Origin: Paludibacter sp. 47-17
GTDB lineage: Bacteria > Bacteroidota > Bacteroidia > Bacteroidales > Paludibacteraceae
Assembly: GCA_001898935.1 (NCBI GenBank)
Contig: MKVT01000008.1
Span: forward strand, 248,001-312,000
Length of the DNA: 64,000 nt
Reading direction: 5' to 3'
Part shown: positions 1 through 64,000 of the stretch, in pieces
Numbering within the stretch: position 1 is the stretch's first letter
Layout of the letters: each line of letters begins with the position of its first letter
The notes under the pieces: generated by a model
Told to the model about the DNA's origin: nothing
The model's input: the letters and a program-made list of their open reading frames with translations, nothing else
The model's database searches: none
Program-made: the position numbers and the translations under genes

Positions 1-1
1 G

Positions 2-1201
2 CTGGGGGATGCAAACCGTGATTTCATGTACCAGCCGGGTGAAGCAGTGTCGTTTTTGGAGTCTGCGGTTGTTCCGGAAGTAAAGGTGCAACAGCGCAAC
101 GATACGGTATGGAAAGATTCGGTAACCATCGATACCGTGCGGGTGCGGCGTACGGTGGCCTACAGTCCCGATACGCTTACCCTGCGCCTGTTTAAGGAGG
201 ATATTAAGCGACAATACCTGGTGAAATCGGAACGTAAAGAGGCTTATTCGTTCTCCATGTATTTCAACCGGCCCTCCGACTCGCTTCCCCGGCTACGACC
301 GTTGAATTTTGAACCCACCACTCCCTTGTTGCTCCAGAAAAACAGCACGCTCGACAGCCTTACGTGGTGGATTCCCGATTCGGCCGTATACGGACTCGAC
401 ACGCTCAGCATGACGGTAGAGTACCTTAAAACCGATTCGTTGTTCCGCCTGGTGGAACAGGTGGATACTCTTTCGCTGATTTACCGGCGTCCTGTGAATA
501 CCAAAAAAGAGGTCAGAAGTACTAAACCCAGCTCCAAGGCGCTGGCAGTGAGTGCTAATCTCAGTTCCTCCTTCGACCTGAACGCGAAGATCAGGTTGCA
601 GTTCGGGATACCGGTGAATAAGGTGGATACCTCAAAAATAACGCTTTCGATGAAAAAGGATTCGCTCACCACGCCGGTACGGTTTACCTGGCAGGCCATC
701 GATTCCATTGGATTACAATTCCAGCTCGATAATAAATGGGAAGAAGGCAAGAGTTACGAGTTGAAAATTGACTCGGCCGCATTTTTCGGGTTGTACCACA
801 ATACCAATGTGGAGTTTAAAAGCGGATTTAAAACGAAAACAGCCGAGGATTATTCCACCCTGAAGATACTTCTCGAGCCTTTCGATTCGCTGGCGGTTTT
901 ACAATTAATCGATTCGAAAGAAACGGTTATCCAGCAACAGCCGGCACAGGCCAAGGGTAACTCGTTTCAATATGTGAAGCCCGGTGATTATTTTGTGAAG
1001 CTTTTTGTAGATGCCAACGGCAATGGGAAATGGGATACGGGTGAATTGCTGAACAAAAAGTTCCCCGAGAAAGTACTGTATTTCTCGAAAAAACTAACGC
1101 TGAAAGCCAATTGGGAGCTTGAAGAAACCTGGAATGTCGATTCGGGAGGTAATCCCTACGCCAAGCCCGACGATCTGGTGAAAAAAACGAAAAAACAATA
1201 A
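2..1201 (+). CDS. Ig-like domain surface protein, C-terminal part (5' end lies outside the window)
   Basis: The frame is open from base 2, so this is the last 399 codons of a longer gene. The ATG at base 26 is not the start: the codons before it read LGDANRDF, and such an Asp/Asn-rich loop recurs near the end as DANGNGKWDTGE (around residue 338). The protein is rich in beta-strand-forming residues, Ser, Thr and Asp, with no membrane segment in the visible part. This pattern fits Bacteroidota envelope proteins with bacterial Ig-like (Big_5-type) domains followed by a short carbohydrate-binding-like module. The usual N-terminal lipoprotein signal cannot be checked here. No catalytic motif is visible and the molecular role is unknown. 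A strong terminator follows the stop codon. Family assignment is from general character and is moderately sure. Confidence 0.6.
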   Translation: MGDANRDFMYQPGEAVSFLESAVVPEVKVQQRNDTVWKDSVTIDTVRVRRTVAYSPDTLTLRLFKEDIKRQYLVKSERKEAYSFSMYFNRPSDSLPRLRPLNFEPTTPLLLQKNSTLDSLTWWIPDSAVYGLDTLSMTVEYLKTDSLFRLVEQVDTLSLIYRRPVNTKKEVRSTKPSSKALAVSANLSSSFDLNAKIRLQFGIPVNKVDTSKITLSMKKDSLTTPVRFTWQAIDSIGLQFQLDNKWEEGKSYELKIDSAAFFGLYHNTNVEFKSGFKTKTAEDYSTLKILLEPFDSLAVLQLIDSKETVIQQQPAQAKGNSFQYVKPGDYFVKLFVDANGNGKWDTGELLNKKFPEKVLYFSKKLTLKANWELEETWNVDSGGNPYAKPDDLVKKTKKQ

Positions 1202-1206
1202 GTGTT

Positions 1207-1806
1207 TTATTCCTCTCCTGTCGAAGGAGGGGAATTTTTTTTGGAATGGCTGCGCACCCTGGTCTGATTTTTTGCTACAAAATCTTTCCAGCCTCTGTAG
1301 GAAGCATCGGAAGTAGGGCGTCCCAACTGCAGGTAATGACAATAAGCTGCAGCCAGGCCATCGGTGGCATCCATCTGTGGAAGCATCTGATCGGCGGGAA
1401 TCGATAGAAACCGGCGCAGCATGTCGGCTACCTGTTCTTTCGATGCGGCGCCATAACCGGTGATGGCCATCTTAATCTTCAGCGGAGCATATTCGGTAAT
1501 GGGAAGGTTGCGGTAGAGAGCTGCCGACATAGCTACTCCCTGCGCACGTCCCAGTTTGAGCATCGACTGCACATTCTTTCCGAAAAACGGAGCCTCGATG
1601 GCCAGGGCTTCCGGCTTAAACTCGTCGATCAGCGATAGCGTACGGCTGAAAATACGTTGCAGCTTCTGGTAATGATCCTTGTATTTCTTCAGATCCACTA
1701 CCCCCATGGCAATCAGGCTTACCTTATTTCCTTTTACCGAAATAAGTCCGTAACCCATAATCGTGGTTCCGGGGTCGATGCCCAGTATGATTGTTTCGTC
1801 GGACAT
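1207..1806 (-). CDS. ruvC: Crossover junction endodeoxyribonuclease RuvC
   Basis: RuvC is the dimeric metal-dependent nuclease that cuts Holliday junctions symmetrically, working with RuvAB in recombinational repair. The 199-residue protein has the RNase H-like fold signature, with GIDPGTT near the N-terminus and the four acidic active-site residues at D11, E71, D146 and D149. Spacing of the last two matches E. coli RuvC (D138, D141). The start at 1806 gives the normal N-terminus [11 protein letters not shown]; the frame is open further upstream but that would overlap the preceding gene. It lies 2 bases after the DUF4286 gene, so both are probably one transcript. The last residues (about SPPSTGEE) are encoded inside the terminator hairpin of the opposing gene and are unlikely to be functionally conserved. 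Confidence 0.96.
1209..1242 (+). terminator. Rho-independent terminator of the Ig-like protein gene
   Basis: An 11-bp stem (one G-U pair) with loop GTCGA is followed by eight T residues. It starts 8 bases after the stop codon of the plus-strand gene. The hairpin DNA is also the last codons of ruvC on the other strand. Confidence 0.8.
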
Positions 1807-1808
1807 CG

Positions 1809-2117
1809 TTAGTGGGAAATAACTTCGAGGGTGGTGGCAAAAAACAACACGTTGCCGTTGAAGCGGCCAGTGCATACCTGCTGAAGCGATGCTCCGCCGG
1901 TACTCAGCCAACGGTCGATGGCGTGCAGGTGCTCGGTCCGGAACTGTAAAGCGTACGACAGCCCTTCTTCATCCGAAGGGGTGTGCACCCTGGCCAGCTG
2001 CGGACTATTGAAGTGTCCTGTGGCAATAATGGAAGGAATGAAACTGGAGCTGATCCAATCATTCCATTGATTTACAGCGTCACGGGCCACCAGAAAAGTT
2101 ATATTGAGGATATACAT
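1809..2117 (-). CDS. DUF4286 family protein
   Basis: This is a 102-residue protein of the DUF4286 family, a small uncharacterised Bacteroidota family commonly encoded beside ruvC. It begins MYILNITF and carries the family-like core [20 protein letters not shown]. No signal peptide or membrane helix is seen; a ferredoxin-like or EthD-like dimeric alpha-beta fold is plausible from size and pattern but is inference. The gene is the first of a two-gene unit with ruvC. A TACTTTTG promoter element lies 26 bases upstream of its start. Function is unknown. Confidence 0.85.
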
Positions 2118-2142
2118 TGCGTTGGTTGAAAAAATATTTATA

Positions 2143-2150
2143 CAAAAGTA
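2143..2150 (-). promoter_or_regulatory. Promoter -7 element of DUF4286-ruvC
   Basis: TACTTTTG on the minus strand matches the Bacteroidota TAnnTTTG element. It sits 26 bases before the DUF4286 start and diverges from the tRNA promoter. Confidence 0.65.
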
Positions 2151-2172
2151 GTGATAATTTCCAAAACTTGCT

Positions 2173-2180
2173 TATCTTTG
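2173..2180 (+). promoter_or_regulatory. Promoter -7 element of tRNA-Ala
   Basis: TATCTTTG on the plus strand, 25 bases upstream of the mature tRNA 5' end, matches the Bacteroidota consensus. Confidence 0.7.
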
Positions 2181-2205
2181 CACCGCAATTTCAAGATCAA
2201 TACAC

Positions 2206-2279
2206 GGGGGTTTAGCTCATCTGGCTAGAGCGCGACACTGGCAGTGTCGAGGTGACCGGTTCGAGTCCGGTAATCTCCA
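2206..2279 (+). tRNA. tRNA-Ala (anticodon GGC)
   Basis: The cloverleaf folds fully. The 7-bp acceptor stem is 2206-2212 with 2272-2278, including two G-U pairs. The D stem is GCTC/GAGC. The anticodon stem is CGACA/TGTCG with loop CTGGCAG, so the anticodon at 2240-2242 is GGC. The T stem is ACCGG/CCGGT with loop TTCGAGT. The discriminator base is A, and CCA is not encoded (ACA follows). It is flanked by its own promoter and terminator and reads GCC/GCU alanine codons. Confidence 0.95.
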
Positions 2280-2284
2280 CAATA

Positions 2285-2323
2285 AAAAAGAGGGTCACAT
2301 CACATTGATGTGACCCTCTTTTT
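2285..2323. terminator. Terminator after tRNA-Ala, probably bidirectional
   Basis: A long stem, AAGAGGGTCACATCA against its complement, has a 2-3 base loop and is bounded by A and T runs. It can stop the tRNA transcript on the plus strand and the GH3 transcript on the minus strand, whose stop codon is about 87 bases away. Confidence 0.85.
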
Positions 2324-2409
2324 ATTCGGATACCTATCCGGGAACAAATCCGAATATTCAATTCTCAGAGACTTAATTCCTATTTTGAGACAGCCTCTTT
2401 TTTATTGTA

Positions 2410-4422
2410 TCAATAACTAAGTCCTTCGCCAAAGTTGAAAAGTGCATACTCCGGCCCTTCTTCGTATCCGGGTACATCGGGACGGTTGTTTTGCACGGCC
2501 TCTTCGGTACGGGGTGTGGAGAACGGCATTTTGCCGGACGGATTGAAGGTGCCGCTTATCACATCGATTATCGCTTCGGGAGTAGTTCCGAAGGTTGCCA
2601 GCACGGCTTTGATGTTTTTAGTGTTTTCGTTGTAAATTTCGTCAATCACCCAGGGATTGGTGTAATTCATTACCAATACCGCAGGTTTGCCGGCGGTCAG
2701 GCAGTTGATATAACAGGTGTTGATGCCGTTTTTCGAAAGCGACAGATGAAGGGGTTCTCCTTTGGAGTCGAACAAGGATTTGGCTCCCGGCGCTACCCAG
2801 ACCATTACTACTTCGGCCTCACCGGGTGTTTGTACGAACTCGATGACCGGGTGTTGAACGGCCGGAAGATACACCTGCGAAGCCTGTGCTTTTCCTTTTT
2901 GCGGGAAATAGGTTTCGAAATATACTTTTGTTTTTTCTTTCAGGGGCAATAGCTTGTCGTGGTTACGCAACAGTACGATCGATTTACGCAAGGCCAGTTC
3001 GGCGCGTTCCTGGAAACCCGGGTTTCCCACCGTTTCTTTGGCTTTCTGTACGTCCACATAGGGATTTTCAAACAATCCCAATTCAAATTTTTCTTTCAGA
3101 AGCAGGTATACCGATTCGTTTACAGTTTTCATTTTTACAGCTCCGGCGGCAATGGCTTTCAGCAATTCGGTAGGGTCGCCGCTGCCCGAATAAAGGTTGA
3201 TTCCTGCTTCCTGCGATTTTTTGTAACGCTCGGTCACGTTCAGATCTTCCACTCCCCAGGGCATCATATCGATGGGGCCTGTGTCGGAATTAATAATTCC
3301 TTTGAATCCTAATTCTTTCCGGAGCAAGTCCTGCAAAATTCCTTTGTTGTAGGCATAGGCTACTTCTTCGTACTTTGTACCCACCGGCAGGGAGTAATAC
3401 GGCATGATGGCCGAAACCCCGGCGTCGATGGCTGCTTTGAAGGGTATCAGGTTATCGCGAAGGGTGCGTTCGCTGAGGATGGCGCGTTTTCCCCAGGGGA
3501 AATGAGGATCCTGACCGCCTTCGGTGGCTCCGCCGCCCGGAAAATGTTTCACGGTAAGTGCAACCGATCCTTGCGAAAGTTTCTCCCCCTGAAATCCCAA
3601 CACGATTTCGCGCATGGTTTCGGCGGCCAGTCCCGGATTTTCGCCAAAAGTTCCTTCCACCCGCTGCCAACGCGGTTCGGTAGCCAGGTCGGCCATGTAC
3701 ATGTAGCCTTTGCGTAATCCTACTGCTGTCCATTCCCGGCGGGCAATATCAGCAAATTCGCGTACCAGTTTCGGATCGCGCATAGCTGCCAGTCCGAGTT
3801 CGCCCGGCCAGGTGGAAAAAGCGGTTTTACCTACGCTTAAACCGATGGAGGCATCGCGGGTGATGTGGTTCCGGGGATTGGAAGTAACGATGGCCGGGAT
3901 TCCTAATCCGTCACTCTCACACAGGGCCTGCAGGTGGTTCGACCACTCGGCCAGAATTTCGGGGGCTGTATTTACACGAAGGATGAAATTGCGGAGGTGC
4001 AGCTTGGTCACGCCCCTGGTGGTACCGGCTGCGAACAGCTGTGCCACAGGCATGGGTAAACGTGTGAACATGTTCTCCTTCATTACCAGATCGGTTTCGT
4101 TGAACCTGCCGGTAACGGGTGCGGTAGTTTTAGGTTTTTCGAACGACCAGTCGTTTTCCAGCCGGGTAGTACTGATGAGCATCATTCCGGCTTTTTGTTC
4201 CACACTCATTTTCGAGAGCAGGTCTTTTGCCCGGGTCTCAACGGGCAGACGCCAGTCTTCGTACTTGTCGAGCTTGCCGTTTTTATTCAAATCTTTAAAC
4301 TGATAGCCCTGAAGGGTAAGGATGGGTGCCGAAGTGGCTTTCAATTCGGGTTGAACCGGCTTTTGAGCGATTGAAAAGGCTGCAAGAGCCAGAAACGCGG
4401 TGGTTGTAAGAAGTGTTTTCAT
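2410..4422 (-). CDS. Glycoside hydrolase family 3 protein (beta-glucosidase-like), exported
   Basis: GH3 enzymes remove beta-linked glucose, xylose or N-acetylglucosamine from oligosaccharides by a double-displacement mechanism. The 670-residue protein has a signal peptide ending about SIAQ with no lipobox, then an EF-hand-like loop DLNKNGKLDKYEDW at about residues 44-57. The (alpha/beta)8 domain carries KHFPGGG and the nucleophile motif INSDTGPID, nucleophile D380. The alpha/beta sandwich domain follows from about residue 480. The chain ends at GEGLSY, exactly where many GH3 proteins continue into a fibronectin-III-like domain; here that domain is absent. It lies 37 bases downstream of the TonB-dependent receptor gene, so both are probably one transcript. 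Periplasmic or outer-membrane action on an imported oligosaccharide is inferred. The substrate cannot be read from sequence. Confidence 0.9.
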   Translation of the reverse strand: MKTLLTTTAFLALAAFSIAQKPVQPELKATSAPILTLQGYQFKDLNKNGKLDKYEDWRLPVETRAKDLLSKMSVEQKAGMMLISTTRLENDWSFEKPKTTAPVTGRFNETDLVMKENMFTRLPMPVAQLFAAGTTRGVTKLHLRNFILRVNTAPEILAEWSNHLQALCESDGLGIPAIVTSNPRNHITRDASIGLSVGKTAFSTWPGELGLAAMRDPKLVREFADIARREWTAVGLRKGYMYMADLATEPRWQRVEGTFGENPGLAAETMREIVLGFQGEKLSQGSVALTVKHFPGGGATEGGQDPHFPWGKRAILSERTLRDNLIPFKAAIDAGVSAIMPYYSLPVGTKYEEVAYAYNKGILQDLLRKELGFKGIINSDTGPIDMMPWGVEDLNVTERYKKSQEAGINLYSGSGDPTELLKAIAAGAVKMKTVNESVYLLLKEKFELGLFENPYVDVQKAKETVGNPGFQERAELALRKSIVLLRNHDKLLPLKEKTKVYFETYFPQKGKAQASQVYLPAVQHPVIEFVQTPGEAEVVMVWVAPGAKSLFDSKGEPLHLSLSKNGINTCYINCLTAGKPAVLVMNYTNPWVIDEIYNENTKNIKAVLATFGTTPEAIIDVISGTFNPSGKMPFSTPRTEEAVQNNRPDVPGYEEGPEYALFNFGEGLSY

Positions 4423-4459
4423 ACGATAGTTTTTATATTTTTTACGGGAGAGAATTTTT

Positions 4460-6679
4460 TTAGAATTTTACAGAGGCCTTTAATTCGAAGGTAAGGGGGC
4501 GCAGGTAACTGCCGCTCATATACACATTGTTGTACATCGATCCGTCGGTCATAAGTTCCGATCCCGAAATGCTTCCCGAGGCGCCGGTCTGATTCAGGAA
4601 ATTGACAACCAGTGCGCTTAATGTCAGATGCCTGTTTGCGGTGTAATCCACTCCTCCGAAGGTTTCCCAGCGGGGATTAAAGAAGAGGATATTGCTGATG
4701 CTGGCATATTGCCGGCTGAAGTAACGGAACGAGGCCCACAGGCGAAGGTTGCCGACAGGACGATAGCTGGGGTCGATTTCGAGCAGGATGCGGGAGATGC
4801 CCGTTACCTGTTTGTTGTTGAAATTGTATTCTTTTCCATAGGCCTCAAAGGCGTAATTTTCATACTGCGGGTTCTGGATAGTCGCCAGCAGATGCAGCTC
4901 GGCACCTTCGAAGGGCTTTATGACAGCGTCGGTAGTCCAGCCGGCGGTGGCTACATCGTATTTCAGGTGGTACATCGATGTCGCTGCCGGATTGGAAGGA
5001 TCGACGAGGTTGAAGCGGCTCTGGAAATTGGTTTTCCGGATGTAGGTTACTGCCGATACCAGGCTGATAAGCGGGTGATTGTAATAAACTCCCACACGAC
5101 CGTAGGGTACGGTTACAGCATCGGTGTAGGGCGAAACAAAACCGGCATAGTCGGACAATTTGGCGCCTTGTTCGCTATACGATGCTTCGGCCAGCAATCC
5201 CGCACGGCGGGTCATCCTGTAGGTAAGATTGGCGGTGAAAGAGGGCAGGAGCCAGCTTTGACCGAATTCTTGCGGTGTGGCTGTTTCGCCGGTCGCCGGA
5301 TTTTTTGAACCTGAGTGGAAATCGGCATAACGACGATAAGGCAGGTTCTCGCCGTTCAGGGTGAAGTATTCCAGGCGGGCGCCGGCATACAGGTTGAGTT
5401 TGCGGCTGATGTTCCAATCGTCGGTCAGATAAAAGCCGGTGCGGTTTTCGGAGCCGGTATAATATTCGCCGGCGCTGTTGAACGAGGAGTAGGTTGCGCC
5501 ATTTTTATCCAGTTTACGGGGCGAAGGGGCCATCGCGTGTTGGAAACGGGTGCTGTTGCCCTGGTAGTCGATGGCATTAAACCATTCGTTCATCCCGATA
5601 CGCAGGTTATGATTGCCCCGCTTGCGGGTGTATTCGGCCATCATCATAGCATCGTGTATTTGTCCGAAATCGATCATCGACATCCGGTTTTGCACGTATC
5701 CTTCGTATGGCTGTCCGTTGTCGGAATAGCTGTACCCATCGGCTGTGGTAGCGCGGGTGATGCTCAGTCCCGGGTGAAAAACGATGGCAGCATCGCTGTA
5801 GCTGTACTTGGCGCTGAATTTCAGCTTCGATCCGTCGTCGAAGGTGTAATGCCCCAGCAAACCGATTTCATCCGACCGGTTTTGCGCGGCATCCTCCAGT
5901 TGTATTGTTTTCAATTCGCCGGTTACGATGTCCCGATAGGTCATGTTTCCATCGATGGCCGAATAGTTGGTGGTTCCGAGTTGAAACCCGGGAAGTTCGG
6001 TGATGCTTCCATCGCCGTTGTACCGGAAGGGAGCCGTGTTGGCAGCGGCCATCATCGAGCGCGATACGGCATGTTTATACAGCACGGAAATCTGTCCGCG
6101 CTGATTGTCGAAGCGTTTTGTAAGGGCTCCTTTGTAAATGGAGGTGCGGTCGTAGAAATCGGTGAATTGCAGGTCGAACGAGCCGGGATCGAAATTCTGA
6201 TAAACACTAACATTGTATAACCAGCCCTTGGCAAGCGGACCGGAAAAAGCCAGGTCGAATTGCTGCATGCCAAAATGGTTGAGGCGGTAATTGAGCCGGC
6301 CTTCAAAAGTACTGCTCCCCAGTTTGCTGTACGAATTGGTGGCATAGCCTACCCGCCCGGTGGTGGTTTGCACTTCGGAGAGTTTCAACAGGCCGATTTT
6401 ATCGAGACTGGCATCGGCACGCCAATGGGTGTTGGGGAAGTGAGGCCAGTAATGATAAACTACCGGCAAATCGTTTTCAAGAATAATTACGTCGCTGGGA
6501 TTTACCACCGGTAAGCCGATGGAGATCTGTCGCGGTCCGCTGTCGTCGGAAGCGTTGAGCATCACGTTTCGGTTGCTTTCTTCGTTTGCGGTTCGTTTCG
6601 TGCTCAATGTGTCCGGCCTTTGTGCAACAAGGGAGATCGACATCAGCAGAACTGCTAAAAATGAAAGAGTTGTTTTCAT
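4460..6679 (-). CDS. TonB-dependent outer-membrane receptor (no SusD partner)
   Basis: A 739-residue outer-membrane beta-barrel transporter. I place the start at 6679 because MKTTLSFLAVLLMSISLVAQ is a clear signal peptide; the frame is open 44 codons further but that stretch crosses the promoter region. After the signal comes a short Asn-rich linker and a compact plug around residues 40-130 (SDVIILENDLPVVYHYWPHF). The rest is alternating aromatic beta strands typical of the barrel, ending in LKASVKF with a C-terminal Phe. The carboxypeptidase-like domain and full SusC signature are missing and no SusD gene is adjacent, so this is not a SusCD pair. With the GH3 gene downstream and an AraC-type regulator upstream it probably imports an oligosaccharide or glycoside. 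The substrate is unknown. Confidence 0.85.
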   Translation of the reverse strand: MKTTLSFLAVLLMSISLVAQRPDTLSTKRTANEESNRNVMLNASDDSGPRQISIGLPVVNPSDVIILENDLPVVYHYWPHFPNTHWRADASLDKIGLLKLSEVQTTTGRVGYATNSYSKLGSSTFEGRLNYRLNHFGMQQFDLAFSGPLAKGWLYNVSVYQNFDPGSFDLQFTDFYDRTSIYKGALTKRFDNQRGQISVLYKHAVSRSMMAAANTAPFRYNGDGSITELPGFQLGTTNYSAIDGNMTYRDIVTGELKTIQLEDAAQNRSDEIGLLGHYTFDDGSKLKFSAKYSYSDAAIVFHPGLSITRATTADGYSYSDNGQPYEGYVQNRMSMIDFGQIHDAMMMAEYTRKRGNHNLRIGMNEWFNAIDYQGNSTRFQHAMAPSPRKLDKNGATYSSFNSAGEYYTGSENRTGFYLTDDWNISRKLNLYAGARLEYFTLNGENLPYRRYADFHSGSKNPATGETATPQEFGQSWLLPSFTANLTYRMTRRAGLLAEASYSEQGAKLSDYAGFVSPYTDAVTVPYGRVGVYYNHPLISLVSAVTYIRKTNFQSRFNLVDPSNPAATSMYHLKYDVATAGWTTDAVIKPFEGAELHLLATIQNPQYENYAFEAYGKEYNFNNKQVTGISRILLEIDPSYRPVGNLRLWASFRYFSRQYASISNILFFNPRWETFGGVDYTANRHLTLSALVVNFLNQTGASGSISGSELMTDGSMYNNVYMSGSYLRPLTFELKASVKF

Positions 6680-6684
6680 GGGAT

Positions 6685-6776
6685 AAACGGATTGTGAGTT
6701 GAACATTGCGTTGAATCGATCTGCCTGAGAGTCAGGTTCTCGAAGTTTTCGGTGCAATGTTACAAACAATCCGTTT
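6685..6776. promoter_or_regulatory. Paired 11-bp inverted repeats in the leader of the receptor gene
   Basis: AAACGGATTGT at 6685-6695 is perfectly complementary to ACAATCCGTTT at 6766-6776, with 70 bases between. Between them a smaller dyad, CCTGA-GAG-TCAGG, sits at 6724-6736. They lie between the receptor start codon and the AraC-type regulator gene, so they may be operator half-sites or form a long mRNA stem. Confidence 0.45.
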
Positions 6777-6782
6777 GCAGGT

Positions 6783-6823
6783 CGTCCCGCTCGATAATCG
6801 GGACGTCCCATCCGATCGGGACG
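6783..6823. repeat. Nested inverted and direct repeats of CGGGACG / CGTCCCG
   Basis: CGTCCCG (6783-6789) pairs with CGGGACG (6799-6805). The overlapping CGTCCC (6804-6809) pairs with GGGACG (6818-6823). ATCGGGACG occurs twice. The cluster begins 9 bases beyond the stop codon of the AraC-type gene. No T-run follows, so it could be a REP-like intergenic element or a factor-binding site rather than a classical terminator. Confidence 0.5.
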
Positions 6824-6831
6824 AACAAGGT

Positions 6832-7917
6832 TTATGTTTTTTGTTTAAATCCGGTAGGTGTTTCTCCGGTAATTTCCTTAAACACGCGATAAAAAGCCGA
6901 TTTGGAATTGAATCCGGCTTCGTAGGCCAGGCCCGTAAACGTGAATTGGTTGAACGCCGGATTTTTCAGCAGCTGTTTGAATTCATCCACCCGGTATTCG
7001 TTGATTAACTGGTAGAAGTTTTTTCCCAGCTCATCGTTGATGGTTTGCGACAGGTTTTGACGGGTGATATTCAAATCGCGAGCCATGGTTTCGAGATTAT
7101 AGTCGGGATTCAGGTAGGGTTTTCGGTCGGCCAGGTAGGAGAGGATGGTTTGTCCGTAGGTGGCTTTGATTTCTTTGTTTAAGCCTGATTTTTGATATTT
7201 TGCACTGTCTTCTTGTCGCTCTTCGGCATTCACCGGCATTGTTTTGAAAATGGCCGGTTGCATCAGTCCGACAATCAGCCACAGGAACGCAAGCATACCC
7301 AGGTTGAACTGGTTGAACCAGAAGATGCTGGTTTCGGCATGGGTGCTGAGCCCCGGGATCAGCGGTGCGAAAAACTCGGCAATAATGCTGAGGGCGAACA
7401 ACACGATCATCACCACCACCCAATCGAGGGTAGTACGCCTCGAGCTGGTGGAAAAATAGTTGCGCAGATTGCGTTTGTGGTTGCGCCAGAGCAGAATAAC
7501 CAGTGCCAGGTAGGTGAGCACCGAAAGCGATATGAGCGAATAGATAAGCAGGTAGCGAGGAGGCATTCCCAGATGATAGAAACCGGCAGGCGATACCGAT
7601 TCGGAGATCGAGACCAGCCGGTATACACTCACAAAAACAAAGGGAAGTAAATGGAGCAGGTCGGTTGTTTTGAAACGAAAGTCGATGGTTGTCAGACTCT
7701 TTACATAAAAGTAAAAAAGAGGCCCGTTGAGAAACAAAAAGGGCAGGTAACCAATGACGAGATAGGTCGTAAGTCCTTCCGGCAGCAACATTCCCAGAAA
7801 ATTGAGGCTGTTGATGGCGAACCAACCCGCGAGCAGCCGGTTCGACGGGTGCTTCGGCTGTTTCAGCAAAAACAGTCCGGCGCTGATAAGCGATTGAAAA
7901 AGCAGGAGATAGAGCAT
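6832..7917 (-). CDS. AraC-family transcriptional regulator with membrane N-terminus
   Basis: A 361-residue regulator. Residues 1 to about 225 contain about seven hydrophobic helices (LYLLLFQSLISAGLFLL, YLVIGYLPFLFLNGPLFYFYV and others), so the protein is anchored in the inner membrane. Residues about 250-361 are a two-helix-turn-helix AraC/XylS domain, with LETMARDLNITRQNLSQTIN as the first helix-turn-helix and GFNSKSAFYRVFKEITGETP as the family signature. This layout is common in Bacteroidota, where the membrane part may sense a ligand. It lies directly upstream of the receptor-GH3 pair in the same direction, about 150 bases away, and is the likely local regulator. Ligand and DNA site are unknown. 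Confidence 0.88.
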   Translation of the reverse strand: MLYLLLFQSLISAGLFLLKQPKHPSNRLLAGWFAINSLNFLGMLLPEGLTTYLVIGYLPFLFLNGPLFYFYVKSLTTIDFRFKTTDLLHLLPFVFVSVYRLVSISESVSPAGFYHLGMPPRYLLIYSLISLSVLTYLALVILLWRNHKRNLRNYFSTSSRRTTLDWVVVMIVLFALSIIAEFFAPLIPGLSTHAETSIFWFNQFNLGMLAFLWLIVGLMQPAIFKTMPVNAEERQEDSAKYQKSGLNKEIKATYGQTILSYLADRKPYLNPDYNLETMARDLNITRQNLSQTINDELGKNFYQLINEYRVDEFKQLLKNPAFNQFTFTGLAYEAGFNSKSAFYRVFKEITGETPTGFKQKT

Positions 7918-7987
7918 GGTGAAAAAGAATTACGGGTGGTAAAGATAGAAAAATTGAATGAATTGTGTATCGTGGGTAACTAATGTT

Positions 7988-7995
7988 TATCTTTG
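7988..7995 (+). promoter_or_regulatory. Promoter -7 element of tag
   Basis: TATCTTTG lies 33 bases before the ATG at 8029. The in-frame TTG at 7993 falls inside this element and so cannot be the translation start. Confidence 0.7.
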
Positions 7996-8028
7996 CAACA
8001 GAAGTACATGTACATAATTGACACGACT

Positions 8029-8601
8029 ATGGTTAAACAGGATTTAGTAAACGGACGGTGTGGCTGGTGCGGAACCGACCCGCTGTATGTAACCTATCAC
8101 GACAAGGAATGGGGTCGCTTGGTAACCGACGATGCTACCTTGTTTGAATTTCTGGTGCTCGAAAGCGCACAGGCCGGACTGAGTTGGATCACCATTCTTC
8201 GTAAGCGCGAAGGGTACCGTAAGGCCTTTTGCAATTTCGATGCCCGGCAGGTGGCACAACTGACCGACGAAGATGTGGAGCGGTTGATGCAGTTTGATGG
8301 CATCGTACGAAACCGTCTCAAGATCAAATCGACCATCACGAATGCCCGGCAATTTCTTGCCATTCAGCAGGAGTTCGGTAGTTTTTACGATTATACGCTA
8401 TCGTTCCTTCCCGGCAGGAAGCCGATTGTTAATTCGTTTAAGTCCATGAGTGAAGTGCCTGCCTTTTCGGCCGAATCCGATGCAATGAGCAAGGATATGA
8501 AAAAGCGGGGATTTAAATTTTTCGGAACCACGATCTGTTATGCCCACCTGCAGGCTACGGGGTTTATCAACGATCATCTGGTGGGGTGTGGATGCAGGTG
8601 A
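8029..8601 (+). CDS. tag: DNA-3-methyladenine glycosylase I
   Basis: Tag excises N3-methyladenine from alkylated DNA as the first step of base-excision repair. The 190-residue protein has the family zinc site: C11 (RCGWCG), H24 (YHDKEWG), and His plus Cys in NDHLVGCGC near the C-terminus, with the same spacing as E. coli C4, H17, H175 and C179. The substrate-pocket segment LFEFLVLESAQAGLSW is also present. I chose ATG 8029 (MVKQDLVNGRCGWCG). The in-frame starts at 7993 and 8008 lie in or just after the -7 promoter element and would leave no leader. It is a single-gene unit, followed after 37 bases by a hemolysin III-type gene on the same strand. Confidence 0.95.
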   Translation: MVKQDLVNGRCGWCGTDPLYVTYHDKEWGRLVTDDATLFEFLVLESAQAGLSWITILRKREGYRKAFCNFDARQVAQLTDEDVERLMQFDGIVRNRLKIKSTITNARQFLAIQQEFGSFYDYTLSFLPGRKPIVNSFKSMSEVPAFSAESDAMSKDMKKRGFKFFGTTICYAHLQATGFINDHLVGCGCR

Positions 8602-8638
8602 TTGCAAATCTGAAGTTGTTCGTTGAATTCATTCGTAT

Positions 8639-9298
8639 ATGGGAAATTTAAAAGTATACAGCAAGCGGGAAGAAAAAGTCAATTACCTGACCCATGCATT
8701 CGGAGTAGTTATAGCAGCAATAGCCACAGTGTTGCTGGTAGTCAGGGCGATAGATGCGGAAAACGGATGGGCTGTTGCTGCTTATTCCATCTTCGGATGT
8801 GGCATGATGGTGTGCATGGCGGCGTCGACCCTATATCATTACACGCAGGATCCCGAACGAAAAATAAGGTTGCGATATGTAGATCATGCCAGCATTTACC
8901 TGCTCATAGCCTCCAGTTACTCTCCCTTCACCCTGATTCTGATTCGAAACGAAGGCTATTGGGGCTGGGGCTTATTTACCCTGATCTGGCTCATTGCTTT
9001 TGTCGGAATAGGATTTAATTTTCGTGAACTCAAAGCCAACAGCCACCTCAAAACTGCTTCGTATGTGCTGATGGGTTTGTTGGCTTTTATCGCGCTAAAA
9101 CCGATGATAGAAGTTGCAGTGGTCGAGGATGCCCTTGCTTCGCTCTATTGGCTGGGTATCGGTGGTGTGTTTTATATTGTCGGAGCGTTTTTTTATGCCC
9201 TTGCCAGGCGTGAATTTATTCATGCCGTGTTTCATCTTTTTGTATTGCTCGGACTCATTTCCCATATCATTGCAGCCTGGTTGATTCCGATCCGCTAG
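8639..9298 (+). CDS. Hemolysin III family (PAQR/YqfA-type) membrane protein
   Basis: A 219-residue integral membrane protein with seven hydrophobic segments. The conserved family residues are visible: YLTHAFGV at the first helix, ASTLYHY after helix 2, DHASIYLLIASSYSPF in the middle, and HAVFHLFVLLG in the last part. The conserved His residues suggest a metal site as in eukaryotic PAQR receptors. The hemolysin name is historical and true haemolytic activity is not implied; the cellular role in bacteria is unsettled. The start at 8639 (MGNLKVYSKREEK) gives the usual short cytoplasmic N-terminus. It converges on a hipA remnant 16 bases downstream. Confidence 0.88.
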   Translation: MGNLKVYSKREEKVNYLTHAFGVVIAAIATVLLVVRAIDAENGWAVAAYSIFGCGMMVCMAASTLYHYTQDPERKIRLRYVDHASIYLLIASSYSPFTLILIRNEGYWGWGLFTLIWLIAFVGIGFNFRELKANSHLKTASYVLMGLLAFIALKPMIEVAVVEDALASLYWLGIGGVFYIVGAFFYALARREFIHAVFHLFVLLGLISHIIAAWLIPIR

Positions 9299-9314
9299 TT
9301 GCAATCCAGACCGC

Positions 9315-9614
9315 TCAATGTTTTACTAAATTATCGGGAATGTCGTTTTTTTCAGGATTTCTAATGGTGTTTTGATTAGCGATTTGCAGTAAATCTTCTT
9401 GTAAAAAACCGTTTCTTTTTCCGTTAATGCTCAAATTGTGCTGACTTACCCAGACACTTCCCGGACGATACGCAAAACATATGTCATAAGCCGGAGCCAA
9501 TTGCCATTTTTCTGTTTTATTCATCCAGAATGCAAAGCTTTTGGTGTGATCTTCACAATTTCGGGCAATGACATTAAATATCATTCGCTTTAAAAGTTGA
9601 CCGCTCTCAAGACA
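9315..9614 (-). pseudogene. HipA-type kinase, C-terminal remnant
   Basis: About 100 codons resemble the catalytic half of HipA-like kinases: QLLKRMIFNVIARN at the start, then EDHTKSF, LAPAYDICFAY and SQHNLSINGKR. A stop at 9615-9617 cuts off everything upstream, so the N-terminal domain and the ATP-binding lobe are missing. HipA-type toxins phosphorylate glutamyl-tRNA synthetase; the active loop is normally N-x-D-x-H-x-K-N. Here it reads N-C-E-D-H-T-K-S, so both the catalytic Asp and the metal-binding Asn are replaced. No HipB-like antitoxin is nearby. An ATG at 9584 could still yield an 89-residue peptide but a working kinase is not possible. It lies just downstream of the dnaK terminator. 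Confidence 0.75.
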
Positions 9615-9616
9615 CT

Positions 9617-9665
9617 AAAAAGAGCCATATCTAACTCTGATAATGAGTACTGATAGGGCTCTTTT
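9617..9665 (-). terminator. dnaK terminator
   Basis: On the minus strand AAAAGAGCC pairs with GGCTCTTTT, and inner arms TATC/GATA and ACTC/GAGT extend the hairpin. A T-run follows. It is about 100 bases after the dnaK stop. Confidence 0.7.
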
Positions 9666-9762
9666 AGACTAAATGATTATAATTTGTAACTTTCCGGAGT
9701 GCTCAGTATAGTTTTGATATACCCGTATTTAACAATTATTTGTAATCGTTCGTAATGTTAAA

Positions 9763-11676
9763 TTATTTCACTTCTTCAAAATCCACATCGGTTACATCGC
9801 CTTGCTGGTTGTTGCTGCCACCCTGCTGGCCGCCGAAGTCCTGCGGACCGGCCTGCTGGCCACCCTGGGCGTTCTGGGCATTGTACATGTCCTGGCTGGC
9901 GGCATGGAAGGCATCGTTCACTTCCTTGGTGGCAGCGTCGATAGCGGCTAGGTCCTGGGCTTTGTGAGCGTCTTTCAGCTTGCCGAGGGCTGCTTCGATC
10001 GGCGCTTTTTTGTCGGCGGGAAGTTTATCGCCCAGGTCGGCCAGTTGTTTCTCGGTCTGGAAAATCAGCGAGTCGGCATGGTTGAGTTTGTCGATTTTTT
10101 CCTTTTCGCGGGCGTCGGCTTCGGCGTTGGCGGCAGCCTCGTCCTTCATGCGTTTGATTTCGGCTTCGCTCAGTCCCGACGATGCTTCGATGCGGATGCT
10201 CTGCTCTTTACCGGTGGCTTTGTCGCGTGCCGAAACGTGCAGGATACCGTTGGCGTCGATGTCGAAGGTTACCTCAATCTGTGGTTCGCCACGGCGGGCC
10301 GGCATAATTCCATCGAGGTGGAAACGTCCCAGCGATTTGTTCTGATTGGCCATCGGACGTTCGCCTTGCAATACATGAATTTCAACCGAAGGCTGATTGT
10401 CGGCAGCGGTCGAGAAGGTTTCCGATTTCTTCGAAGGAATAGTGGTATTGGCTTCGATGAGCTTGGTCATTACTCCGCCCATGGTTTCGATACCCAGCGA
10501 AAGCGGAGTAACGTCGAGCAGCAACACGTCTTTTACATCTCCCGAAAGTACACCTCCCTGAATGGCAGCACCTACGGCTACTACTTCGTCGGGGTTCACC
10601 CCTTTCGAAGGAGCTTTTCCGAAGAATTTTTCAACGGCAGCCTGGATGGCGGGGATACGGGTCGAACCACCTACCAGAATTACTTCGTCGATATCGCGGG
10701 TGGTCAAACCGGCGTTCTGCAAAGCGGTGCGGCAAGGTTCGATGGTACGCTGAATCAGGTCGTCGATGAGTTGTTCGAACTTGGCGCGGGTCAGCGTGCG
10801 GACCAGGTGGCGCGGAATACCATCCACCGGCATGATATACGGCAGGTTGATTTCCGAAGAAGTAGTATTCGAAAGCTCGATTTTTGCTTTTTCGGCTGCT
10901 TCTTTCAGGCGTTGCAACGCCATGGGGTCCTTACTCAGGTCGATTCCGCCGTTTTCGTTTTTAAACTCCTGTACCAACCATTCGATAATACGCTGGTCGA
11001 AGTCGTCGCCTCCCAGGTGAGTATCTCCATCGGTCGATTTTACTTCAAATACTCCGTCGCCCAGCTCGAGTACCGATACGTCGTGGGTACCGCCACCGCA
11101 GTCGAACACAGCAATTTTCATATCCTTGCTGGTTTTGTCCAATCCATAGGCCAGCGCCGCAGCCGTAGGTTCGTTGATGATGCGGCGAACGGTAAGACCG
11201 GCAATTTCGCCCGCTTCTTTAGTAGCCTGACGCTGAGCGTCGTTGAAGTAAGCAGGAACGGTGATTACCGCTTCGGTAACTTCCTGTCCGAGGTATTCTT
11301 CGGCCGTTTTTTTCATTTTCTGAAGCACGATGGCCGATATTTCCTGCGGCGTATACAGGCGGCCGTCGATATCCACACGAGGAGTATTGTTGTCGCCTTT
11401 TACTACTTTGTAAGGTACGCGGGCCACTTCTTTTGACAACCGGTCGAAGGTTTCGCCCATAAAGCGTTTGATCGAGAATACAGTTTTAGTAGGGTTGGTA
11501 ATGGCCTGACGTTTGGCAGGATCGCCCACCTTGCGTTCGCCACCATCAACGAAACCAATTACCGAAGGGGTGGTGCGTTTACCTTCGCTGTTGGTGATTA
11601 CGATAGGTTCGTTCCCTTCCATTACAGAAACACACGAGTTGGTGGTTCCTAAGTCAATTCCAATAATTTTTCCCAT
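9763..11676 (-). CDS. dnaK: Molecular chaperone DnaK (Hsp70)
   Basis: DnaK binds exposed hydrophobic peptides and releases them in an ATP-driven cycle with DnaJ and GrpE. The 637-residue protein has the nucleotide-binding domain (phosphate-1 loop [10 protein letters not shown] near the N-terminus, VGGSTRIP before the linker), the linker [13 protein letters not shown], the substrate-binding domain, the helical lid and a Gly/Gln-rich tail ending [11 protein letters not shown]. The start at 11676 gives the invariant [12 protein letters not shown]; the frame is open 76 codons further but that stretch has no DnaK homology. The phosphate-2 motif reads [10 protein letters not shown], where E. coli has DLGGGTFDIS. 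It is a single-gene unit with its own terminator. A direct repeat lies upstream. Confidence 0.97.
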
Positions 11677-11728
11677 TTTAGTTGCTATATATGTTTTACA
11701 TTTTTTTTCGTAGACGTTCGGATTTTGA

Positions 11729-11789
11729 CAAAGCATGTGCCACCGGGTATGTAGCTTGAAAAACTGACATATTTTCAGAAAAACTGACA
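11729..11789 (-). promoter_or_regulatory. Upstream region of dnaK with a 12-bp direct repeat
   Basis: GAAAAACTGACA (plus strand) occurs at 11758-11769 and again at 11778-11789, a period of 20 bases. A poor -7-like element (ATGCTTTG, minus strand) sits at 11729-11736, so the first copy would overlap the -33 region. This is a candidate site for stress control of dnaK, by position only. Confidence 0.4.
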
Positions 11790-11866
11790 GCGAAAAGCGA
11801 CTTTTTATCGTAAATACTGAAAAAAAGTCCCTCGCCGGTCGTTTTAGTCTTACCGTATATTCCCTA

Positions 11867-11913
11867 CGAAAAAGCCCCGTACGCCATCTTCCGATGATGT
11901 ACAAGGCTTTTCG
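11867..11913 (-). terminator. Terminator of the MaoC-like gene
   Basis: On the minus strand CGAAAAGCC pairs with GGCTTTTTCG. Inner arms GTAC/GTAC and ATC/GAT strengthen the stem. It starts about 23 bases after the stop codon at 11936. Confidence 0.7.
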
Positions 11914-11935
11914 TCTGGTAATATCTGGTTTCCGG

Positions 11936-12406
11936 TTACTGTTCTACAAAATGATACAGGAAAATAATGGTGCCTTCGAAAGCCGGTTTTTTGGTGTCCT
12001 TGATTTCCAACGTAGCTTGAATTTCGGCTTTTGAAACGCCGCGCAGATTCACAAGGGAGTTGAGTTTACAACGTACACGCACTTCACTGTTCACTTTCAC
12101 GGCTTGTCCGAACCGCAGTTCCTTGATGCCATAATTAACGGTCAGTTTCGAATTACGCACTTCAACAATTTGTTCCCACAGGTGAGGGAGGATCGATAGA
12201 TTCAGATAGCCGTGTGCAATGGTCGATCCGAACGGACTCTCCTTTTTACACCGTTCTTCATCGACGTGAATCCACTGATGATCGAGCGTGGCGTCGGCAA
12301 ATAAATTAATCTGATCTTGGCTTATGGTGATATAATCCGATATTCCAATCTCTTTTCCAAGGTATTGCTCAAATTCGGCGTGACTGTTGATTACAATAGT
12401 ACTCAT
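11936..12406 (-). CDS. MaoC family dehydratase ((R)-specific enoyl-CoA hydratase-like)
   Basis: A 156-residue hot-dog-fold protein. The hydratase-2 motif is clear: [16 protein letters not shown], with the likely catalytic pair D42 and H47, followed by [19 protein letters not shown]. Related enzymes hydrate trans-2-enoyl-CoA to (R)-3-hydroxyacyl-CoA, or act on other acyl thioesters; which substrate is used here is not visible. It stands alone between dnaK and pyrH with its own promoter and terminator. Its leader ends in three tandem copies of CACTAAT immediately before the ATG, leaving no recognisable ribosome-binding site. Confidence 0.88.
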
Positions 12407-12427
12407 ATTAGTGATTAGTGATTAGTG
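12407..12427. repeat. Three tandem copies of a 7-bp unit abutting the maoC-like start codon
   Basis: ATTAGTG (CACTAAT on the coding strand) is repeated perfectly three times, directly next to the start codon at 12404-12406. Changes in copy number would alter the spacing between transcript start and ATG by 7 bases. Confidence 0.85.
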
Positions 12428-12466
12428 AAAAAACGCATAAAACTGCACATTCAATTTGTTATTGTG

Positions 12467-12474
12467 CAAAAGTA
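12467..12474 (-). promoter_or_regulatory. Promoter -7 element of the MaoC-like gene
   Basis: TACTTTTG on the minus strand, 61 bases before the ATG, so the heptamer repeat lies in the transcribed leader. Confidence 0.65.
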
Positions 12475-12544
12475 GGTAAAATATTTAAAGAAAGCAACAC
12501 CTGGAGCGATAAAAAAATGATTTGCAGATATAGGGTAATTTTTT

Positions 12545-12552
12545 TACTTTTG
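12545..12552 (+). promoter_or_regulatory. Promoter -7 element of pyrH-frr
   Basis: TACTTTTG, 18 bases before the pyrH ATG, giving a very short leader. Confidence 0.7.
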
Positions 12553-12569
12553 CTAAAAAATGAAAAACG

Positions 12570-13277
12570 ATGGTTTACAAACGGATTTTATTGAAACTGA
12601 GTGGTGAGTCGCTGATGGGCCGGCAGAATTATGGCATCGACGAGCAACGCCTGTCGGAGTATGCGCTTCAGATCGCCGAAGTAGCCCGGATGGGCGTACA
12701 GGTAGCTATTGTGATCGGAGGCGGGAATATATTCCGCGGGTTGAGCGGGGCCACCAAGGGCTTCGACCGGGTATTGGGCGATCAGATGGGGATGCTGGCT
12801 ACGGTTATCAACAGTTTGGCCTTGAACTCGGCGCTTTCGGCTGCGGGCGTTGCTTCCCGTGTTTTGACCGCCATACGCATGGAGCCGGTAGGCGAGTTTT
12901 ACAGCAAGCAAAAGGCGATTGCATCGTTGCAGGCGGGCGAGGTGGTAATTTTATCGGCAGGCACCGGTAATCCGTTTTTCACCACCGATACCGGTTCTTC
13001 GCTTCGTGCCATCGAAGTAGAAGCCGATGTCATGCTGAAGGGGACGAGGGTGGACGGCATTTATACGGCCGATCCCGAGAAAGACCCCTCGGCTGTAAAA
13101 TTTGAAGAAATAAGCTACGATGAAATTTACAACCGCAATCTGAAGGTAATGGATTTGACGGCCACCACTATGTGTCGTGAAAATAACATGCCTATTTATG
13201 TTTTCGATATGGATACCCCGGGGAATCTGAAGAAAGTGATGCTGGGGGAGAAAATAGGAACTTTAGTAAAAAAATAA
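12570..13277 (+). CDS. pyrH: UMP kinase PyrH
   Basis: PyrH phosphorylates UMP to UDP with ATP, an essential step in pyrimidine nucleotide supply; it belongs to the amino-acid-kinase fold and works as a hexamer. The 235-residue protein has the expected motifs: [12 protein letters not shown] at the N-terminus, [10 protein letters not shown] around residue 48, [13 protein letters not shown] in the middle and MDLTATTMC near the C-terminus. Length is normal. An ATG ten bases upstream (12560) is out of frame, so 12570 is the start. It is followed after 23 bases by frr, a common bacterial pairing of nucleotide supply and ribosome recycling genes. Confidence 0.97.
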
Positions 13278-13300
13278 ACACAAACACAATACACAACACT

Positions 13301-13861
13301 ATGCAGGACGTAAAACCAATTTTAAAGCATGCGGAAGACAGTATGGAAGGTGCGATTATGTTTCTCGACGAATCGCTGGCTCATATTCGTGCCGGGAAAG
13401 CCAATCCCCGCATTTTAGATGGCGTAAAGGTAGATTACTACGGTTCTCATGTGCCTCTGTCGAACGTGGCCACAGTGACCACCCCTGATGCAAAAACCAT
13501 TACCATCCAGCCCTGGGAGCGGGCCATGATAAGCGTAATTGAAAAAGCAATTCTGAATTCCGACGTAGGTATCACACCCATGAATAATGGCGAGGTTATC
13601 CGGTTGGGGATCCCTCCTCTTACCGAAGAGCGGCGCAGGCAGCTGGCAAAACAGGCCAAGCATGAAGGGGAGGAAGCTAAGATTTCGGTTCGTAATGCGC
13701 GACGCGATGCGATCGAAAAACTGAAGAAACTGATCAAAGAGGGTTTACCCGAAGATATGGAAAAAGATGCGGAGAATGAAGCTCAGAAAATTCACGACAA
13801 GTACATCAAGAAAATCGACGAGATGCTAGCCGATAAAGAAAAGGAAATCATGACAGTATAA
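13301..13861 (+). CDS. frr: Ribosome recycling factor
   Basis: RRF splits the post-termination ribosome together with EF-G. The 186-residue protein has the family length and signatures: HIRAGKANP near residue 28, [13 protein letters not shown] in the beta domain, and [30 protein letters not shown] (quoted here as [12 protein letters not shown], then [13 protein letters not shown]) in the long helical bundle. It is the second gene of pyrH-frr and is followed by a hairpin terminator that also serves queA from the other side. Confidence 0.97.
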
Positions 13862-13863
13862 AC

Positions 13864-13897
13864 AAAAACGGGAACCTGTAACAGTTCCCGTTTTTTT
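13864..13897. terminator. Bidirectional terminator between frr and queA
   Basis: AAAACGGGAAC pairs with GTTCCCGTTTT, with inner arms CTGT/ACAG, flanked by A and T runs. The last bases overlap the queA stop codon. Confidence 0.85.
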
Positions 13898-14945
13898 ATT
13901 TAATAAGCATGGCGTCGCCGTATACTCCGAACCGGTATTTTTCGGCAATGGCTACCTCGTAGGCTTTCATTACCTGATCGTAGTCGCCAAAGGCCGCTGC
14001 CACCATCAGCAGGGTGGAGTAGGGCAGATGGAAATTGGTAATGAGCGAATTGGCAGTCGTAAATTCATAGGGTGGGAAAATGAATTTATTGGTCCATCCA
14101 TCGAACGATTTGATTTTACCTTCGGTACCCACCACAGTTTCCAGTGCGCGAAGTACGGTTACCCCCACAGCACAGATATTGCGGTTTTCTTCGTGCGCTT
14201 TGTTGACGATTTCGACCGTTTCCTGCGGAATCACCATTTGTTCCGAATCCATCTTATGTTTTGTCAGGTCTTCGACATCGATATCGCGGAAATTCCCCAG
14301 GCTCATGTGTGAAGTGAGGAAGGTCGATTGTATGCCTTTTATTTCCATGCGTTTGAGCAATTCGCGGCTGAAGTGCATACCGGCGGCAGGAGCCGATACG
14401 GCACCTTCGTTACGGGCAAAGATGGTTTGGAATCGATCTTCATCATCGGGTTCTACCGCCCGGTTGATAGTACGGGGAAGCGGAGTTTCGCCCAGTTTAT
14501 ACAGCGCTTTTTTAAATTCTTCGTGCGTACCGTCGTACAAGAAGCGAAGCGTACGGCCACGGGAGGTCGTATTATCAATTACTTCGGCCACCATCGAGTC
14601 GTCGTCGCCGAAATAAAGTTTATTGCCGATCCGTATTTTCCGGGCCGGCTCTACCAGCACATCCCACAAGCGGTTTTCCTGATTCAGTTCGCGCAATAGA
14701 AAAACTTCGATCTGGGCGCCTGTTTTTTCTTTGTTACCATACATGCGTGCGGGGAACACTTTTGTGTCGTTGAAGATAAACAAATCATTCTCGTTGAAAT
14801 AGTGAATGATATCTTTGAACAGCTTATGTTCAACAGCACCTGTTTGGCGGTCGAGCACCATCAGTCGTGCTTCGTCGCGATGGCGAGCCGGGTATTGCGC
14901 GATTAACTCTTCCGGCAGTTTAAATTTAAATTTTGATAACTTCAT
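13896..14945 (-). CDS. queA: S-adenosylmethionine:tRNA ribosyltransferase-isomerase QueA
   Basis: QueA transfers and isomerises the ribosyl part of S-adenosylmethionine onto preQ1 in tRNA, giving epoxyqueuosine at wobble position 34. The 349-residue protein has the normal length and motifs: [20 protein letters not shown] at the N-terminus, [10 protein letters not shown] around residue 57, [10 protein letters not shown] in the middle and [18 protein letters not shown] near the C-terminus. It is the last gene of the minus-strand run that begins with the YfhO-like gene, 15 bases after truB, so two tRNA-modifying enzymes are joined. The shared hairpin with frr ends it. Confidence 0.97.
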
Positions 14946-14960
14946 ACTTCTTTCCGTATT

Positions 14961-15698
14961 TTAGTTCACCGGTTGATCCCCGGTGGTTTCTTGTTGCTTC
15001 AGTAATTCTTGTTCGATATGCTGTATCAGGCTTTCGATATCGCTGCATTGCTCCACCCCTACGTCGCCGATGCGGGTACGGCGCAAGGCTGCCAGGTGCG
15101 CACCGCTCCCCAGCGCTTCGCCAATATCGCGGGCCAATGCTCTGATATAAGTTCCTTTGCTGCACACTACACGAATGGTAAGCAACGGAGGTTCAAAGCT
15201 CAGCACCTCAATCTCGTCGATCACCAGCAGTTTCGGTTTCAGCTCCACTTCCTTGCCCTCCCGGGCATAATCGTAGGCTCTTTTACCCTCCACTTTCACC
15301 GCCGAATACACCGGTGGAACCTGCCATATTTCGCCTGTAAATGTGGGTATTACCTTATTAACCAATTCGCGGGTAATATGTTCAACAGGATAGGTGGCGT
15401 CGACGGGCAGTTCCTTGTCGAAACAGGCCGTGGTTGCCCCCAGTTCCAATGTTGCTACATATTCCTTCGTCTGGTACTGAAATTCCTCGATACGCCTGGT
15501 GGCTTTACCCGTACAAATAATCATCACACCTGTAGCCAGCGGATCCAGGGTCCCGGCGTGACCCACCTTGATGTGTTTGACCCGCATCGTCTTCTGAATC
15601 TTCCAACGGATTTTATTCACCACGTTGAACGATGTCCAATGAAGGGGCTTATCGACCAAAAATACTTCTCCCTCTTTTATATTCATTTTTTTAACCAA
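14961..15698 (-). CDS. truB: tRNA pseudouridine-55 synthase TruB
   Basis: TruB makes pseudouridine 55 in the T loop of elongator tRNAs. The 245-residue protein has the catalytic motif [11 protein letters not shown] with the nucleophile D52, the KxxxPTVYSA-type segment as [20 protein letters not shown], and the [15 protein letters not shown] motif. Length is that of the short TruB form without a full PUA domain. The start at 15698 overlaps the uppP stop by 8 bases; an internal ATG at 15686 ([14 protein letters not shown]) is an equally good start and would remove the overlap. It is the fifth gene of a six-gene unit. Confidence 0.95.
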
Positions 15699-16485
15699 CG
15701 CTCAGGTCGCTACCTGTAAGCAATAATACTAATATAAGTATCCCTACAATAATACGGTAATAGCCAAAAGCCTTAAACCCGTATTTGGTAAGAAAACGAA
15801 TGAAAAACTTAATGGCAGCCATCGCCACGATAAATGCCACCAGATTGCCGATGAGCAAAGTGGTGAGGTTATCGCCCAGCATGGCGGCACCTTCGGGCTC
15901 CAGAAACAATTGCAGTAGTTTGTAGCCTCCCGCAGCTGCCATGGTGGGCACTGCCAGGAAAAAAGAAAATTCGGCTGCGTTTTTACGCGACAATCCCGAC
16001 GACATACCTCCTACGATCGTAGCCATGGAGCGTGATACGCCAGGAATCATGGCGATGGTTTGAAAAAAGCCGATCTTCAGGGCCCGTTTCCAGTTCATCT
16101 CCTGATCCGGGTGTTCGTTGGCAAACCATTTGTCGACAAACAACATCACTATTCCTCCCAGTACCAGCATTACAGCCACTACCCATACATTTTCGAGCAA
16201 ACTGTCGATGAAGTCGCCTGCCAGAAAGCCGATAAACGCTGCCGGCAGGAAAGCAACGAGCAGGTTACGGTAGAATTTCATGCTCTGAAAAAACCGCTTC
16301 CAATACAAAACAACTACCGACAGGATGGCTCCGAACTGAATATTCACCGTAAATGCCTTTACAAAGTCCGAACTTTCCATGCCGAGTAAGCTCTGCGTGA
16401 TAATCATATGTCCCGTCGACGATACGGGCAGGAATTCGGTGAGTCCTTCGACAATGGCAATAATTATTGTTTCGAAAAGACTCAT
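15691..16485 (-). CDS. uppP: Undecaprenyl-diphosphatase UppP (BacA type)
   Basis: UppP dephosphorylates undecaprenyl diphosphate to recycle the lipid carrier for peptidoglycan and surface polysaccharides, and overproduction gives bacitracin resistance. The 264-residue multi-pass membrane protein carries the active-site helix [15 protein letters not shown], with E13, E17 and H26 equivalent to E. coli E17, E21 and H30, and the second motif [10 protein letters not shown] with the conserved Arg. It overlaps the preceding DUF3098 gene by 4 bases. Activity here would support the exopolysaccharide locus at 30.7-56.2 kb, which uses the same carrier. Confidence 0.96.
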
Positions 16486-16709
16486 TTCCTGCGGGGCTTG
16501 AATAAGATGGCGAAAATAATGAACAAAAAGCCGAAGAAGGAAATCATCGGGCCTACCGTTATGCGTCGCTGACTGAAAATATCGGGATTAAATTCAACTT
16601 CGGTCGACGATCCGGTCATCAGCATAAAGCCGATAATGATGATGGCAAATCCGGCAACAATCAGATAAAGATTGATTTTACCCAGTGTGAATTGAGAGTT
16701 TTTTTCCAT
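16482..16709 (-). CDS. DUF3098 domain small membrane protein
   Basis: A 75-residue protein with two hydrophobic helices ([20 protein letters not shown] and [18 protein letters not shown]) separated by a short polar loop containing [15 protein letters not shown]. This matches DUF3098, a Bacteroidota family regularly found between ftsX and uppP. Position suggests a cell-envelope or division-linked role, but no function is established and none can be read from the sequence. It overlaps uppP by 4 bases and follows ftsX after 20 bases, so it is certainly co-transcribed. Confidence 0.85.
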
Positions 16710-16729
16710 TTGGATTCAATATTTTATAA

Positions 16730-17608
16730 TTATACGAAGTACATGTCGTTGGTTTGCATACGCAGGTAGCGGCCTACTGCCAGATACGAGGAGATGGCCG
16801 TGAGCAATTGCCCCAGCACGATAACGATTACCGCAACAGCCACCAGCGTACCGGTCGATAGGGTGAATAAGTTGATGTCGGTTTCGCGTGCTATATACAG
16901 CATCAACAGTCCGAGCATACTGAGTGAAATTACCGAGGCCAGAAATCCGTTAATCATGCCCCTGATCATGTAGGGTTTCCGTATAAACCAGGGGGTGGCA
17001 CCCACCAACTTCATGGTGTTGATAAGGAAGCGGTTGGCATAGATCGACACTTTTATGGTGTTGTTGATGAGGGCTATGGATATGAGCAGCAGCACTACGG
17101 CAACACCCAGCAGGAGCACGCTGATGCGGGCGATGTTGTCGTTCACCAGCGCTACGATATCTTTCTGATAGGCAACCCGGTCGATGCTGGTGAATTTGCG
17201 CAGTTTGGATTCGATTTTTTCCACGCTGTCGACGGTTGCATAGCCGGCCACCAGTTTTACTTCGATGGAGGCCATTAAAGGGTTGAATCCCAGGAATTTC
17301 GACGGATCTTCGCCCAGTGAGGCGATATGCTCGTTCAGGGCATCGTCCTTGGAGATGAACTTACTCTCTTTGGTAAACGGAGAATTGTCGAGGTATTGCT
17401 GAATGCGCGTCAGTTCGGTCGACGAGATTTCGTCGCGCAAGATAAGCGACATGCTGATGTTTTCGCGCAAACGGGTACTCATTTCCTGCGCAACGAAAAT
17501 AAGCAGCACTACCATCCCGATCATGAACAATACCATGGACATGCTCAGGGTCGACGTCATGTGAATATTACGTATACTGAATTGTTTTTTTTCTTTTTCT
17601 TCCGTCAT
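16730..17608 (-). CDS. ftsX: Cell division protein FtsX (permease-like)
   Basis: FtsX and the ATPase FtsE form an ABC-type complex that controls peptidoglycan hydrolases at the division site. The 292-residue protein has the family layout: a short cytoplasmic N-terminus, a first membrane helix (SMSMVLFMIGMVVLLIFVAQ), a periplasmic domain of about 130 residues, and three C-terminal helices with RFLINTMKLVGATPWFIRKP between them. No ftsE is in the window; in Bacteroidota it is often elsewhere. The gene starts 6 bases after the YfhO-like gene. Confidence 0.93.
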   Translation of the reverse strand: MTEEKEKKQFSIRNIHMTSTLSMSMVLFMIGMVVLLIFVAQEMSTRLRENISMSLILRDEISSTELTRIQQYLDNSPFTKESKFISKDDALNEHIASLGEDPSKFLGFNPLMASIEVKLVAGYATVDSVEKIESKLRKFTSIDRVAYQKDIVALVNDNIARISVLLLGVAVVLLLISIALINNTIKVSIYANRFLINTMKLVGATPWFIRKPYMIRGMINGFLASVISLSMLGLLMLYIARETDINLFTLSTGTLVAVAVIVIVLGQLLTAISSYLAVGRYLRMQTNDMYFV

Positions 17609-17614
17609 AGAACC

Positions 17615-20110
17615 TTATTTTTTAATGAGGCGGGTGTAGCGAACCACTACATAGCCGGCGATCAGTGCGAGCAGAATAATGGACGAGATGAGCGCGATGG
17701 TATTCCCGGTGTAATACGACGAGGGCTCAAAACGGAATTCCACGGTATAGTTACCCGGGCGCAGCGTCATGGCGCGGAGCAGATAATTGGCCCTGAAATA
17801 GGGTACTTCCTCGCCGTCGATAAATACATGCCAGCCTTTATCGTAGAATATTTCAGAGAATACGGCAACCCTTTCGGTTTTGATGTCGGCCGTGTAGGTG
17901 AGCCGGTTGGGACTACGGAGCGTAAGCTGGATAGTCGATGCGGTATCGGACTGCAATGTTTTGGGCACTAAATCGCCGAACCGCCGGTCGATCACCACTT
18001 CGTGCAAGGTATTGATTTCGCCGAGCAGTTTCATTTCTTCATCGGCATCGGCAGCCATGCGAACCGATGCGGGCAGCCATACATTGCCGTTGGCGTATTG
18101 GTTTTGAGCCGGCATGCTGTTCGGGTCCATGATGATGTACTTTGTATTGAGCATATTGAGTACGCCCAGGGTACGCAGTGTTGAGTCGAGCTGTTCGTAG
18201 GTGCGGACGGTATAGAATTTTTCCAGCTCCGGAGTGATCCGGTGTTCGATGAGTTCCTGGTAACGACGCAGTTTGGCAGCATGATAACCGCCTATATGGT
18301 CGTGAAAATAGGAAGTCGAGGCATCGTTGAACACGTTGGAGCTCAGGTTCAATACTCTGAATTCCGATTGGTCCTGCAGGATATACTTGTCGGCTTCGGA
18401 GGGTTGAATGAGGTTTTTGGCGGTACGTTTACGGCCGAAATTATCGTCGTTGAGGTAGCGTTTGGCTACCGGCATCAAGTCGAGCAGGAACAACAAACCA
18501 ATGGCGACGATCGCCAGGTTGATTTTCAGTTTGGAGTGAATGTACACCCAGATAAGGGCAGCGGCCGCCAGTACAAACAGCAAGGAGCGGAATGCATCGG
18601 CCCGGAGCATTACCTCCCGGTCGGCGGGCAGCGTTTCGGACAGGAACGACATGTCGGCCTGAAAAGCCTGCGACAGTTGCTGTACGTAATACTGATCGGT
18701 TTGCGGGGCGGTAAAGTCGCCGGCCAGGGAAGGAACCAGTGCGAAAATAAGAGCGATTCCTCCGACTATCGCGGAACTGTAGATCAGTGGTTTCTTGAAC
18801 CGGCTTTTATCGCCTTCGGAGAATAATACCTCCTTGAGGGCAAGTATGGCCATTAAAGTGACTGCGAATCCGGTAGCCACCAGGGTCATCGATACGGTTC
18901 TGAATTTATTGTAAAGCGGCACGTAGTTGATAAAGAATTCGGTAAGCGCCATGAAATTGCGGCCCCACGACAGAAGCAGTGTGAGGATGATGACCGGAAC
19001 GAGCCACCACAGGGTGCGTTTATCGAGTACGAAAAAACCGAGTACAAACAGCAACATCACCACGGCTCCGAAGTATACGGGGCCCGAAGTGCCCGGCTGA
19101 GTTCCCCAATAGAGGCCGAAGCGCGTACTGTTCATCACTTTCTGGGCGTTGGCCTTTCCGAATTTCTCGGTCATCATTTTACCCGTTTCGCTTTCGTCGT
19201 CGAGCAGCAAGTTGCTGGCCCCTCCTTTAAAGTTGGGGATGAGTACGGTCATTGTTTCGTCGATTCCATAACTCCACTGGGTGATATAGTCGGTGCTTAA
19301 CCCATGCTGTCCGGCTTCGGCAGTAGCGGTAAGTCCATTGGATGCTCCACGCATGGTGTAATGACTGTATTCGTTGGTGGTGAGCAGCGAAGTAGCGTTC
19401 ATTCCCAGGGCAATTGCAAGGGCTGCCACCATTACGCCCACCGATTGGAGCAGTGATGCCAGTTTCTTGTCGCGGATGGAATACACCAGTTCCACGATAC
19501 CAAAGATCAGCAGCACGTAGAGCGTGTAGTAAAGTATCTGGATGTGATTGGCGCGAATGGCCAGGCTCAGGAAAAAGGCAGTAAGAATTCCCCCTGAAAT
19601 TTTATTGTTCCTGAAGGTCTGAAATACGCTGCCGATAAGCGGAGCCATGTAAGCGATAGTGATGGCCTTCGAATTATGTCCCGCGGCAATGATAATAAAA
19701 TTATAGGAAGCAAAGGTAAATGCAATCGATCCGGCAATGGCCAGCCAGGGGTTGATTTTGAAGTTGAGCAGCAGGATATAAAAGCCGATCAGGTAGAGCA
19801 CCACAAAAAACACCGGTGTGGGGATCGTTGCAATTGCTTTTTCGACATATTGCAGCAGGTTGTTGGGTTGCACCAGCGAAATCTGGTAAGTAGGCATTCC
19901 GCCAAACATGGAATTGGTCCAGAGGGCGACATCGTCGTTTTTTTCGTTATAATCCAGCGTTTCTTTGGATGCTGCCATCCAGCTTTCGGTGTCGTGCCCC
20001 AGCAGCTGTTTGCCCTCGAGCACCGGTTTCATGTAAAAAAATGCTAAAACCAGAAAAATGGAGATGGCTGTGAAATGGGGAAGATTACGTTGAAAAAAGT
20101 TTTTATCCAT
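17615..20110 (-). CDS. YfhO family large membrane protein
   Basis: An 831-residue integral membrane protein with about 12 hydrophobic helices, a conserved first loop HDTESWMAASKETLDYN, NSMFGGMPTYQIS, and a soluble C-terminal region before a last helix. It belongs to the YfhO family of GT-C-like proteins; B. subtilis YfhO has been linked to glycosylation of lipoteichoic acid, but the Bacteroidota members are uncharacterised. I chose ATG 20110 (MDKNFFQRNLPHF): the 14 codons available upstream run into the -7 promoter element at 20152-20159. It opens the six-gene unit leading to ftsX, uppP, truB and queA. A role in envelope glycan transfer is inference. Confidence 0.85.
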   Translation of the reverse strand: MDKNFFQRNLPHFTAISIFLVLAFFYMKPVLEGKQLLGHDTESWMAASKETLDYNEKNDDVALWTNSMFGGMPTYQISLVQPNNLLQYVEKAIATIPTPVFFVVLYLIGFYILLLNFKINPWLAIAGSIAFTFASYNFIIIAAGHNSKAITIAYMAPLIGSVFQTFRNNKISGGILTAFFLSLAIRANHIQILYYTLYVLLIFGIVELVYSIRDKKLASLLQSVGVMVAALAIALGMNATSLLTTNEYSHYTMRGASNGLTATAEAGQHGLSTDYITQWSYGIDETMTVLIPNFKGGASNLLLDDESETGKMMTEKFGKANAQKVMNSTRFGLYWGTQPGTSGPVYFGAVVMLLFVLGFFVLDKRTLWWLVPVIILTLLLSWGRNFMALTEFFINYVPLYNKFRTVSMTLVATGFAVTLMAILALKEVLFSEGDKSRFKKPLIYSSAIVGGIALIFALVPSLAGDFTAPQTDQYYVQQLSQAFQADMSFLSETLPADREVMLRADAFRSLLFVLAAAALIWVYIHSKLKINLAIVAIGLLFLLDLMPVAKRYLNDDNFGRKRTAKNLIQPSEADKYILQDQSEFRVLNLSSNVFNDASTSYFHDHIGGYHAAKLRRYQELIEHRITPELEKFYTVRTYEQLDSTLRTLGVLNMLNTKYIIMDPNSMPAQNQYANGNVWLPASVRMAADADEEMKLLGEINTLHEVVIDRRFGDLVPKTLQSDTASTIQLTLRSPNRLTYTADIKTERVAVFSEIFYDKGWHVFIDGEEVPYFRANYLLRAMTLRPGNYTVEFRFEPSSYYTGNTIALISSIILLALIAGYVVVRYTRLIKK

Positions 20111-20151
20111 GTCGGGTACTGTTTTTTGAGCAGAATTCGGGAAAAATCGCA

Positions 20152-20159
20152 CAAAAATA
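20152..20159 (-). promoter_or_regulatory. Promoter -7 element of the yfhO-like/ftsX/uppP/truB/queA unit
   Basis: TATTTTTG on the minus strand, 41 bases before the chosen start at 20110. Confidence 0.6.
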
Positions 20160-20240
20160 CAGCTATTTTCGTCAAAAACCTTGAGTTAAAAGGTTAAATA
20201 TCAAAAAAACATAGTACACAGCTGTTTTAAAAAATATGCT

Positions 20241-20248
20241 TACTTTTG
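20241..20248 (+). promoter_or_regulatory. Promoter -7 element of sufS
   Basis: TACTTTTG lies 20 bases before the ATG at 20269. The in-frame ATG at 20236 overlaps this element and is rejected as a start. Confidence 0.7.
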
Positions 20249-20265
20249 CAGTTCTAAAACTGCAA
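20246..20265 (+). promoter_or_regulatory. Perfect 8-bp inverted repeat at the sufS transcription start
   Basis: TTGCAGTT and AACTGCAA are separated by CTAA. The repeat begins inside the -7 element and ends 3 bases before the sufS ATG, where a repressor or an RNA hairpin could block initiation. Confidence 0.55.
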
Positions 20266-20268
20266 TTT

Positions 20269-21495
20269 ATGTTATCGAACGAAGATATACTCCGCTTGCG
20301 GACCGATTTTCCAATTCTGGAAGAAAAAATATACGGCAAACCCCTGATTTATTTCGACAACGGGGCTACTACGCAAAAGCCGGTTCAGGTACTTTCAAAG
20401 ATCGAATATGCCTATAAGCATCTCAATGCCAACATTCACCGGGGAGTGCATTACCTGAGTCAGAAAGCAACCGAAGCGCACGAAGAAGCGCGTTCGACGG
20501 TAGCTGATTTCCTGGGGGCGGCGCAGCGTGAAGAGGTGATTTTTACGCGGGGAACCACCGAAGCGATCAATTTGGTTGCGTTTTCGTATGGCGAAGCCTT
20601 TTGCACGGAAGGCGATGAAATTGTGGTGTCGGTACTCGAGCATCATTCCAATATTGTTCCGTGGCAAATGCTGTGCGAGCGCAAGGGCTTGGTTCTGAGA
20701 GTTATACCTATGAATGAGCGGGGCGAACTCGACCTGGAGGCATATGCTTCGTTGTTGAACGGGCGCACCAGGCTCGTATCGGTAGCCCATGTGTCGAATG
20801 TTCTGGGGACGGTGAATCCGGTAGGTGAAATGATTCGGATGGCTCACGACAAGGGCATCAAGGTGCTGATCGACGGAGCGCAGGCGGTACCGCATATTCC
20901 GGTGGATGTGCAGCAGCTCGATGCCGATTTTTACGTATTTTCGGCACATAAAATTTACGGACCTACGGGCATTGGTATTTTGTATGGGAAGCAGGAGCTG
21001 CTGAACGCTATGCCTCCCTGCCAGGGTGGGGGCGAGATGATCGATAAGGTAAGCTTTGAAAAAACCACTTACAATGTGCTGCCGTTCAAGTTTGAGGCCG
21101 GAACTCCCGATTATATAGGTTCCACGGCGCTGGCCGAGGCCCTGCGGTATGTGTCGGCCATCGGACTCGACGCCATCGCCGGGTACGAGCAGGCGCTTAC
21201 CGAATATGCTACGGAGCAGCTGATGCAAATCGACCGGATGCGGATCATAGGTACGGCCCGTGAAAAAAGTGCTGTGCTCTCGTTTCTGGTGGGCGATATT
21301 CATCCTTACGACCTGGGTATGCTGCTCGATAAAATGGGAATCGCGGTGCGTACGGGACATCATTGCGCCCAGCCGCTTATCGATTCGCTTCACATACCCG
21401 GAACGGTACGCGCGTCATTTTCGTTTTACAATACCCGCGACGAAGTCGACCTATTTATAAAGGCACTGCAACGGATCGTGCCTATGTTATCATAA
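20269..21495 (+). CDS. sufS: Cysteine desulfurase SufS
   Basis: SufS is a PLP enzyme that takes sulfur from L-cysteine as an enzyme-bound persulfide for iron-sulfur cluster assembly. The 408-residue protein has the PLP lysine K228 in SAHKIYGPTG, H125 in EHHSN stacking on PLP, and the persulfide Cys C366 in RTGHHCAQP. All three are offset by two from E. coli SufS (K226, H123, C364), so this is the type II enzyme and not NifS/IscS. ATG 20269 gives MLSNEDILRLRTDFP. sufE follows after 14 bases, so donor and acceptor are co-expressed; sufBCD is not in the window. Confidence 0.96.
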   Translation: MLSNEDILRLRTDFPILEEKIYGKPLIYFDNGATTQKPVQVLSKIEYAYKHLNANIHRGVHYLSQKATEAHEEARSTVADFLGAAQREEVIFTRGTTEAINLVAFSYGEAFCTEGDEIVVSVLEHHSNIVPWQMLCERKGLVLRVIPMNERGELDLEAYASLLNGRTRLVSVAHVSNVLGTVNPVGEMIRMAHDKGIKVLIDGAQAVPHIPVDVQQLDADFYVFSAHKIYGPTGIGILYGKQELLNAMPPCQGGGEMIDKVSFEKTTYNVLPFKFEAGTPDYIGSTALAEALRYVSAIGLDAIAGYEQALTEYATEQLMQIDRMRIIGTAREKSAVLSFLVGDIHPYDLGMLLDKMGIAVRTGHHCAQPLIDSLHIPGTVRASFSFYNTRDEVDLFIKALQRIVPMLS

Positions 21496-21509
21496 AAATT
21501 ATTACAGTT

Positions 21510-21932
21510 ATGACTATCAATCAGATACAGGACCGGATAGTAGAAGATTTCAATCAGTTCGACGACTGGATGGATAAATACGCCTTGCTCATCGAGCTGG
21601 GCAATGGGATGGAGCCGATCGACGACCAGTATAAAGTGCCTCAGAATATTATCGAAGGCTGCCAGAGCCGGGTGTGGTTGCATGCCGATATGGCCGATGG
21701 TGTGATTCATTTTAAAGGCGAGAGCGATGCCATTCTGGTAAAGGGGATTGTGGCCTTGCTGCTGGAAGTGTTTTCGGGGCGTACTCCCGACGAAATCCTT
21801 CAGACCGAACTTTATTTTGTGGATAAAATCGGGTTGAAGGAACATCTTTCGCCCACCCGTTCGAACGGACTGTTGGCTATGATCAAGCAGATCAAATTGT
21901 ATGCGCTGGCCTTTAAAGCCAGGAATTCTTAA
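21510..21932 (+). CDS. sufE: Sulfur acceptor protein SufE
   Basis: SufE receives persulfide sulfur from SufS and passes it to the SufBCD scaffold. The 140-residue protein has the acceptor Cys C51 in NIIEGCQSRVW, the same position as in E. coli SufE, and the family segments DWMDKYALLIELG and LSPTRSNGL. I chose ATG 21510 (MTINQIQDRIVEDF); the frame is open further upstream but that stretch overlaps sufS. The following murF-alr gene starts inside or just after its end. Confidence 0.96.
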   Translation: MTINQIQDRIVEDFNQFDDWMDKYALLIELGNGMEPIDDQYKVPQNIIEGCQSRVWLHADMADGVIHFKGESDAILVKGIVALLLEVFSGRTPDEILQTELYFVDKIGLKEHLSPTRSNGLLAMIKQIKLYALAFKARNS

Positions 21933-24399
21933 ATTTCAGCCTGTGTTAGTATCGCAAATTTCGGCAGTATTGAGCGTTCCGGTGTATGGAGAAGTGCACG
22001 ATAGGGAAATAGCTCATTTACTCACGGACAGCCGTTCGTTGGTGTTTCCCGGAGAAAGTTTGTTTTTTGCGCTGAAAAGCGAACGCAACGACGGGCACCG
22101 TTATATTCCCGAGTTGTATCAGAAGGGGGTGCGGGTGTTTGTCGTCAGCGCTATGCCCGATGGTTCGCAGTTTGCGGAGGCTGCATTTCTGGTGGTTGGC
22201 GATGCGCTCCGGGCCTTACAGATGCTGGCTGCCCATCATCGTTCCCGGTTCCATGTGCCGGTGGTCGCTATTACAGGGAGTAACGGCAAGACGATCGTCA
22301 AGGAATGGTTGTACCAGCTGTTGAGTCCCGATTATCGTATTGTTCGTTCGCCGCGCAGTTATAACTCGCAGATCGGAGTCGCTTTGTCGGTATGGCAGCT
22401 TCAGCCCGACACCGGATTGGCATTATTCGAAGCCGGTATATCCATGCCGGGCGAAATGGAACGCCTGCAGCAGATCATACAGCCCGACACCGGTATTTTT
22501 ACCAACCTGGGCGATGCTCATCAGGAGAATTTCCGGTCGCGCGAGCAGAAGCTCCGCGAAAAGATACGGTTGTTTACGAACTGTGCAACCGTAGTGTATT
22601 GTTCCGATCAGGAATTAACTACCCGGGTACTGAACGAAGCTCTGCCGGGAACGCGTCTGGTTGACTGGGGCCGGCGCGAGGAAGCCGTTGTGCGTGTGCT
22701 TTCCATGGAGGTGACCGGAACAACGAGGGTACAGGTGCGCTATCGATCGTCCGTCTTTAGCATCGAACTGCCATTCACCGATCCGGCTTCCATCGAGAAT
22801 GCGATGCATTGCGTGGTGTATATGTTGATTTGCGACTATAGCGAAGAGGTGATCAACCAGCGGATAGCGGTGGTGGAATCGGTGGCCATGCGGCTGGAGG
22901 TGAAGGAAGGAATCAATCAGTGTGTAATTATCAACGATAGTTATAATTCGGATGTCGATTCGTTACGCATAGCACTCGATTTTTTGGACCAGCAGGCCTC
23001 TTCGTTGCAATTATCGAAAACGCTCATTCTTTCCGATATTCTTCAGAGCGGATTTTCGCCGGAGGAATTGTACCGGAAGGTAGCAGAACTGGCGCGTGCC
23101 CGTGATGTAAAACGCATTATCGCCATTGGTCCCGGATTGAGTCAGTATTACGTTCTGTTCTCGGCCTTCGAGACCCGGTTTTTTCAGCAAACCGACGAAT
23201 TGCTACATTCCGAAATTCTCGATAGTTTCCATCGGGAAGCCGTATTGCTGAAAGGGGCCCGTTCGTTTCACTTTGAAGCCATATCGTCGCGGCTCGAGAA
23301 AATCGCGCACGAAACCGTCCTGGAAGTCAATTTAAACAAGCTTGTTCACAACCTGAATTATTTCCGGTCGCAACTGCAGCCGGGAACGCGGATGATGTGC
23401 ATGGTGAAAGCGTTTGCCTACGGCAGCGGTTCGGTCGAAATTGCCCGTACTTTGCAACACCACCGGGTCGATTACCTGGCGGTGGCGGTAGCCGACGAAG
23501 GAGCCGAACTCCGGCATGCCGGCATTCATATTCCTATTGCGGTAATGAATCCCGAGAAAAGTGTTTTTGATTTGCTTTTTGAACATCAGCTGGAACCCGA
23601 GATTTACAGTTTCAAGTTGTTGAACGATTTCATAGCTGCTGCAGCGCGCCGGGGGATTCAGGCTTATCCCATTCATATCAAACTCGATAGCGGGATGCAT
23701 CGGCTGGGCTTCGCTCCGGCCGAGGTGCCGGCGTTGATTGCTTTGCTGAAGCTTCATCCCGAAGTTTCGGTAAAGTCGGTGTTTTCGCACCTGGCCGGAG
23801 CCGACTCGCCTGCACTCGATGCTTTCACTCACCAGCAAGCCCGGGTATTCCGGCAAAGTGCCGCCCAGCTTAAAGAGGCTTTCGGCTATCCGGTGATGCG
23901 CCACCTGCTCAATTCGGCCGGTATCGAACGGTTCGGACAGTATCAGATGGAGATGGTGCGGTTGGGGATCGGACATTATGGCATATCGGCGCTGCCAGAG
24001 GTGGCATTGCCGCAGGTGTGCAGTTTGAGAACGATCATTTTACAGATCAAAGATATTCCTGTGGGCGAAACGGTGGGCTATAACCGCAACGGGAAAGTGG
24101 TAAAGCCTACCCGGATTGCGATTCTGCCGGTAGGGTATGCCGATGGATTCGACCGCAAGCTGGGCAACGGGGTGGGCGAAGTACTGGTAAAGGGGAAGCG
24201 GGTTCCGGTGATCGGAAACGTGTCGATGGACCTGGTTACGGTTGATATTACGGGCATTGAAGCGCAGGAAGGCGATGCGGTGGAGGTGTTTGGCAAGGAA
24301 ATTACCATTGCCGAAATAGCCGGAAAAATAGGCACCATTCCGTACGAAATCCTGACCGGTATTTCACGCCGTGTAAAACGGGTATACTATCAGGAATAA
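21901..24399 (+). CDS. murF-alr: Bifunctional UDP-MurNAc-tripeptide:D-Ala-D-Ala ligase / alanine racemase (MurF-Alr fusion)
   Basis: One polypeptide of about 830 residues joins two peptidoglycan enzymes. The N-terminal half is a Mur ligase: the substrate segment LLTDSRSLVFPGE, P-loop GSNGKT at about 126-131, and NDSYNSDVDSL in the C-terminal lobe. The half from about residue 475 is alanine racemase: VNLNKLVHNLNYF, PLP lysine K503 in MVKAFAYGSGS, catalytic Tyr about 693 in GHYGISALPE, and the final VGETVGYNR / LPVGYADGF block. The fusion makes D-Ala and then uses D-Ala-D-Ala; this arrangement is known in Bacteroidota. ATG 21901 overlaps sufE by 32 bases; GTG 21943 would match the usual family N-terminus (VLVSQISAV) and is a good alternative. 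A hairpin follows. Confidence 0.93.
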   Translation: MRWPLKPGILKFQPVLVSQISAVLSVPVYGEVHDREIAHLLTDSRSLVFPGESLFFALKSERNDGHRYIPELYQKGVRVFVVSAMPDGSQFAEAAFLVVGDALRALQMLAAHHRSRFHVPVVAITGSNGKTIVKEWLYQLLSPDYRIVRSPRSYNSQIGVALSVWQLQPDTGLALFEAGISMPGEMERLQQIIQPDTGIFTNLGDAHQENFRSREQKLREKIRLFTNCATVVYCSDQELTTRVLNEALPGTRLVDWGRREEAVVRVLSMEVTGTTRVQVRYRSSVFSIELPFTDPASIENAMHCVVYMLICDYSEEVINQRIAVVESVAMRLEVKEGINQCVIINDSYNSDVDSLRIALDFLDQQASSLQLSKTLILSDILQSGFSPEELYRKVAELARARDVKRIIAIGPGLSQYYVLFSAFETRFFQQTDELLHSEILDSFHREAVLLKGARSFHFEAISSRLEKIAHETVLEVNLNKLVHNLNYFRSQLQPGTRMMCMVKAFAYGSGSVEIARTLQHHRVDYLAVAVADEGAELRHAGIHIPIAVMNPEKSVFDLLFEHQLEPEIYSFKLLNDFIAAAARRGIQAYPIHIKLDSGMHRLGFAPAEVPALIALLKLHPEVSVKSVFSHLAGADSPALDAFTHQQARVFRQSAAQLKEAFGYPVMRHLLNSAGIERFGQYQMEMVRLGIGHYGISALPEVALPQVCSLRTIILQIKDIPVGETVGYNRNGKVVKPTRIAILPVGYADGFDRKLGNGVGEVLVKGKRVPVIGNVSMDLVTVDITGIEAQEGDAVEVFGKEITIAEIAGKIGTIPYEILTGISRRVKRVYYQE

Positions 24400-24413
24400 A
24401 AGGAATAAGCAAT

Positions 24414-24459
24414 ACAAACGTCCTATAGTGAACCTTCGGATTCAGGATAGGACGTTTGT
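24414..24459. terminator. Hairpin between the converging murF-alr and phosphoglucomutase genes
   Basis: ACAAACGTCCTAT pairs perfectly over 13 bp with ATAGGACGTTTGT. T-runs are poor on both sides, so termination is likely but unproven. Confidence 0.65.
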
Positions 24460-24479
24460 ACGTTTTGCAGGAGGCCGGC

Positions 24480-26228
24480 TTATACCTTGAGCGATGCGCG
24501 GGCAGCTTCAATTTTGGTATCGGCGGCGGCTTCGGCGGCATCAAAGTCGGCGCGCGTTTTCATTTCACCACGCACTTCGATATAAAATTTGATTTTCGGT
24601 TCAGTTCCGGAGGGACGAACCGAAATTTTGGTACCGTCTTCGGTAAAGTATTGCAGCACATTGGAGGTGGCAGGCATATCCAGCTCGCTTACTTCACCTG
24701 TAACCACATTGGTCATCTTCAATGTTTTGTAATCCTTTATAATGCGTATAGCCGATCCTGCCAGCTCTTTGGGAGGGTTGGTGCGGAAGTCGGTCATTAT
24801 TTGTGCAATTTCTTCGGCTCCCGATTTTCCCTTACGTACCACCGAAATACCCTTTTCCTTGCCATAGCCGTATTCCAGGTAGATTTGCTGCAGCAGTTGG
24901 TATACCGACATTCCATTGTCCTTTGCCCAGGCAGCAATTTCGGCCATCAGCGTACACGACGATACGCCGTCCTTGTCGCGAACAAATGTTTCGGGCAGGA
25001 AACCGTAGCTCTCTTCACCGCCCCCGATATAGGTTTTGATGCCTTCGTTTTCGCGCATCACCGAGGCAATCCATTTAAAACCGGTGAAACAGTCGAAACA
25101 CTCAACGCCGTTCTTTTCAGCCAGTTCCTTAATAATTTCGGTGGTTACAATGGTTTTTACCACGTACTCGTTCCCGGTGATTTTTCCGGTTTCTTTCCAG
25201 CGACGAATCAGGTAATATACAAAAAGCAGGGCCGTTTGGTTGCCGTTCACCAGGATCCACTCGCCCTTATCGTTTTTAACGGCTATTCCCATACGGTCGG
25301 AATCGGGGTCGGTAGCCATCACCAGTTCGGCATCGGTAGCCTTTGCACGTTGGATGGCCATGTCGAGTGCAGCAGGCTCTTCGGGGTTCGGCGAATAAAC
25401 CGTCGGAAATTCGCCACTGACCACGTATTGCTCGGGTACGTCGATGATATTGGTAAAACCATAGGCCTTCAATGCGCGGGGCACCATCATCACCCCTGTA
25501 CCGTGGATAGGCGTATACACTATTTTCATATCCTTGTGGCGCTCGATAGCCTCGGGCGACAACGAGATGGTTTTAACAGCGTCGATGTAAATTTTGTCCA
25601 CTTCCTCGCCGATAATTTCTATCAGATCCGGATTACCTTCAAATCGTATCTGATTCACATCGGTTATATTAGTTACTTCGGTAATGACATTTACATCGTG
25701 AGGGGCTACCAACTGAGCGCCATCGTTCCAGTATGCCTTATAGCCATTGTATTCTTTCGGATTGTGCGATGCCGTAAGGATAATACCGCTCTGGCAGCCA
25801 AAATGGCGGATTGCGAACGAGATTTCGGGAGTCGGGCGCAGATCTTCAAATAAATATACTTTGATGCCGTTGGCCGAGAAAATAGCTGCCGATATTTCGG
25901 CAAATTTCCGGCTGTTGTTGCGGCAATCGTGACCAATGACCACCGAGATTTGCGGCAGGTCGGGAAAGCTGGCTTTCAGGTAGTTGCTTAATCCCTGTGT
26001 AGCAGCTCCTACGGTGTAGATATTCATCCGGTTGGTGCCGGCACCCATAATGCCGCGAAGGCCGCCCGTGCCGAATTCAAGATCGCGGTAAAACGATTCA
26101 ATCAGCTCCGTGCTGTCGCCGGCCGCCAGCATACGCGACACATCGGCTTTCGTAGCTTCGTCGTAATTCCCGTCGAGCCACAGTTGAGCTTTGGCTCTTA
26201 CTTCTTTTAACAATGTTTCGTTTTCCAT
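24480..26228 (-). CDS. Phospho-sugar mutase (phosphoglucomutase / phosphomannomutase)
   Basis: An alpha-D-phosphohexomutase of 582 residues, the long form typical of PgcA-type phosphoglucomutases. The phosphoserine is S154 in TASHNPKEYNGYK. The metal loop is TDPDSDRMGIA, the sugar-binding loop GGGEESYGF, and the phosphate-binding loop near the C-terminus RPSGTEPKIKFY. It interconverts glucose 1- and 6-phosphate and possibly mannose phosphates, feeding UDP-glucose and so, indirectly, the exopolysaccharide locus downstream. It is a single-gene unit with a -7 element 45 bases upstream. Glucose versus mannose preference cannot be read safely. Confidence 0.93.
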   Translation of the reverse strand: MENETLLKEVRAKAQLWLDGNYDEATKADVSRMLAAGDSTELIESFYRDLEFGTGGLRGIMGAGTNRMNIYTVGAATQGLSNYLKASFPDLPQISVVIGHDCRNNSRKFAEISAAIFSANGIKVYLFEDLRPTPEISFAIRHFGCQSGIILTASHNPKEYNGYKAYWNDGAQLVAPHDVNVITEVTNITDVNQIRFEGNPDLIEIIGEEVDKIYIDAVKTISLSPEAIERHKDMKIVYTPIHGTGVMMVPRALKAYGFTNIIDVPEQYVVSGEFPTVYSPNPEEPAALDMAIQRAKATDAELVMATDPDSDRMGIAVKNDKGEWILVNGNQTALLFVYYLIRRWKETGKITGNEYVVKTIVTTEIIKELAEKNGVECFDCFTGFKWIASVMRENEGIKTYIGGGEESYGFLPETFVRDKDGVSSCTLMAEIAAWAKDNGMSVYQLLQQIYLEYGYGKEKGISVVRKGKSGAEEIAQIMTDFRTNPPKELAGSAIRIIKDYKTLKMTNVVTGEVSELDMPATSNVLQYFTEDGTKISVRPSGTEPKIKFYIEVRGEMKTRADFDAAEAAADTKIEAARASLKV

Positions 26229-26272
26229 ATTGAGTCAAATTTTGTTTTCCAGTTGGATGTTGTTAGCGATGG

Positions 26273-26280
26273 CAAAAGTA
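26273..26280 (-). promoter_or_regulatory. Promoter -7 element of the phospho-sugar mutase gene
   Basis: TACTTTTG on the minus strand, 45 bases before the start codon at 26228. Confidence 0.65.
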
Positions 26281-26391
26281 CAAAAAATCGTGGTTGGTCT
26301 GACAAAATAGCAGAAATATTTAAAAAAAACTTATGGGTATTAATTTTGTGGATTTAGCGCATCACAGTTAAAACAGTTCCAAAAAAATCTC

Positions 26392-26399
26392 TACATTTG
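26392..26399 (+). promoter_or_regulatory. Promoter -7 element of clpC
   Basis: TACATTTG, 25 bases before the clpC ATG. Confidence 0.65.
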
Positions 26400-26423
26400 T
26401 GAGTAGAAAAAAATATTACAACT

Positions 26424-28928
26424 ATGACAGTAAATTATTCAGAGCAAGTGCACAATGTGTTGATGTACAGCACACAGGAAGCAGAGCGATTGGGGAATAA
26501 CTACGTGGGTCCTGAGCACTTGTTGCTGGGCCTGTTGCGTAACGGCGAAGGAAAGGCAATTGAAATACTCACCAGCTATATGGTTAATCTTACTCATGTT
26601 AAGCAGTTGATCGAGAGTCAGATACGTACCGATAGCGAACCTACGAAAGAGGAGCTCCTCACCCTGAAAAGTACGGTCAGGATTAAAAAACTGATGGAGC
26701 TCGAGTCGCGTCTGTTCGATAAGGAGCTGGTGGATACCGAACATTTGTTGCTGGCTTTGTTGAAAGAACAGAATAATATGGCAGTGGAGGTGCTCAATTC
26801 GGTCAATATTACCTACGATAAGGTGAGGGCCTATCTCAATAAACCGGTATCCGATCAACCCCAGATGGATTCGGGCTACCGGGAGGACGACGATGAGGAA
26901 GAACCCCGGCAGTCGCACCAGCCTTCGTCGGGTGGTGCCGCCAAACAATCGGATACTCCGGCACTCGACAATTTCGGTACCGACATTACCAAGGCAGCAC
27001 TCGAAAACCGGCTGGATCCGATTGTAGGTCGAGAAAAAGAAATTGAACGCCTGGCGCAGATCTTGAGCCGTCGCAAAAAAAACAATCCGGTGCTGATCGG
27101 TGATCCCGGGGTGGGTAAATCGGCCATTGTCGAAGGACTGGCGTTACGCATCGTACAACGGAGGGTTTCCCGTATCCTTTTCGATAAGCGGGTGGTGGCA
27201 CTCGATATGGCCTCTATTGTGGCCGGCACCAAGTACCGCGGACAGTTCGAGGAGCGTATCAAAGCTATTCTGAACGAATTGCAGAAAAATCCGAATGTGA
27301 TTTTATTCATCGACGAAATTCATACCATAGTGGGCGCCGGGGGCGCTCCGGGTTCGCTCGATGCCGCCAATATGTTGAAACCGGCGCTGGCAAGGGGCGA
27401 AATCCAGTGCGTGGGAGCCACTACCATGGACGAGTACCGTCAGAGCATCGAGAAAGACGGCGCGCTCGAACGTCGATTCCAGAAAATCATGGTCGACCCT
27501 ACCACCGCCGAGGAAACGCTCCAGATTCTGGAGAATATCCAGGACCGGTACGAATACCATCACAACGTAAGGTATACTCCCGAGGCCATAAAAGCCTGTG
27601 TGCGGCTCACCGATCGTTACATTACCGACCGGGCGTTCCCCGACAAGGCCATCGATGCGCTCGACGAGGCAGGATCGCGGGTGCATATCGGGTCGGTGTC
27701 GGTTCCGAAAGAAATTGAAGAACTGGAGAAGAAAATCGAGGAGCTCAAGAAGGAGAAGATGAAGGTGCTGGGCGAGCAAAAGTACGAGTTGGCCGGCCCT
27801 ATCCGCGATCAGGAAAAGCAGGCGTTGTACCAGCTCGAAGATGCTATGCATCGTTGGGAAAAGGAGTCGCAGCTGCATCCCGAAACCGTTGACGAAGAAA
27901 AAGTAGCCGAAGTGGTGGCGATGATGTCGGGCGTTCCCGTACAGCGTATCGCCCAGGCCGAAGGACTCAAGTTGCGTCAGATGAGTGAGGTGCTGAGCGG
28001 AAAGGTAATCGGGCAGGACGATGCCGTGAGTAAAATCGTCAAGGCTATTCAGCGCAACCGGATCGGATTGAAGGATCCCGGGAAACCGATCGGTTCGTTT
28101 ATTTTCCTGGGCCCTACCGGTGTTGGTAAAACGCATTTGGCAAAGATTTTATCCGAATTTATGTTCGACAGCCAGGATGCCCTTATCCGTGTCGATATGA
28201 GCGAATACATGGAGAAGTTCTCGGTATCGCGCCTCATCGGAGCACCTCCGGGCTATGTGGGCTACGAAGAAGGCGGTCAGCTCACCGAGCGGGTGCGCAG
28301 GAAACCTTATTCCATCGTCCTGCTCGATGAAATTGAAAAGGCTCACCCCGATGTATTCAACATCTTACTTCAGGTGATGGACGAAGGACGGATTACCGAC
28401 AGCCTGGGGCGCAGAATCGATTTCAAAAATACGATCATCATCATGACCTCCAATGTAGGCACCCGCCAGTTGAAGGATTTTGGCAAAGGAGTGGGTTTTA
28501 ATGTTCACAATGAGCTGGAAATCAATTCGGAATACTCGCGGGGCGTGATTCAGAAAGCGTTGAATCGTACTTTCTCGCCGGAGTTTCTGAACCGTGTCGA
28601 CGAGGTTATTACCTTCGATCAGTTGAGCAAGGATTCGATCAAAAAGATTATCGACCTGGAGCTGAAAGGTTTGTTCGGCAGGGTTACTGCCATGGGCTTT
28701 CACCTCGAACTCACACCTGAGGCCAAGGATTTTATTGCCGAGCGCGGGTACGATGTGCAATTCGGAGCTCGTCCGCTGAAGAGGGCCATTCAGCGGTTTC
28801 TGGAAGACGAGCTTGCCGATATCGTGCTGTCGGGAGTATTGCACGAGGGCGACACCATCGTGATGGGGCTGAACGAAACGGCCGATGGAGTGAAAGCCTC
28901 GGTTCGTAAGGGCGCACTTACCGTGTAA
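26424..28928 (+). CDS. clpC: ATP-dependent Clp protease ATP-binding subunit ClpC
   Basis: ClpC is a hexameric AAA+ unfoldase that feeds proteins to the ClpP peptidase. The 834-residue protein has a double Clp-N domain (residues 1 to about 145, starting [20 protein letters not shown]), an acidic linker, the first AAA domain with Walker [11 protein letters not shown] and Walker [10 protein letters not shown], a middle region with a UVR-like motif ([15 protein letters not shown]), and the second AAA domain with [10 protein letters not shown] and [14 protein letters not shown]. The C-terminal part contains [12 protein letters not shown] and ends [10 protein letters not shown]. The UVR motif and short middle domain mark it as ClpC rather than ClpB. 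It is a single-gene unit. Confidence 0.96.
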
Positions 28929-28942
28929 ATCGCATCGAAATT

Positions 28943-28988
28943 AAAAAGCGACCGCCGGAATTGAATTCAATTCCGGCGGTCGCTTTTT
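28943..28988. terminator. 46-bp perfect palindrome, bidirectional terminator between clpC and maf
   Basis: Both 23-base halves are exact reverse complements, with AAAAA at the left end and TTTTT at the right. The GC-rich core is GCGACCGCCGG and the centre is GAATTC. The right end overlaps the maf stop codon. Confidence 0.92.
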
Positions 28989-29565
28989 ACCACTTTTTAA
29001 GTTCGCTGTACAAGCGCTGGATAGGCAACCCCATCACATTGTAAAACGAACCGTTGATCTGTTCCACCCCAACATAGCCTATCCATTCCTGAATGCCGTA
29101 GGAGCCTGCTTTATCATAGGGTTCGTAATGATCGAGATAGAAGTCGATCTCTTCGTCTTTCAGCATCGCAAACCGTACTTCCGATACCGACTGAAAGGTT
29201 TTGCGACGCATCAGCGAGCTAATGCATACGCCGGTAATTACCAGGTGATTCTTCCCCGATAAACTTTTAAGCATTTTTCGTGCATCCTCCCGGTTGGCCG
29301 GCTTTCCGAGTACTTGTTCTTCGAGCAAAACGATAGTGTCGGCCGTAATCAGTAAAGTGGAGTCGTCCATTTGAGCGGAAAATCCATCGGCTTTTTTTTC
29401 GGCCAGGTACATTGGAATCCGGATTCCCCTCAGGTGTGGAGGAAAAGTTTCTTCCACATCGATGGTTTGAACTTCGAACGGAATTCCGAGGCCGCTAAGC
29501 AATTCTTTACGACGGGGAGAGGCTGAACCCAAAACGATACGATATTTTTGCAGATTGTTGAGCAT
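28987..29565 (-). CDS. maf: Maf family nucleoside triphosphate pyrophosphatase
   Basis: Maf proteins hydrolyse non-canonical or excess nucleoside triphosphates (dTTP/UTP or modified bases) to the monophosphate and act as house-cleaning enzymes. The 192-residue protein has the signature loop GSASPRRKELLSGLG near the N-terminus, LLITADTIVLLEEQVLGKP in the middle and GSYGIQEWIGYVGVEQINGSF (here split as GSYGIQEW and YVGVEQINGSF) near the C-terminus. The last segment fits the dTTP/UTP-type subgroup. It follows the prenyltransferase gene after 14 bases. Its stop codon lies inside the palindromic terminator. Confidence 0.93.
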   Translation of the reverse strand: MLNNLQKYRIVLGSASPRRKELLSGLGIPFEVQTIDVEETFPPHLRGIRIPMYLAEKKADGFSAQMDDSTLLITADTIVLLEEQVLGKPANREDARKMLKSLSGKNHLVITGVCISSLMRRKTFQSVSEVRFAMLKDEEIDFYLDHYEPYDKAGSYGIQEWIGYVGVEQINGSFYNVMGLPIQRLYSELKKW

Positions 29566-29579
29566 ACTTCAGGTGTTTT

Positions 29580-30539
29580 TCAGAATAAACAGGAGTTAAT
29601 GGGATAATATTGTGCGAGTTGCCAATTGTAGAGCAGGGAGTAGCCCAGCCCGCCGATCATGCTGGCTTTGATCAGTACCGAGGCTTTGTGGTAATGGGCC
29701 TGTTCCGATGCTTTCAGTATCCGCAACAGCGTAACCACCAGTGGAACCACTACCAGAACGGTCATGTAGATCCCGGCCGTGAGATTGTCGAAAGGGAGGA
29801 GGTGTTGGGTGAATATAAAGATCACCGGAATGGTGAAAACAAGCAAGGCGATGACGATACTCCGGGTGGTAGTAAGCCCGACAGCAATAGGAAGTGTGCG
29901 GTAGCCCGAATGTCGGTCGCCGGGCATATCCTCAATATCTTTTATGAGTTCGCGTACCAAGGTAAGAGAAAAAGCAAACAGGCTGAAAAACAGGGTGATT
30001 TTCATCACCTCGAGCGGGATGGAGGAGGCGAAAATGGTGGCGCCATACAAGGTGCGCAATTCGAGCAAAGGCACCAGTCCCGTCAATACGATGCTCAAGG
30101 CGGTGAGCAAGGCTACCAGCAGGTTGCCAACGAAGGGCAACCGTTTGAGCCACGACGAATAATACCATAAGGAAAGCGGGACGATAAAAAACACTACGGC
30201 CAGCGCGATACTCTCGACCCGGAAGGCCAGGATGCTCCCGGTGAGCAACGATGCCAGTGTAAGGTATAAGTGGATACGTTTTTGGGTTTGAGGTTGGTAG
30301 GAGGGTGTTCTTTTTTTGTTGATCCGGTCGGATTCCCGGTCGAAATAATCGTTAATAGCATATCCTCCTGCTGCTTGTAAAACCGAAGTTGAAACCAGCA
30401 AAAATACCGATATTGCCGATACACCCGTATCCATCGCAAAGGTGGAGAGCAGTGGCCGGATCACAATTGCCGACAGAATTAGCTGTGATAGAGCTAGTAT
30501 GAATAGATTACCGGTTCTTACCAGACGAAAAAAATGCAT
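29580..30539 (-). CDS. UbiA-family prenyltransferase (geranylgeranylglycerol-phosphate synthase-like)
   Basis: A 319-residue intramembrane prenyltransferase with about eight or nine hydrophobic helices. The first Asp-rich motif is NDYFDRESD (N63, D64, D67, D71), and the second is ELIKDIEDMPGD in the second half. UbiA enzymes attach a polyprenyl chain to an acceptor through Mg-diphosphate chemistry. Bacteroidota members paired with maf are often annotated as geranylgeranylglycerol-phosphate geranylgeranyltransferase, an enzyme of ether-lipid type synthesis; a quinone-related acceptor cannot be excluded. A clear promoter lies 44 bases upstream. Family is sure, substrate is not. Confidence 0.85.
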   Translation of the reverse strand: MHFFRLVRTGNLFILALSQLILSAIVIRPLLSTFAMDTGVSAISVFLLVSTSVLQAAGGYAINDYFDRESDRINKKRTPSYQPQTQKRIHLYLTLASLLTGSILAFRVESIALAVVFFIVPLSLWYYSSWLKRLPFVGNLLVALLTALSIVLTGLVPLLELRTLYGATIFASSIPLEVMKITLFFSLFAFSLTLVRELIKDIEDMPGDRHSGYRTLPIAVGLTTTRSIVIALLVFTIPVIFIFTQHLLPFDNLTAGIYMTVLVVVPLVVTLLRILKASEQAHYHKASVLIKASMIGGLGYSLLYNWQLAQYYPINSCLF

Positions 30540-30582
30540 ACGATTCTTCGATTCTTTTTTGTTAAATTGCTAAAAAGTTCTA

Positions 30583-30590
30583 CAAATGTA
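30583..30590 (-). promoter_or_regulatory. Promoter -7 element of the prenyltransferase-maf unit
   Basis: TACATTTG on the minus strand, 44 bases before the start at 30539. Confidence 0.65.
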
Positions 30591-30614
30591 GATGATTTTT
30601 TTGAAATTCTATAA

Positions 30615-30662
30615 AAATTTCCTCAATGAAGTGTCATTTTGTGTGATTTTTCATTGAAATTT
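30615..30662. promoter_or_regulatory. Long imperfect dyad upstream of the exopolysaccharide promoter
   Basis: TCAATGAA (30623-30630) and TTCATTGA (30650-30657) are perfectly complementary, and AAATT/AATTT extends the arms after a 2-base bulge. The dyad lies between the divergent prenyltransferase and exopolysaccharide promoters, about 50 bases before the -7 element of the latter. Confidence 0.45.
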
Positions 30663-30712
30663 AGTATTTTCGTAAAATTGATAATTATATTTCTAGCTTT
30701 CACAAAATTAAC

Positions 30713-30720
30713 TATCTTTG
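30713..30720 (+). promoter_or_regulatory. Promoter -7 element at the head of the exopolysaccharide locus
   Basis: TATCTTTG, 25 bases before the first gene of the locus. Confidence 0.72.
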
Positions 30721-30745
30721 CGTCACTTAACGATAAAAATTACTG

Positions 30746-31570
30746 ATGTACAAAAAACAGATTCGTTTTTTGCTTTTTTTGATGGTGGTTTTACATTTTG
30801 CTTCATGTATCACCACAGAACGCGTAAATTATCTGCAAAAACCCGGCGGAACGATACCTTCGTATGCCGACAGTATCCGATACGAGGATTACCGTCTTCG
30901 GGTGGGCGATAAGTTGTACGTCAGGGTTTATTCAACCCACCGCGAAACCAACGAATTGTTCAACGGAGGGTCGATTTATCAGTCAACTTATATGATGCAG
31001 GGTAATTCGGCTTATTCCGATTTGTATTCCTACACCATACAACCCGATGGCACCATCGTATTTCCGATGATCGGAGCTGTACAGTTGAAGGGATTAACCC
31101 TGAGGGAAGCTACTCGGACTATGGAACAATCGATTTCGCCCTATCTTCAGCGGACCGATGAACCCGATGCGCAGTTCGGGAGTGTGGATGTACGGGTAGT
31201 GGGACGCTACTTCAGTGTAATTGGCGGAGGCCGCACGGGTTATTTCCCGATTTTACGTGAAAAGATTACGATATTTCAGGCCCTGGCGATGGCCGGTGAT
31301 ATAGGGTTGTATGGCGACAGGAGTAAGATACGTGTCATTCGTGAGTCGGAAGCCGGTACACAGGTGAAGATGTTCGATATACGAAGTAAAGACATACTCC
31401 ACTCGGAATATTATTACATCGAGCCGAATGATGTAATTTATATTCAAAACTTGAATGAGCAGTTTTTCAGCGTGTCCAATTTTCCGTCGTTGCTGGCCAC
31501 CACCTTTTCCACCATTTCGTTTGGTGTGTTTATCTATAATCTGTTTACCAATCAACCTGCAACCAATTAA
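30746..31570 (+). CDS. Polysaccharide export lipoprotein (Wza/OPX family), first copy
   Basis: A 274-residue outer-membrane lipoprotein. The signal peptide ends in the lipobox FASC with lipidated Cys21. The polysaccharide biosynthesis/export domain follows (YEDYRLRVGDKLYVRVY, TIQPDGTIVFPMIGAVQLKG), then an SLBB-like segment (REKITIFQALAMAGDIGLYG), and a hydrophobic C-terminal stretch that may cross the outer membrane. Wza-type proteins form the channel by which capsule or exopolysaccharide leaves the cell and work with the Wzc protein encoded two genes downstream. It is similar in layout to the next gene, so the two are probably tandem paralogues. It opens the export operon. Confidence 0.9.
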   Translation: MYKKQIRFLLFLMVVLHFASCITTERVNYLQKPGGTIPSYADSIRYEDYRLRVGDKLYVRVYSTHRETNELFNGGSIYQSTYMMQGNSAYSDLYSYTIQPDGTIVFPMIGAVQLKGLTLREATRTMEQSISPYLQRTDEPDAQFGSVDVRVVGRYFSVIGGGRTGYFPILREKITIFQALAMAGDIGLYGDRSKIRVIRESEAGTQVKMFDIRSKDILHSEYYYIEPNDVIYIQNLNEQFFSVSNFPSLLATTFSTISFGVFIYNLFTNQPATN

Positions 31571-31573
31571 TGC

Positions 31574-32332
31574 ATGGCCGGAACGAAACCTACATACCGA
31601 TTGATTATCCTGGTGATCCTGGCACTGGCAGCCACGTCGTGCTACAACTACAAAAACATAGGGTTGCTGCAGGAGCGCAATCCTGCTTTGCCGGTATATG
31701 ATCCGGTCGATTATGCCGATTATAAATTACGCATCAACGATGAAGTGATTTTTCGGCTGATGAGTTCCGACGAAACTATTTCACGGTTGCTGCTCAGCGA
31801 TCAGTATATATCGAATAATCAGCAAGTGATGGCTTACCGTATTTTTCCCGACGGCACCATCGATCTGCCCTATATCAAACGGATTCCGGTCGAAGGCCTT
31901 ACTGTTCACGAAGCAGCCAGGGTCGTCGAAAAGCGTTTTCGCGAAGTATTGCCCGATGCATCGGTCATAATGGCCTTAGCCAATAAAAATTTCACGGTGA
32001 TCGGAGAGGCCGGATCGGGTGTATTCCCGATCTATAAAGACCGGCTAACCATTTATCAGGCGTTGTCGATGTCGGGAGAGCTCAACTATACCGGCGATCA
32101 TAAAAGGGTGAAGATTATCCGTGAGTCGGACGCCGGCACCGAGATTCTGGAGTTCGATATCCGCCCGCGCAGCGTTATTAATTCAAAATACTATTATATT
32201 TATCCCAACGACATCATCTATATTCAGAAAGCCAAATCGAGCTTCTGGAAAATAAATAGTTATGGCTCGTTCGTAAGCATTTTTACTTCCTCCTTATCGC
32301 TCATTTTAACAGCTTATTATAACGTAAAGTAA
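31574..32332 (+). CDS. Polysaccharide export lipoprotein (Wza/OPX family), second copy
   Basis: A 252-residue lipoprotein with lipobox ATSC (Cys23), 3 bases after its paralogue. The export domain reads YADYKLRINDEVIFRLM and RIFPDGTIDLPYIKRIPVEG; the SLBB-like part is KDRLTIYQALSMSGELNYTGD. A short hydrophobic C-terminus ends the chain. Having two short Wza-like proteins next to each other suggests a mixed channel or one copy with a regulatory role; this is inference. It is 4 bases upstream of the Wzc-type kinase. Confidence 0.9.
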   Translation: MAGTKPTYRLIILVILALAATSCYNYKNIGLLQERNPALPVYDPVDYADYKLRINDEVIFRLMSSDETISRLLLSDQYISNNQQVMAYRIFPDGTIDLPYIKRIPVEGLTVHEAARVVEKRFREVLPDASVIMALANKNFTVIGEAGSGVFPIYKDRLTIYQALSMSGELNYTGDHKRVKIIRESDAGTEILEFDIRPRSVINSKYYYIYPNDIIYIQKAKSSFWKINSYGSFVSIFTSSLSLILTAYYNVK

Positions 32333-32336
32333 CGCT

Positions 32337-34787
32337 ATGGAACAACCGGTAAAACCTCGTGAACGTGTAATCCCCGAAGAAGAAGAGTCGGGGTTTGATA
32401 TTATGGAGTGGGTTGCTCATTTTATTGGGCATTGGTACCTGTTTGTAATCGGGCTGGTCATCGCATTTGGTTTGTCGTACATGCAAAACCGCAAATGGTT
32501 GCCCGAGTATAAATCGACGGGTTCGGTGATTATCGACGATAGCCGGACCATGATGAACAGTGCGCAGGTAATGATGCAGGGCTTTGGGATACAGGATGCT
32601 TACCGTAATGTGAACAATCAGGTGATAATGCTCGGGTCGTACGACCTGCTGGGGCGGGTAGTCGACAGTTTACCAGCCTTATCGATCGACTATATATCGC
32701 AGGGGCGTTTTAAAGTGCGGAATCTGTACGGCCAGTCGCCGGTGGTCATCCATACCGATTATATAGCGCCGGAGGCATATGGTATTTTATTCAAACTTTC
32801 GATTTCCGAAGATGGTACGTTTCTGATTACCGAGGAAGAAGAAAACCTCCGAAAAGGATTTGCATTAAGAGGCCGTTTGGGAAAGACCTTTCAGCACAAT
32901 TTGTTTTTTATTACCGTGAACATGGCCGAAGGGGTGGTGCATGGGAAGAAAGAAGTTTATTTCCGTTTTCGCAGCCGGGAGTCGCTGATTTCCGATTTTT
33001 CGGGACGATTGCGATTGAATTTTGTGATGGAAGGATCGTCGGTGCTCGAAATTTCGCTGGCCAGCGCCACTCCGGCCCGTGATGTGGATTTTATAAATAA
33101 GCTTTGCGAGGTATACCTGATCTCGAACCTCGAGCGGAAAAACGATGCCGCCTCCAAAACGATCACGTTTATCGACAAGCAGCTGGAAAGTGTGGCCGAA
33201 GAACTATCGATGTCGGAAGATGAGTTTACATCGTTCCGCCGTAGGAATCAGATTATCGATGTCGGAAGTTTTTCGGGCGACTTGTTGTCGAAAGCTGCCG
33301 CCTACGACACGGAAATCAACCAGTTGAAGTTGAAAGAAAGTTACCTCGATTATCTGGTTAAATATGTGAAGACCAATTTACAGGATGGCTCGATCGTAGC
33401 TCCGACCAATTTGGGTCTGAACGAACCCATGTTGATGGCTCTTGTACAGCAAATCAACGAGTTGATCATGAAGCGGGCCGAGCTTCCCGAGAAAAGTATG
33501 TTCCACTCCAAGTATACCCGTGAAATCGAGACCGTTAAAAACGCCATCAACGAAATGGTGCGTAACATGCAGGTATCGATGGATATTCAGAAGAAGGATC
33601 TCAACCGGCGCTATGCCGAAGTACAGCAGGAAATCAATCAGTTGCCTGCAAAGGAACTGGAAATGATCGGCATAGAGCGCCGTTATAAGATGAACGACAG
33701 TTATTACACGCTTTTCCTTCAAAAGAGGGCCGAGGCCGAGATTCTAAAGGCCTCCAATACGCCCGATAATAATATTCTCGATCGGGCCCGTGTGATCAAT
33801 GTAGTGAATCAGGGCGAGAAGTCCAAAACCACCTTGCTTTTTCTGCTGCTGGGTCTGGTGGTGCCGGCAGGATTTGTGGTGGTTAAGGAGTTGCTGAATG
33901 TACGGATTATGACCAACCGCGATGTGGAGAAATATTCCTCTTTCCCGCTTATCGGGATGATTCGGCATACCAATTCCGACAATCCTTTCATTGTTGCAGC
34001 CAACCCGCGATCGTCGTTTACCGAGATGTTTCGCATCATTCGTACCCGGATCGAGTTTATTACCCAGCGTAAGGATAAAATCACGATCATGGTCACTTCA
34101 TCCGAATCGGGCGATGGTAAAACCTATTTCAGTTTGAACCTGGCGAGTGTGTACGGGCTGGCCAGTCCCCGGACCCTGCTGGTGGATCTGGATATACGCA
34201 AACCCAGTATTCATAAGCGGCTGGGGGTTGAAAACTCCCTGGGATTGACTAATTTCCTGGTGGGGCAGTGTAAGGCTCAGGATATCATTATGCGACCCGA
34301 TGGAGCCGGATTCGATTTTATACCGGCCGGAACCATACCGCCTAACGCAGGAGAGCTGATCCGGTCCGAAAAGCTGCGTACCCTGTTCGCTAAGCTGAAG
34401 GAATATTACGATTATATAATTGTGGATACCAGTCCGATAGGCGTGGTCGCCGATGCCTATTCGTTTGCCGATTTATCGGATATTAATTTATTTATCGTGC
34501 GGAGTGATAAGACGCATAAATTATTCCTTCGTACGTTGACAGCGCAATTAAAGTCGGATAATGTTCACGATTTTTATTCCATTCTTAACGATGTGGAATT
34601 AAAATCGAACTCGTATTCGCGGTACTATTCGCGTAAATATGCCTATGGCAATAGCCGCAGGTATGGAACTAAGAGCGGCTATGGTTACGGCTATGGTTAT
34701 GGCTACGGATACACAAAGGTGTCGGATAAAAAGAATTCGGACGGTACTTATTATCAGTACTATCAGGATGATGCACATGATATTTAA
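32337..34787 (+). CDS. Wzc-type polysaccharide co-polymerase with bacterial tyrosine kinase domain
   Basis: An 816-residue inner-membrane protein that sets polymer length and links polymerisation to export. It has an N-terminal Wzz domain with a first membrane helix (HFIGHWYLFVIGLVIAFGLS), a long periplasmic coiled coil, a second helix near residue 500 (LLFLLLGLVVPAGFVVVKEL) and a cytoplasmic BY-kinase domain: Walker A SESGDGKT (K595) and Walker A' LLVDLDIRKPS (D617, D619). The last 58 residues hold 16 tyrosines, including six consecutive Gly-Tyr pairs; these are likely autophosphorylation sites that control oligomer state. No separate phosphatase gene is seen in the locus. ugd follows after 12 bases, a pairing in which BY-kinases can phosphorylate Ugd. 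Confidence 0.92.
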   Translation: MEQPVKPRERVIPEEEESGFDIMEWVAHFIGHWYLFVIGLVIAFGLSYMQNRKWLPEYKSTGSVIIDDSRTMMNSAQVMMQGFGIQDAYRNVNNQVIMLGSYDLLGRVVDSLPALSIDYISQGRFKVRNLYGQSPVVIHTDYIAPEAYGILFKLSISEDGTFLITEEEENLRKGFALRGRLGKTFQHNLFFITVNMAEGVVHGKKEVYFRFRSRESLISDFSGRLRLNFVMEGSSVLEISLASATPARDVDFINKLCEVYLISNLERKNDAASKTITFIDKQLESVAEELSMSEDEFTSFRRRNQIIDVGSFSGDLLSKAAAYDTEINQLKLKESYLDYLVKYVKTNLQDGSIVAPTNLGLNEPMLMALVQQINELIMKRAELPEKSMFHSKYTREIETVKNAINEMVRNMQVSMDIQKKDLNRRYAEVQQEINQLPAKELEMIGIERRYKMNDSYYTLFLQKRAEAEILKASNTPDNNILDRARVINVVNQGEKSKTTLLFLLLGLVVPAGFVVVKELLNVRIMTNRDVEKYSSFPLIGMIRHTNSDNPFIVAANPRSSFTEMFRIIRTRIEFITQRKDKITIMVTSSESGDGKTYFSLNLASVYGLASPRTLLVDLDIRKPSIHKRLGVENSLGLTNFLVGQCKAQDIIMRPDGAGFDFIPAGTIPPNAGELIRSEKLRTLFAKLKEYYDYIIVDTSPIGVVADAYSFADLSDINLFIVRSDKTHKLFLRTLTAQLKSDNVHDFYSILNDVELKSNSYSRYYSRKYAYGNSRRYGTKSGYGYGYGYGYGYTKVSDKKNSDGTYYQYYQDDAHDI

Positions 34788-34799
34788 AATAATTACACC

Positions 34800-36140
34800 A
34801 TGAAGATAGCTATTGTTGGAACGGGTTATGTAGGATTGGTTTCGGGTGCCTGTTTTGCCGAAATGGGGCTGGAAGTAACCTGTGTCGATATTGACGAAAA
34901 GAAGATTGAAAATCTGAAAAACGGGATTATACCGATTTACGAGCCGGGGCTCGAAGCATTGGTGACGCATAATGTGAATTCCAACCGGCTCAATTTCACG
35001 ACCCGGCTGACGGATGTATTACAGGATGTACAGGTGATATTTTCGGCTGTTGGTACGCCTCCCGACGAAGACGGGAGCGCCGATCTGAAGTATGTGCTCG
35101 ATGTTGCACGTACGGTGGGCCGGCATATTACCGATTATGTGTTGCTGGTTACCAAGAGTACCGTACCGGTAGGTACAGCCCGGCTGGTACAGCAGGCGGT
35201 ACGGGAAGAACTCGACAAACGCGGACTCGATATCGCGTTTGATGTGGCTTCTAATCCCGAGTTCCTGAAAGAAGGCGATGCCATCAAGGATTTCATGAGC
35301 CCCGACAGGGTGGTGGTGGGAGTTGAAAGCGAACGGGCCCGTGAGTTGATGACCCGTTTGTACCGTCCGTTTTTGCTGAATAATTTCAGGGTTATTTTTA
35401 TGGACATTCCATCGGCGGAATTGACTAAATATGCAGCTAATGCCATGTTGGCCACGCGTATCAGCTTCATGAACGATATTGCCAATTTATGCGAACTGTT
35501 GGGAGCCGATGTAAGTATGGTCCGGCAGGGTATCGGAACCGATGCACGAATCGGAAGCAAATTTTTATATCCGGGTTGTGGTTACGGCGGTTCTTGTTTT
35601 CCAAAGGATGTGAAGGCTCTTTTGCATACGGGGCGCCAGTATGGCTACGAATTGCGTGTGTTGAATGCGGTGGAAGAAGTGAATGAAATGCAGAAGCACA
35701 TTCTTTACAGGAAGTTGTTGAAGTATTACTCGGAACCCGAGTTGGCCGATAAAGTATTTGCTGTCTGGGGTTTATCGTTCAAGCCCAATACCGACGATAT
35801 GCGTGAAGCGCCTTCGCTGGTGCTGATCCGGCAATTGCTGGAGGCGGGAGCGTGGATCCGGGTTTTTGATCCGATTGCGATGACTGAAGCCCGGCACGCC
35901 ATCCAAAGGCAATTTCCGCACTTGCCTTCCGACCGTATTTACTATGCTACCGACATTTACGACACTGTACTCGACACCGAAGCTCTTTTTATGGTGACCG
36001 AGTGGAAAGAGTTCAGGTTACCCAGCTGGAAGGTTATACGCCGGAGCATGAAAAATCCGCTCATTATCGACGGCCGCAATATATACGAACGGAAAGAGCT
36101 GGAAGAACAGGGACTTCAGTACGAGACCATCGGTTCGTAG
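34800..36140 (+). CDS. ugd: UDP-glucose 6-dehydrogenase
   Basis: Ugd oxidises UDP-glucose to UDP-glucuronate with two NAD+. The 446-residue protein has the Rossmann motif VGTGYVGLVSGACFAEMG at the N-terminus, the catalytic Cys C266 in GCGYGGSCFPKD, and the segments STVPVGTA and NPEFLKEGDAI typical of the family. Its product is a precursor for uronic acids in surface polysaccharides, so the polymer may contain glucuronic acid or a derivative; a closely related UDP-ManNAc dehydrogenase is less likely from the motifs. It is the last gene of the first part of the locus and converges on the NUDIX gene with one base between stop codons. Confidence 0.93.
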   Translation: MKIAIVGTGYVGLVSGACFAEMGLEVTCVDIDEKKIENLKNGIIPIYEPGLEALVTHNVNSNRLNFTTRLTDVLQDVQVIFSAVGTPPDEDGSADLKYVLDVARTVGRHITDYVLLVTKSTVPVGTARLVQQAVREELDKRGLDIAFDVASNPEFLKEGDAIKDFMSPDRVVVGVESERARELMTRLYRPFLLNNFRVIFMDIPSAELTKYAANAMLATRISFMNDIANLCELLGADVSMVRQGIGTDARIGSKFLYPGCGYGGSCFPKDVKALLHTGRQYGYELRVLNAVEEVNEMQKHILYRKLLKYYSEPELADKVFAVWGLSFKPNTDDMREAPSLVLIRQLLEAGAWIRVFDPIAMTEARHAIQRQFPHLPSDRIYYATDIYDTVLDTEALFMVTEWKEFRLPSWKVIRRSMKNPLIIDGRNIYERKELEEQGLQYETIGS

Positions 36141-36141
36141 C

Positions 36142-36654
36142 TTAATGTACCGGAAGCCGGTTGCTGAAGTAGAGACGTTGAAATTCGTCCTCGAAATTGG
36201 GAGTAAACAGGTCTTTGCCCAGGTTTTCCAGTATTTCGGCAGCTGTCCAAAACCGGCCCTCTTCAATTTCTACCGCATCGGGAACCGGAGTTTGAGTAAT
36301 TACGGCATAATAGCTGTGCACCAATTCCGATTCAATAGAGGAGGTAAAGCGGTACCGGTGCATGAAAACAGCCTGGAAGTTGCTGATTCCGAGTTCCTCC
36401 CGTGCCTCTCTGAACAGCGCTTGTTCGATGGATTCGCCATAGTCCACATGCCCGCCCACTGAAGTATCCCATTTCCCGGGTTGAACATCTTTCAGCATGG
36501 AGCGTTTTTGCAGGAAGAGAAGGCCTTCGGGATTGAGTACATGAAGGTGTACGACAGGGTGCAGCAGGAAGGTTCCGGAATGGCATTCCTGCCGTGTAGC
36601 TTTACCGGTAACACGTCCTTGTTCGTCGACGATCGGGAAAATTTCGGCCATCAT
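36142..36654 (-). CDS. NUDIX hydrolase
   Basis: A 170-residue NUDIX protein. The box GGHVDYGESIEQALF followed by REAREELGI matches G-x5-E-x7-REUxEExGU exactly, so the metal site is intact. The N-terminus (FPIVDEQGRVTGKATRQECH) resembles the YfcD / isopentenyl-diphosphate-isomerase-like branch; substrate is unknown. I chose ATG 36654 (MMAEIFPIVD), with 36651 equally possible; the longer open frame begins within the promoter. It lies on the opposite strand inside the exopolysaccharide locus, with a divergent promoter pair towards the export gene. Confidence 0.88.
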   Translation of the reverse strand: MMAEIFPIVDEQGRVTGKATRQECHSGTFLLHPVVHLHVLNPEGLLFLQKRSMLKDVQPGKWDTSVGGHVDYGESIEQALFREAREELGISNFQAVFMHRYRFTSSIESELVHSYYAVITQTPVPDAVEIEEGRFWTAAEILENLGKDLFTPNFEDEFQRLYFSNRLPVH

Positions 36655-36661
36655 TTTTTGT

Positions 36662-36690
36662 TTGCAAAGATATAACAATTATCTTTGCAA
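36662..36690. promoter_or_regulatory. Mirror-image divergent promoters of the NUDIX gene and the second exopolysaccharide operon
   Basis: TTGCAAAGATA (36662-36672) and TATCTTTGCAA (36680-36690) form a perfect 11-bp inverted repeat with a 7-base spacer. Each arm contains a TATCTTTG -7 element: 36665-36672 on the minus strand for the NUDIX gene, 36680-36687 on the plus strand for the SLBB export gene. The elements are so close that each polymerase footprint would cover the other. Confidence 0.7.
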
Positions 36691-36801
36691 TCTTTTCGTT
36701 TTTTACAGATTTGAGAATACTAAAACTGCAAAAAATCCGTTACACACGAAACAACAAAGCGTTGAAAGCTTTAATGAACTGATAAGAAGAGTTGTTATAA
36801 T

Positions 36802-39201
36802 ATGAGAAAAATTACCTTGTTACTTTTTGTTCTTCCGTTGTTGCTGGTGTCGGCCCAGGATTTGTCCAAGCTTACACCACAGCAGATTGCGCAGTATAAG
36901 AAACTGGCCGGAGGGATGAATCTGGATGTAAAATCGGATCTGTCGGATTTTGAATCTTCTGAGCGCAGTTATTTGGTTCCCGATTCTCTGATGCTGGACG
37001 AGCTTGAGAAAGAGGAAGATCAGAGGAAGTTGAAAGTGTTCGGCATGCGGATGTTCCGCAAGTCGAAAATTACTTTTGAACCGAATATCAATCTTCCTAC
37101 GCCGCTGAATTATGTTATAGGCCGGGGCGATGAATTATTGATTGATGTGTCGGGGCTTTACGATGTGAATTTTAAGGCCAAGGTCACCCCCGAAGGAAAA
37201 ATCAGGATTCCCAATGCCGGGCTCATACAAGTAGGAGGCTTGACTGTAGAGAAGGCAACCCGTGAAATCAAATCGGAGCTATCGAAATATTACACCGGTA
37301 TTCAGAACGGACAAACCCGTGTGGACGTAGCAGTGGGTAATATTCGCAGTATACGGGTGATAGTGGCAGGCGAAGCCGCATTTCCGGGTACGTATACATT
37401 GCCATCGCTGGCAACTGCCTTTAATGCGCTGTATGCTTGCGGCGGGCCGGGCGAGATTGGTTCGATGCGCGATATTCGTGTGGTACGTAACGGCAAGCAG
37501 GTGGCAACGCTCGATTTCTACGAATTTCTGATGTCGGGTAATCTGACCGATAATGTGGTTTTACAGGATAACGATATTTTACTGATATCGCCCAACAATT
37601 CGAAAGTCATAATCGACGGAGCTATCAACCGTCCGGCCATTTATGAAGTAAGGCCGGGTGAATCGCTGGCCGACCTTATTCGTTATGGCGGCGGATTCAG
37701 GGAAGATGCGAATCGTTCTATCGTGAACATTTACCGTTACGAGGAATCGGTGCGCAAAGTGCTCGACGTGCCTCTGAGCTTGCTCACGACCAGTATGGTG
37801 AAGCCGGGCGACTCGGTGTTTATTGCACCGGTGCTTGATTTTTACGACAATATTGTATACCTGACAGGGGCTGTGAATCGTCCGGGTGCGTATTCGGTAG
37901 ACGACGACGCCAGCGTTAAATCCCTTATCGAGAAAGCGGGTGGGGTGAGCGATGAAGCTTTTGTGAATATGGCCCAAATTGTACGCAAGCGTAAAAATCA
38001 AATCCCCGAAGCCATTAGTTTCAATCTTGGAAAAATCCTGAGTGGCGAACATGCCGATATCCCTTTACAGCGCAGCGACTCATTACGCATCGATTCGGTC
38101 AGTAATTTTCTGGAGAAACATCAGGTGCGTATTGCCGGCGAGGTGCTGGAGCCGGGCGATTATCCTTTGAAAAAACGGATGATGGTAAAGGATCTGATCT
38201 ACCTCTCGAGAGGATTTACAGAAATGGCTTCGACCCACAATATCCAGTTGATCCGTATCATTAAAGATCCCCAGAAAATGGAGGGCGGAATTAAAAAATC
38301 GTACAATATCAGTTTCGAATTCGATAAAGAACTGAATATACTGGAGGGTAGTGGCGATATGGTGCTGGAAAACGGCGATCTGGTTATTGTCCGGCCCATC
38401 GAAGGCATTGAACCCATCCGTATCGCCTCGGTTCAGGGAGAGGTGAAAAATCCGGGTTATTACAATATAGAAACCAAAAATACCCGCGTGTCCGATTTGT
38501 TGAAACTCACCGGAGGGTTTACGCAATACGCTTTTGTGGAAGGTGCCTATCTGATCCGATCCGATAAAATTAAATCGAACCAGACCTCGATGAGCACGAT
38601 TCTGAGCCGGAACCTGAAAAAAATCCTGCAATCCAACACCGGTACGATCGATGCCGCCGTGTTGCAAAAAATGCAGGTACGTAATATCGATGAGCTTACT
38701 GCCATCGATACGGTTGCAGGGGCAGCTAACTTCAAAGAAATAGAAACCTTGCTGTATTCCGAAGGCATTGTTTCGCTGAGTTTAAAAGATATTTTAAAGG
38801 ATCCGGCATCGTATAAAAACTTATTGATTGAAGATGGAGATGTGCTGGTAATTCCCAAAAAACTGGAAACCGTGAAAGTGATCGGCGAAGTGATGTATCC
38901 GTCGTATGTGGTCTACTCGTCGTCGAATGGTTTTAACGATTTTATAACAGCCTCCGGAGGATTTTCGGATAATGCATTACGAAAGAATAGTTTTGTGCTT
39001 CACCCTAATGGTAAGGTAATCGGTACCCGCACCTTTCTCGGTTTTAAAATCTATCCGAGGGTAGTGGCGGGCTCCATCATTGTTGTTCCGAAAAAGACCA
39101 TCGACCTTTCGGGCCGGATCAGTGCGGGAGAATTAGTCTCCATCAGTTCGTCGATCACTTCGGTAATGGCGTTGGTATATTCGATTCTGCGTAATAATTA
39201 A
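36802..39201 (+). CDS. Multi-SLBB polysaccharide export protein (long OPX type)
   Basis: A 799-residue exported protein with a signal peptide (cut about VSAQ) and no lipobox. After a charged segment comes a polysaccharide export domain (YVIGRGDELLIDVSG, VTPEGKIRIPNAGLIQVGG), then about five or six SLBB-type beta-grasp repeats recognisable by phrases such as VAGEAAFPGTY, IDGAINRPAIYEV, LTGAVNRPGAYSV, IAGEVLEPGDYPL, VQGEVKNPGYYNI and VIGEVMYPSYVV. A hydrophobic C-terminal tail (LVSISSSITSVMALVYSIL) may be the membrane anchor. It is much larger than the two Wza-like lipoproteins upstream and probably forms a separate or extended export conduit. It opens the second part of the locus with a 110-base leader. 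Confidence 0.9.
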   Translation: MRKITLLLFVLPLLLVSAQDLSKLTPQQIAQYKKLAGGMNLDVKSDLSDFESSERSYLVPDSLMLDELEKEEDQRKLKVFGMRMFRKSKITFEPNINLPTPLNYVIGRGDELLIDVSGLYDVNFKAKVTPEGKIRIPNAGLIQVGGLTVEKATREIKSELSKYYTGIQNGQTRVDVAVGNIRSIRVIVAGEAAFPGTYTLPSLATAFNALYACGGPGEIGSMRDIRVVRNGKQVATLDFYEFLMSGNLTDNVVLQDNDILLISPNNSKVIIDGAINRPAIYEVRPGESLADLIRYGGGFREDANRSIVNIYRYEESVRKVLDVPLSLLTTSMVKPGDSVFIAPVLDFYDNIVYLTGAVNRPGAYSVDDDASVKSLIEKAGGVSDEAFVNMAQIVRKRKNQIPEAISFNLGKILSGEHADIPLQRSDSLRIDSVSNFLEKHQVRIAGEVLEPGDYPLKKRMMVKDLIYLSRGFTEMASTHNIQLIRIIKDPQKMEGGIKKSYNISFEFDKELNILEGSGDMVLENGDLVIVRPIEGIEPIRIASVQGEVKNPGYYNIETKNTRVSDLLKLTGGFTQYAFVEGAYLIRSDKIKSNQTSMSTILSRNLKKILQSNTGTIDAAVLQKMQVRNIDELTAIDTVAGAANFKEIETLLYSEGIVSLSLKDILKDPASYKNLLIEDGDVLVIPKKLETVKVIGEVMYPSYVVYSSSNGFNDFITASGGFSDNALRKNSFVLHPNGKVIGTRTFLGFKIYPRVVAGSIIVVPKKTIDLSGRISAGELVSISSSITSVMALVYSILRNN

Positions 39202-39210
39202 TTCCTGAAG

Positions 39211-40308
39211 ATGGCATCAACAACACAACACAGTAATTTTAAAGAGCTTACATTAACCGATTTGCGTGCAATGCTAAAAGTATGGTGGAAAGCTATGCTC
39301 GGAAAGTGGTTGATTATTGTGCTGGTCGGCCTCACCGGCGGAGCAATTGGTCTGGGAGCATCTTTTATTATAAAACCCAAATACACAGCCCATCTGTCAT
39401 TTGCATTAATTGAAAAGGGAGGGGGCGGCGGAGGCCTGGCATCGCTTGCCTCCAGTTTTGGTCTTGGTGGTTTGTTTGGGGGCGGTGGCAGTGCTTTCAG
39501 TGGCGATAATCTGCTTCAAATCCTTCAGTCAAGGTATGCTGTCGAAAGCACCTTGCTTAGTCCCATCGACTTTAATGGGCAAAAGATGACCATGATGGAT
39601 GCCTATGCACAATTTATGGAAATGGATAAGGGATGGAGAAAGAGTAAAGACCCTCAGCTTGCGTCGATGTCGTTTCCCATTGGTCAGCCACGAGAAACGT
39701 TTTCACGCGCTCAGGATAGTGTGCTGTATGAAGTTTATTATCAGTTTGTAAGTTCACGTTTACTCAAAGTAACTCGCCGTGATAAAAAAATCAGTATTGT
39801 AACCGTTGATTTTAAAAGTAAAAACGAACAATTCTCGAAAGTGTTTGTCGAAGAGCTAATGAACAGAACTTATGAGTTTTACAAGAATACGCGTACCTCT
39901 CAGAGTCGCGTCAATATTGATGTAATGCAGCAAACGGCCGATTCGATACGCAATCTTTATGAAACTGCCATGTCGAGAAGTGCCGGTATATCGCAGGTGA
40001 ATGTCAACAAGGCTTTTTCAATGGCAGCAGTACCGCGTATGAAATACGAAAATGATGCGCAAATGTACGGAGCTGTATACGGAGAAGTATTGAAAAACTT
40101 AGAAACACTAAAACTCGATCTGGCCCGTGAAACACCTTTGGTTCAAATTATTGATACGCCACGTTATCCGCTGAAAAAGGATAAATTGGGTAAAATTAAA
40201 GGCATTGCGCTTGGAGGATTTATAGCAGGCATTCTCATTGTGTTTATCCTCACGCTCAACTTCTACCTGTCCGGTAAATTTACGAATTCATACCCGTTAC
40301 AGGAGTAA
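39211..40308 (+). CDS. Wzz-type chain-length determinant without kinase domain
   Basis: A 365-residue inner-membrane polysaccharide co-polymerase. Two membrane helices flank a periplasmic region: MLGKWLIIVLVGLTGGAIGL near residue 32 and IALGGFIAGILIVFILTLNF near the C-terminus. The region after the first helix contains a glycine-rich stretch of about 30 residues (GGGGGGLASLASSFGLGG and onward). No Walker motifs follow the second helix, in contrast to the Wzc-type protein 4.4 kb upstream. It is 9 bases after the SLBB export gene and 3 bases before the flippase gene, so it probably regulates chain length for this second operon. Confidence 0.87.
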   Translation: MASTTQHSNFKELTLTDLRAMLKVWWKAMLGKWLIIVLVGLTGGAIGLGASFIIKPKYTAHLSFALIEKGGGGGGLASLASSFGLGGLFGGGGSAFSGDNLLQILQSRYAVESTLLSPIDFNGQKMTMMDAYAQFMEMDKGWRKSKDPQLASMSFPIGQPRETFSRAQDSVLYEVYYQFVSSRLLKVTRRDKKISIVTVDFKSKNEQFSKVFVEELMNRTYEFYKNTRTSQSRVNIDVMQQTADSIRNLYETAMSRSAGISQVNVNKAFSMAAVPRMKYENDAQMYGAVYGEVLKNLETLKLDLARETPLVQIIDTPRYPLKKDKLGKIKGIALGGFIAGILIVFILTLNFYLSGKFTNSYPLQE

Positions 40309-40311
40309 GGC

Positions 40312-41748
40312 ATGCAGGGCACTAAAGGGAAATCGGTACGTGGAATCATCTGGAGCGCCATCGACCGGATAGCTGCGCAAGCCATTCAGTTTATGATCTC
40401 CGTTTTGTTGGCACGACTTCTTTTGCCCGAAGATTTTGCAGCCGTAGCCATTGTATTGGTTTTTATCAACATTCTCCAGACGATTAATGAGTCGGGATTC
40501 GGAGTTGCTTTGGTACAAAATCAGCAGCGCGATGAGACCGATTTTTCGACGGTGTATTATTTCAATATCGCGTTGGGATTTGTATTGTATGGATTGTTGT
40601 TCTTTACTGCTCCTCTCATTTCGCGTTTTTTTGAACAAGATTTAACTTTACTGCTCCGGTTGCTGGGAATAAACCTTATTGCAAGTTCATTCGTGGTTGT
40701 TCACCGGGCCATTCTGCTCATCAAAATTGATTTTAAAACACAGGCAAAGGCTACCACTCTTGGAGTGCTTGTGTCGGGCATTGCCGGACTCACGGCTGCC
40801 TGGTCGGGGTATGGTGTATATTCATTAGCAGTACAATCTGTACTCAACACGGTGATTAGTTCGTGTTTGTTGTGGTATTTTACCCGCTGGACACCAAAGG
40901 CTTCGTTTTCGGCCGGCCGTTTTAAAAAGATTGTTGATTTTGCATGGAAATTGGTGATGGCGAGATTAATTAACGATATATTTCAAAACTTGTATACAGT
41001 GGTGATTGGCAAGTTTTTCCCACTCAAACAGGTTGGTTATTACAACCGTGCGGTCAGCTTTCAATATCTTTCCACCAATCTCATCACTCAAATCATTCAA
41101 CGGGTTTCCATGCCCGTTTTGTGTGAACAACAGCACGATGATGTGAAGATGCGGCAAACACATCTCAACTTTATGATGGTGGCGGCTCTGCCTGTTTTTC
41201 CTTTGCTTTTCGGTTTGTTTGTGCTTGCCGAGCCGCTGGTTGTGTTTTTACTTACCGCCAAATGGCTGCCGGTGGCATATATGTTGCAAATTCTTTGTCC
41301 CGTTGGTTTGTTGTTCGTCATCAATACGTTCAATCTGAATATTTTCAATGCAACCGGTCGTACCGATCTGGCGTTGAAAGTCGAACTGTATAAGAAAGTA
41401 ATCATGGTATTACTCATTGTAGTTTCGTTAGGTATCGGATTTGAAGCGCTTTTGTACAGCCAGATTGTAGTTGCTGTCATCGAGTTGTTGGTGAACACAT
41501 GGTACACCCGTAAACTGATCGGTTTGTCGTTAACCGAACAGTTGAGGTATCTCTGGCCGGTAGTGTTGAGTTCAGCGATTATGGCTTTGCTGGTTTGGTT
41601 TGCAGTACAATTCAACGTAAGCCCGCCCGTACAACTCGTCACGGGTGGCATGGTGGGAATTATAAGTTACCTGGGTATGCTCTACCTTACAAATACCGGT
41701 CCTATTAGAAGGTACATACAAGAGGTGGTGAAGAGAATAAAGAAGTGA
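40312..41748 (+). CDS. Lipid-linked oligosaccharide flippase (Wzx / MOP superfamily)
   Basis: A 478-residue membrane protein with about 12-14 helices, starting KSVRGIIWSAIDRIAAQAIQ and containing RLLLPEDFAAVAIVLVFINI and NESGFGVALVQ, phrases typical of WzxC-like polysaccharide flippases of the MOP superfamily. It should move undecaprenyl-diphosphate-linked repeat units from the cytoplasmic to the periplasmic face. A partner polymerase is encoded immediately downstream, so the locus uses a Wzx/Wzy-type pathway. It lies 3 bases after the chain-length gene. Confidence 0.9.
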   Translation: MQGTKGKSVRGIIWSAIDRIAAQAIQFMISVLLARLLLPEDFAAVAIVLVFINILQTINESGFGVALVQNQQRDETDFSTVYYFNIALGFVLYGLLFFTAPLISRFFEQDLTLLLRLLGINLIASSFVVVHRAILLIKIDFKTQAKATTLGVLVSGIAGLTAAWSGYGVYSLAVQSVLNTVISSCLLWYFTRWTPKASFSAGRFKKIVDFAWKLVMARLINDIFQNLYTVVIGKFFPLKQVGYYNRAVSFQYLSTNLITQIIQRVSMPVLCEQQHDDVKMRQTHLNFMMVAALPVFPLLFGLFVLAEPLVVFLLTAKWLPVAYMLQILCPVGLLFVINTFNLNIFNATGRTDLALKVELYKKVIMVLLIVVSLGIGFEALLYSQIVVAVIELLVNTWYTRKLIGLSLTEQLRYLWPVVLSSAIMALLVWFAVQFNVSPPVQLVTGGMVGIISYLGMLYLTNTGPIRRYIQEVVKRIKK

Positions 41749-41753
41749 AAGTT

Positions 41754-43184
41754 ATGGGATTATTAATTCTTTACAGTCTGCTTTTTATTTATCTGATGGT
41801 GAGCTATTTCACGGTCGATTTTGCCGTTGCCGGAGTATTTCCTACGGCAGTGCTGTGCAGTGTCATATTTTTGGGGGCCGCCTATTTGTTTTTAAGAAAT
41901 CGTCGTCGGCATTATTTTTTATCGTTTGAATTGTTTTTTTTCTTTGTTTTTTTTCTGGTTACTTATACTTTTCCGTTGATGGCGTTCAACGAAGACGATT
42001 TGCTGTTGTTGGTCGATATAAGCCCCTATCTGGTAAATAAAGCTGTTTATTTATCAACATTAGGTTTCATGTCGTATTTGCTGGGAGCTACCCTTCTGTC
42101 GAAGCCTCATCAGGAGGAACGGGACGAATGGAAGTTTAATTTTGAAAAATATGATTTGCCGAAGGCAGCCTATTTATTTAACCGTATTACCAGCGTTTTT
42201 GTACTCCTTTTTTTTCTGGTTGACGGCGCCACTTTGGTAATGCGTTACAGCAACGAAACAACTGAAGTTACAGGTGGATATATACTGCCCTATGTTCGGG
42301 TGCTGTTTATAATATCAACCGTGCTCGAATTTTCACGCTTGTCGTGGTCGCAAGTCGCTACCTTACGGGATACCTTGCAATCGGTAAGTTTATTCTATCT
42401 TTTCAATATTGTATCGTTGCTTCCTTTTTTTCTGGTTATTGGCTATCGAAGCGAATTTCTGGTGTTGGCATTAACTGTATTTGTCGTGTATGCGATGTTT
42501 ATAAAACCAATCAACAAAGGCTTGATTCTGATACTGGTAGTAGCTGGCTTTTGGGTAATGGCGCTGCTTAAATTCTTCAGAGGGTTCAACGATGTGGATG
42601 TAAATGAGTTGCAGGGAGAGGGAGCATTTACGATGATCGGGATTTTCAGTGAGTTTTACATCCCGTCCAGTACATTATACGAGTTTGTTTTTTACGTTGA
42701 TGCGAATGGTCCGACCTACGGTACCAATACACTATTACATGTTCTGGCTTTTGTTCCGTTTTTGCAGTCGTTGGTAGTAAAACTATTCGGGATCGATGTT
42801 TCTGCTCCGGCTTATCAAACATCTTCCGACTTTATTTCCAATTATATTTTAGGAGAAGACCGTTCGTGGGGGTTAGGTACTCATGTGATAGGCGATTTGT
42901 ATTATACGTTTGGATTTTCGGGTGTGGTGATCGCAATGTTTGTCATGGGGATTATTGTATCCTACCTTACCGAGCGGATTATATACCGAAAACAGTTCAA
43001 TTTAGTATCGGTGCTGTTTTTTATTGTACTTACCTCGCAGAGTTTTTTCTTCAGCAGAGTCGAGTTTTTTCGTCCCGTACGGGATTTAGGATTAATATTC
43101 TTTATTATGTTAATTGCACGATTTGCAATGCATCTGCGCAAGGCGCCGGTAGTTGAGCAGGCTGAACAAAAGGAGGAAGGATGA
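41754..43184 (+). CDS. Polysaccharide repeat-unit polymerase (Wzy-like)
   Basis: A hydrophobic protein of about 476 residues with 11-12 predicted helices and a large periplasmic loop near the end of the first two thirds, the usual topology of Wzy polymerases and O-antigen ligases. There is little fixed motif in this family; the segment LPFFLVIGYRSEFLVLALTV with its Arg is similar to the conserved region of oligosaccharide repeat-unit polymerases. I prefer ATG 41754; the in-frame GTG 41745 would overlap the flippase stop. The DNA is visibly richer in A+T than the neighbouring housekeeping genes, common for polymerase genes. Assignment rests on topology and position between the flippase and the glycosyltransferases. 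Confidence 0.75.
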   Translation: MGLLILYSLLFIYLMVSYFTVDFAVAGVFPTAVLCSVIFLGAAYLFLRNRRRHYFLSFELFFFFVFFLVTYTFPLMAFNEDDLLLLVDISPYLVNKAVYLSTLGFMSYLLGATLLSKPHQEERDEWKFNFEKYDLPKAAYLFNRITSVFVLLFFLVDGATLVMRYSNETTEVTGGYILPYVRVLFIISTVLEFSRLSWSQVATLRDTLQSVSLFYLFNIVSLLPFFLVIGYRSEFLVLALTVFVVYAMFIKPINKGLILILVVAGFWVMALLKFFRGFNDVDVNELQGEGAFTMIGIFSEFYIPSSTLYEFVFYVDANGPTYGTNTLLHVLAFVPFLQSLVVKLFGIDVSAPAYQTSSDFISNYILGEDRSWGLGTHVIGDLYYTFGFSGVVIAMFVMGIIVSYLTERIIYRKQFNLVSVLFFIVLTSQSFFFSRVEFFRPVRDLGLIFFIMLIARFAMHLRKAPVVEQAEQKEEG

Positions 43185-44353
43185 AAAAAGTGTTATTTGT
43201 TGTGCAGGGGTTCCGTCAGGGAGGAGCTAACCGGAGTTTACAATACTTGATACAAGTACTGGAGCATTCGGCCATTCAACCGTCCATCTTTTCGTTAACG
43301 AACCAGGGCAGTTACCATAAGTTGTTCAGTAAGTATGATTTGCTCGACGAAGATTTTTTCAGTAGTATTCTGTTGTCCGATTTGTCGCTGGAAAAACCTT
43401 CATTCAACAGAATCGTACGTTGGTTTCTAAGGACGATATTCCGACTGTTGCGAATAATGGGAATACCAGCATTTACTTTTTTTTTCACGAAGGCACGCCG
43501 ACGAATCGAACAACAGGATTTTGACGTGGTAATTGCATTTCAGGAAGGACCTGCCACCACCTTTGTCGCCCCTATGCGCCTTCCCCTGAAAATTGCCTGG
43601 ATTCATTCCGACTATGGGAATTATCTCAGCCAGGCCGGGATACGTCCTGAAACGACCATCTATAAACAGTTTGACAAGATAGTATGTGTGTCGGAATTCA
43701 CTTCTGCGGTTTTTAAAGAGCTCATACCTTCGGTTGCAGCAAAAGTAAGCTCCATTCCTAACGTAATAGACCAGGATTCCATACGCCGGCAATCCTTAGC
43801 CGCCATAACAAATCCCGATTTCAGGACTGAAGGGGCAGTATTGCTCTGTGTCGGGCGGCTCGATCCGGTTAAGCAATTTACAGCCATTCCGTCTATTGCA
43901 GCCGAACTGAAAAAAAAGGGAGTTCGCTTCCGATGGTTTATTATCGGTGATGGTTTGCCGTCGGAACGTGATGCAATTCAAAGTTCCATTTTGTTTCACG
44001 ATGTTTCGGACTGTGTTGTTATGCTGGGAGAAATTGAAAATCCTTATCCGTACATTTCCAAAGCCGATTTGATGATCAGTTTGTCGCTTTCGGAGGCTTG
44101 TCCGCTTGGTGTTCAGGAAGCTAAAATATTGCATATTCCGGTGGTTGCCACCGATTTTGGCTCGGCGTGGGAGTTTGTAATCCGGGGCGAAGGAGGGAAA
44201 GTGGTTCCGCTGGCTGAAATGACAGACTGTTTATACCGGCTTTTGTCGGATGATGAATCGTTGAATGCGATGAAACAAGAGTTGAAGTATCTTGAGTTTG
44301 ATAATGAGCGAATTGTTCGCAAGATTGAAGATCTGTTAATTGAGGCTGAATGA
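43181..44353 (+). CDS. Glycosyltransferase family 4 protein
   Basis: A 390-residue GT-B fold retaining glycosyltransferase. The N-terminal domain begins VLFVVQGFRQGGANRSLQYL, with the GG loop that binds the nucleotide sugar. The C-terminal half has VLLCVGRLDPVKQF and the E-x7-E motif region SEACPLGVQEAK, followed by PVVATDFGSAWEFV. It should add one sugar of the repeat unit at the cytoplasmic face. Donor and linkage are unknown. Its ATG overlaps the polymerase stop by 4 bases (ATGA), and the next gene overlaps in the same way, so translation is probably coupled. Confidence 0.87.
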   Translation: MKKVLFVVQGFRQGGANRSLQYLIQVLEHSAIQPSIFSLTNQGSYHKLFSKYDLLDEDFFSSILLSDLSLEKPSFNRIVRWFLRTIFRLLRIMGIPAFTFFFTKARRRIEQQDFDVVIAFQEGPATTFVAPMRLPLKIAWIHSDYGNYLSQAGIRPETTIYKQFDKIVCVSEFTSAVFKELIPSVAAKVSSIPNVIDQDSIRRQSLAAITNPDFRTEGAVLLCVGRLDPVKQFTAIPSIAAELKKKGVRFRWFIIGDGLPSERDAIQSSILFHDVSDCVVMLGEIENPYPYISKADLMISLSLSEACPLGVQEAKILHIPVVATDFGSAWEFVIRGEGGKVVPLAEMTDCLYRLLSDDESLNAMKQELKYLEFDNERIVRKIEDLLIEAE

Positions 44354-45540
44354 GTAAGGATTCATTATACATCATCTACGCAGGCCCTTTCCGGTTTCCC
44401 GATGGCGATGCCGCCGCCGCAAGAGTGCTGAATAATGCACGCGCTATGCGAATGGCGGGACACCGGGTCGAGTTTTTAAGTTACGGTGGCAGGCACGAAT
44501 CTGAAGCATCATCCACTCGGCAATCCGAATTCGATGGCTTTGAATATTCGATTACCCACGATATTGATCGTTCCCGTGACCCTATCCAAAGGCGGATAGT
44601 TAATTTTCTGGTTCAGGGATACCGAGCTTATGCCCTGTTGAAAACAAAGTCGGTCCCCGATGTAGTCATTCTTTATAATCCGGCATTGGTGATGGTGGTC
44701 AGAATGCTTTTTTTTGCCCGTTCGCGACGCATTCGCCTGGTGGCCGATCTGACCGAATGTTACCATTCATCGGAGTTTCCGGGCGGAAAGTGGATGCCCT
44801 TTGCATGGATGAACGAATTAAATATTCGTTGGGCACTCCGCACCATTTCATCTAAAATTGTAATAAGCAGCTTTCTCGATCATTTTTACAAGTCGTCCGT
44901 TAATTTGATTGTGCCTCCTTTAGTGGATATCAACGATAAAAAATGGACGCGGAAATCGGAGGTCATACCTGCATTTGAGGGAATCAGTTGCATATATGCA
45001 GGCACACCATCGGGAAAAGATCAGGTGTTGTTTATCCTGGACGCATTGAAACGGGCCACCGGTCAGGGAGCTAGTGTCCGGTTGATTTTTTTGGGTGAAG
45101 GGTTGGACCAACTCCGGCTGTCGGTGCAATCGGCCGATTTTGCCATGTGCCGCGACTTTGTCGTTTTTCCCGGGAAAGTTCCGCAATATGATGTTCCGGC
45201 ATGGTATAATATAGCCGATTTTTCGCTATTGTTCCGGGAGCACAACCGGAAAAATGATGCCGGTTTCCCTACAAAATTCGTTGAGTCGATGGCAGCCGGC
45301 GTGCCTGTTATCGGAAACCTGACCAGTGATTTGGGCAACTATCTGGTACACGATTACAACGGGTTTATAGTGAACGAGATTGATTCAAAAGTGTTGGCCG
45401 ATTTGTTTGTACATCTCAGTAAACTCAATAAATCTCAATTATCAAACATGAAAAAGGCAGCAAAACAAACTGCTGTACAATATTTTGATTTTAGAAATCA
45501 TCAGGAGAGACTGAATAATTTTTTATCAACTACCAGATAG
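44350..45540 (+). CDS. Glycosyltransferase (GT4-like)
   Basis: A 396-residue GT-B glycosyltransferase. The N-terminus YIIYAGPFRFPDGDAAAARV and ARAMRMAGHRVEFLSYGG are typical of the donor-binding domain; the C-terminal half has YAGTPSGKDQVLFILDAL, FLGEGLDQLRL and DAGFPTKFVESMAAGVPVIG, the last equivalent to the E-x7-E region. It is more divergent from standard GT4 than its neighbours. It joins the preceding gene by an ATGA overlap and precedes the next glycosyltransferase by 7 bases. Substrate unknown. Confidence 0.83.
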   Translation: MSKDSLYIIYAGPFRFPDGDAAAARVLNNARAMRMAGHRVEFLSYGGRHESEASSTRQSEFDGFEYSITHDIDRSRDPIQRRIVNFLVQGYRAYALLKTKSVPDVVILYNPALVMVVRMLFFARSRRIRLVADLTECYHSSEFPGGKWMPFAWMNELNIRWALRTISSKIVISSFLDHFYKSSVNLIVPPLVDINDKKWTRKSEVIPAFEGISCIYAGTPSGKDQVLFILDALKRATGQGASVRLIFLGEGLDQLRLSVQSADFAMCRDFVVFPGKVPQYDVPAWYNIADFSLLFREHNRKNDAGFPTKFVESMAAGVPVIGNLTSDLGNYLVHDYNGFIVNEIDSKVLADLFVHLSKLNKSQLSNMKKAAKQTAVQYFDFRNHQERLNNFLSTTR

Positions 45541-45547
45541 AGAAGCG

Positions 45548-46717
45548 ATGAAGGCATTGATTGTAATTGACGAACATGTTTTCCATTACGGTGGACACTA
45601 TTACGTTCGGGAACTTGGCACCGATCTCACCGAGCGGTACCTTCAGGTGTTTGATTCGATCAGGGTAGCTACCCGGGTCGATTCGGTGGAAGAGCTTGAT
45701 TTGAATGTGCATCGTCAGATGGATAATGATCGGGTAGAAGTATTTCCGTTGAAGTTTTTCCGGGGTTATAAGCAGTTTTTACTCCAGATGCTATCCTTAC
45801 GAAAGCAATACCGCAATGTTATTGGTGATTGTAAAGTCGCTCTCGTGCGGTTACCTTCCACCATCGGTTTTTCGATTGCTAATCTGGTGGTACGAAAAAA
45901 AATCCCTCTGGCTTGCGAGGTAGTCGCCAGTCCGTACGACTTTTTTCGCATCAAAAAACCGGGCATTGAGAAAATCCTGTATGGCATCTATCATTTTCAA
46001 TTAAAAAGGGCCTGTGCGATGGCCGATGGAGTAGCCTATGTTACCGAAAAGGCTTTACAGCAACATTATCCTGCCTCCAAGGAAGGTAGTTTTACAACCC
46101 ATTATTCATCAGCCAAAATTAGCCCCGCATTTTACACAGCTGCCCGTGAGCTGTCCGAAAGTGGTGCGTTGATGTTGTGTCATATTGCCCATCCGATCAA
46201 TAATAGGGAAAAAGGTCACGATGTTGCTATCCGGGTAGTTGCCGAATTGAATCGTCGAATGTCGCGGAAAGTATACATCAGGTTTGCCGGCGACGGAGAA
46301 TTGGTGCCGGAATTTATTCGGCTGGCTGAAAAATTGGGTGTTGCCAACTATGTGCAATTTCCGGGCGTATTGTCCATGTCGGAGTTGCATACTTTGTTGA
46401 CTACCTCCGATGCGATGATTTTACCCACTCTTACCGAGGGATTGCCACGGGTAATCATCGAAGCTATGGCTACAGGTCTTCCTTGTGTTTCGACACCTGT
46501 AGGAGGAATTCCGGAGTTGTTATCACCCGGTTGCCTCTGCCATCCCACAGATGTAGGCCGGTTTGCCGATAAACTTGAATCCCTGTTGACCAACCGGGAG
46601 CTGTATCGTGCCGAAAGCGAACGCAATTTTTTGCGTAGTAAGGATTATGCTGAGGATAAATTACAACTTAAACGCACTAATTTTTTCAGGAGTATGATAA
46701 AAGTTGGTCATTATTGA
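45548..46717 (+). CDS. Glycosyltransferase family 4 protein
   Basis: A 389-residue GT4 enzyme with the clearest family signature of the three in this row: FAGDGELVPEFIRLAEKLG, then PTLTEGLPRVIIEAMATGLP with the E-x7-E pair, then CVSTPVGGIPELL. The N-terminal domain starts ALIVIDEHVFHYGGHYYVRE. It should act at the cytoplasmic face on the undecaprenyl-linked acceptor. It is the last gene before a possible internal promoter and the amidino-sugar module. Confidence 0.87.
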   Translation: MKALIVIDEHVFHYGGHYYVRELGTDLTERYLQVFDSIRVATRVDSVEELDLNVHRQMDNDRVEVFPLKFFRGYKQFLLQMLSLRKQYRNVIGDCKVALVRLPSTIGFSIANLVVRKKIPLACEVVASPYDFFRIKKPGIEKILYGIYHFQLKRACAMADGVAYVTEKALQQHYPASKEGSFTTHYSSAKISPAFYTAARELSESGALMLCHIAHPINNREKGHDVAIRVVAELNRRMSRKVYIRFAGDGELVPEFIRLAEKLGVANYVQFPGVLSMSELHTLLTTSDAMILPTLTEGLPRVIIEAMATGLPCVSTPVGGIPELLSPGCLCHPTDVGRFADKLESLLTNRELYRAESERNFLRSKDYAEDKLQLKRTNFFRSMIKVGHY

Positions 46718-46718
46718 T

Positions 46719-46726
46719 TATTTTTG
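46719..46726 (+). promoter_or_regulatory. Possible internal promoter before the amidino-sugar module
   Basis: TATTTTTG, 18 bases before the amidotransferase start, overlapping the end of the previous glycosyltransferase gene region. It matches TAnnTTTG but lies in A+T-rich DNA. Confidence 0.45.
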
Positions 46727-46743
46727 CAATTAAAATTATTTTC

Positions 46744-47889
46744 ATGGAGAAAAAGAATTATCAGGTTTGCACTCGCTGTGTAATGGATACTACCGATCCT
46801 GCTATCCGGTTTGATGAAAATGGTGTTTGTGATCATTGCCATGATTTTGATAACAATGTAAAACCCAACTGGCATACCGACGAGCGTGGAGAGCAGCAGC
46901 TGACTAAACTGGTAACTAAAATAAAGGCTTCTGGAAAGGGCAAAGAGTTCGATTGTCTGCTCGGGTTGAGCGGAGGTGTCGACAGTTCGTATATGCTGCA
47001 TCTTGCTGTAACGAAATTTGGATTGCGTCCCCTGGTTTTTCATGTCGACGGTGGGTGGAATTCGGAATTGGCGGTACATAATATCAACGTTATGGTTGAT
47101 AAGCTGGGGCTCGATCTGTACACAGAAGTAATCAACTGGGAAGAAATGAAAGATTTCCAGTTATCGTGGTTTAAGGCTGGCGTTCCGCACCTCGATATTC
47201 CGCAGGATCATGCATTTTTTGCCACCATGTATTATTTTGCCGAGCGTCATAAAATCAAATATATTCTGAATGGGGGGAATTTCTCTACCGAATGTGTACA
47301 ATATCCGATGGAATGGTTTTACTATGCCACCGATATTACGCATATCGACGATATACGAAGTAAGTTTGGTACCATCCCGATGCCCACCTATCCATTCAGT
47401 TCGGTATTCCGGCACAAAATTTACCTGAAATACCTCAAAGGGGTAAATGTTGTGAAACCATTGAATTACATGCCTTTCTATAAAGATGAAGCAATCGGTA
47501 CTCTGGAAAAGGAGTACGGGTGGAAATCGTATCCCCAGAAACACTTTGAATCGCGTTTTACGAAATTCTACGAAGGTTATTGGTTGCCCGAGCGTTTCGG
47601 GTATGATACCCGCAGGGTACAGTTTTCAAGTCTTATTTTAACCGGACAGTTGAGCCGGGACGAGGCGTTGGAGCGATTATCGCGGCCTGCTTATGATCCG
47701 GAAACAATTGATGAAGAATTTGTATATATTGCCACGAAGCTGGGAATCACTCCCGACGAGTTGCGGGGGTATATGAATATTCCTAAGAAATATTACTGGG
47801 ATTATAAGAATCAGCAGAATGTTTTCCGCCTGGGAGCACAGGTGATGAATTGGTTGGGCATGGAAAAGGTTGTTAAACGAAAACAATGA
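46744..47889 (+). CDS. N-acetyl sugar amidotransferase (WbpG / WbuX type)
   Basis: A 381-residue PP-loop ATP pyrophosphatase. C9/C12 (CTRC) and C29/C32 (CDHC) form a likely zinc site; the PP-loop is LLGLSGGVDSSYM (about residues 72-84). P. aeruginosa WbpG with HisH2/HisF2 converts an N-acetyl group on a nucleotide sugar into an acetamidino group; the same trio here follows in the order WbpG, HisH, HisF. I chose ATG 46744 (MEKKNYQVCTRC) because upstream codons have no homology. It overlaps the HisH gene by 4 bases. Given fnlABC downstream, the likely substrate is UDP-N-acetyl-L-fucosamine or the corresponding lipid-linked sugar; this is inference. Confidence 0.9.
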   Translation: MEKKNYQVCTRCVMDTTDPAIRFDENGVCDHCHDFDNNVKPNWHTDERGEQQLTKLVTKIKASGKGKEFDCLLGLSGGVDSSYMLHLAVTKFGLRPLVFHVDGGWNSELAVHNINVMVDKLGLDLYTEVINWEEMKDFQLSWFKAGVPHLDIPQDHAFFATMYYFAERHKIKYILNGGNFSTECVQYPMEWFYYATDITHIDDIRSKFGTIPMPTYPFSSVFRHKIYLKYLKGVNVVKPLNYMPFYKDEAIGTLEKEYGWKSYPQKHFESRFTKFYEGYWLPERFGYDTRRVQFSSLILTGQLSRDEALERLSRPAYDPETIDEEFVYIATKLGITPDELRGYMNIPKKYYWDYKNQQNVFRLGAQVMNWLGMEKVVKRKQ

Positions 47890-48500
47890 TTACTATTATC
47901 GACTATGGACTGGGTAATATCCGGGCCTTTCAACGGGTTTTCGAACATTTAAAAGTGGAGGTCAGCATTGCTACGTGTGCCGATGATCTGGTTAGCGCCA
48001 CGAAGCTGATACTGCCTGGAGTCGGTGCTTTTGATTATGCCATGACTTGTCTCAACCACTCGGGGATGCGTGAGTTACTGGAAAAAAAAGTACTGAGTGA
48101 AAAGATCCCTGTTTTAGGAGTGTGTGTGGGTATGCAGATGCTTGCGTCGAAGAGTGATGAAGGTGTTCTGCCAGGTTTAGGCTGGATCGAAGGGAGCGTA
48201 AAGCGTTTTAATCCGGAAACGATCCCTTTTAAGACTCGTTTTCCTCACATGGGATGGAATTCGGTTATCCCTGTGAATCACTCACCGCTTATGAATGGAA
48301 TCCAATCCGATTCGCGTTTTTATTTTCTTCATTCCTATTATTTCGAAGCTGTACATCCCGGACACACCATTGCCACTACGATCTACGGAGCCAAATTTTG
48401 CAGTGCTGTTCAGCGGGAGAATATTTTTGGCGTTCAGTTTCATCCCGAGAAAAGTCACTCTAATGGAGTGAAACTGCTTCATAATTTTGCAAACTTATAA
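47886..48500 (+). CDS. HisH-type glutamine amidotransferase subunit of the amidino-sugar system
   Basis: A 204-residue class I glutamine amidotransferase. The nucleophile is C80 in GVCVGMQML, and H186/E188 in FHPEKSH complete the triad. It should release ammonia from glutamine and channel it to the HisF-like partner, 3 bases downstream. In histidine synthesis the same pair makes imidazole glycerol phosphate, but no other his gene is here. Its place between a WbpG-type protein and fnlA points to amidine formation on a sugar. The ATGA overlap suggests coupled translation with the preceding gene. Confidence 0.88.
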   Translation: MITIIDYGLGNIRAFQRVFEHLKVEVSIATCADDLVSATKLILPGVGAFDYAMTCLNHSGMRELLEKKVLSEKIPVLGVCVGMQMLASKSDEGVLPGLGWIEGSVKRFNPETIPFKTRFPHMGWNSVIPVNHSPLMNGIQSDSRFYFLHSYYFEAVHPGHTIATTIYGAKFCSAVQRENIFGVQFHPEKSHSNGVKLLHNFANL

Positions 48501-48503
48501 GTT

Positions 48504-49283
48504 ATGTTATATCCTCGCATAATCCCCTGTTTGCTCATCCACAACAAGGGTTTGATTAAAACGGTCCGGTTCAAGGATCCCAAATATGTTGGGGATCCCA
48601 TCAATGCCGTGAAAATTTTCAATGAAAAAGAGGTCGACGAGCTCATTGTGCTGGATATTGATGCTTCAGTGGAACAACGGGAGCCCGACTATAAGCTGAT
48701 TGAACATCTAGCTGCTGAATGCAGGATGCCGCTTTGTTATGGAGGTGGAATAAAAACGGTTGAGCAGGCGCAACGCATTTTCAATCTGGGTATCGAAAAA
48801 ATTGCTGTAAGCTCATTGGCTGTTGAACAACCCGGGATTGTTGCCGAAATAGCCCGGCGGGTTGGCAACCAGAGTGTAGTAGTGGTGATGGACGTCAAAA
48901 AAACAGGTTTACGGAATCGTTATGAACTTTTCACCCACAATGCCAACAAGGGCAGGGGATTAGATCCGGTTAAATTTGCGGTTCAGATGCAAGACTTAGG
49001 TATCGGTGAACTGGTCATAAATTCGGTCGATCAGGATGGAATGATGACTGGTTACGATCACAAGTTGATTGATGCTGTAAAAGAAGTGATTACCATACCG
49101 GTAACCGTGATGGGCGGTGCGGGTAGCTTACAGGATATGGGCGAAGTAATCCGAAAACATTCTATCATAGGGGTTGCGGCCGGCAGTTTGTTTGTGTTTA
49201 AAGGAAAATACAAGGCTGTTCTTATCAGTTATCCCACACCAGAGGTCAAAGAGGCTGTTTTTAAAGAATATTTTCATCCGTAG
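48504..49283 (+). CDS. HisF-type cyclase paralogue of the amidino-sugar system
   Basis: A 259-residue (beta/alpha)8 barrel. The N-terminus MLYPRIIPCLLIHNKG aligns without gaps to HisF MLAKRIIACLDVKDG, so catalytic Asp11 of histidine synthesis is Leu11 here, while Asp130 is kept (VVVMDVKKTG). Loss of Asp11 argues against imidazole glycerol phosphate synthesis and fits the HisF2/WbuZ paralogues that only pass ammonia to the WbpG partner. The phosphate-binding ends (GGGIKTVEQA, GGAGSLQDMGEV, VAAGSLFVFKGKY) are present. It is followed by a 63-base gap with a small dyad and then fnlA. Confidence 0.88.
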   Translation: MLYPRIIPCLLIHNKGLIKTVRFKDPKYVGDPINAVKIFNEKEVDELIVLDIDASVEQREPDYKLIEHLAAECRMPLCYGGGIKTVEQAQRIFNLGIEKIAVSSLAVEQPGIVAEIARRVGNQSVVVVMDVKKTGLRNRYELFTHNANKGRGLDPVKFAVQMQDLGIGELVINSVDQDGMMTGYDHKLIDAVKEVITIPVTVMGGAGSLQDMGEVIRKHSIIGVAAGSLFVFKGKYKAVLISYPTPEVKEAVFKEYFHP

Positions 49284-49346
49284 GTCGATTGGGTGAAATA
49301 AATACTCCCTAACTAGCGTTAGTACTAATATTACGAAAATAATATC

Positions 49347-50360
49347 ATGTTTAAAGATAAAATATTATTGATCACCGGAGGTACGGGTTCGTTTGGAAAT
49401 GCCGTGCTGAACCGGTTCTTACACACCGATGTTGCTGAGATCCGGATTTTTTCGCGCGATGAAAAAAAACAGGACGACATGCGGCATCAGTATGCCAATC
49501 CTAAAATTAAATTCTACATTGGCGATGTTCGCGATAAACGTAGTGTCGACAATGCCATGTACGGCGTCGATTATCTGTTTCATGCGGCTGCATTGAAGCA
49601 GGTTCCTTCCTGTGAGTTTTTTCCGATTGAGGCTGTGAATACGAATGTGATCGGGACTCAACATGTGCTCGATTCGGCTGTGGAACACGGGGTGAAGAAC
49701 GTGATCGTTTTGAGTACCGATAAGGCGGCTTATCCCATTAATGCGATGGGAATCAGTAAAGCGATGATGGAAAAGGTCGCGTTTGCGAAGGCTCGGTCCG
49801 TGGGTGAACATGCTCGTACCACCATTTGCTGTACGCGCTACGGTAATGTGATGGCCAGCCGCGGATCGGTGATTCCTTTGTGGATCGAGCAGATAAGGTC
49901 GGGCAAGGAAATTACGATCACCGACCCTTCGATGTCGCGGTTCATGATGACCCTCGACGATGCGGTCGATCTGGTGCTTTATGCTTTCGAGCACGGACGG
50001 AGCGGCGACCTGTTTGTCCAAAAAGCACCTGCAGCCACCTTAACTGTATTGGCCCAGGCGCTCAAAGAGCTTTTCGGAGCCGATACTAATGTGCGCTCCA
50101 TCGGTACCCGCCATGGTGAAAAATTGTACGAAACGCTTGTAACCCGCGAGGAAATGTCGAAAGCACAGGATATGGGCAATTATTACCGGATTCCGCTCGA
50201 TAACCGGGATTTAAACTACGATAAATATTTTGTCGAGGGAGAAGAGGAAATCTCGCAGATCGACGATTATCATTCGCACAACACTACCTTGCTCGATGTG
50301 GAAGAAATGAAACAATTGTTGTTGAAATTGGAGTTGGTGAGAAAGGAAACAGGCCTATGA
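49347..50360 (+). CDS. fnlA: UDP-GlcNAc 4,6-dehydratase (5-inverting) FnlA/CapE/WbjB
   Basis: A 337-residue extended short-chain dehydrogenase. The first enzyme of UDP-N-acetyl-L-fucosamine synthesis, it converts UDP-GlcNAc to a 4-keto-6-deoxy-L-arabino sugar by dehydration and 5-epimerisation. The NAD(P) motif is LITGGTGSFGNAV. The active site reads STDKAAYPINAMGISK: K126, with Met134 where most SDR enzymes have Tyr, and K138, the pattern reported for CapE. The C-terminus has GTRHGEKLYETLVTREE. It overlaps fnlB by ATGA. The three-gene order fnlA-fnlB-fnlC is that of E. coli, S. aureus capEFG and P. aeruginosa wbjBCD. Confidence 0.93.
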   Translation: MFKDKILLITGGTGSFGNAVLNRFLHTDVAEIRIFSRDEKKQDDMRHQYANPKIKFYIGDVRDKRSVDNAMYGVDYLFHAAALKQVPSCEFFPIEAVNTNVIGTQHVLDSAVEHGVKNVIVLSTDKAAYPINAMGISKAMMEKVAFAKARSVGEHARTTICCTRYGNVMASRGSVIPLWIEQIRSGKEITITDPSMSRFMMTLDDAVDLVLYAFEHGRSGDLFVQKAPAATLTVLAQALKELFGADTNVRSIGTRHGEKLYETLVTREEMSKAQDMGNYYRIPLDNRDLNYDKYFVEGEEEISQIDDYHSHNTTLLDVEEMKQLLLKLELVRKETGL

Positions 50361-51475
50361 AGTTATTAATTACCGGTGCTTTTGGTTTTGTGGGCCGTAA
50401 CCTGACGGCCGAATTGCGTAACAGAGGTTTTAAGGAGGTTTTTCTTTACGATGTGGATACTGATCCGGCTTTGCTCGACGATTATACAAGTCGTTGCGAT
50501 TTTGTATTTCACCTGGCGGGAGTGAACCGTCCCCAGGACCCTAAGGAGTTTATGGAAGGTAATTTTGGATTCACGTCCGTCTTGCTCGATTCGCTCCGCC
50601 GCCATAATAATACAGCCCCTGTACTCATTACTTCATCGACTCAGGCTGCTCTCGATAATCCCTACGGACAAAGCAAACGAGCGGGGGAAGACTTGTTGCG
50701 TGCCTATTCCGCCGAGACGGGTGCCCGGGTGTTCATCTTCAGGCTTCCCAATGTGTTTGGAAAGTGGTGCCGTCCGAATTACAACAGCGCGGTAGCCACT
50801 TTTTGTCATAATATAGCTCATGGCTTGCCGATTCAGGTTAATGACCCGTCGGTGGTGATGAATCTGGTGTATATCGATGATGTGGTGAACGCTTTTATTC
50901 AACGGTTAACGGAAAAGGAGGAACGTTGGGTGGTTGGCAGCGGATTTGAAGAGGTAAACCCGGTGCATACCATTTCGTTGGGCGGAATTGTGGAGCTGCT
51001 GTATTCGTTTAAAGAAAGCAGAACCAGTTTGCAAGTCCCCGATTTGTCCGATGGTTTTACCAAAAAGCTTTATTCCACGTATTTAAGTTATCTTCCTGTT
51101 GATTCATTCGGATATCCCCTCAAAATGAATACCGATGAACGGGGCTCGTTTACCGAATTTCTGAAATCGAATGACAGAGGCCAGGTATCGGTCAATATCT
51201 CCAGGCCGGGCATCACAAAGGGCAATCACTGGCACCATACGAAGAATGAGAAGTTTCTGGTGGTGAGCGGTAGAGGCGTGATTCGTTTCCGTAAGATTGA
51301 TTCCGGCGAAATACACGAATATTTTGTATCGGGCGACAAGCTGGAAGTAGTGGATATTCCGGTGGGCTATACCCACAACATCGAAAACCTGGGCGAAAGT
51401 GATATGGTAACCGTGATGTGGGTGAATGAAATTTTTGATCCTGAGCATCCCGATACGTATTTTCTGAAGGTGTAA
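50357..51475 (+). CDS. fnlB: Bifunctional 3-epimerase/4-reductase FnlB/CapF/WbjC
   Basis: A 372-residue two-domain enzyme. Residues 1 to about 245 form an SDR reductase: LLITGAFGFVGRNL and the Y103-x3-K107 pair in NPYGQSKRAGED. Residues about 250-372 form a cupin with metal ligands in GNHWHHTKNEKFLVV and VDIPVGYTHNIENLG. CapF uses the cupin for C3 epimerisation and the SDR domain for NADPH reduction at C4, giving UDP-N-acetyl-L-talosamine-type product for FnlC. It is coupled to fnlA by a 4-base overlap and followed by fnlC after 14 bases. Confidence 0.93.
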   Translation: MKLLITGAFGFVGRNLTAELRNRGFKEVFLYDVDTDPALLDDYTSRCDFVFHLAGVNRPQDPKEFMEGNFGFTSVLLDSLRRHNNTAPVLITSSTQAALDNPYGQSKRAGEDLLRAYSAETGARVFIFRLPNVFGKWCRPNYNSAVATFCHNIAHGLPIQVNDPSVVMNLVYIDDVVNAFIQRLTEKEERWVVGSGFEEVNPVHTISLGGIVELLYSFKESRTSLQVPDLSDGFTKKLYSTYLSYLPVDSFGYPLKMNTDERGSFTEFLKSNDRGQVSVNISRPGITKGNHWHHTKNEKFLVVSGRGVIRFRKIDSGEIHEYFVSGDKLEVVDIPVGYTHNIENLGESDMVTVMWVNEIFDPEHPDTYFLKV

Positions 51476-51489
51476 AATAAACGAATAAG

Positions 51490-52680
51490 ATGAAGAAATT
51501 AAAAGTGATGACTGTTGTAGGCACCCGTCCGGAAATTATCCGTCTTTCGTGTGTTCTGCAGAAGCTTGATTCCAGTGCTGCTATCGATCATATCCTTGTT
51601 CACACGGGCCAGAATTACGATTACGAGCTCAACGAGGTATTTTTCGAGGATTTGGGTCTTCGCAAGCCCGATTATTTTCTGAATGCAGCGGGTGCTACAG
51701 CCACAGCTACCGCAGGCACGATTCTGATTGCCATCGATCCGGTGCTCGAAGAAGTGCGTCCCGATGCTTTTCTGGTACTGGGCGACACCAATTCCTGCCT
51801 GTGCGCCATTGCTGCCAAAAAGCGCCATATCCCGATATTCCACATGGAAGCGGGCAACCGCTGTTTCGACCAGCGTGTTCCGGAGGAGTCGAACCGTAAA
51901 ATCGTGGACCATATTTCGGATATCAATCTTACCTACAGCGATATCGCCCGGGAGTACCTGCTGGCCGAAGGGCTTCGTCCCGACCGGATTATCAAAACGG
52001 GTAGCCCGATGTACGAAGTGCTAAGTAATTACGGGCCCAGGATCGCCGCTTCCTGTATTTTGGACACACTGGGTCTTTCCCGGGATGGTTATTTTGTAGT
52101 TTCGGCCCATCGGGAGGAAAACATTGCTTCGGAGAAGAACTTTTTCAACCTGATCGCCATTCTGAACCAGGTTGCGGAGCATTACGGATTGCCGGTTATT
52201 GTTTCCACCCACCCCCGTACGCGCAAGATGATGGAGCGCAAGGGGATCATCCCGGCTCCGGACGCACTGCCCGGACGCACCCCGGGCGGGTCTTCGGCGA
52301 CTCCGTCGCTTCATCCGCTGGTGAAACTTATGAAGCCGATGGGTCTCAGCGATTACATCGCCCTTCAGGTGAAGGCCAGGGCTGTTTTGTCGGACAGCGG
52401 CACCATCAGCGAAGAATCGTCGATTCTAAATTTCCGTGCCTTGAATATCCGTGAAGCCCACGAGCGTCCCGAAGCGATGGAGGAAGCTTCGGTAATGATG
52501 GTCGGTCTTCATCCCGAGCGGGTGATGCAGGGGTTGGTTGAGCTGGAACGGCAGCAAACCGGTGCCGAACGCAACTTCCGCCCTGTGTCGGACTATAGCA
52601 TGCCCAACGTGAGCGATAAAGTGGTACGCATCATACTATCGTATACCGATTATATCAAACGAGTGGTGTGGAATGAGTAA
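51490..52680 (+). CDS. fnlC: UDP-N-acetyl-L-fucosamine synthase / 2-epimerase FnlC/CapG/WbjD
   Basis: A 396-residue non-hydrolysing UDP-HexNAc 2-epimerase. Motifs: VVGTRPEIIRLSCVLQ at the N-terminus, MEAGNRCFDQRVPEESNRK at about residue 119, THPRT in the second domain, and SDSGTISEESSILNFRA for UDP binding. It is the third enzyme giving UDP-L-FucNAc. An oddity is a Pro/Gly/Ser-rich stretch around residues 255-279 (APDALPGRTPGGSSATPSL), encoded by unusually G+C-rich DNA at about 52252-52316; the E. coli and S. aureus enzymes, as I recall them, are shorter here. Its end overlaps the next gene by 8 bases. Confidence 0.92.
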   Translation: MKKLKVMTVVGTRPEIIRLSCVLQKLDSSAAIDHILVHTGQNYDYELNEVFFEDLGLRKPDYFLNAAGATATATAGTILIAIDPVLEEVRPDAFLVLGDTNSCLCAIAAKKRHIPIFHMEAGNRCFDQRVPEESNRKIVDHISDINLTYSDIAREYLLAEGLRPDRIIKTGSPMYEVLSNYGPRIAASCILDTLGLSRDGYFVVSAHREENIASEKNFFNLIAILNQVAEHYGLPVIVSTHPRTRKMMERKGIIPAPDALPGRTPGGSSATPSLHPLVKLMKPMGLSDYIALQVKARAVLSDSGTISEESSILNFRALNIREAHERPEAMEEASVMMVGLHPERVMQGLVELERQQTGAERNFRPVSDYSMPNVSDKVVRIILSYTDYIKRVVWNE

Positions 52681-53914
52681 GATACTGATACATACTATAG
52701 TTTTCAGTCCCGATGGTGTGTCGACAGCTTATATCTACAACGATATTGCACTCCGTTTGCAGCAGGGTGGGCACGAGGTTGTGGTTCTTACCACTACTCC
52801 GCATTTCAATGCTTTGCCCGAGAATCTGCAACGACAGCCCTTGAAATCGAGATGGGGCGGCCTATGGTACGAAAGCAGGTATCACGGTATCCGGGTGATT
52901 CATATTCCCCAGAAAAAGTTTAAAAGTACGCTGTTGCGTATGGTTGGTTTTATGTACTGGCACCTGGTGTCGTTCATATCCGGCCTTTTTATACATCCCC
53001 TCGATTTAATATTATCGCCTTCCCCTCCTTTAACACTGGGAGTGGTGAATATCCTGCTCGGCAAACTCAAAGCCGCCAAAGTGGTCTATAATGTTCAGGA
53101 AATTTATCCCGACTTGCTGATTGCCGATGGCGGTTTGAAAGCTCCGCTCATTATCAATGTGTTGAAGAGAATGGAGCGCTTTGTTTATCGCTATTCCGAT
53201 GCGGTAACCACCATCGACGAGGTTTTTTATACAACCATAGCCGGCCGTTTCCGCGATCCCAATCGGTTGACCATCATTCCCAATTTTGTCGATACCCGCT
53301 TGTACACGGCCGACACGGCCGATCAGCTGGATCCGGCAATTTTCGAGCCGACCGGCGAACTGAAAGTAATGTATGCCGGTAATATCGGCAATGCACAGGA
53401 CTGGGATACTTTTATCGCATTAGCAGCAGAGCTCAAAGGCCAGCCGATTCGCTTCTTCGTGATTGGCGAAGGGGTGGACAGGGATGATCTGGAAAAGGAA
53501 ATAGAGCGCTTGCAACTAGCCAACGTGAAGCTGATCCCTTACCAGCCACGTGAAAAAATGCCCTCACTGATTGCCTATGCCGATTTGCATTTTATTTTTA
53601 TGGCCGCTCAGGTCGAAGGTCACGGATTTCCTTCGAAGGTGTATACGCTGATGGCCTGTTCGAAACCGATGCTGGTATGTTCGGGCAAAAATACTCCGAT
53701 TGTCAATTTCTTACAGGATAAGGATTGTGCATGGATTGTATCGGAACATGAATCGATAAAAAAGGTGCAACAACTCCGGGAAATATTGTTGACCATGGAT
53801 AGAGCCCAGCTGGTCGATAAGGGAAAACACGGGCGCAGGGTGGTAGAACAAAGTTACACCCGGGAGATTATAACCGAAAAATACCTGAATCTGGTGAATC
53901 AACTTACCAAATGA
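52673..53914 (+). CDS. Glycosyltransferase, WbuB-like (GT4)
   Basis: A 413-residue GT-B enzyme. The N-terminal half reads HTIVFSPDGVSTAYIYNDIA, LILSPSPPLTLGVVNILLGK and YNVQEIYPDLLIADGG, features of the WbuB group that in E. coli follows fnlABC and transfers L-FucNAc or L-FucNAm. The C-terminal half has MYAGNIGNAQDWDTF and GHGFPSKVYTLMACSKPML, matching the donor-binding region. The 8-base overlap with fnlC and the synteny make it the best candidate for the L-FucNAc/FucNAm transferase. Donor identity is inference. Confidence 0.82.
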   Translation: MSKILIHTIVFSPDGVSTAYIYNDIALRLQQGGHEVVVLTTTPHFNALPENLQRQPLKSRWGGLWYESRYHGIRVIHIPQKKFKSTLLRMVGFMYWHLVSFISGLFIHPLDLILSPSPPLTLGVVNILLGKLKAAKVVYNVQEIYPDLLIADGGLKAPLIINVLKRMERFVYRYSDAVTTIDEVFYTTIAGRFRDPNRLTIIPNFVDTRLYTADTADQLDPAIFEPTGELKVMYAGNIGNAQDWDTFIALAAELKGQPIRFFVIGEGVDRDDLEKEIERLQLANVKLIPYQPREKMPSLIAYADLHFIFMAAQVEGHGFPSKVYTLMACSKPMLVCSGKNTPIVNFLQDKDCAWIVSEHESIKKVQQLREILLTMDRAQLVDKGKHGRRVVEQSYTREIITEKYLNLVNQLTK

Positions 53915-53927
53915 AGCAGTAAAAAGC

Positions 53928-54890
53928 ATGAATACTCCATTGAACCATAAGTCGATATTGATTACAGGAATTCAGGGTTTCGTAGGACGTAATCTGGTGG
54001 AAAGCCTGAGGTCCGATTACCGGATTTATGGCCTGGATATCCGCCGGGATGCAATCGAAGGGGTGGTGGCAATTTTTCTGTGGGACGAATTGGATCAACT
54101 CCCCGAAGTATACGCCGTCATCCACCTTGCCGGTATAGCCCACGATTTAAAACAAAAGTCGAAATGGGATCTTTATTTTAAGGTGAATACCGGTTTGACC
54201 CGCATTATTTATGATTGGTACCGGGAACACAATGTAGCCAGATTCATCTTTTTCAGTTCGGTGAAAGCTGCTGCCGATAATGCCGGCGATCATGAGCTCG
54301 TCGAGTCGGTGGTGCCCCGCCCCATAGGACCGTATGGAGAGAGCAAACTGGCTGCCGAAGAATACATTTTATCCAATCCGGTTACTGAGGCGCAGGCGCC
54401 GGTGAAAAAATATTATATCCTTCGCCCCGCAATGATCCATGGTCCCGGCAACAAAGGGAACCTGAATTTGTTATATAAGTTGGTTAAGACAGGAATTCCC
54501 TGGCCTTTAGGACTGTTTCATAACCAACGTTCTTTTTGTTCGATCGACAACGTTGTGTTTTTATTGCGTCAGCTGCTGAATGGAGCTGTCGAGTCGGGTG
54601 TGTATCATTTAGCCGACGACGAACGCTTGTCGACCAACGAGCTGGTGGTGCTTATCGCCAGAGCTTTGGGACGGCGTTCGAATGTTTGGTCGGTACCGGT
54701 TGCGCTGGTGAATGCGGTGGCTCGTGCGGGTACTTTCTTACATCTTCCATTCAACGACGAGCGCTTAAAAAAACTGACGGAGAATTATATGGTTTCCAAT
54801 GTGAAAGTAAAGACTGCATTAAAGGTTGACAAATTGCCAGTTACCGCTCAGGACGGGATCTTTAAAACAATTAAAAGTTTTACGAAATGA
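53928..54890 (+). CDS. NAD-dependent sugar epimerase/reductase (WbpV-like)
   Basis: A 320-residue extended SDR. Cofactor loop: GIQGFVG (G14, G17, G20); catalytic pair Y136 and K140 in GPYGESK; also FFSSVKAAADNAG. It is similar in form to WbpV and to WecA-partnered 4-reductases that reduce UDP-4-keto-6-deoxy-GlcNAc to UDP-QuiNAc or UDP-D-FucNAc; a UDP-GlcNAc 4-epimerase is the alternative. It overlaps the initiating-transferase gene by 4 bases (ATGA), as wbpV precedes wbpL in P. aeruginosa. This suggests it makes the first sugar of the repeat. Confidence 0.8.
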   Translation: MNTPLNHKSILITGIQGFVGRNLVESLRSDYRIYGLDIRRDAIEGVVAIFLWDELDQLPEVYAVIHLAGIAHDLKQKSKWDLYFKVNTGLTRIIYDWYREHNVARFIFFSSVKAAADNAGDHELVESVVPRPIGPYGESKLAAEEYILSNPVTEAQAPVKKYYILRPAMIHGPGNKGNLNLLYKLVKTGIPWPLGLFHNQRSFCSIDNVVFLLRQLLNGAVESGVYHLADDERLSTNELVVLIARALGRRSNVWSVPVALVNAVARAGTFLHLPFNDERLKKLTENYMVSNVKVKTALKVDKLPVTAQDGIFKTIKSFTK

Positions 54891-55843
54891 TTCATGTTTT
54901 ACTTTTTGTTATCGTATTTGTTTTAGAAGTTCTATATTTTAAACTTGCAAGGCGTTTTAATATAATTGACAAGCCCAATGCAAGGAGCTCGCACCATAAA
55001 CCAACATTATTGGGTGGAGGGATTATTTTCGTAGTTGCATTACTCTTATATTCGTTGTTTTTCGGTTTCAATTATCCCTGGTTACTGCCGGGCGCATTTT
55101 TACTGGCCACAGTAAGTTATATCGACGATTTAAAACCGCAGTCGCCCAAATTAAGGCTGCTTGTTCAGTTGGGTTCTCTCTTGCTGATGTTTGCCGAATT
55201 AGGCATGTATTCCTATCCGCTACATTGGATCGTAATAGCGCTTACGGTTGCAACCGGTGTATTGAATGCCTATAATTTCATGGACGGAATCAATGGAATG
55301 TTGGGCATGACCAGCCTGGTGGTATTGGGAGGCCTTATTTACATTAACGCGAACGTGGTTGTCTTTACCGATGCCAATCTGCTCTACCTGTTACTGATGT
55401 CGGTGGTGGTGTTCAACTTTTTCAACTTCAGAACCAAAGCCAAGTGTTTTGCCGGCGATGTAGGTGCTTTTACGATGGGTTTCATGTTGGTGTATTTCAT
55501 TATGAAATTGATTCTCATAACCGGTAATTTTGCATGGATTGCCATGCTTGCGATGTACGGAGTCGATACGATATTAACCATTATTCATCGAATATTCCTG
55601 GGTGAGAATCTTACTCAGCCGCATCGTAAACACCTGTTTCAATTGCTTGCCAATGAACTGCAGTTTTCGCATTTGCTTATTTCTGTCGTTTATGCCCTTC
55701 TTCAGCTTCTGGTGATCGCGGGACTTATTATAGCGCAGTCGCATGCCTATATGGTGGCAATGCTGTCGATCTTGTTGATTGCGGCATGTTATATTGTGAT
55801 CAAACAGAGGTATTATTACTTGCACGAACAAAAAACCGTATAA
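54887..55843 (+). CDS. Initiating sugar-phosphate transferase to undecaprenyl phosphate (WbpL/WecA/MraY family)
   Basis: A 318-residue membrane protein with 10-11 helices. Conserved cytoplasmic motifs of the polyprenyl-phosphate N-acetylhexosamine-1-phosphate transferase family are present: ARSSHHKPTLLGGGI, VSYIDDLKPQSPK with the Asp pair, NFMDGINGM, NFRTKAKCFAGDVGAF and RIFLGENLTQPHRKHLFQ with the His-rich loop. It should start repeat-unit assembly by moving a HexNAc-1-phosphate to the lipid carrier recycled by UppP. By its partner, the sugar is probably QuiNAc or D-FucNAc; GlcNAc is possible. It is followed by WbuC after 3 bases. Confidence 0.9.
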   Translation: MIHVLLFVIVFVLEVLYFKLARRFNIIDKPNARSSHHKPTLLGGGIIFVVALLLYSLFFGFNYPWLLPGAFLLATVSYIDDLKPQSPKLRLLVQLGSLLLMFAELGMYSYPLHWIVIALTVATGVLNAYNFMDGINGMLGMTSLVVLGGLIYINANVVVFTDANLLYLLLMSVVVFNFFNFRTKAKCFAGDVGAFTMGFMLVYFIMKLILITGNFAWIAMLAMYGVDTILTIIHRIFLGENLTQPHRKHLFQLLANELQFSHLLISVVYALLQLLVIAGLIIAQSHAYMVAMLSILLIAACYIVIKQRYYYLHEQKTV

Positions 55844-55846
55844 ATT

Positions 55847-56245
55847 ATGATCCTGCTTGACGATGAATTATTAAACGAACTTACCGCACAGGCGTCGGTA
55901 AATCAACGTCTCCGAATCAATTACAATCTGCACGATTCGCTCGAAGCCCCTGTACAGCGTTTACTGAATGCGATGGAACCCGGAACCGTATTGCCGGTGC
56001 ACCGGCATATCGATACCGCTGAAACTTACCTGATACTGAGGGGCAGACTTAAAGTCCTCATGTACTCGGATTCAGGAGTGTTAACCTCTGTGCATGAGCT
56101 GAATCCGCTTCAGGGCGTTTACGGTATTAACGTTCCTGCCGGACAATGGCATACCGTAGAGGTATTGGAAAAGGGGACGGTCATTTTTGAGGTAAAAGAA
56201 GGTCCTTACCGCCCCCTCTCCGAAGAGCATATACTTACAGTCTAG
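55847..56245 (+). CDS. wbuC: WbuC family cupin-fold metalloprotein
   Basis: A 132-residue single-domain cupin. Metal ligands are visible in PVHRHIDTAETYLILRG (two His, Glu) and in NVPAGQWHTVEVLE (His). This is the WbuC family, found in O-antigen and capsule loci near fnlABC and wbuB; its reaction is not established. Presence at the end of this locus strengthens the link to E. coli FucNAc/FucNAm-type clusters. It is the last plus-strand gene of the locus, and its stop codon shares the palindrome CTAG with the opposing protease gene. Confidence 0.88.
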   Translation: MILLDDELLNELTAQASVNQRLRINYNLHDSLEAPVQRLLNAMEPGTVLPVHRHIDTAETYLILRGRLKVLMYSDSGVLTSVHELNPLQGVYGINVPAGQWHTVEVLEKGTVIFEVKEGPYRPLSEEHILTV

Positions 56246-59118
56246 AATACGATTTTCAGCGCACCTTTGGCCGATTGTACAATGTAAAATCGTCCCTTCT
56301 GCAGGTGTTGTAAAGGTACTACATTGCTGTTTACAACCATGCTGTCGATCAACCGGCCGTCGGGACTGAAAATCCGGATTGTGTCGCCCAGAAGTTGTTG
56401 ATTTTCGATTGCCAGTTGAATAATCCCCGATTTGTCCTTGTAAATGCTGAATCCAACGTCGGGGCGGCTATATTTCACAATGGTAGTATTATTGTTGACT
56501 ACTTCGACCGTGTTCGAAAAGGCAGTTACGTTTTCATATTTCACTTCGTTGGTTGGATACAATGTACGATCGCTGGCTTTCACTTTATAAAAGTAGCGCT
56601 GCGTTGGAACCAGGTCTTTGACTGTAAAGGTAGTGTCGGTTATCCAATGGTTGAAGTATAAGTATTGTAACTGTTGATTGAAACTTACCCCCACATCATC
56701 GATAGCAACCGATGAGGTGCCTTTGGTAAATTGCAGCCTGAATTTTCGCAGGGCGGGGTTATTGACCGGGTATGTCATCCGGTTGCGTAATGTATTACCT
56801 ATGCTCAGGTTGCCCAGGGTGGTCCAGGTTGTTCCGTCCGATGCTTCGATTTGTAAGTTTCCCTCCATTTCTCCGATCGAGCGGATGTAGAAAAAGAAGG
56901 TATCCACGGCAATCGGGTAAGTTGCGGTCTCCAGGTAATCGCCGGTGACCTTCAACTCCAGCGCCGGCGGATTCATACCCGAAAATGTAGCCGATGTAAT
57001 TAAAGATAAGGATGAGGCCGACCAATCGGCCGGTAAGCTGAGGCCATCGTCGAATCCTTCGCTCAAACTTGTTTTACCGTCGGAAGTGCTGAAAACGGTT
57101 AAGTAATATCCCGATGCATCAAATACGGAGTTCCAGCTGGCCTCGAATCCTTCGAGCGTAGTGAAGGCGGAATGGTTGGCAACGGGCGGTACGACGTAAA
57201 CGGGGCGCGACGATTTTCCGGATAGAATCGTTTGCCGGATATCGGCTCCTTCGGACCGGGCAATCAGGAATTCGTAATGTACTTCGGTGTACGAAGGCTC
57301 GGTAGGATTGTAACGAACCAGGATGGATGTCGTATCTATTTTACCCTGTTCGGGCATAAGCTGAATCTTCTTCGACCAGGTTCCTGCGGGGTTGTTTTTC
57401 AACCGCAATTCGAAATGTTCGCCCTGGAAAAAGGTAATGGTGAGCGTGTCGGTGAGAAATACACCCGATACTTTGAATTCTTGTTCGGGTGGAGTTTGTC
57501 CGAGTACGGTAGTATACAATTGCAGCAGATCCTGATTGGAATGAATGGTCGGAGGATTGCCGCCGCCCATGAAACGGAACGACACCGAATTGTTTTCTTC
57601 TTTGATATGGGTGATTGGTTTTGCCATGTCCATTCCCGAACGGAGCTTGGGAGAAAAGGACGTAACATTGTTTGCTCCGGGAAACGGATCTCCGGGCAAC
57701 GTACTCGAAGAGGCAATTCCATCGGCCTCGATAATGTCGACTCCCATCAAACTCGCATTGTTGTTGGGGCTGTTCGACCACCAGTCGTTTCTATTGTACA
57801 CAATACGGGTTGCCAGCATCCCGCTGTTAGGTAAAAAGGCATCCCAACCAGTGCGCGCCCGGTATTCCAACAGGATGAATTCGGTAGGATTCGGATTGGC
57901 TCCATTCAGGTTGTGATTGTTGGTCGAAGTGAGGAGATAAGCCGAATTACTGGTCTTAATATCCGTTATAACCACATCCTGAGGCGATTTAAGGATGGTG
58001 GGGGTAAGCCATCCCACATAAAACCGGTCGTAGGCCGAATAAGTCGGAGGGGTGCGCCCCAGGTTCAGGTATGCTCCTGCATCCATAATATTCCAGTAGG
58101 AGAGGGTGTGATGCGTTGCATTGTTGGTGGCATAATAGTCGACCAAACCATATACATGGCCGAATTCGTGTGCAAATGTACCGATTCCACACATATTGCT
58201 TCCCGAACTCGAACGCAATTCGGATGTACAGGCATAGCCGAGAACTTGTTTGCCATTGAGCGTCAGATTGGTGTTCAGTTGCCAGCGGTGAGGCCAAACC
58301 GATTCTTTCGGTCCGCCTTCGGCTTCGTTGTGGCCGGCATAATACACGAATACATTGTCGACTACTCCATCGTTGTCGGTATCATACACCGAAAAGTCGA
58401 CACCGGCGGCAGCAGCGGCTTTACAGGCATCCACGATCATTTCGCGCGGACGTTGGTCGTCGTCGCCGCTGGTATTTCCCCCATAATAGGCTCTGTTGTT
58501 GGGAAGCGTATAAGGCCCGACCACTACAAATTCGGGAGATGTAGCGCCAAAAGAAGCTGCTTTGAAATAATCGCGCGCCGATCCCGTGCCTCCGTTGGCC
58601 GAATATCCTTCCTGATTCAATAAATTGGTAAAAGCCTGATTGGGATTGGGGGTTACAAATGAAACATCCGAATAATTCACCAAAATAACCAGGGACTTCG
58701 GCGAACCGTTGGCCGGGTAGGTTCTCATCGGCCGGTTGTCGGTCGCGGTTTCCTTTGCCGCCCTGCGAATACGGTAGTGTTGCTGCAAATCGGGATTAAC
58801 CTGTAAGCGGGCAGTGAGTTGTTTTTCTTCCCCTGTCCGCTCGGCTTTGGGGCGTACCCGTACCGATGTAGGCAGCTGGACCCCTTGGGCGGTGATGTCG
58901 ACATAAGTGAAAAATCCTTGTTCATTTTCACGGATCAGAAATCCGTCTTCGCTTAGGGTGTAGTTGAAAAATTCATCGCCGCGTAAAAATATTGTCAGTT
59001 TGCTGCCGTCGGGCAACGTACGTTCGATAGGAAAAGGAGTAGCAGGTACTGCCAGCAAAGCAGCAGTGAAAACAGATAAAAACAGGGTTGTTAAAAAAAA
59101 GAATGATGTTCTTTTCAT
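56242..59118 (-). CDS. Secreted M6-family metalloprotease with T9SS-like C-terminal domain
   Basis: A 958-residue exported protease. A signal peptide (FFLTTLFLSVFTAALLAVPA) is followed by a propeptide of about 130 residues. The M6 catalytic domain has the zinc site HEFGHVYGLVD: H317, E318, H321, with D327 as the likely third ligand region, plus VFVYYAGHNEAEGG and YWNIMDAG. Beta-sandwich and fibronectin-type regions follow, and the last 75 residues (FSIYKDKSGIIQLAIEN to GALKIVF) resemble type A sorting domains of the type IX secretion system. Surface or secreted proteolysis is expected. Immune inhibitor A-type peptidases are relatives; the target is unknown. It is a single gene with its own promoter. 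Confidence 0.88.
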   Translation of the reverse strand: MKRTSFFFLTTLFLSVFTAALLAVPATPFPIERTLPDGSKLTIFLRGDEFFNYTLSEDGFLIRENEQGFFTYVDITAQGVQLPTSVRVRPKAERTGEEKQLTARLQVNPDLQQHYRIRRAAKETATDNRPMRTYPANGSPKSLVILVNYSDVSFVTPNPNQAFTNLLNQEGYSANGGTGSARDYFKAASFGATSPEFVVVGPYTLPNNRAYYGGNTSGDDDQRPREMIVDACKAAAAAGVDFSVYDTDNDGVVDNVFVYYAGHNEAEGGPKESVWPHRWQLNTNLTLNGKQVLGYACTSELRSSSGSNMCGIGTFAHEFGHVYGLVDYYATNNATHHTLSYWNIMDAGAYLNLGRTPPTYSAYDRFYVGWLTPTILKSPQDVVITDIKTSNSAYLLTSTNNHNLNGANPNPTEFILLEYRARTGWDAFLPNSGMLATRIVYNRNDWWSNSPNNNASLMGVDIIEADGIASSSTLPGDPFPGANNVTSFSPKLRSGMDMAKPITHIKEENNSVSFRFMGGGNPPTIHSNQDLLQLYTTVLGQTPPEQEFKVSGVFLTDTLTITFFQGEHFELRLKNNPAGTWSKKIQLMPEQGKIDTTSILVRYNPTEPSYTEVHYEFLIARSEGADIRQTILSGKSSRPVYVVPPVANHSAFTTLEGFEASWNSVFDASGYYLTVFSTSDGKTSLSEGFDDGLSLPADWSASSLSLITSATFSGMNPPALELKVTGDYLETATYPIAVDTFFFYIRSIGEMEGNLQIEASDGTTWTTLGNLSIGNTLRNRMTYPVNNPALRKFRLQFTKGTSSVAIDDVGVSFNQQLQYLYFNHWITDTTFTVKDLVPTQRYFYKVKASDRTLYPTNEVKYENVTAFSNTVEVVNNNTTIVKYSRPDVGFSIYKDKSGIIQLAIENQQLLGDTIRIFSPDGRLIDSMVVNSNVVPLQHLQKGRFYIVQSAKGALKIVF

Positions 59119-59182
59119 ACTGTAAACGGTTGTTATAGTTACTAATCTACAATAAATGAAGTTTGTTAACGGGTTGTTGGTG

Positions 59183-59190
59183 CAAATATA
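59183..59190 (-). promoter_or_regulatory. Promoter -7 element of the M6 protease gene
   Basis: TATATTTG on the minus strand, 65 bases before the start codon at 59118 and just after the stop of the upstream glycosyltransferase gene. Confidence 0.65.
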
Positions 59191-59196
59191 ATTGAT

Positions 59197-60282
59197 TTAA
59201 ATGAGTTTAAATAAAAGTTCCTCCTCTTTTTCCCAACAAAAATTTTCGGAAACAGTTGAAAAATGAGCAGTGGGAAATTCCCGGTTCAACATAGAATTAA
59301 GGGTGGCAGCCAGGCCTTCAGGACTATAATCGGAAGTCAGCACTCCTGTATTATAGGTTTCGACGATCTTTTTAATTTCGGGAAACGGACTCGAGAGTAC
59401 GGGAACTCCTGCGTGCATGTAATCAAAAATACGGTTGGGCAATGCGTAGTAATAACTCAGACCTTTGTTTTCCAGCAAGCATAACCCTATATGGGCCGAA
59501 GCGGTATAGCGATGTAGTTCCCGGGCCGGTACTTTGCCGTGAAATATTACTTTTTCGTTTAATCCGAGTTCGGCAGTGCGTTTTTTGAGTAAATGGCCGA
59601 TGTCGCCGTCTCCTATTATATACAGCACTGCATTGTTGACCAGAGGCATCGCTTCAATGACCCACTCCAGTCCCCTGCCCGTGTTCAATGCTCCCTGATA
59701 GAGTATTATTTTTTTTCCGGGGGGCACGGGTAGGGCTATTTTGTCGGTCGATGTTCTCAAATAGGGTACATTCCGTACGACCTGCATGGTGATGCCGTAG
59801 CGGTTGCGGTAGTATTCGGCAATGGAGTCGCAAACGGTAACACTTTTCGTAAGTCGCGGAACGATACGATCTTCCAATTTCTGCCATACGCTTTTCACAA
59901 AAGGCCGGTCGTGAAGTTCGGGCACTTCCGGAAACAGTTCATGGGCATCGAAAATGAGTTGTTTCCGGCGAATGCGCGATGCCAGGTAACCGGCGGCTAA
60001 GGTGTCGGTGTCGTTAGCATATACCGTGTCGTAGCGCCCGGTGAGGAGTTGAAGGAAAAGCCTGAAATTGTATTCGGCATAAAAAAGAGCGCCGGTATTG
60101 AATAGCAATCGCATCCTGAGGTGTCTGAAGCTGGTATGGACCGGTTGGCTGGCGGGCAGCAAACGGCCGATGAGATATACGTCCCATCCTTTCCGGTGAA
60201 AGCTTCCGGCAATCTTCAACACGCGCTGGTCGGTAGTGAGATCGCTGGTGACGGCAATATAGATCCGCTGTTTACTTGTCAT
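59197..60282 (-). CDS. Glycosyltransferase family 4 protein
   Basis: A 361-residue GT-B enzyme. The N-terminus IYIAVTSDLTTDQRVLKIAG contains the D-Q-R-V phrase common in Bacteroidota GT4 proteins; the linker domain has VYANDTDTLAAGYLASRIRR and FDAHELFPEVPEL. The C-terminal half has ILYQGALNTGRGLEWVIEAM and LPNRIFDYMHAGVPVLSSPF, the donor site. Its start overlaps the deacetylase-like gene by 11 bases. It may serve the nearby polysaccharide or another glycan. Substrate unknown. Confidence 0.85.
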   Translation of the reverse strand: MTSKQRIYIAVTSDLTTDQRVLKIAGSFHRKGWDVYLIGRLLPASQPVHTSFRHLRMRLLFNTGALFYAEYNFRLFLQLLTGRYDTVYANDTDTLAAGYLASRIRRKQLIFDAHELFPEVPELHDRPFVKSVWQKLEDRIVPRLTKSVTVCDSIAEYYRNRYGITMQVVRNVPYLRTSTDKIALPVPPGKKIILYQGALNTGRGLEWVIEAMPLVNNAVLYIIGDGDIGHLLKKRTAELGLNEKVIFHGKVPARELHRYTASAHIGLCLLENKGLSYYYALPNRIFDYMHAGVPVLSSPFPEIKKIVETYNTGVLTSDYSPEGLAATLNSMLNREFPTAHFSTVSENFCWEKEEELLFKLI

Positions 60283-61582
60283 GGATAAAATTCAACAAAT
60301 CCCTGTAGAGGTCGCGATGGTACAGACTTGCATTTTTTTCCACCGTATTGTTATGCCACAACAAGCTGATTTCGCCGTTGAAGCGCGCCACGGTTTCAAC
60401 AAGGCTCATGCAATATTGGAGTGCATCGTGAGCATTCATAAACATATAGCGTTTTTCGCTGAGCGTTACATCCATTATTGCCAGCGAATGCAGCCTGAGC
60501 GGCGTTAGTTTGCGTGTGTGCGGATCGATCCATTGTACCGGCCGGCAGGTTCCCAGTCTGAAACCAGCAATGTCGGCATACCCCATGCTGAAGTCGTCGG
60601 TAATACCTGCCGCAACGAGCGCCTGCATATCGGCCGGTTCCCGGTTGTTGAGAAAGTGATTGCGATTATAGCTGATTTCGCTTTCGGTGAAAGCTTCCAG
60701 CAAGCGTTTTTCGTGTTCGACCAAACGGGGACGAATACCTGCTTCATAACTGGTATGCAAACCGATCGAAACTTTTTTACGCCTGGTATATTTCAGCAGT
60801 AGTTTATAGTCGGGATGCGCCAGGTTGGAAACCGGTTTATCTTCTTTTTTCCGGCCGCCTCCCGAACGTATGAACGTAATGATCTCGCACCTGTCCTTCC
60901 CTAGTTTCTGCTGAAGTTCGGTATCGAGTTTGTACAAGTAGGGGAAAGTGTACCAGGGGTCGAAAATCACTCCGCCAAAATAGCTTTTCAGAGCTAGCTT
61001 GCGTTCGTTCTTGCGTTTTATACCCCGGAGCAAACCTCCGAGCATACCCCGGGTGCGCCGGTAATGGGCCAGTTGATCGACATCGTGGGTAAGGTATACT
61101 TTGCGGATTTCGCTGGGAGGGTCTGCCACCTCAATTCCCTGAGAGCGCATCACCTGCCGGAGTTGCGCTCCCCATTCCTCTATGATGGGGCGATCGATAA
61201 ATCCCGCCTTATACGGGAGCGATTCTCTGCCGGGAAACCGGCCATGGGAGTCGCGGACTTTAGGGCGAACCATTTCCTCGTATCGTGAAATGAGAAAATA
61301 GGTTCCCGCTACCAAATCGGCATGTAAAATCAAGGTTTCGCCTTGCATACTTGTCGTCCCCTGTCCGAAAAGGATGGGGACGTCCTCCCACAACTTCAAG
61401 GGCAGCTGGGGCAACGATTGGTTGGTGCCGTACGTACCTTCGTCGAAAAACCCGGAAGGTTGAATGACGATGCGGTAGTTGGCCATTTGTTCGGGATCGC
61501 TGGTATAACCGATTTTCTCCCAGGTGTTTTCCTGGTTGTCGCCCGTCAGTAGCCTGATAATATAGCGGATTACTTCAGTCAT
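60272..61582 (-). CDS. Polysaccharide deacetylase-like protein with DUF7033-type N-terminus
   Basis: A 436-residue protein. The first 160 residues form a domain seen before deacetylases in Bacteroidota (IVIQPSGFFDEGTYGTNQSL, LPLKLWEDVPILFG, LVAGTYFLISRYEEM). From about residue 170 a NodB-like fold begins: YLTHDVDQLAHYRR with the metal-binding Asp residues, SIGLHTSYEAG with His, and SYNRNHFLN. No signal peptide is seen, so it may act in the cytoplasm or at the membrane. Removal of N- or O-acyl groups from a glycan is suggested but not shown. It lies 6 bases after uvrA and overlaps the glycosyltransferase gene. Confidence 0.78.
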   Translation of the reverse strand: MTEVIRYIIRLLTGDNQENTWEKIGYTSDPEQMANYRIVIQPSGFFDEGTYGTNQSLPQLPLKLWEDVPILFGQGTTSMQGETLILHADLVAGTYFLISRYEEMVRPKVRDSHGRFPGRESLPYKAGFIDRPIIEEWGAQLRQVMRSQGIEVADPPSEIRKVYLTHDVDQLAHYRRTRGMLGGLLRGIKRKNERKLALKSYFGGVIFDPWYTFPYLYKLDTELQQKLGKDRCEIITFIRSGGGRKKEDKPVSNLAHPDYKLLLKYTRRKKVSIGLHTSYEAGIRPRLVEHEKRLLEAFTESEISYNRNHFLNNREPADMQALVAAGITDDFSMGYADIAGFRLGTCRPVQWIDPHTRKLTPLRLHSLAIMDVTLSEKRYMFMNAHDALQYCMSLVETVARFNGEISLLWHNNTVEKNASLYHRDLYRDLLNFIHDK

Positions 61583-61588
61583 AAATTA

Positions 61589-64000
61589 TTAGGTGTTTAA
61601 TTCCTTTTTCAGGAAGCGTCCGGTTACACTTTCGTCGTGTTGTGCAATTTCGAGCGGAGTTCCGCAGCAAATAACCTGTCCGCCGGCCCGGCCCCCCTCA
61701 GGACCGATGTCGATGATGTAGTCGCATGCCTTTATAACGTCCATGTTGTGCTCGATGATAATAATCGTATTGCCACGGTCGGCCAGCTTGTTTAAAACGC
61801 CGAGCAGGATGCGGATGTCCTCGAAGTGCAAGCCGGTGGTCGGTTCGTCGAGCAGGTAAAGCGTTTTTCCGGTATCGCGTTTGGATAGCTCGGTGGCTAA
61901 TTTCACGCGCTGACTTTCGCCTCCCGACAAGGTGGTGCTCGATTGCCCCAGTTTAATGTAGCCCAAACCTACTTCCTGGATTGTTTTAATCTTGTTCAGA
62001 ATGCCGGGTTGATTTTCAAAGAATTCAACCGCCTGATTGATGGTCATGTCGAGTACGTCGGCTATCGATTTACCTTTAAAGCGAACTTCGAGGGTTTCTT
62101 TGTTGTAACGTTTGCCTCCACAGCTTTCGCAGGGAACATATACATCGGGCAGGAAGTTCATTTCGATGGTTTTATAGCCATTGCCGCTACATACTTCACA
62201 GCGTCCTCCGGCGGTGTTGAACGAGAACCGTCCGGGCTTATAGGCCCTTATTTTTGCTTCCGGAAGCGATACGAACAGGTTACGGATATCGGAAAATACG
62301 CCGGTATAGGTAGCCGGGTTGGATCGGGGAGTTCGTCCGATGGGTGCCTGATCCACTACTACCACCTTATCGATATGTTCGATACCTTCGATACTGTCGT
62401 GGGGGAGCGGATCCTTGAGCGAATTGTAAAAACGCTGACTCAGGGCCGGTTGCAATGTTTCGTTAATCAGCGTCGATTTGCCGCTTCCCGACACTCCGGT
62501 AACACAAATCATTTTTCCAAGGGGAAACGTTACATCCACATTTTTCAGGTTATTGCCCTTTGCTCCCCGGATGGTGAGCGTGTTTCCATTACCCTCGCGG
62601 GGTGTTGTACGGCCTTCGATTTTTTGGGTGCCATTGAGAAACGAAGCGGTCATGCTGTCGGATTGCAGCATTTGCTGGGGTGTTCCTTCAAAAACCACTT
62701 CCCCTCCGAGGCGACCGGCAAAAGGTCCCAGGTCGAGTATATAATCGGCCGACAGCATCATGTCCTTGTCGTGTTCCACCACTATGACAGAGTTACCCGT
62801 GTCGCGTAACTTCCGGAGCGATTGAATGAGTCGTTCGTTGTCGCGTTGATGCAACCCGATGCTGGGTTCGTCGAGGATATACAGCACATTCACAAGCTGG
62901 GTCCCGATTTGAGTAGCCAGCCTGATCCGCTGGCTTTCGCCGCCCGAAAGCGAATGCGAACTACGGTTGAGCGAGAGGTAATTGAGCCCCACGTCGAGCA
63001 GGAATTGCAACCGGGTGCGAATTTCTTTCAGGATTTCGGCTGCAATTGTTTTTTGTTTTTCCGACAGGAACTCTTCCACATTTTCCAGCCATTCCATCAA
63101 TTCGCTGATGTCCATGGCAGCCAGTTCGGCAATATTTTTATCGTGAATCCGGAAATGCAGCGATTCTTTGCGCAGCCGCCGTCCCTGGCATTCGGGGCAG
63201 GCAATTTCCTTGGAGAACTGGTTGGCCCATTTCTGTTCGGTGGCCGAAACCGAGCTTTCCTGTTGCATTTCGATGTATTTGATAATCCCATCGTAGTTCA
63301 GAAAATAATTGGAATTACCCAGCGACTGATTTTTGATATTCAGTCTTTCGTCGGTCCCGTTCATTATTTCGTCGATGGCTTCGTCGGGAAGTTCGCTGAT
63401 AGGCGTTTTCAGCGTACAGTCGTATTTTTCGAGTATGGCTTCTATCTGCCAGAAGATCGTCGAGTTTTTGTGCTTTCCGAGTGCCACGATACCTCCATTG
63501 TAAATACTTAGCTTGGGATCGGGGATGATTTTCTCGATATCAATTTTATGGATGATGCCGATGCCCTTGCATACAGGACAGGCACCCTGCGGCGAATTGA
63601 ACGAAAAATGGTGAGGTGCGGGTTCGTCGTATGAAATACCGGTGGTAGGGCACATCAGCAGTTTACTGAAGTAGCGTACCTCATTGCTGCCGGTTTCGAG
63701 CAACATTACCACACCATCGCCCTGCTGCATTGCTTTTTCGAGGGATTGTTTCAGGCGCTGACGGTCCTTCCCGGCCACCACCAGCCGGTCGATCACCAGT
63801 TCGATGTCGTGAATTTTGTAACGATCCACCTTCATCCCATGCGTGATTTCCTTCAGTTCGCCATCGATACGGATGTGCAGATAACCTTTTTTACGCACAT
63901 TTTCGAATAGTTCGCGGTAATGGCCTTTGCGACCCCGTACCAGGGGCGCCAGCAGGTACGTTTTTTTACCTTCGTAAGCCTTCAGAATGAGATCGACGAT
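61589..64000 (-). CDS. uvrA: Excinuclease ABC subunit A (5' end lies outside the window)
   Basis: UvrA is the ATP-dependent damage-recognition protein of nucleotide excision repair. The visible 803 codons are the C-terminal part of a protein of about 940 residues; the frame is open to the right edge (reading APLVRGRKGHYRELFENVRK there), so the GTG at 63898 is not the start. Both ABC signatures are present (LSGGESQRIRLATQIG and LSGGESQRVKLATELS), the second Walker A is GVSGSGKSTLI, and zinc cysteines occur as CPVCKG, CPECQG, CEVCSG and CESCGG. It leads the deacetylase-like and GT4 genes on the minus strand. Confidence 0.97.
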   Translation of the reverse strand: MVDLILKAYEGKKTYLLAPLVRGRKGHYRELFENVRKKGYLHIRIDGELKEITHGMKVDRYKIHDIELVIDRLVVAGKDRQRLKQSLEKAMQQGDGVVMLLETGSNEVRYFSKLLMCPTTGISYDEPAPHHFSFNSPQGACPVCKGIGIIHKIDIEKIIPDPKLSIYNGGIVALGKHKNSTIFWQIEAILEKYDCTLKTPISELPDEAIDEIMNGTDERLNIKNQSLGNSNYFLNYDGIIKYIEMQQESSVSATEQKWANQFSKEIACPECQGRRLRKESLHFRIHDKNIAELAAMDISELMEWLENVEEFLSEKQKTIAAEILKEIRTRLQFLLDVGLNYLSLNRSSHSLSGGESQRIRLATQIGTQLVNVLYILDEPSIGLHQRDNERLIQSLRKLRDTGNSVIVVEHDKDMMLSADYILDLGPFAGRLGGEVVFEGTPQQMLQSDSMTASFLNGTQKIEGRTTPREGNGNTLTIRGAKGNNLKNVDVTFPLGKMICVTGVSGSGKSTLINETLQPALSQRFYNSLKDPLPHDSIEGIEHIDKVVVVDQAPIGRTPRSNPATYTGVFSDIRNLFVSLPEAKIRAYKPGRFSFNTAGGRCEVCSGNGYKTIEMNFLPDVYVPCESCGGKRYNKETLEVRFKGKSIADVLDMTINQAVEFFENQPGILNKIKTIQEVGLGYIKLGQSSTTLSGGESQRVKLATELSKRDTGKTLYLLDEPTTGLHFEDIRILLGVLNKLADRGNTIIIIEHNMDVIKACDYIIDIGPEGGRAGGQVICCGTPLEIAQHDESVTGRFLKKELNT

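Follow-up and report, generated by a model that had tools for sequence, protein, structure and literature searches.

WbuX of Escherichia coli O145 is credited with converting L-FucNAc into L-FucNAm and WbpG with making ManNAc3NAmA, and the N-acetyl sugar amidotransferases (NASATs) are characterized by a tetracysteine and a PP-loop, SGGXDS (excerpts of PMC10607449). In Aeromonas hydrophila, fnlABC with wbuX is the stated route to UDP-L-FucNAm (PMC6124807, in excerpt). Among Bacteroidota, the O-polysaccharide of Flavobacterium columnare ATCC 43622 contains L-FucNAm, D-GlcNAcA and D-Sug, as determined by NMR and mass spectrometry (section of a review, PMC3210612). The capsule/O-antigen of Capnocytophaga canimorsus 5 is associated with fnlABC, wbuB and QuiNAc genes, and FucN and QuiN were detected by GC–MS; its main text does not contain the word 'amidotransferase', and the excerpts mention no acetamidino sugar (PMC5156936). 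We found no report of L-FucNAm in Bacteroidales in the available portions of the open-licence literature, and no paper in that literature connecting a FucNAc amidotransferase with a Bacteroid capsular polysaccharide.

Results

We analysed a 64,000-nucleotide stretch of the Paludibacter sp. 47-17 genome (the window). Positions 46744–52680 contain six intact open reading frames on one strand in the order wbuX-hisH-hisF2-fnlA-fnlB-fnlC, and both family scores and matches to solved structures confirmed the names that the first-pass annotation had given them. Its statement that most junctions overlap by 4 to 8 bases was not borne out: only two of the five junctions inside the sextet overlap (wbuX/hisH and fnlA/fnlB, by 4 bp each), the other three being gaps of 3 bp (hisH/hisF2), 63 bp (hisF2/fnlA) and 14 bp (fnlB/fnlC), and the count is three of six if the 8-bp overlap between fnlC and the next gene is included. 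All genes of the window below are on the plus strand unless stated otherwise.

The first gene, wbuX (46744–47889), encodes a NASAT of 381 residues (TIGR03573, 323 bits, cut-off 203) in which the family motifs are present as Cys9/12/29/32 and SGGVDS at residues 76–81. A PDB search with WbuX gave a weak match of the N-terminal part to 8wex (35 bits); two further hits, both to designed dTor repeat proteins, were regarded as chance. It is followed by hisH (47886–48500), a wbuY-type glutaminase subunit of 204 residues (TIGR01855, 228 bits, cut-off 105) with the motifs GVCVGMQ and HPEKS, which we take to be catalytic. The 259-residue barrel encoded by hisF2 (48504–49283, wbuZ/aglZ type) fitted the AglZ/HisF2 model NF038364 (378 bits, cut-off 310) better than the hisF model TIGR00735, for which it scored 195.5 bits against a cut-off of 294.55. 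When aligned with a second HisF of the same genome (C13:281773, L218), which keeps Asp11, the cassette protein was found to have Leu at that position, as do the HisF2 proteins of E. coli O145 and O118. We take Asp11 to be the cyclase residue of HisF in histidine synthesis.

The remaining three genes encode a UDP-GlcNAc 4,6-dehydratase/5-epimerase of 337 residues (fnlA, 49347–50360; capE/wbjB), an SDR-plus-cupin reductase of 372 residues (fnlB, 50357–51475; capF/wbjC) and a 2-epimerase of 396 residues giving UDP-L-FucNAc (fnlC, 51490–52680; capG/wbjD). Their family scores were weaker, with FnlA and FnlB missing the curated cut-offs of TIGR04130 (561 bits, cut-off 730) and NF047837 (451 bits, cut-off 500) and FnlC fitting best to TIGR00236 WecB (213 bits, cut-off 210), so that the assignments were settled by the nearest solved structures. 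FnlA matched 4j2o with 512 bits and CapE (3vvb) with 478, compared to 220 for the UDP-GlcNAc C6 dehydratase 2gn4, which ruled out a PseB identity. The best match of FnlB was Cap5F (2zkl, 473 bits) over the full length (1–372 to 1–369), and its domains are PF01370 (SDR) and a C-terminal cupin, PF14667. FnlC matched 4hwg (403 bits) and CapG (7ya2, 382 bits), compared to about 200 bits for UDP-GlcNAc3NAcA 2-epimerase (WbpI-type) chains and 96 bits for 1f6d, presumably E. coli WecB.

Downstream of fnlC, the first-pass annotation had placed a WbuB-like transferase and, later, WbuC. A glycosyltransferase is indeed encoded at 52673–53914, a GT4 enzyme with 56% identity to the one at the matching place in locus L081, but its likeness to WbuB is weak: it has 24% identity over 36% of its length to the O145 glycosyltransferase, and its top-scoring family, PRK10307 WcaI (138 bits), stays below the cut-off of 276. 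From its position it is predicted to be the L-FucNAc/L-FucNAm transferase. The next gene (53928–54890; PF01370, 82 bits), also with a counterpart at the matching place in L081 (50% identity), encodes an SDR predicted to be a 4-reductase producing UDP-D-QuiNAc or UDP-D-FucNAc, presumably of the WbjF/WbpV type. A WecA/WbpL-like phosphosugar transferase, the predicted initiating enzyme, lies at 54887–55843 (PF00953, 69 bits, cut-off 27; one of three such matches in the genome), and the WbuC cupin was found at 55847–56245 (TIGR04366, 154 bits, cut-off 42).

The genes upstream of the cassette are those of a Wzx/Wzy-type locus. They encode a Wzc-like chain-length tyrosine kinase (32337–34787; TIGR01007, 141 bits, cut-off 108), a UDP-glucose 6-dehydrogenase-like enzyme (34800–36140; TIGR03026, 444 bits, cut-off 190; TuaD model 528 bits, below its cut-off of 700), an SLBB/Wza-type export protein (36802–39201; PF02563, PF10531), a weakly matched Wzz-like chain-length protein (39211–40308; PF02706, 20.8 bits, below cut-off), a Wzx-type flippase (40312–41748; PF13440, 271 bits), a Wzy-type polymerase (41745–43184; PF14296, 45 bits; TIGR04370, 61.5 bits, cut-off 40) and three GT4 glycosyltransferases (43181–44353, 44350–45540 and 45548–46717; PF00534/PF13692). 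The dehydrogenase is a possible source of an acidic sugar.

We then examined how widely the sextet occurs and where the window WbuX falls among its relatives. In a phylum sample, 11 of the 394 other Bacteroidota genomes had the six genes in this order. So had 13 of 80 named loci retrieved with the window WbuX, one of which (L100) is the same as L034 of the Bacteroidota count; beyond these 13, L093 is cut inside fnlC and L137 carries the sextet in permuted order. The bit thresholds for naming neighbour genes were set by us, and the sextet count was repeated by script. In E. coli, the O145 six-gene stretch was at least 80% covered in 48 of 5426 genomes.

Two WbuX trees were compared, in both of which a row was labelled fnl when FnlA or FnlC lay within 6.5 kb of WbuX, so that L095 (an FnlC-like gene only) and L165 (FnlB and FnlC only) were scored as fnl. 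The 152-row tree omits the WbuX of L169 (shorter than 300 residues), L124 and L134 (ORF in no cluster) and L035; the 60-row tree consists of 55 of the 152 rows, hand-picked around the window plus outgroups, and five added rows (L186, L189, L191, L199 and L233). In the 60-row tree, the window WbuX fell in a supported clade of 15 rows, in 12 of which (one cut inside fnlC) fnlA and fnlB adjoin the amidotransferase. Of the other three, one is L095, one contig ends after hisF and one is without fnl genes. No NeuB or bidomain-oxidoreductase gene was seen in any of the 15 rows within the stretches fetched. In the 15 kb of a near relative, L098, wbuX-hisH-hisF are present without any fnl gene, and the WbuX of E. 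coli O145 belongs to another clade. The fnl label requires 10 changes on the 60-row tree and 11 on the 152-row tree; WbuX has thus been paired with different pathways on several occasions, and its sequence alone does not reveal its context.

Discussion

The tree position, the gene-order search across Bacteroidota and the E. coli precedent all support the L-FucNAm prediction of the first-pass annotation, and the cassette probably supplies a Wzx/Wzy-type surface polymer with L-FucNAm. FnlA would dehydrate and epimerise UDP-GlcNAc, FnlB would reduce the product and FnlC would carry out the 2-epimerisation to UDP-L-FucNAc. HisH would release ammonia from glutamine and the HisF2 barrel, lacking the cyclase Asp11, would hand it on to WbuX, an ATP-pyrophosphatase of the PP-loop type that would replace the N-acetyl oxygen with ammonia to give the acetamidino group. 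The neighbouring glycosyltransferase may then add L-FucNAm, or L-FucNAc to be amidinated later, to a D-QuiNAc or D-FucNAc primer. The SDR would make this primer sugar, fed by a WbpM-like dehydratase whose gene lies elsewhere, and the WbpL-like transferase would attach it to lipid. If the UDP-glucose dehydrogenase encoded in the locus also provides a uronic acid, positive and negative charges may occur in one polymer.

In the leading rival explanation, which we regard as unlikely, the substrate is a 2,3-diamino uronic acid (ManNAc3NAcA or GlcNAc3NAcA), as for WbpG of P. aeruginosa O5. A vimE gene lies 7.6 kb from fnlC on the opposite strand (60272–61582; NF053580, 603 bits), implying that UDP-GlcNAc3NAcA is present in the cell. 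Furthermore, the other 2-epimerase of the genome (C8:221293–222540; L001:1294–2544) is WbpI-like, its nearest structure being 8sxv: it scored 369 bits with UDP-GlcNAc3NAcA 2-epimerase chains, 257 with 4neq and 132 with 1f6d. It passes the WecB model too (281 bits, cut-off 210), but a WecB identity based on this family score was dropped since the nearest structures are WbpI-like. UDP-ManNAc3NAcA, the substrate of the P. aeruginosa WbpG type, may thus exist in the cell, which raised this rival and lowered our estimate for L-FucNAm. In all five same-genus genomes with WbuX, VimE and the WbpI-like gene occur as well; however, both are common without it, VimE being found in 33 of 35 same-genus genomes and the WbpI-like gene (at least 480 bits) in 24, as against 5 with WbuX over the cut-off. 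A distance of 73 kb separates the WbpI-like gene from wbuX; its neighbours include gltX, glycosyltransferases and another flippase, with no amidotransferase among the 10 scanned. Between 32337 and 63898, none of the scanned genes was of the WbpB/E/D/I type, VimE being the nearest related gene.

It is also quite improbable that the polymer contains L-FucNAc while WbuX-HisH-HisF2 amidinate another of its sugars, for example the D-QuiNAc or D-FucNAc primer. The WbuX family serves differing sugars with partner pathways that switch on the tree, the locus could provide a second N-acetyl sugar through its SDR and WbpL-like enzyme, and L098 combines wbuX-hisH-hisF with an SDR like that of the window (311 bits). 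Against this, wbuX-hisH-hisF lead straight into fnlABC in the window, as they do in E. coli O145 and 24 fetched loci, 23 of them distinct. The SDR/WbpL pair occurs in only three of those 24 (L079–L081), although several of the stretches stop shortly past fnlC.

A nonulosonic acid of the Pse5Am or Leg5Am type is a very remote candidate for the substrate. Such enzymes are known in Bacteroidota: an acetamidino group has been described on Pse in T. forsythia (PMC6120980, in excerpt), and a deep WbuX branch of the 152-row tree has NeuB within 9 kb in 21 of 29 rows. The window WbuX is far from this branch, and NeuB gave no match in the genome, which is 99.98% complete, although the same search was positive in 9 of 14 control genomes; we therefore rejected this substrate. 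That hisH and hisF are histidine-biosynthesis genes located here by chance is hardly credible despite the match of HisH to the histidine model, and was rejected since Asp11 is kept in the other HisF of the genome and the window protein, with Leu, fits best to AglZ/HisF2.

Predicting L-FucNAm for this polymer means that a rare, positively charged sugar can be predicted from six genes in Bacteroidota, a phylum in which, to our knowledge, few surface-glycan structures have been solved. HisF2 also offers a signature: a HisF2 that has lost Asp11, in a genome that retains an intact histidine HisF, helps in distinguishing amidination modules from histidine genes. The amidination unit was found next to two or more further sugar pathways, which provides a testable set for what fixes substrate choice in this enzyme family. 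As a bolder and tentative proposal, the product could be a zwitterionic exopolysaccharide in which L-FucNAm, placed on a D-QuiNAc or D-FucNAc primer, contributes the positive charge through its acetamidino group. If true, such a polymer would be the amidine counterpart of the free-amine zwitterionic capsules of Bacteroides. In the same proposal, WbuX-HisH-HisF2 could be a portable unit for amidination, joined many times to differing sugar pathways, among them that of a sugar made with a bidomain oxidoreductase. In the present genome no true bidomain oxidoreductase was found, the best match being 51 bits. The cassette extends known biology and does not change it.

Comparison with known systems

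As the first-pass annotation had anticipated, the set is shared with E. coli O-antigen clusters: in O145 and O118/O151 the six genes recur with unchanged order and orientation, and a glycosyltransferase and WbuC come after them, as here. The identities to O145 are 51% for WbuX, 53% for HisH, 62% for HisF, 71% for FnlA, 44% for FnlB and 65% for FnlC. Unlike the E. coli clusters, the window has the SDR and WbpL-like genes between the glycosyltransferase and wbuC. Within the genus, Paludibacter sp. isolate STD2_23, a metagenome-assembled genome (L093, the same as G667), has wzx-wzy-three glycosyltransferases-wbuX-hisH-hisF-fnlA-fnlB-fnlC as in the window; the ten full-length genes are 49–85% identical, and its contig ends inside fnlC. 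CapE/CapF/CapG of S. aureus and WbjB/C/D of P. aeruginosa (the latter, we presume, being the names of the L-FucNAc enzymes in that species) are the same enzymes as FnlA/B/C, and we know of no amidotransferase module in either the Cap or the Wbj system.

C. canimorsus 5, as described in the available text, resembles the window in being a member of the Bacteroidota that combines fnlABC with QuiNAc synthesis. F. columnare has in its surface glycan, an LPS O-chain of solved structure, the L-FucNAm that is predicted for Paludibacter sp. 47-17. The novelty of L-FucNAm in Bacteroidota that had been implied at first therefore fails in view of strain ATCC 43622 (PMC3210612, in excerpt). The cassette of Paludibacter sp. 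47-17 probably adds to the known L-FucNAm systems, in a phylum where the sugar is already on record.

Gene content of the probable L-FucNAm cassette

All six genes named by the first-pass annotation were found on the + strand as intact ORFs at the coordinates claimed. When their products were compared with curated models, WbuX (46744-47889; 323 bits, cut-off 203), HisH (47886-48500; 228 bits, cut-off 105) and HisF2 (48504-49283; AglZ/HisF2 model, 378 bits, cut-off 310) exceeded the cut-offs, FnlC (51490-52680) barely passed that of a general WecB model (213 bits, cut-off 210), and FnlA (49347-50360; 561 bits) and FnlB (50357-51475; 451 bits) fell below strict cut-offs of 730 and 500. Comparison with the PDB revealed that FnlA was nearest to 4j2o (512 bits) and CapE (478 bits), against 220 bits for 2gn4, that FnlB matched Cap5F over its full length (473 bits), and that FnlC was nearest to 4hwg (403 bits) and CapG (382 bits), against about 200 bits for UDP-GlcNAc3NAcA 2-epimerase chains and 96 for 1f6d. 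At the level of sequence comparison, these solved structures settle the identities of FnlA, FnlB and FnlC despite the weak curated-model scores. The claim that most junctions overlap was too strong: the sextet has only two 4-bp overlaps, together with gaps of 3, 63 and 14 bp. The largest gap (49284-49346, between hisF2 and fnlA) contains a small palindrome (ctaactagcgttag).

The motifs of HisH that we take to confer its glutaminase role were intact. A second HisF in the same genome (C13:281773) has Asp after IPCL, whereas the HisF of the cassette has Leu at that position; in the same alignment Leu was also found in HisF2 of E. coli O145 and O118, in the other ten HisF2 from fnl contexts and in 3/3 HisF from bidomain-oxidoreductase contexts. 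Two of the three aligned NeuB-context HisF have Thr and one (locus L038) keeps Asp, indicating that loss of Asp is not universal across the wider family. We infer that the HisH/HisF2 pair should supply ammonia rather than synthesize imidazole glycerol phosphate. WbuX has Cys9, Cys12, Cys29 and Cys32 and the PP-loop SGGVDS; both features, the tetracysteine and the PP-loop, are those by which PMC10607449 describes N-acetyl sugar amidotransferases. Amidination would take place either at the stage of UDP-L-FucNAc or once the unit is lipid-linked.

Genomic setting

The surrounding locus is of the Wzx/Wzy type. Upstream of the cassette it encodes a Wzc-like kinase, a UDP-glucose dehydrogenase, an SLBB export protein, a protein with weak similarity to Wzz, Wzx, Wzy and three GT4s; downstream come genes for a further GT4, an SDR, a transferase resembling WecA/WbpL, and WbuC. 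The predicted glycosyltransferase was present after fnlC, but it has no close match to the E. coli O145 enzyme (24% identity over 36%), so 'WbuB-like' describes its role by position only. A 647-aa WbpM-like dehydratase encoded outside the locus (C34:210340) could give a 4-keto sugar to the SDR/WbpL pair. In the MAG of Paludibacter sp. isolate STD2_23 (G667, whose contig is identical to locus L093), which shares the genus, the locus matches from wzx to fnlC, with ten full-length genes 49-85% identical. Among the five other WbuX carriers of the genus, this one is window-like, G651 has a bidomain-oxidoreductase context, G660 a NeuB context, and G661 and G639 other contexts.

WbuX substrate

We considered whether WbuX acts instead on a 2,3-diamino uronic acid, the leading alternative. 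NeuB and a true bidomain oxidoreductase were both absent from the genome. VimE, a UDP-GlcNAc3NAcA deacetylase, is encoded at 60272-61582 (-; NF053580, 603 bits), and outside the window another PF02350 epimerase (G000:C8:221293-222540; L001:1294-2544) passes the cut-off for WecB at 281 bits but has its closest structural matches among UDP-GlcNAc3NAcA 2-epimerases (369 bits, versus 257 and 132 bits for the UDP-GlcNAc 2-epimerase chains 4neq and 1f6d). With VimE and this WbpI-like epimerase present, UDP-ManNAc3NAcA may occur in the cell, and both genes accompany WbuX in 5/5 same-genus carriers. However, neither tracks WbuX: across 35 same-genus genomes VimE occurs in 33, the WbpI-like gene (at least 480 bits) in 24 and WbuX in 5. 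The WbpI-like gene also lies 73 kb from wbuX, with gltX, glycosyltransferase genes and the gene for a second flippase of the Wzx type next to it, and none of its ten scanned neighbours encodes an amidotransferase. Weighing this evidence on both sides, we still hold the uronic acid substrate to be improbable and have slightly lowered our confidence in L-FucNAm synthesis, which remains the best explanation and a probable one.

Near vimE are a GT4 gene adjoining it (59197-60282) and a profile match to an M6-family metalloprotease (56242-59118). Close to the window end, a UvrA-like ORF (61589-63898, -; 769 aa) has a profile match beginning at position 168-172 of 924-943, so that about 170 N-terminal residues are absent in this frame.

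Phylogeny and partner switching of WbuX

Two WbuX trees were built, a careful one of 60 rows and a quick one of 152. In the former, WbuX of the window was sister to that of STD2_23 (100/98) within a 15-row clade (96/93). This placement agreed with the assignment to L-FucNAm: 12 rows have adjoining fnlA and fnlB (one cut inside fnlC), and the rest comprise one with only a FnlC-like gene, one on a contig ending after hisF and one without fnl. No bidomain oxidoreductase or NeuB was found in the stretches fetched for the clade. The 152-row tree was concordant, with an 18-row clade of 15 fnl rows (a loose label: FnlA or FnlC within 6.5 kb) and three others. Counting against the assignment, the fnl label requires 10 or 11 changes on the two trees, meaning that WbuX has been recoupled several times, and O145 WbuX fell in a different clade.

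A fusion of about 711 aa joining zinc-ADH and GFO/IDH/MocA domains occurred in 56/140 loci (L033-L172; for example L112:6709-8829), these being wbuX loci of which most have no fnlABC; 26/56 also had a non-FnlC-type 2-epimerase and 17/56 a heparinase II/III-like gene. These fusion-bearing loci imply a further amidino sugar.

Distribution of the six-gene order

Searching Bacteroidota for the gene order, we found the sextet in 11/394 other genomes when the phylum was sampled evenly (54/395 had WbuX above its cut-off, own included) and in 1/246 others of an order sample (G486; WbuX in 27/247, own included). Named loci retrieved with the window's WbuX held it in 13/80, plus one truncated where its contig stops and another in permuted order; L100 among them covers the stretch listed as L034 in the phylum sample and is counted in both. 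Short contigs could hide further cases in these counts.

Several loci varied in composition. FnlB scored 213-273 bits against the window's FnlB in 13/24 sextet loci (such as L097, L110, L099 and L081) and 345-415 in 11/24, with 33-38% identity in five lower-grade loci, L186 included. In nine loci there was an additional small ORF of cluster 25, with a median length of 141 aa; the single member searched against Pfam had no match. Two sextets lay on contigs binned as archaea (L153, L163; Candidatus Nitrosotalea and Candidatus Methanoperedens MAGs), where binning error is possible. In L199 (G505:C1:75000-94900, from the order sample), wbuX, a long branch on the tree, is followed directly by fnlA and accompanied by fnlB and fnlC, with no hisH or hisF match at the set thresholds within 20 kb. 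L165 (Bacteroides bouchesdurhonensis) has two tandem wbuX copies with hisH, hisF, a WbpL-like gene, a fnlC-like gene and fnlB, no fnlA match at the set threshold within 19 kb, and a glycosyltransferase resembling that of the window (456 bits).

Comparison with known systems

The E. coli O145 and O118/O151 clusters carry the identical six genes in identical order, and the O145 stretch was covered to at least 80% in 48/5426 E. coli genomes. L-FucNAm is credited to O145 WbuX in the account of PMC10607449, and a description of Aeromonas hydrophila gives fnlABC/wbuX as UDP-L-FucNAm genes (PMC6124807). Within the Bacteroidota, work on Capnocytophaga canimorsus describes fnlABC with QuiNAc genes, FucN being detected by GC-MS (PMC5156936), and the Flavobacterium columnare ATCC 43622 O-polysaccharide is a precedent for L-FucNAm (PMC3210612). 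Other arrangements are described in Sphingomonas, where an exopolysaccharide cluster encodes WbuX, HisF2 and HisH next to genes of dehydrogenase, aminotransferase and acetyltransferase type (PMC11340318), and in Tannerella forsythia, where an acetamidino group on Pse is attributed to an AsnB-like protein (PMC6120980). Given these precedents, both the cassette and L-FucNAm in Bacteroidota were already known, and the Paludibacter cassette is a new, well-supported member of the L-FucNAm cassettes.
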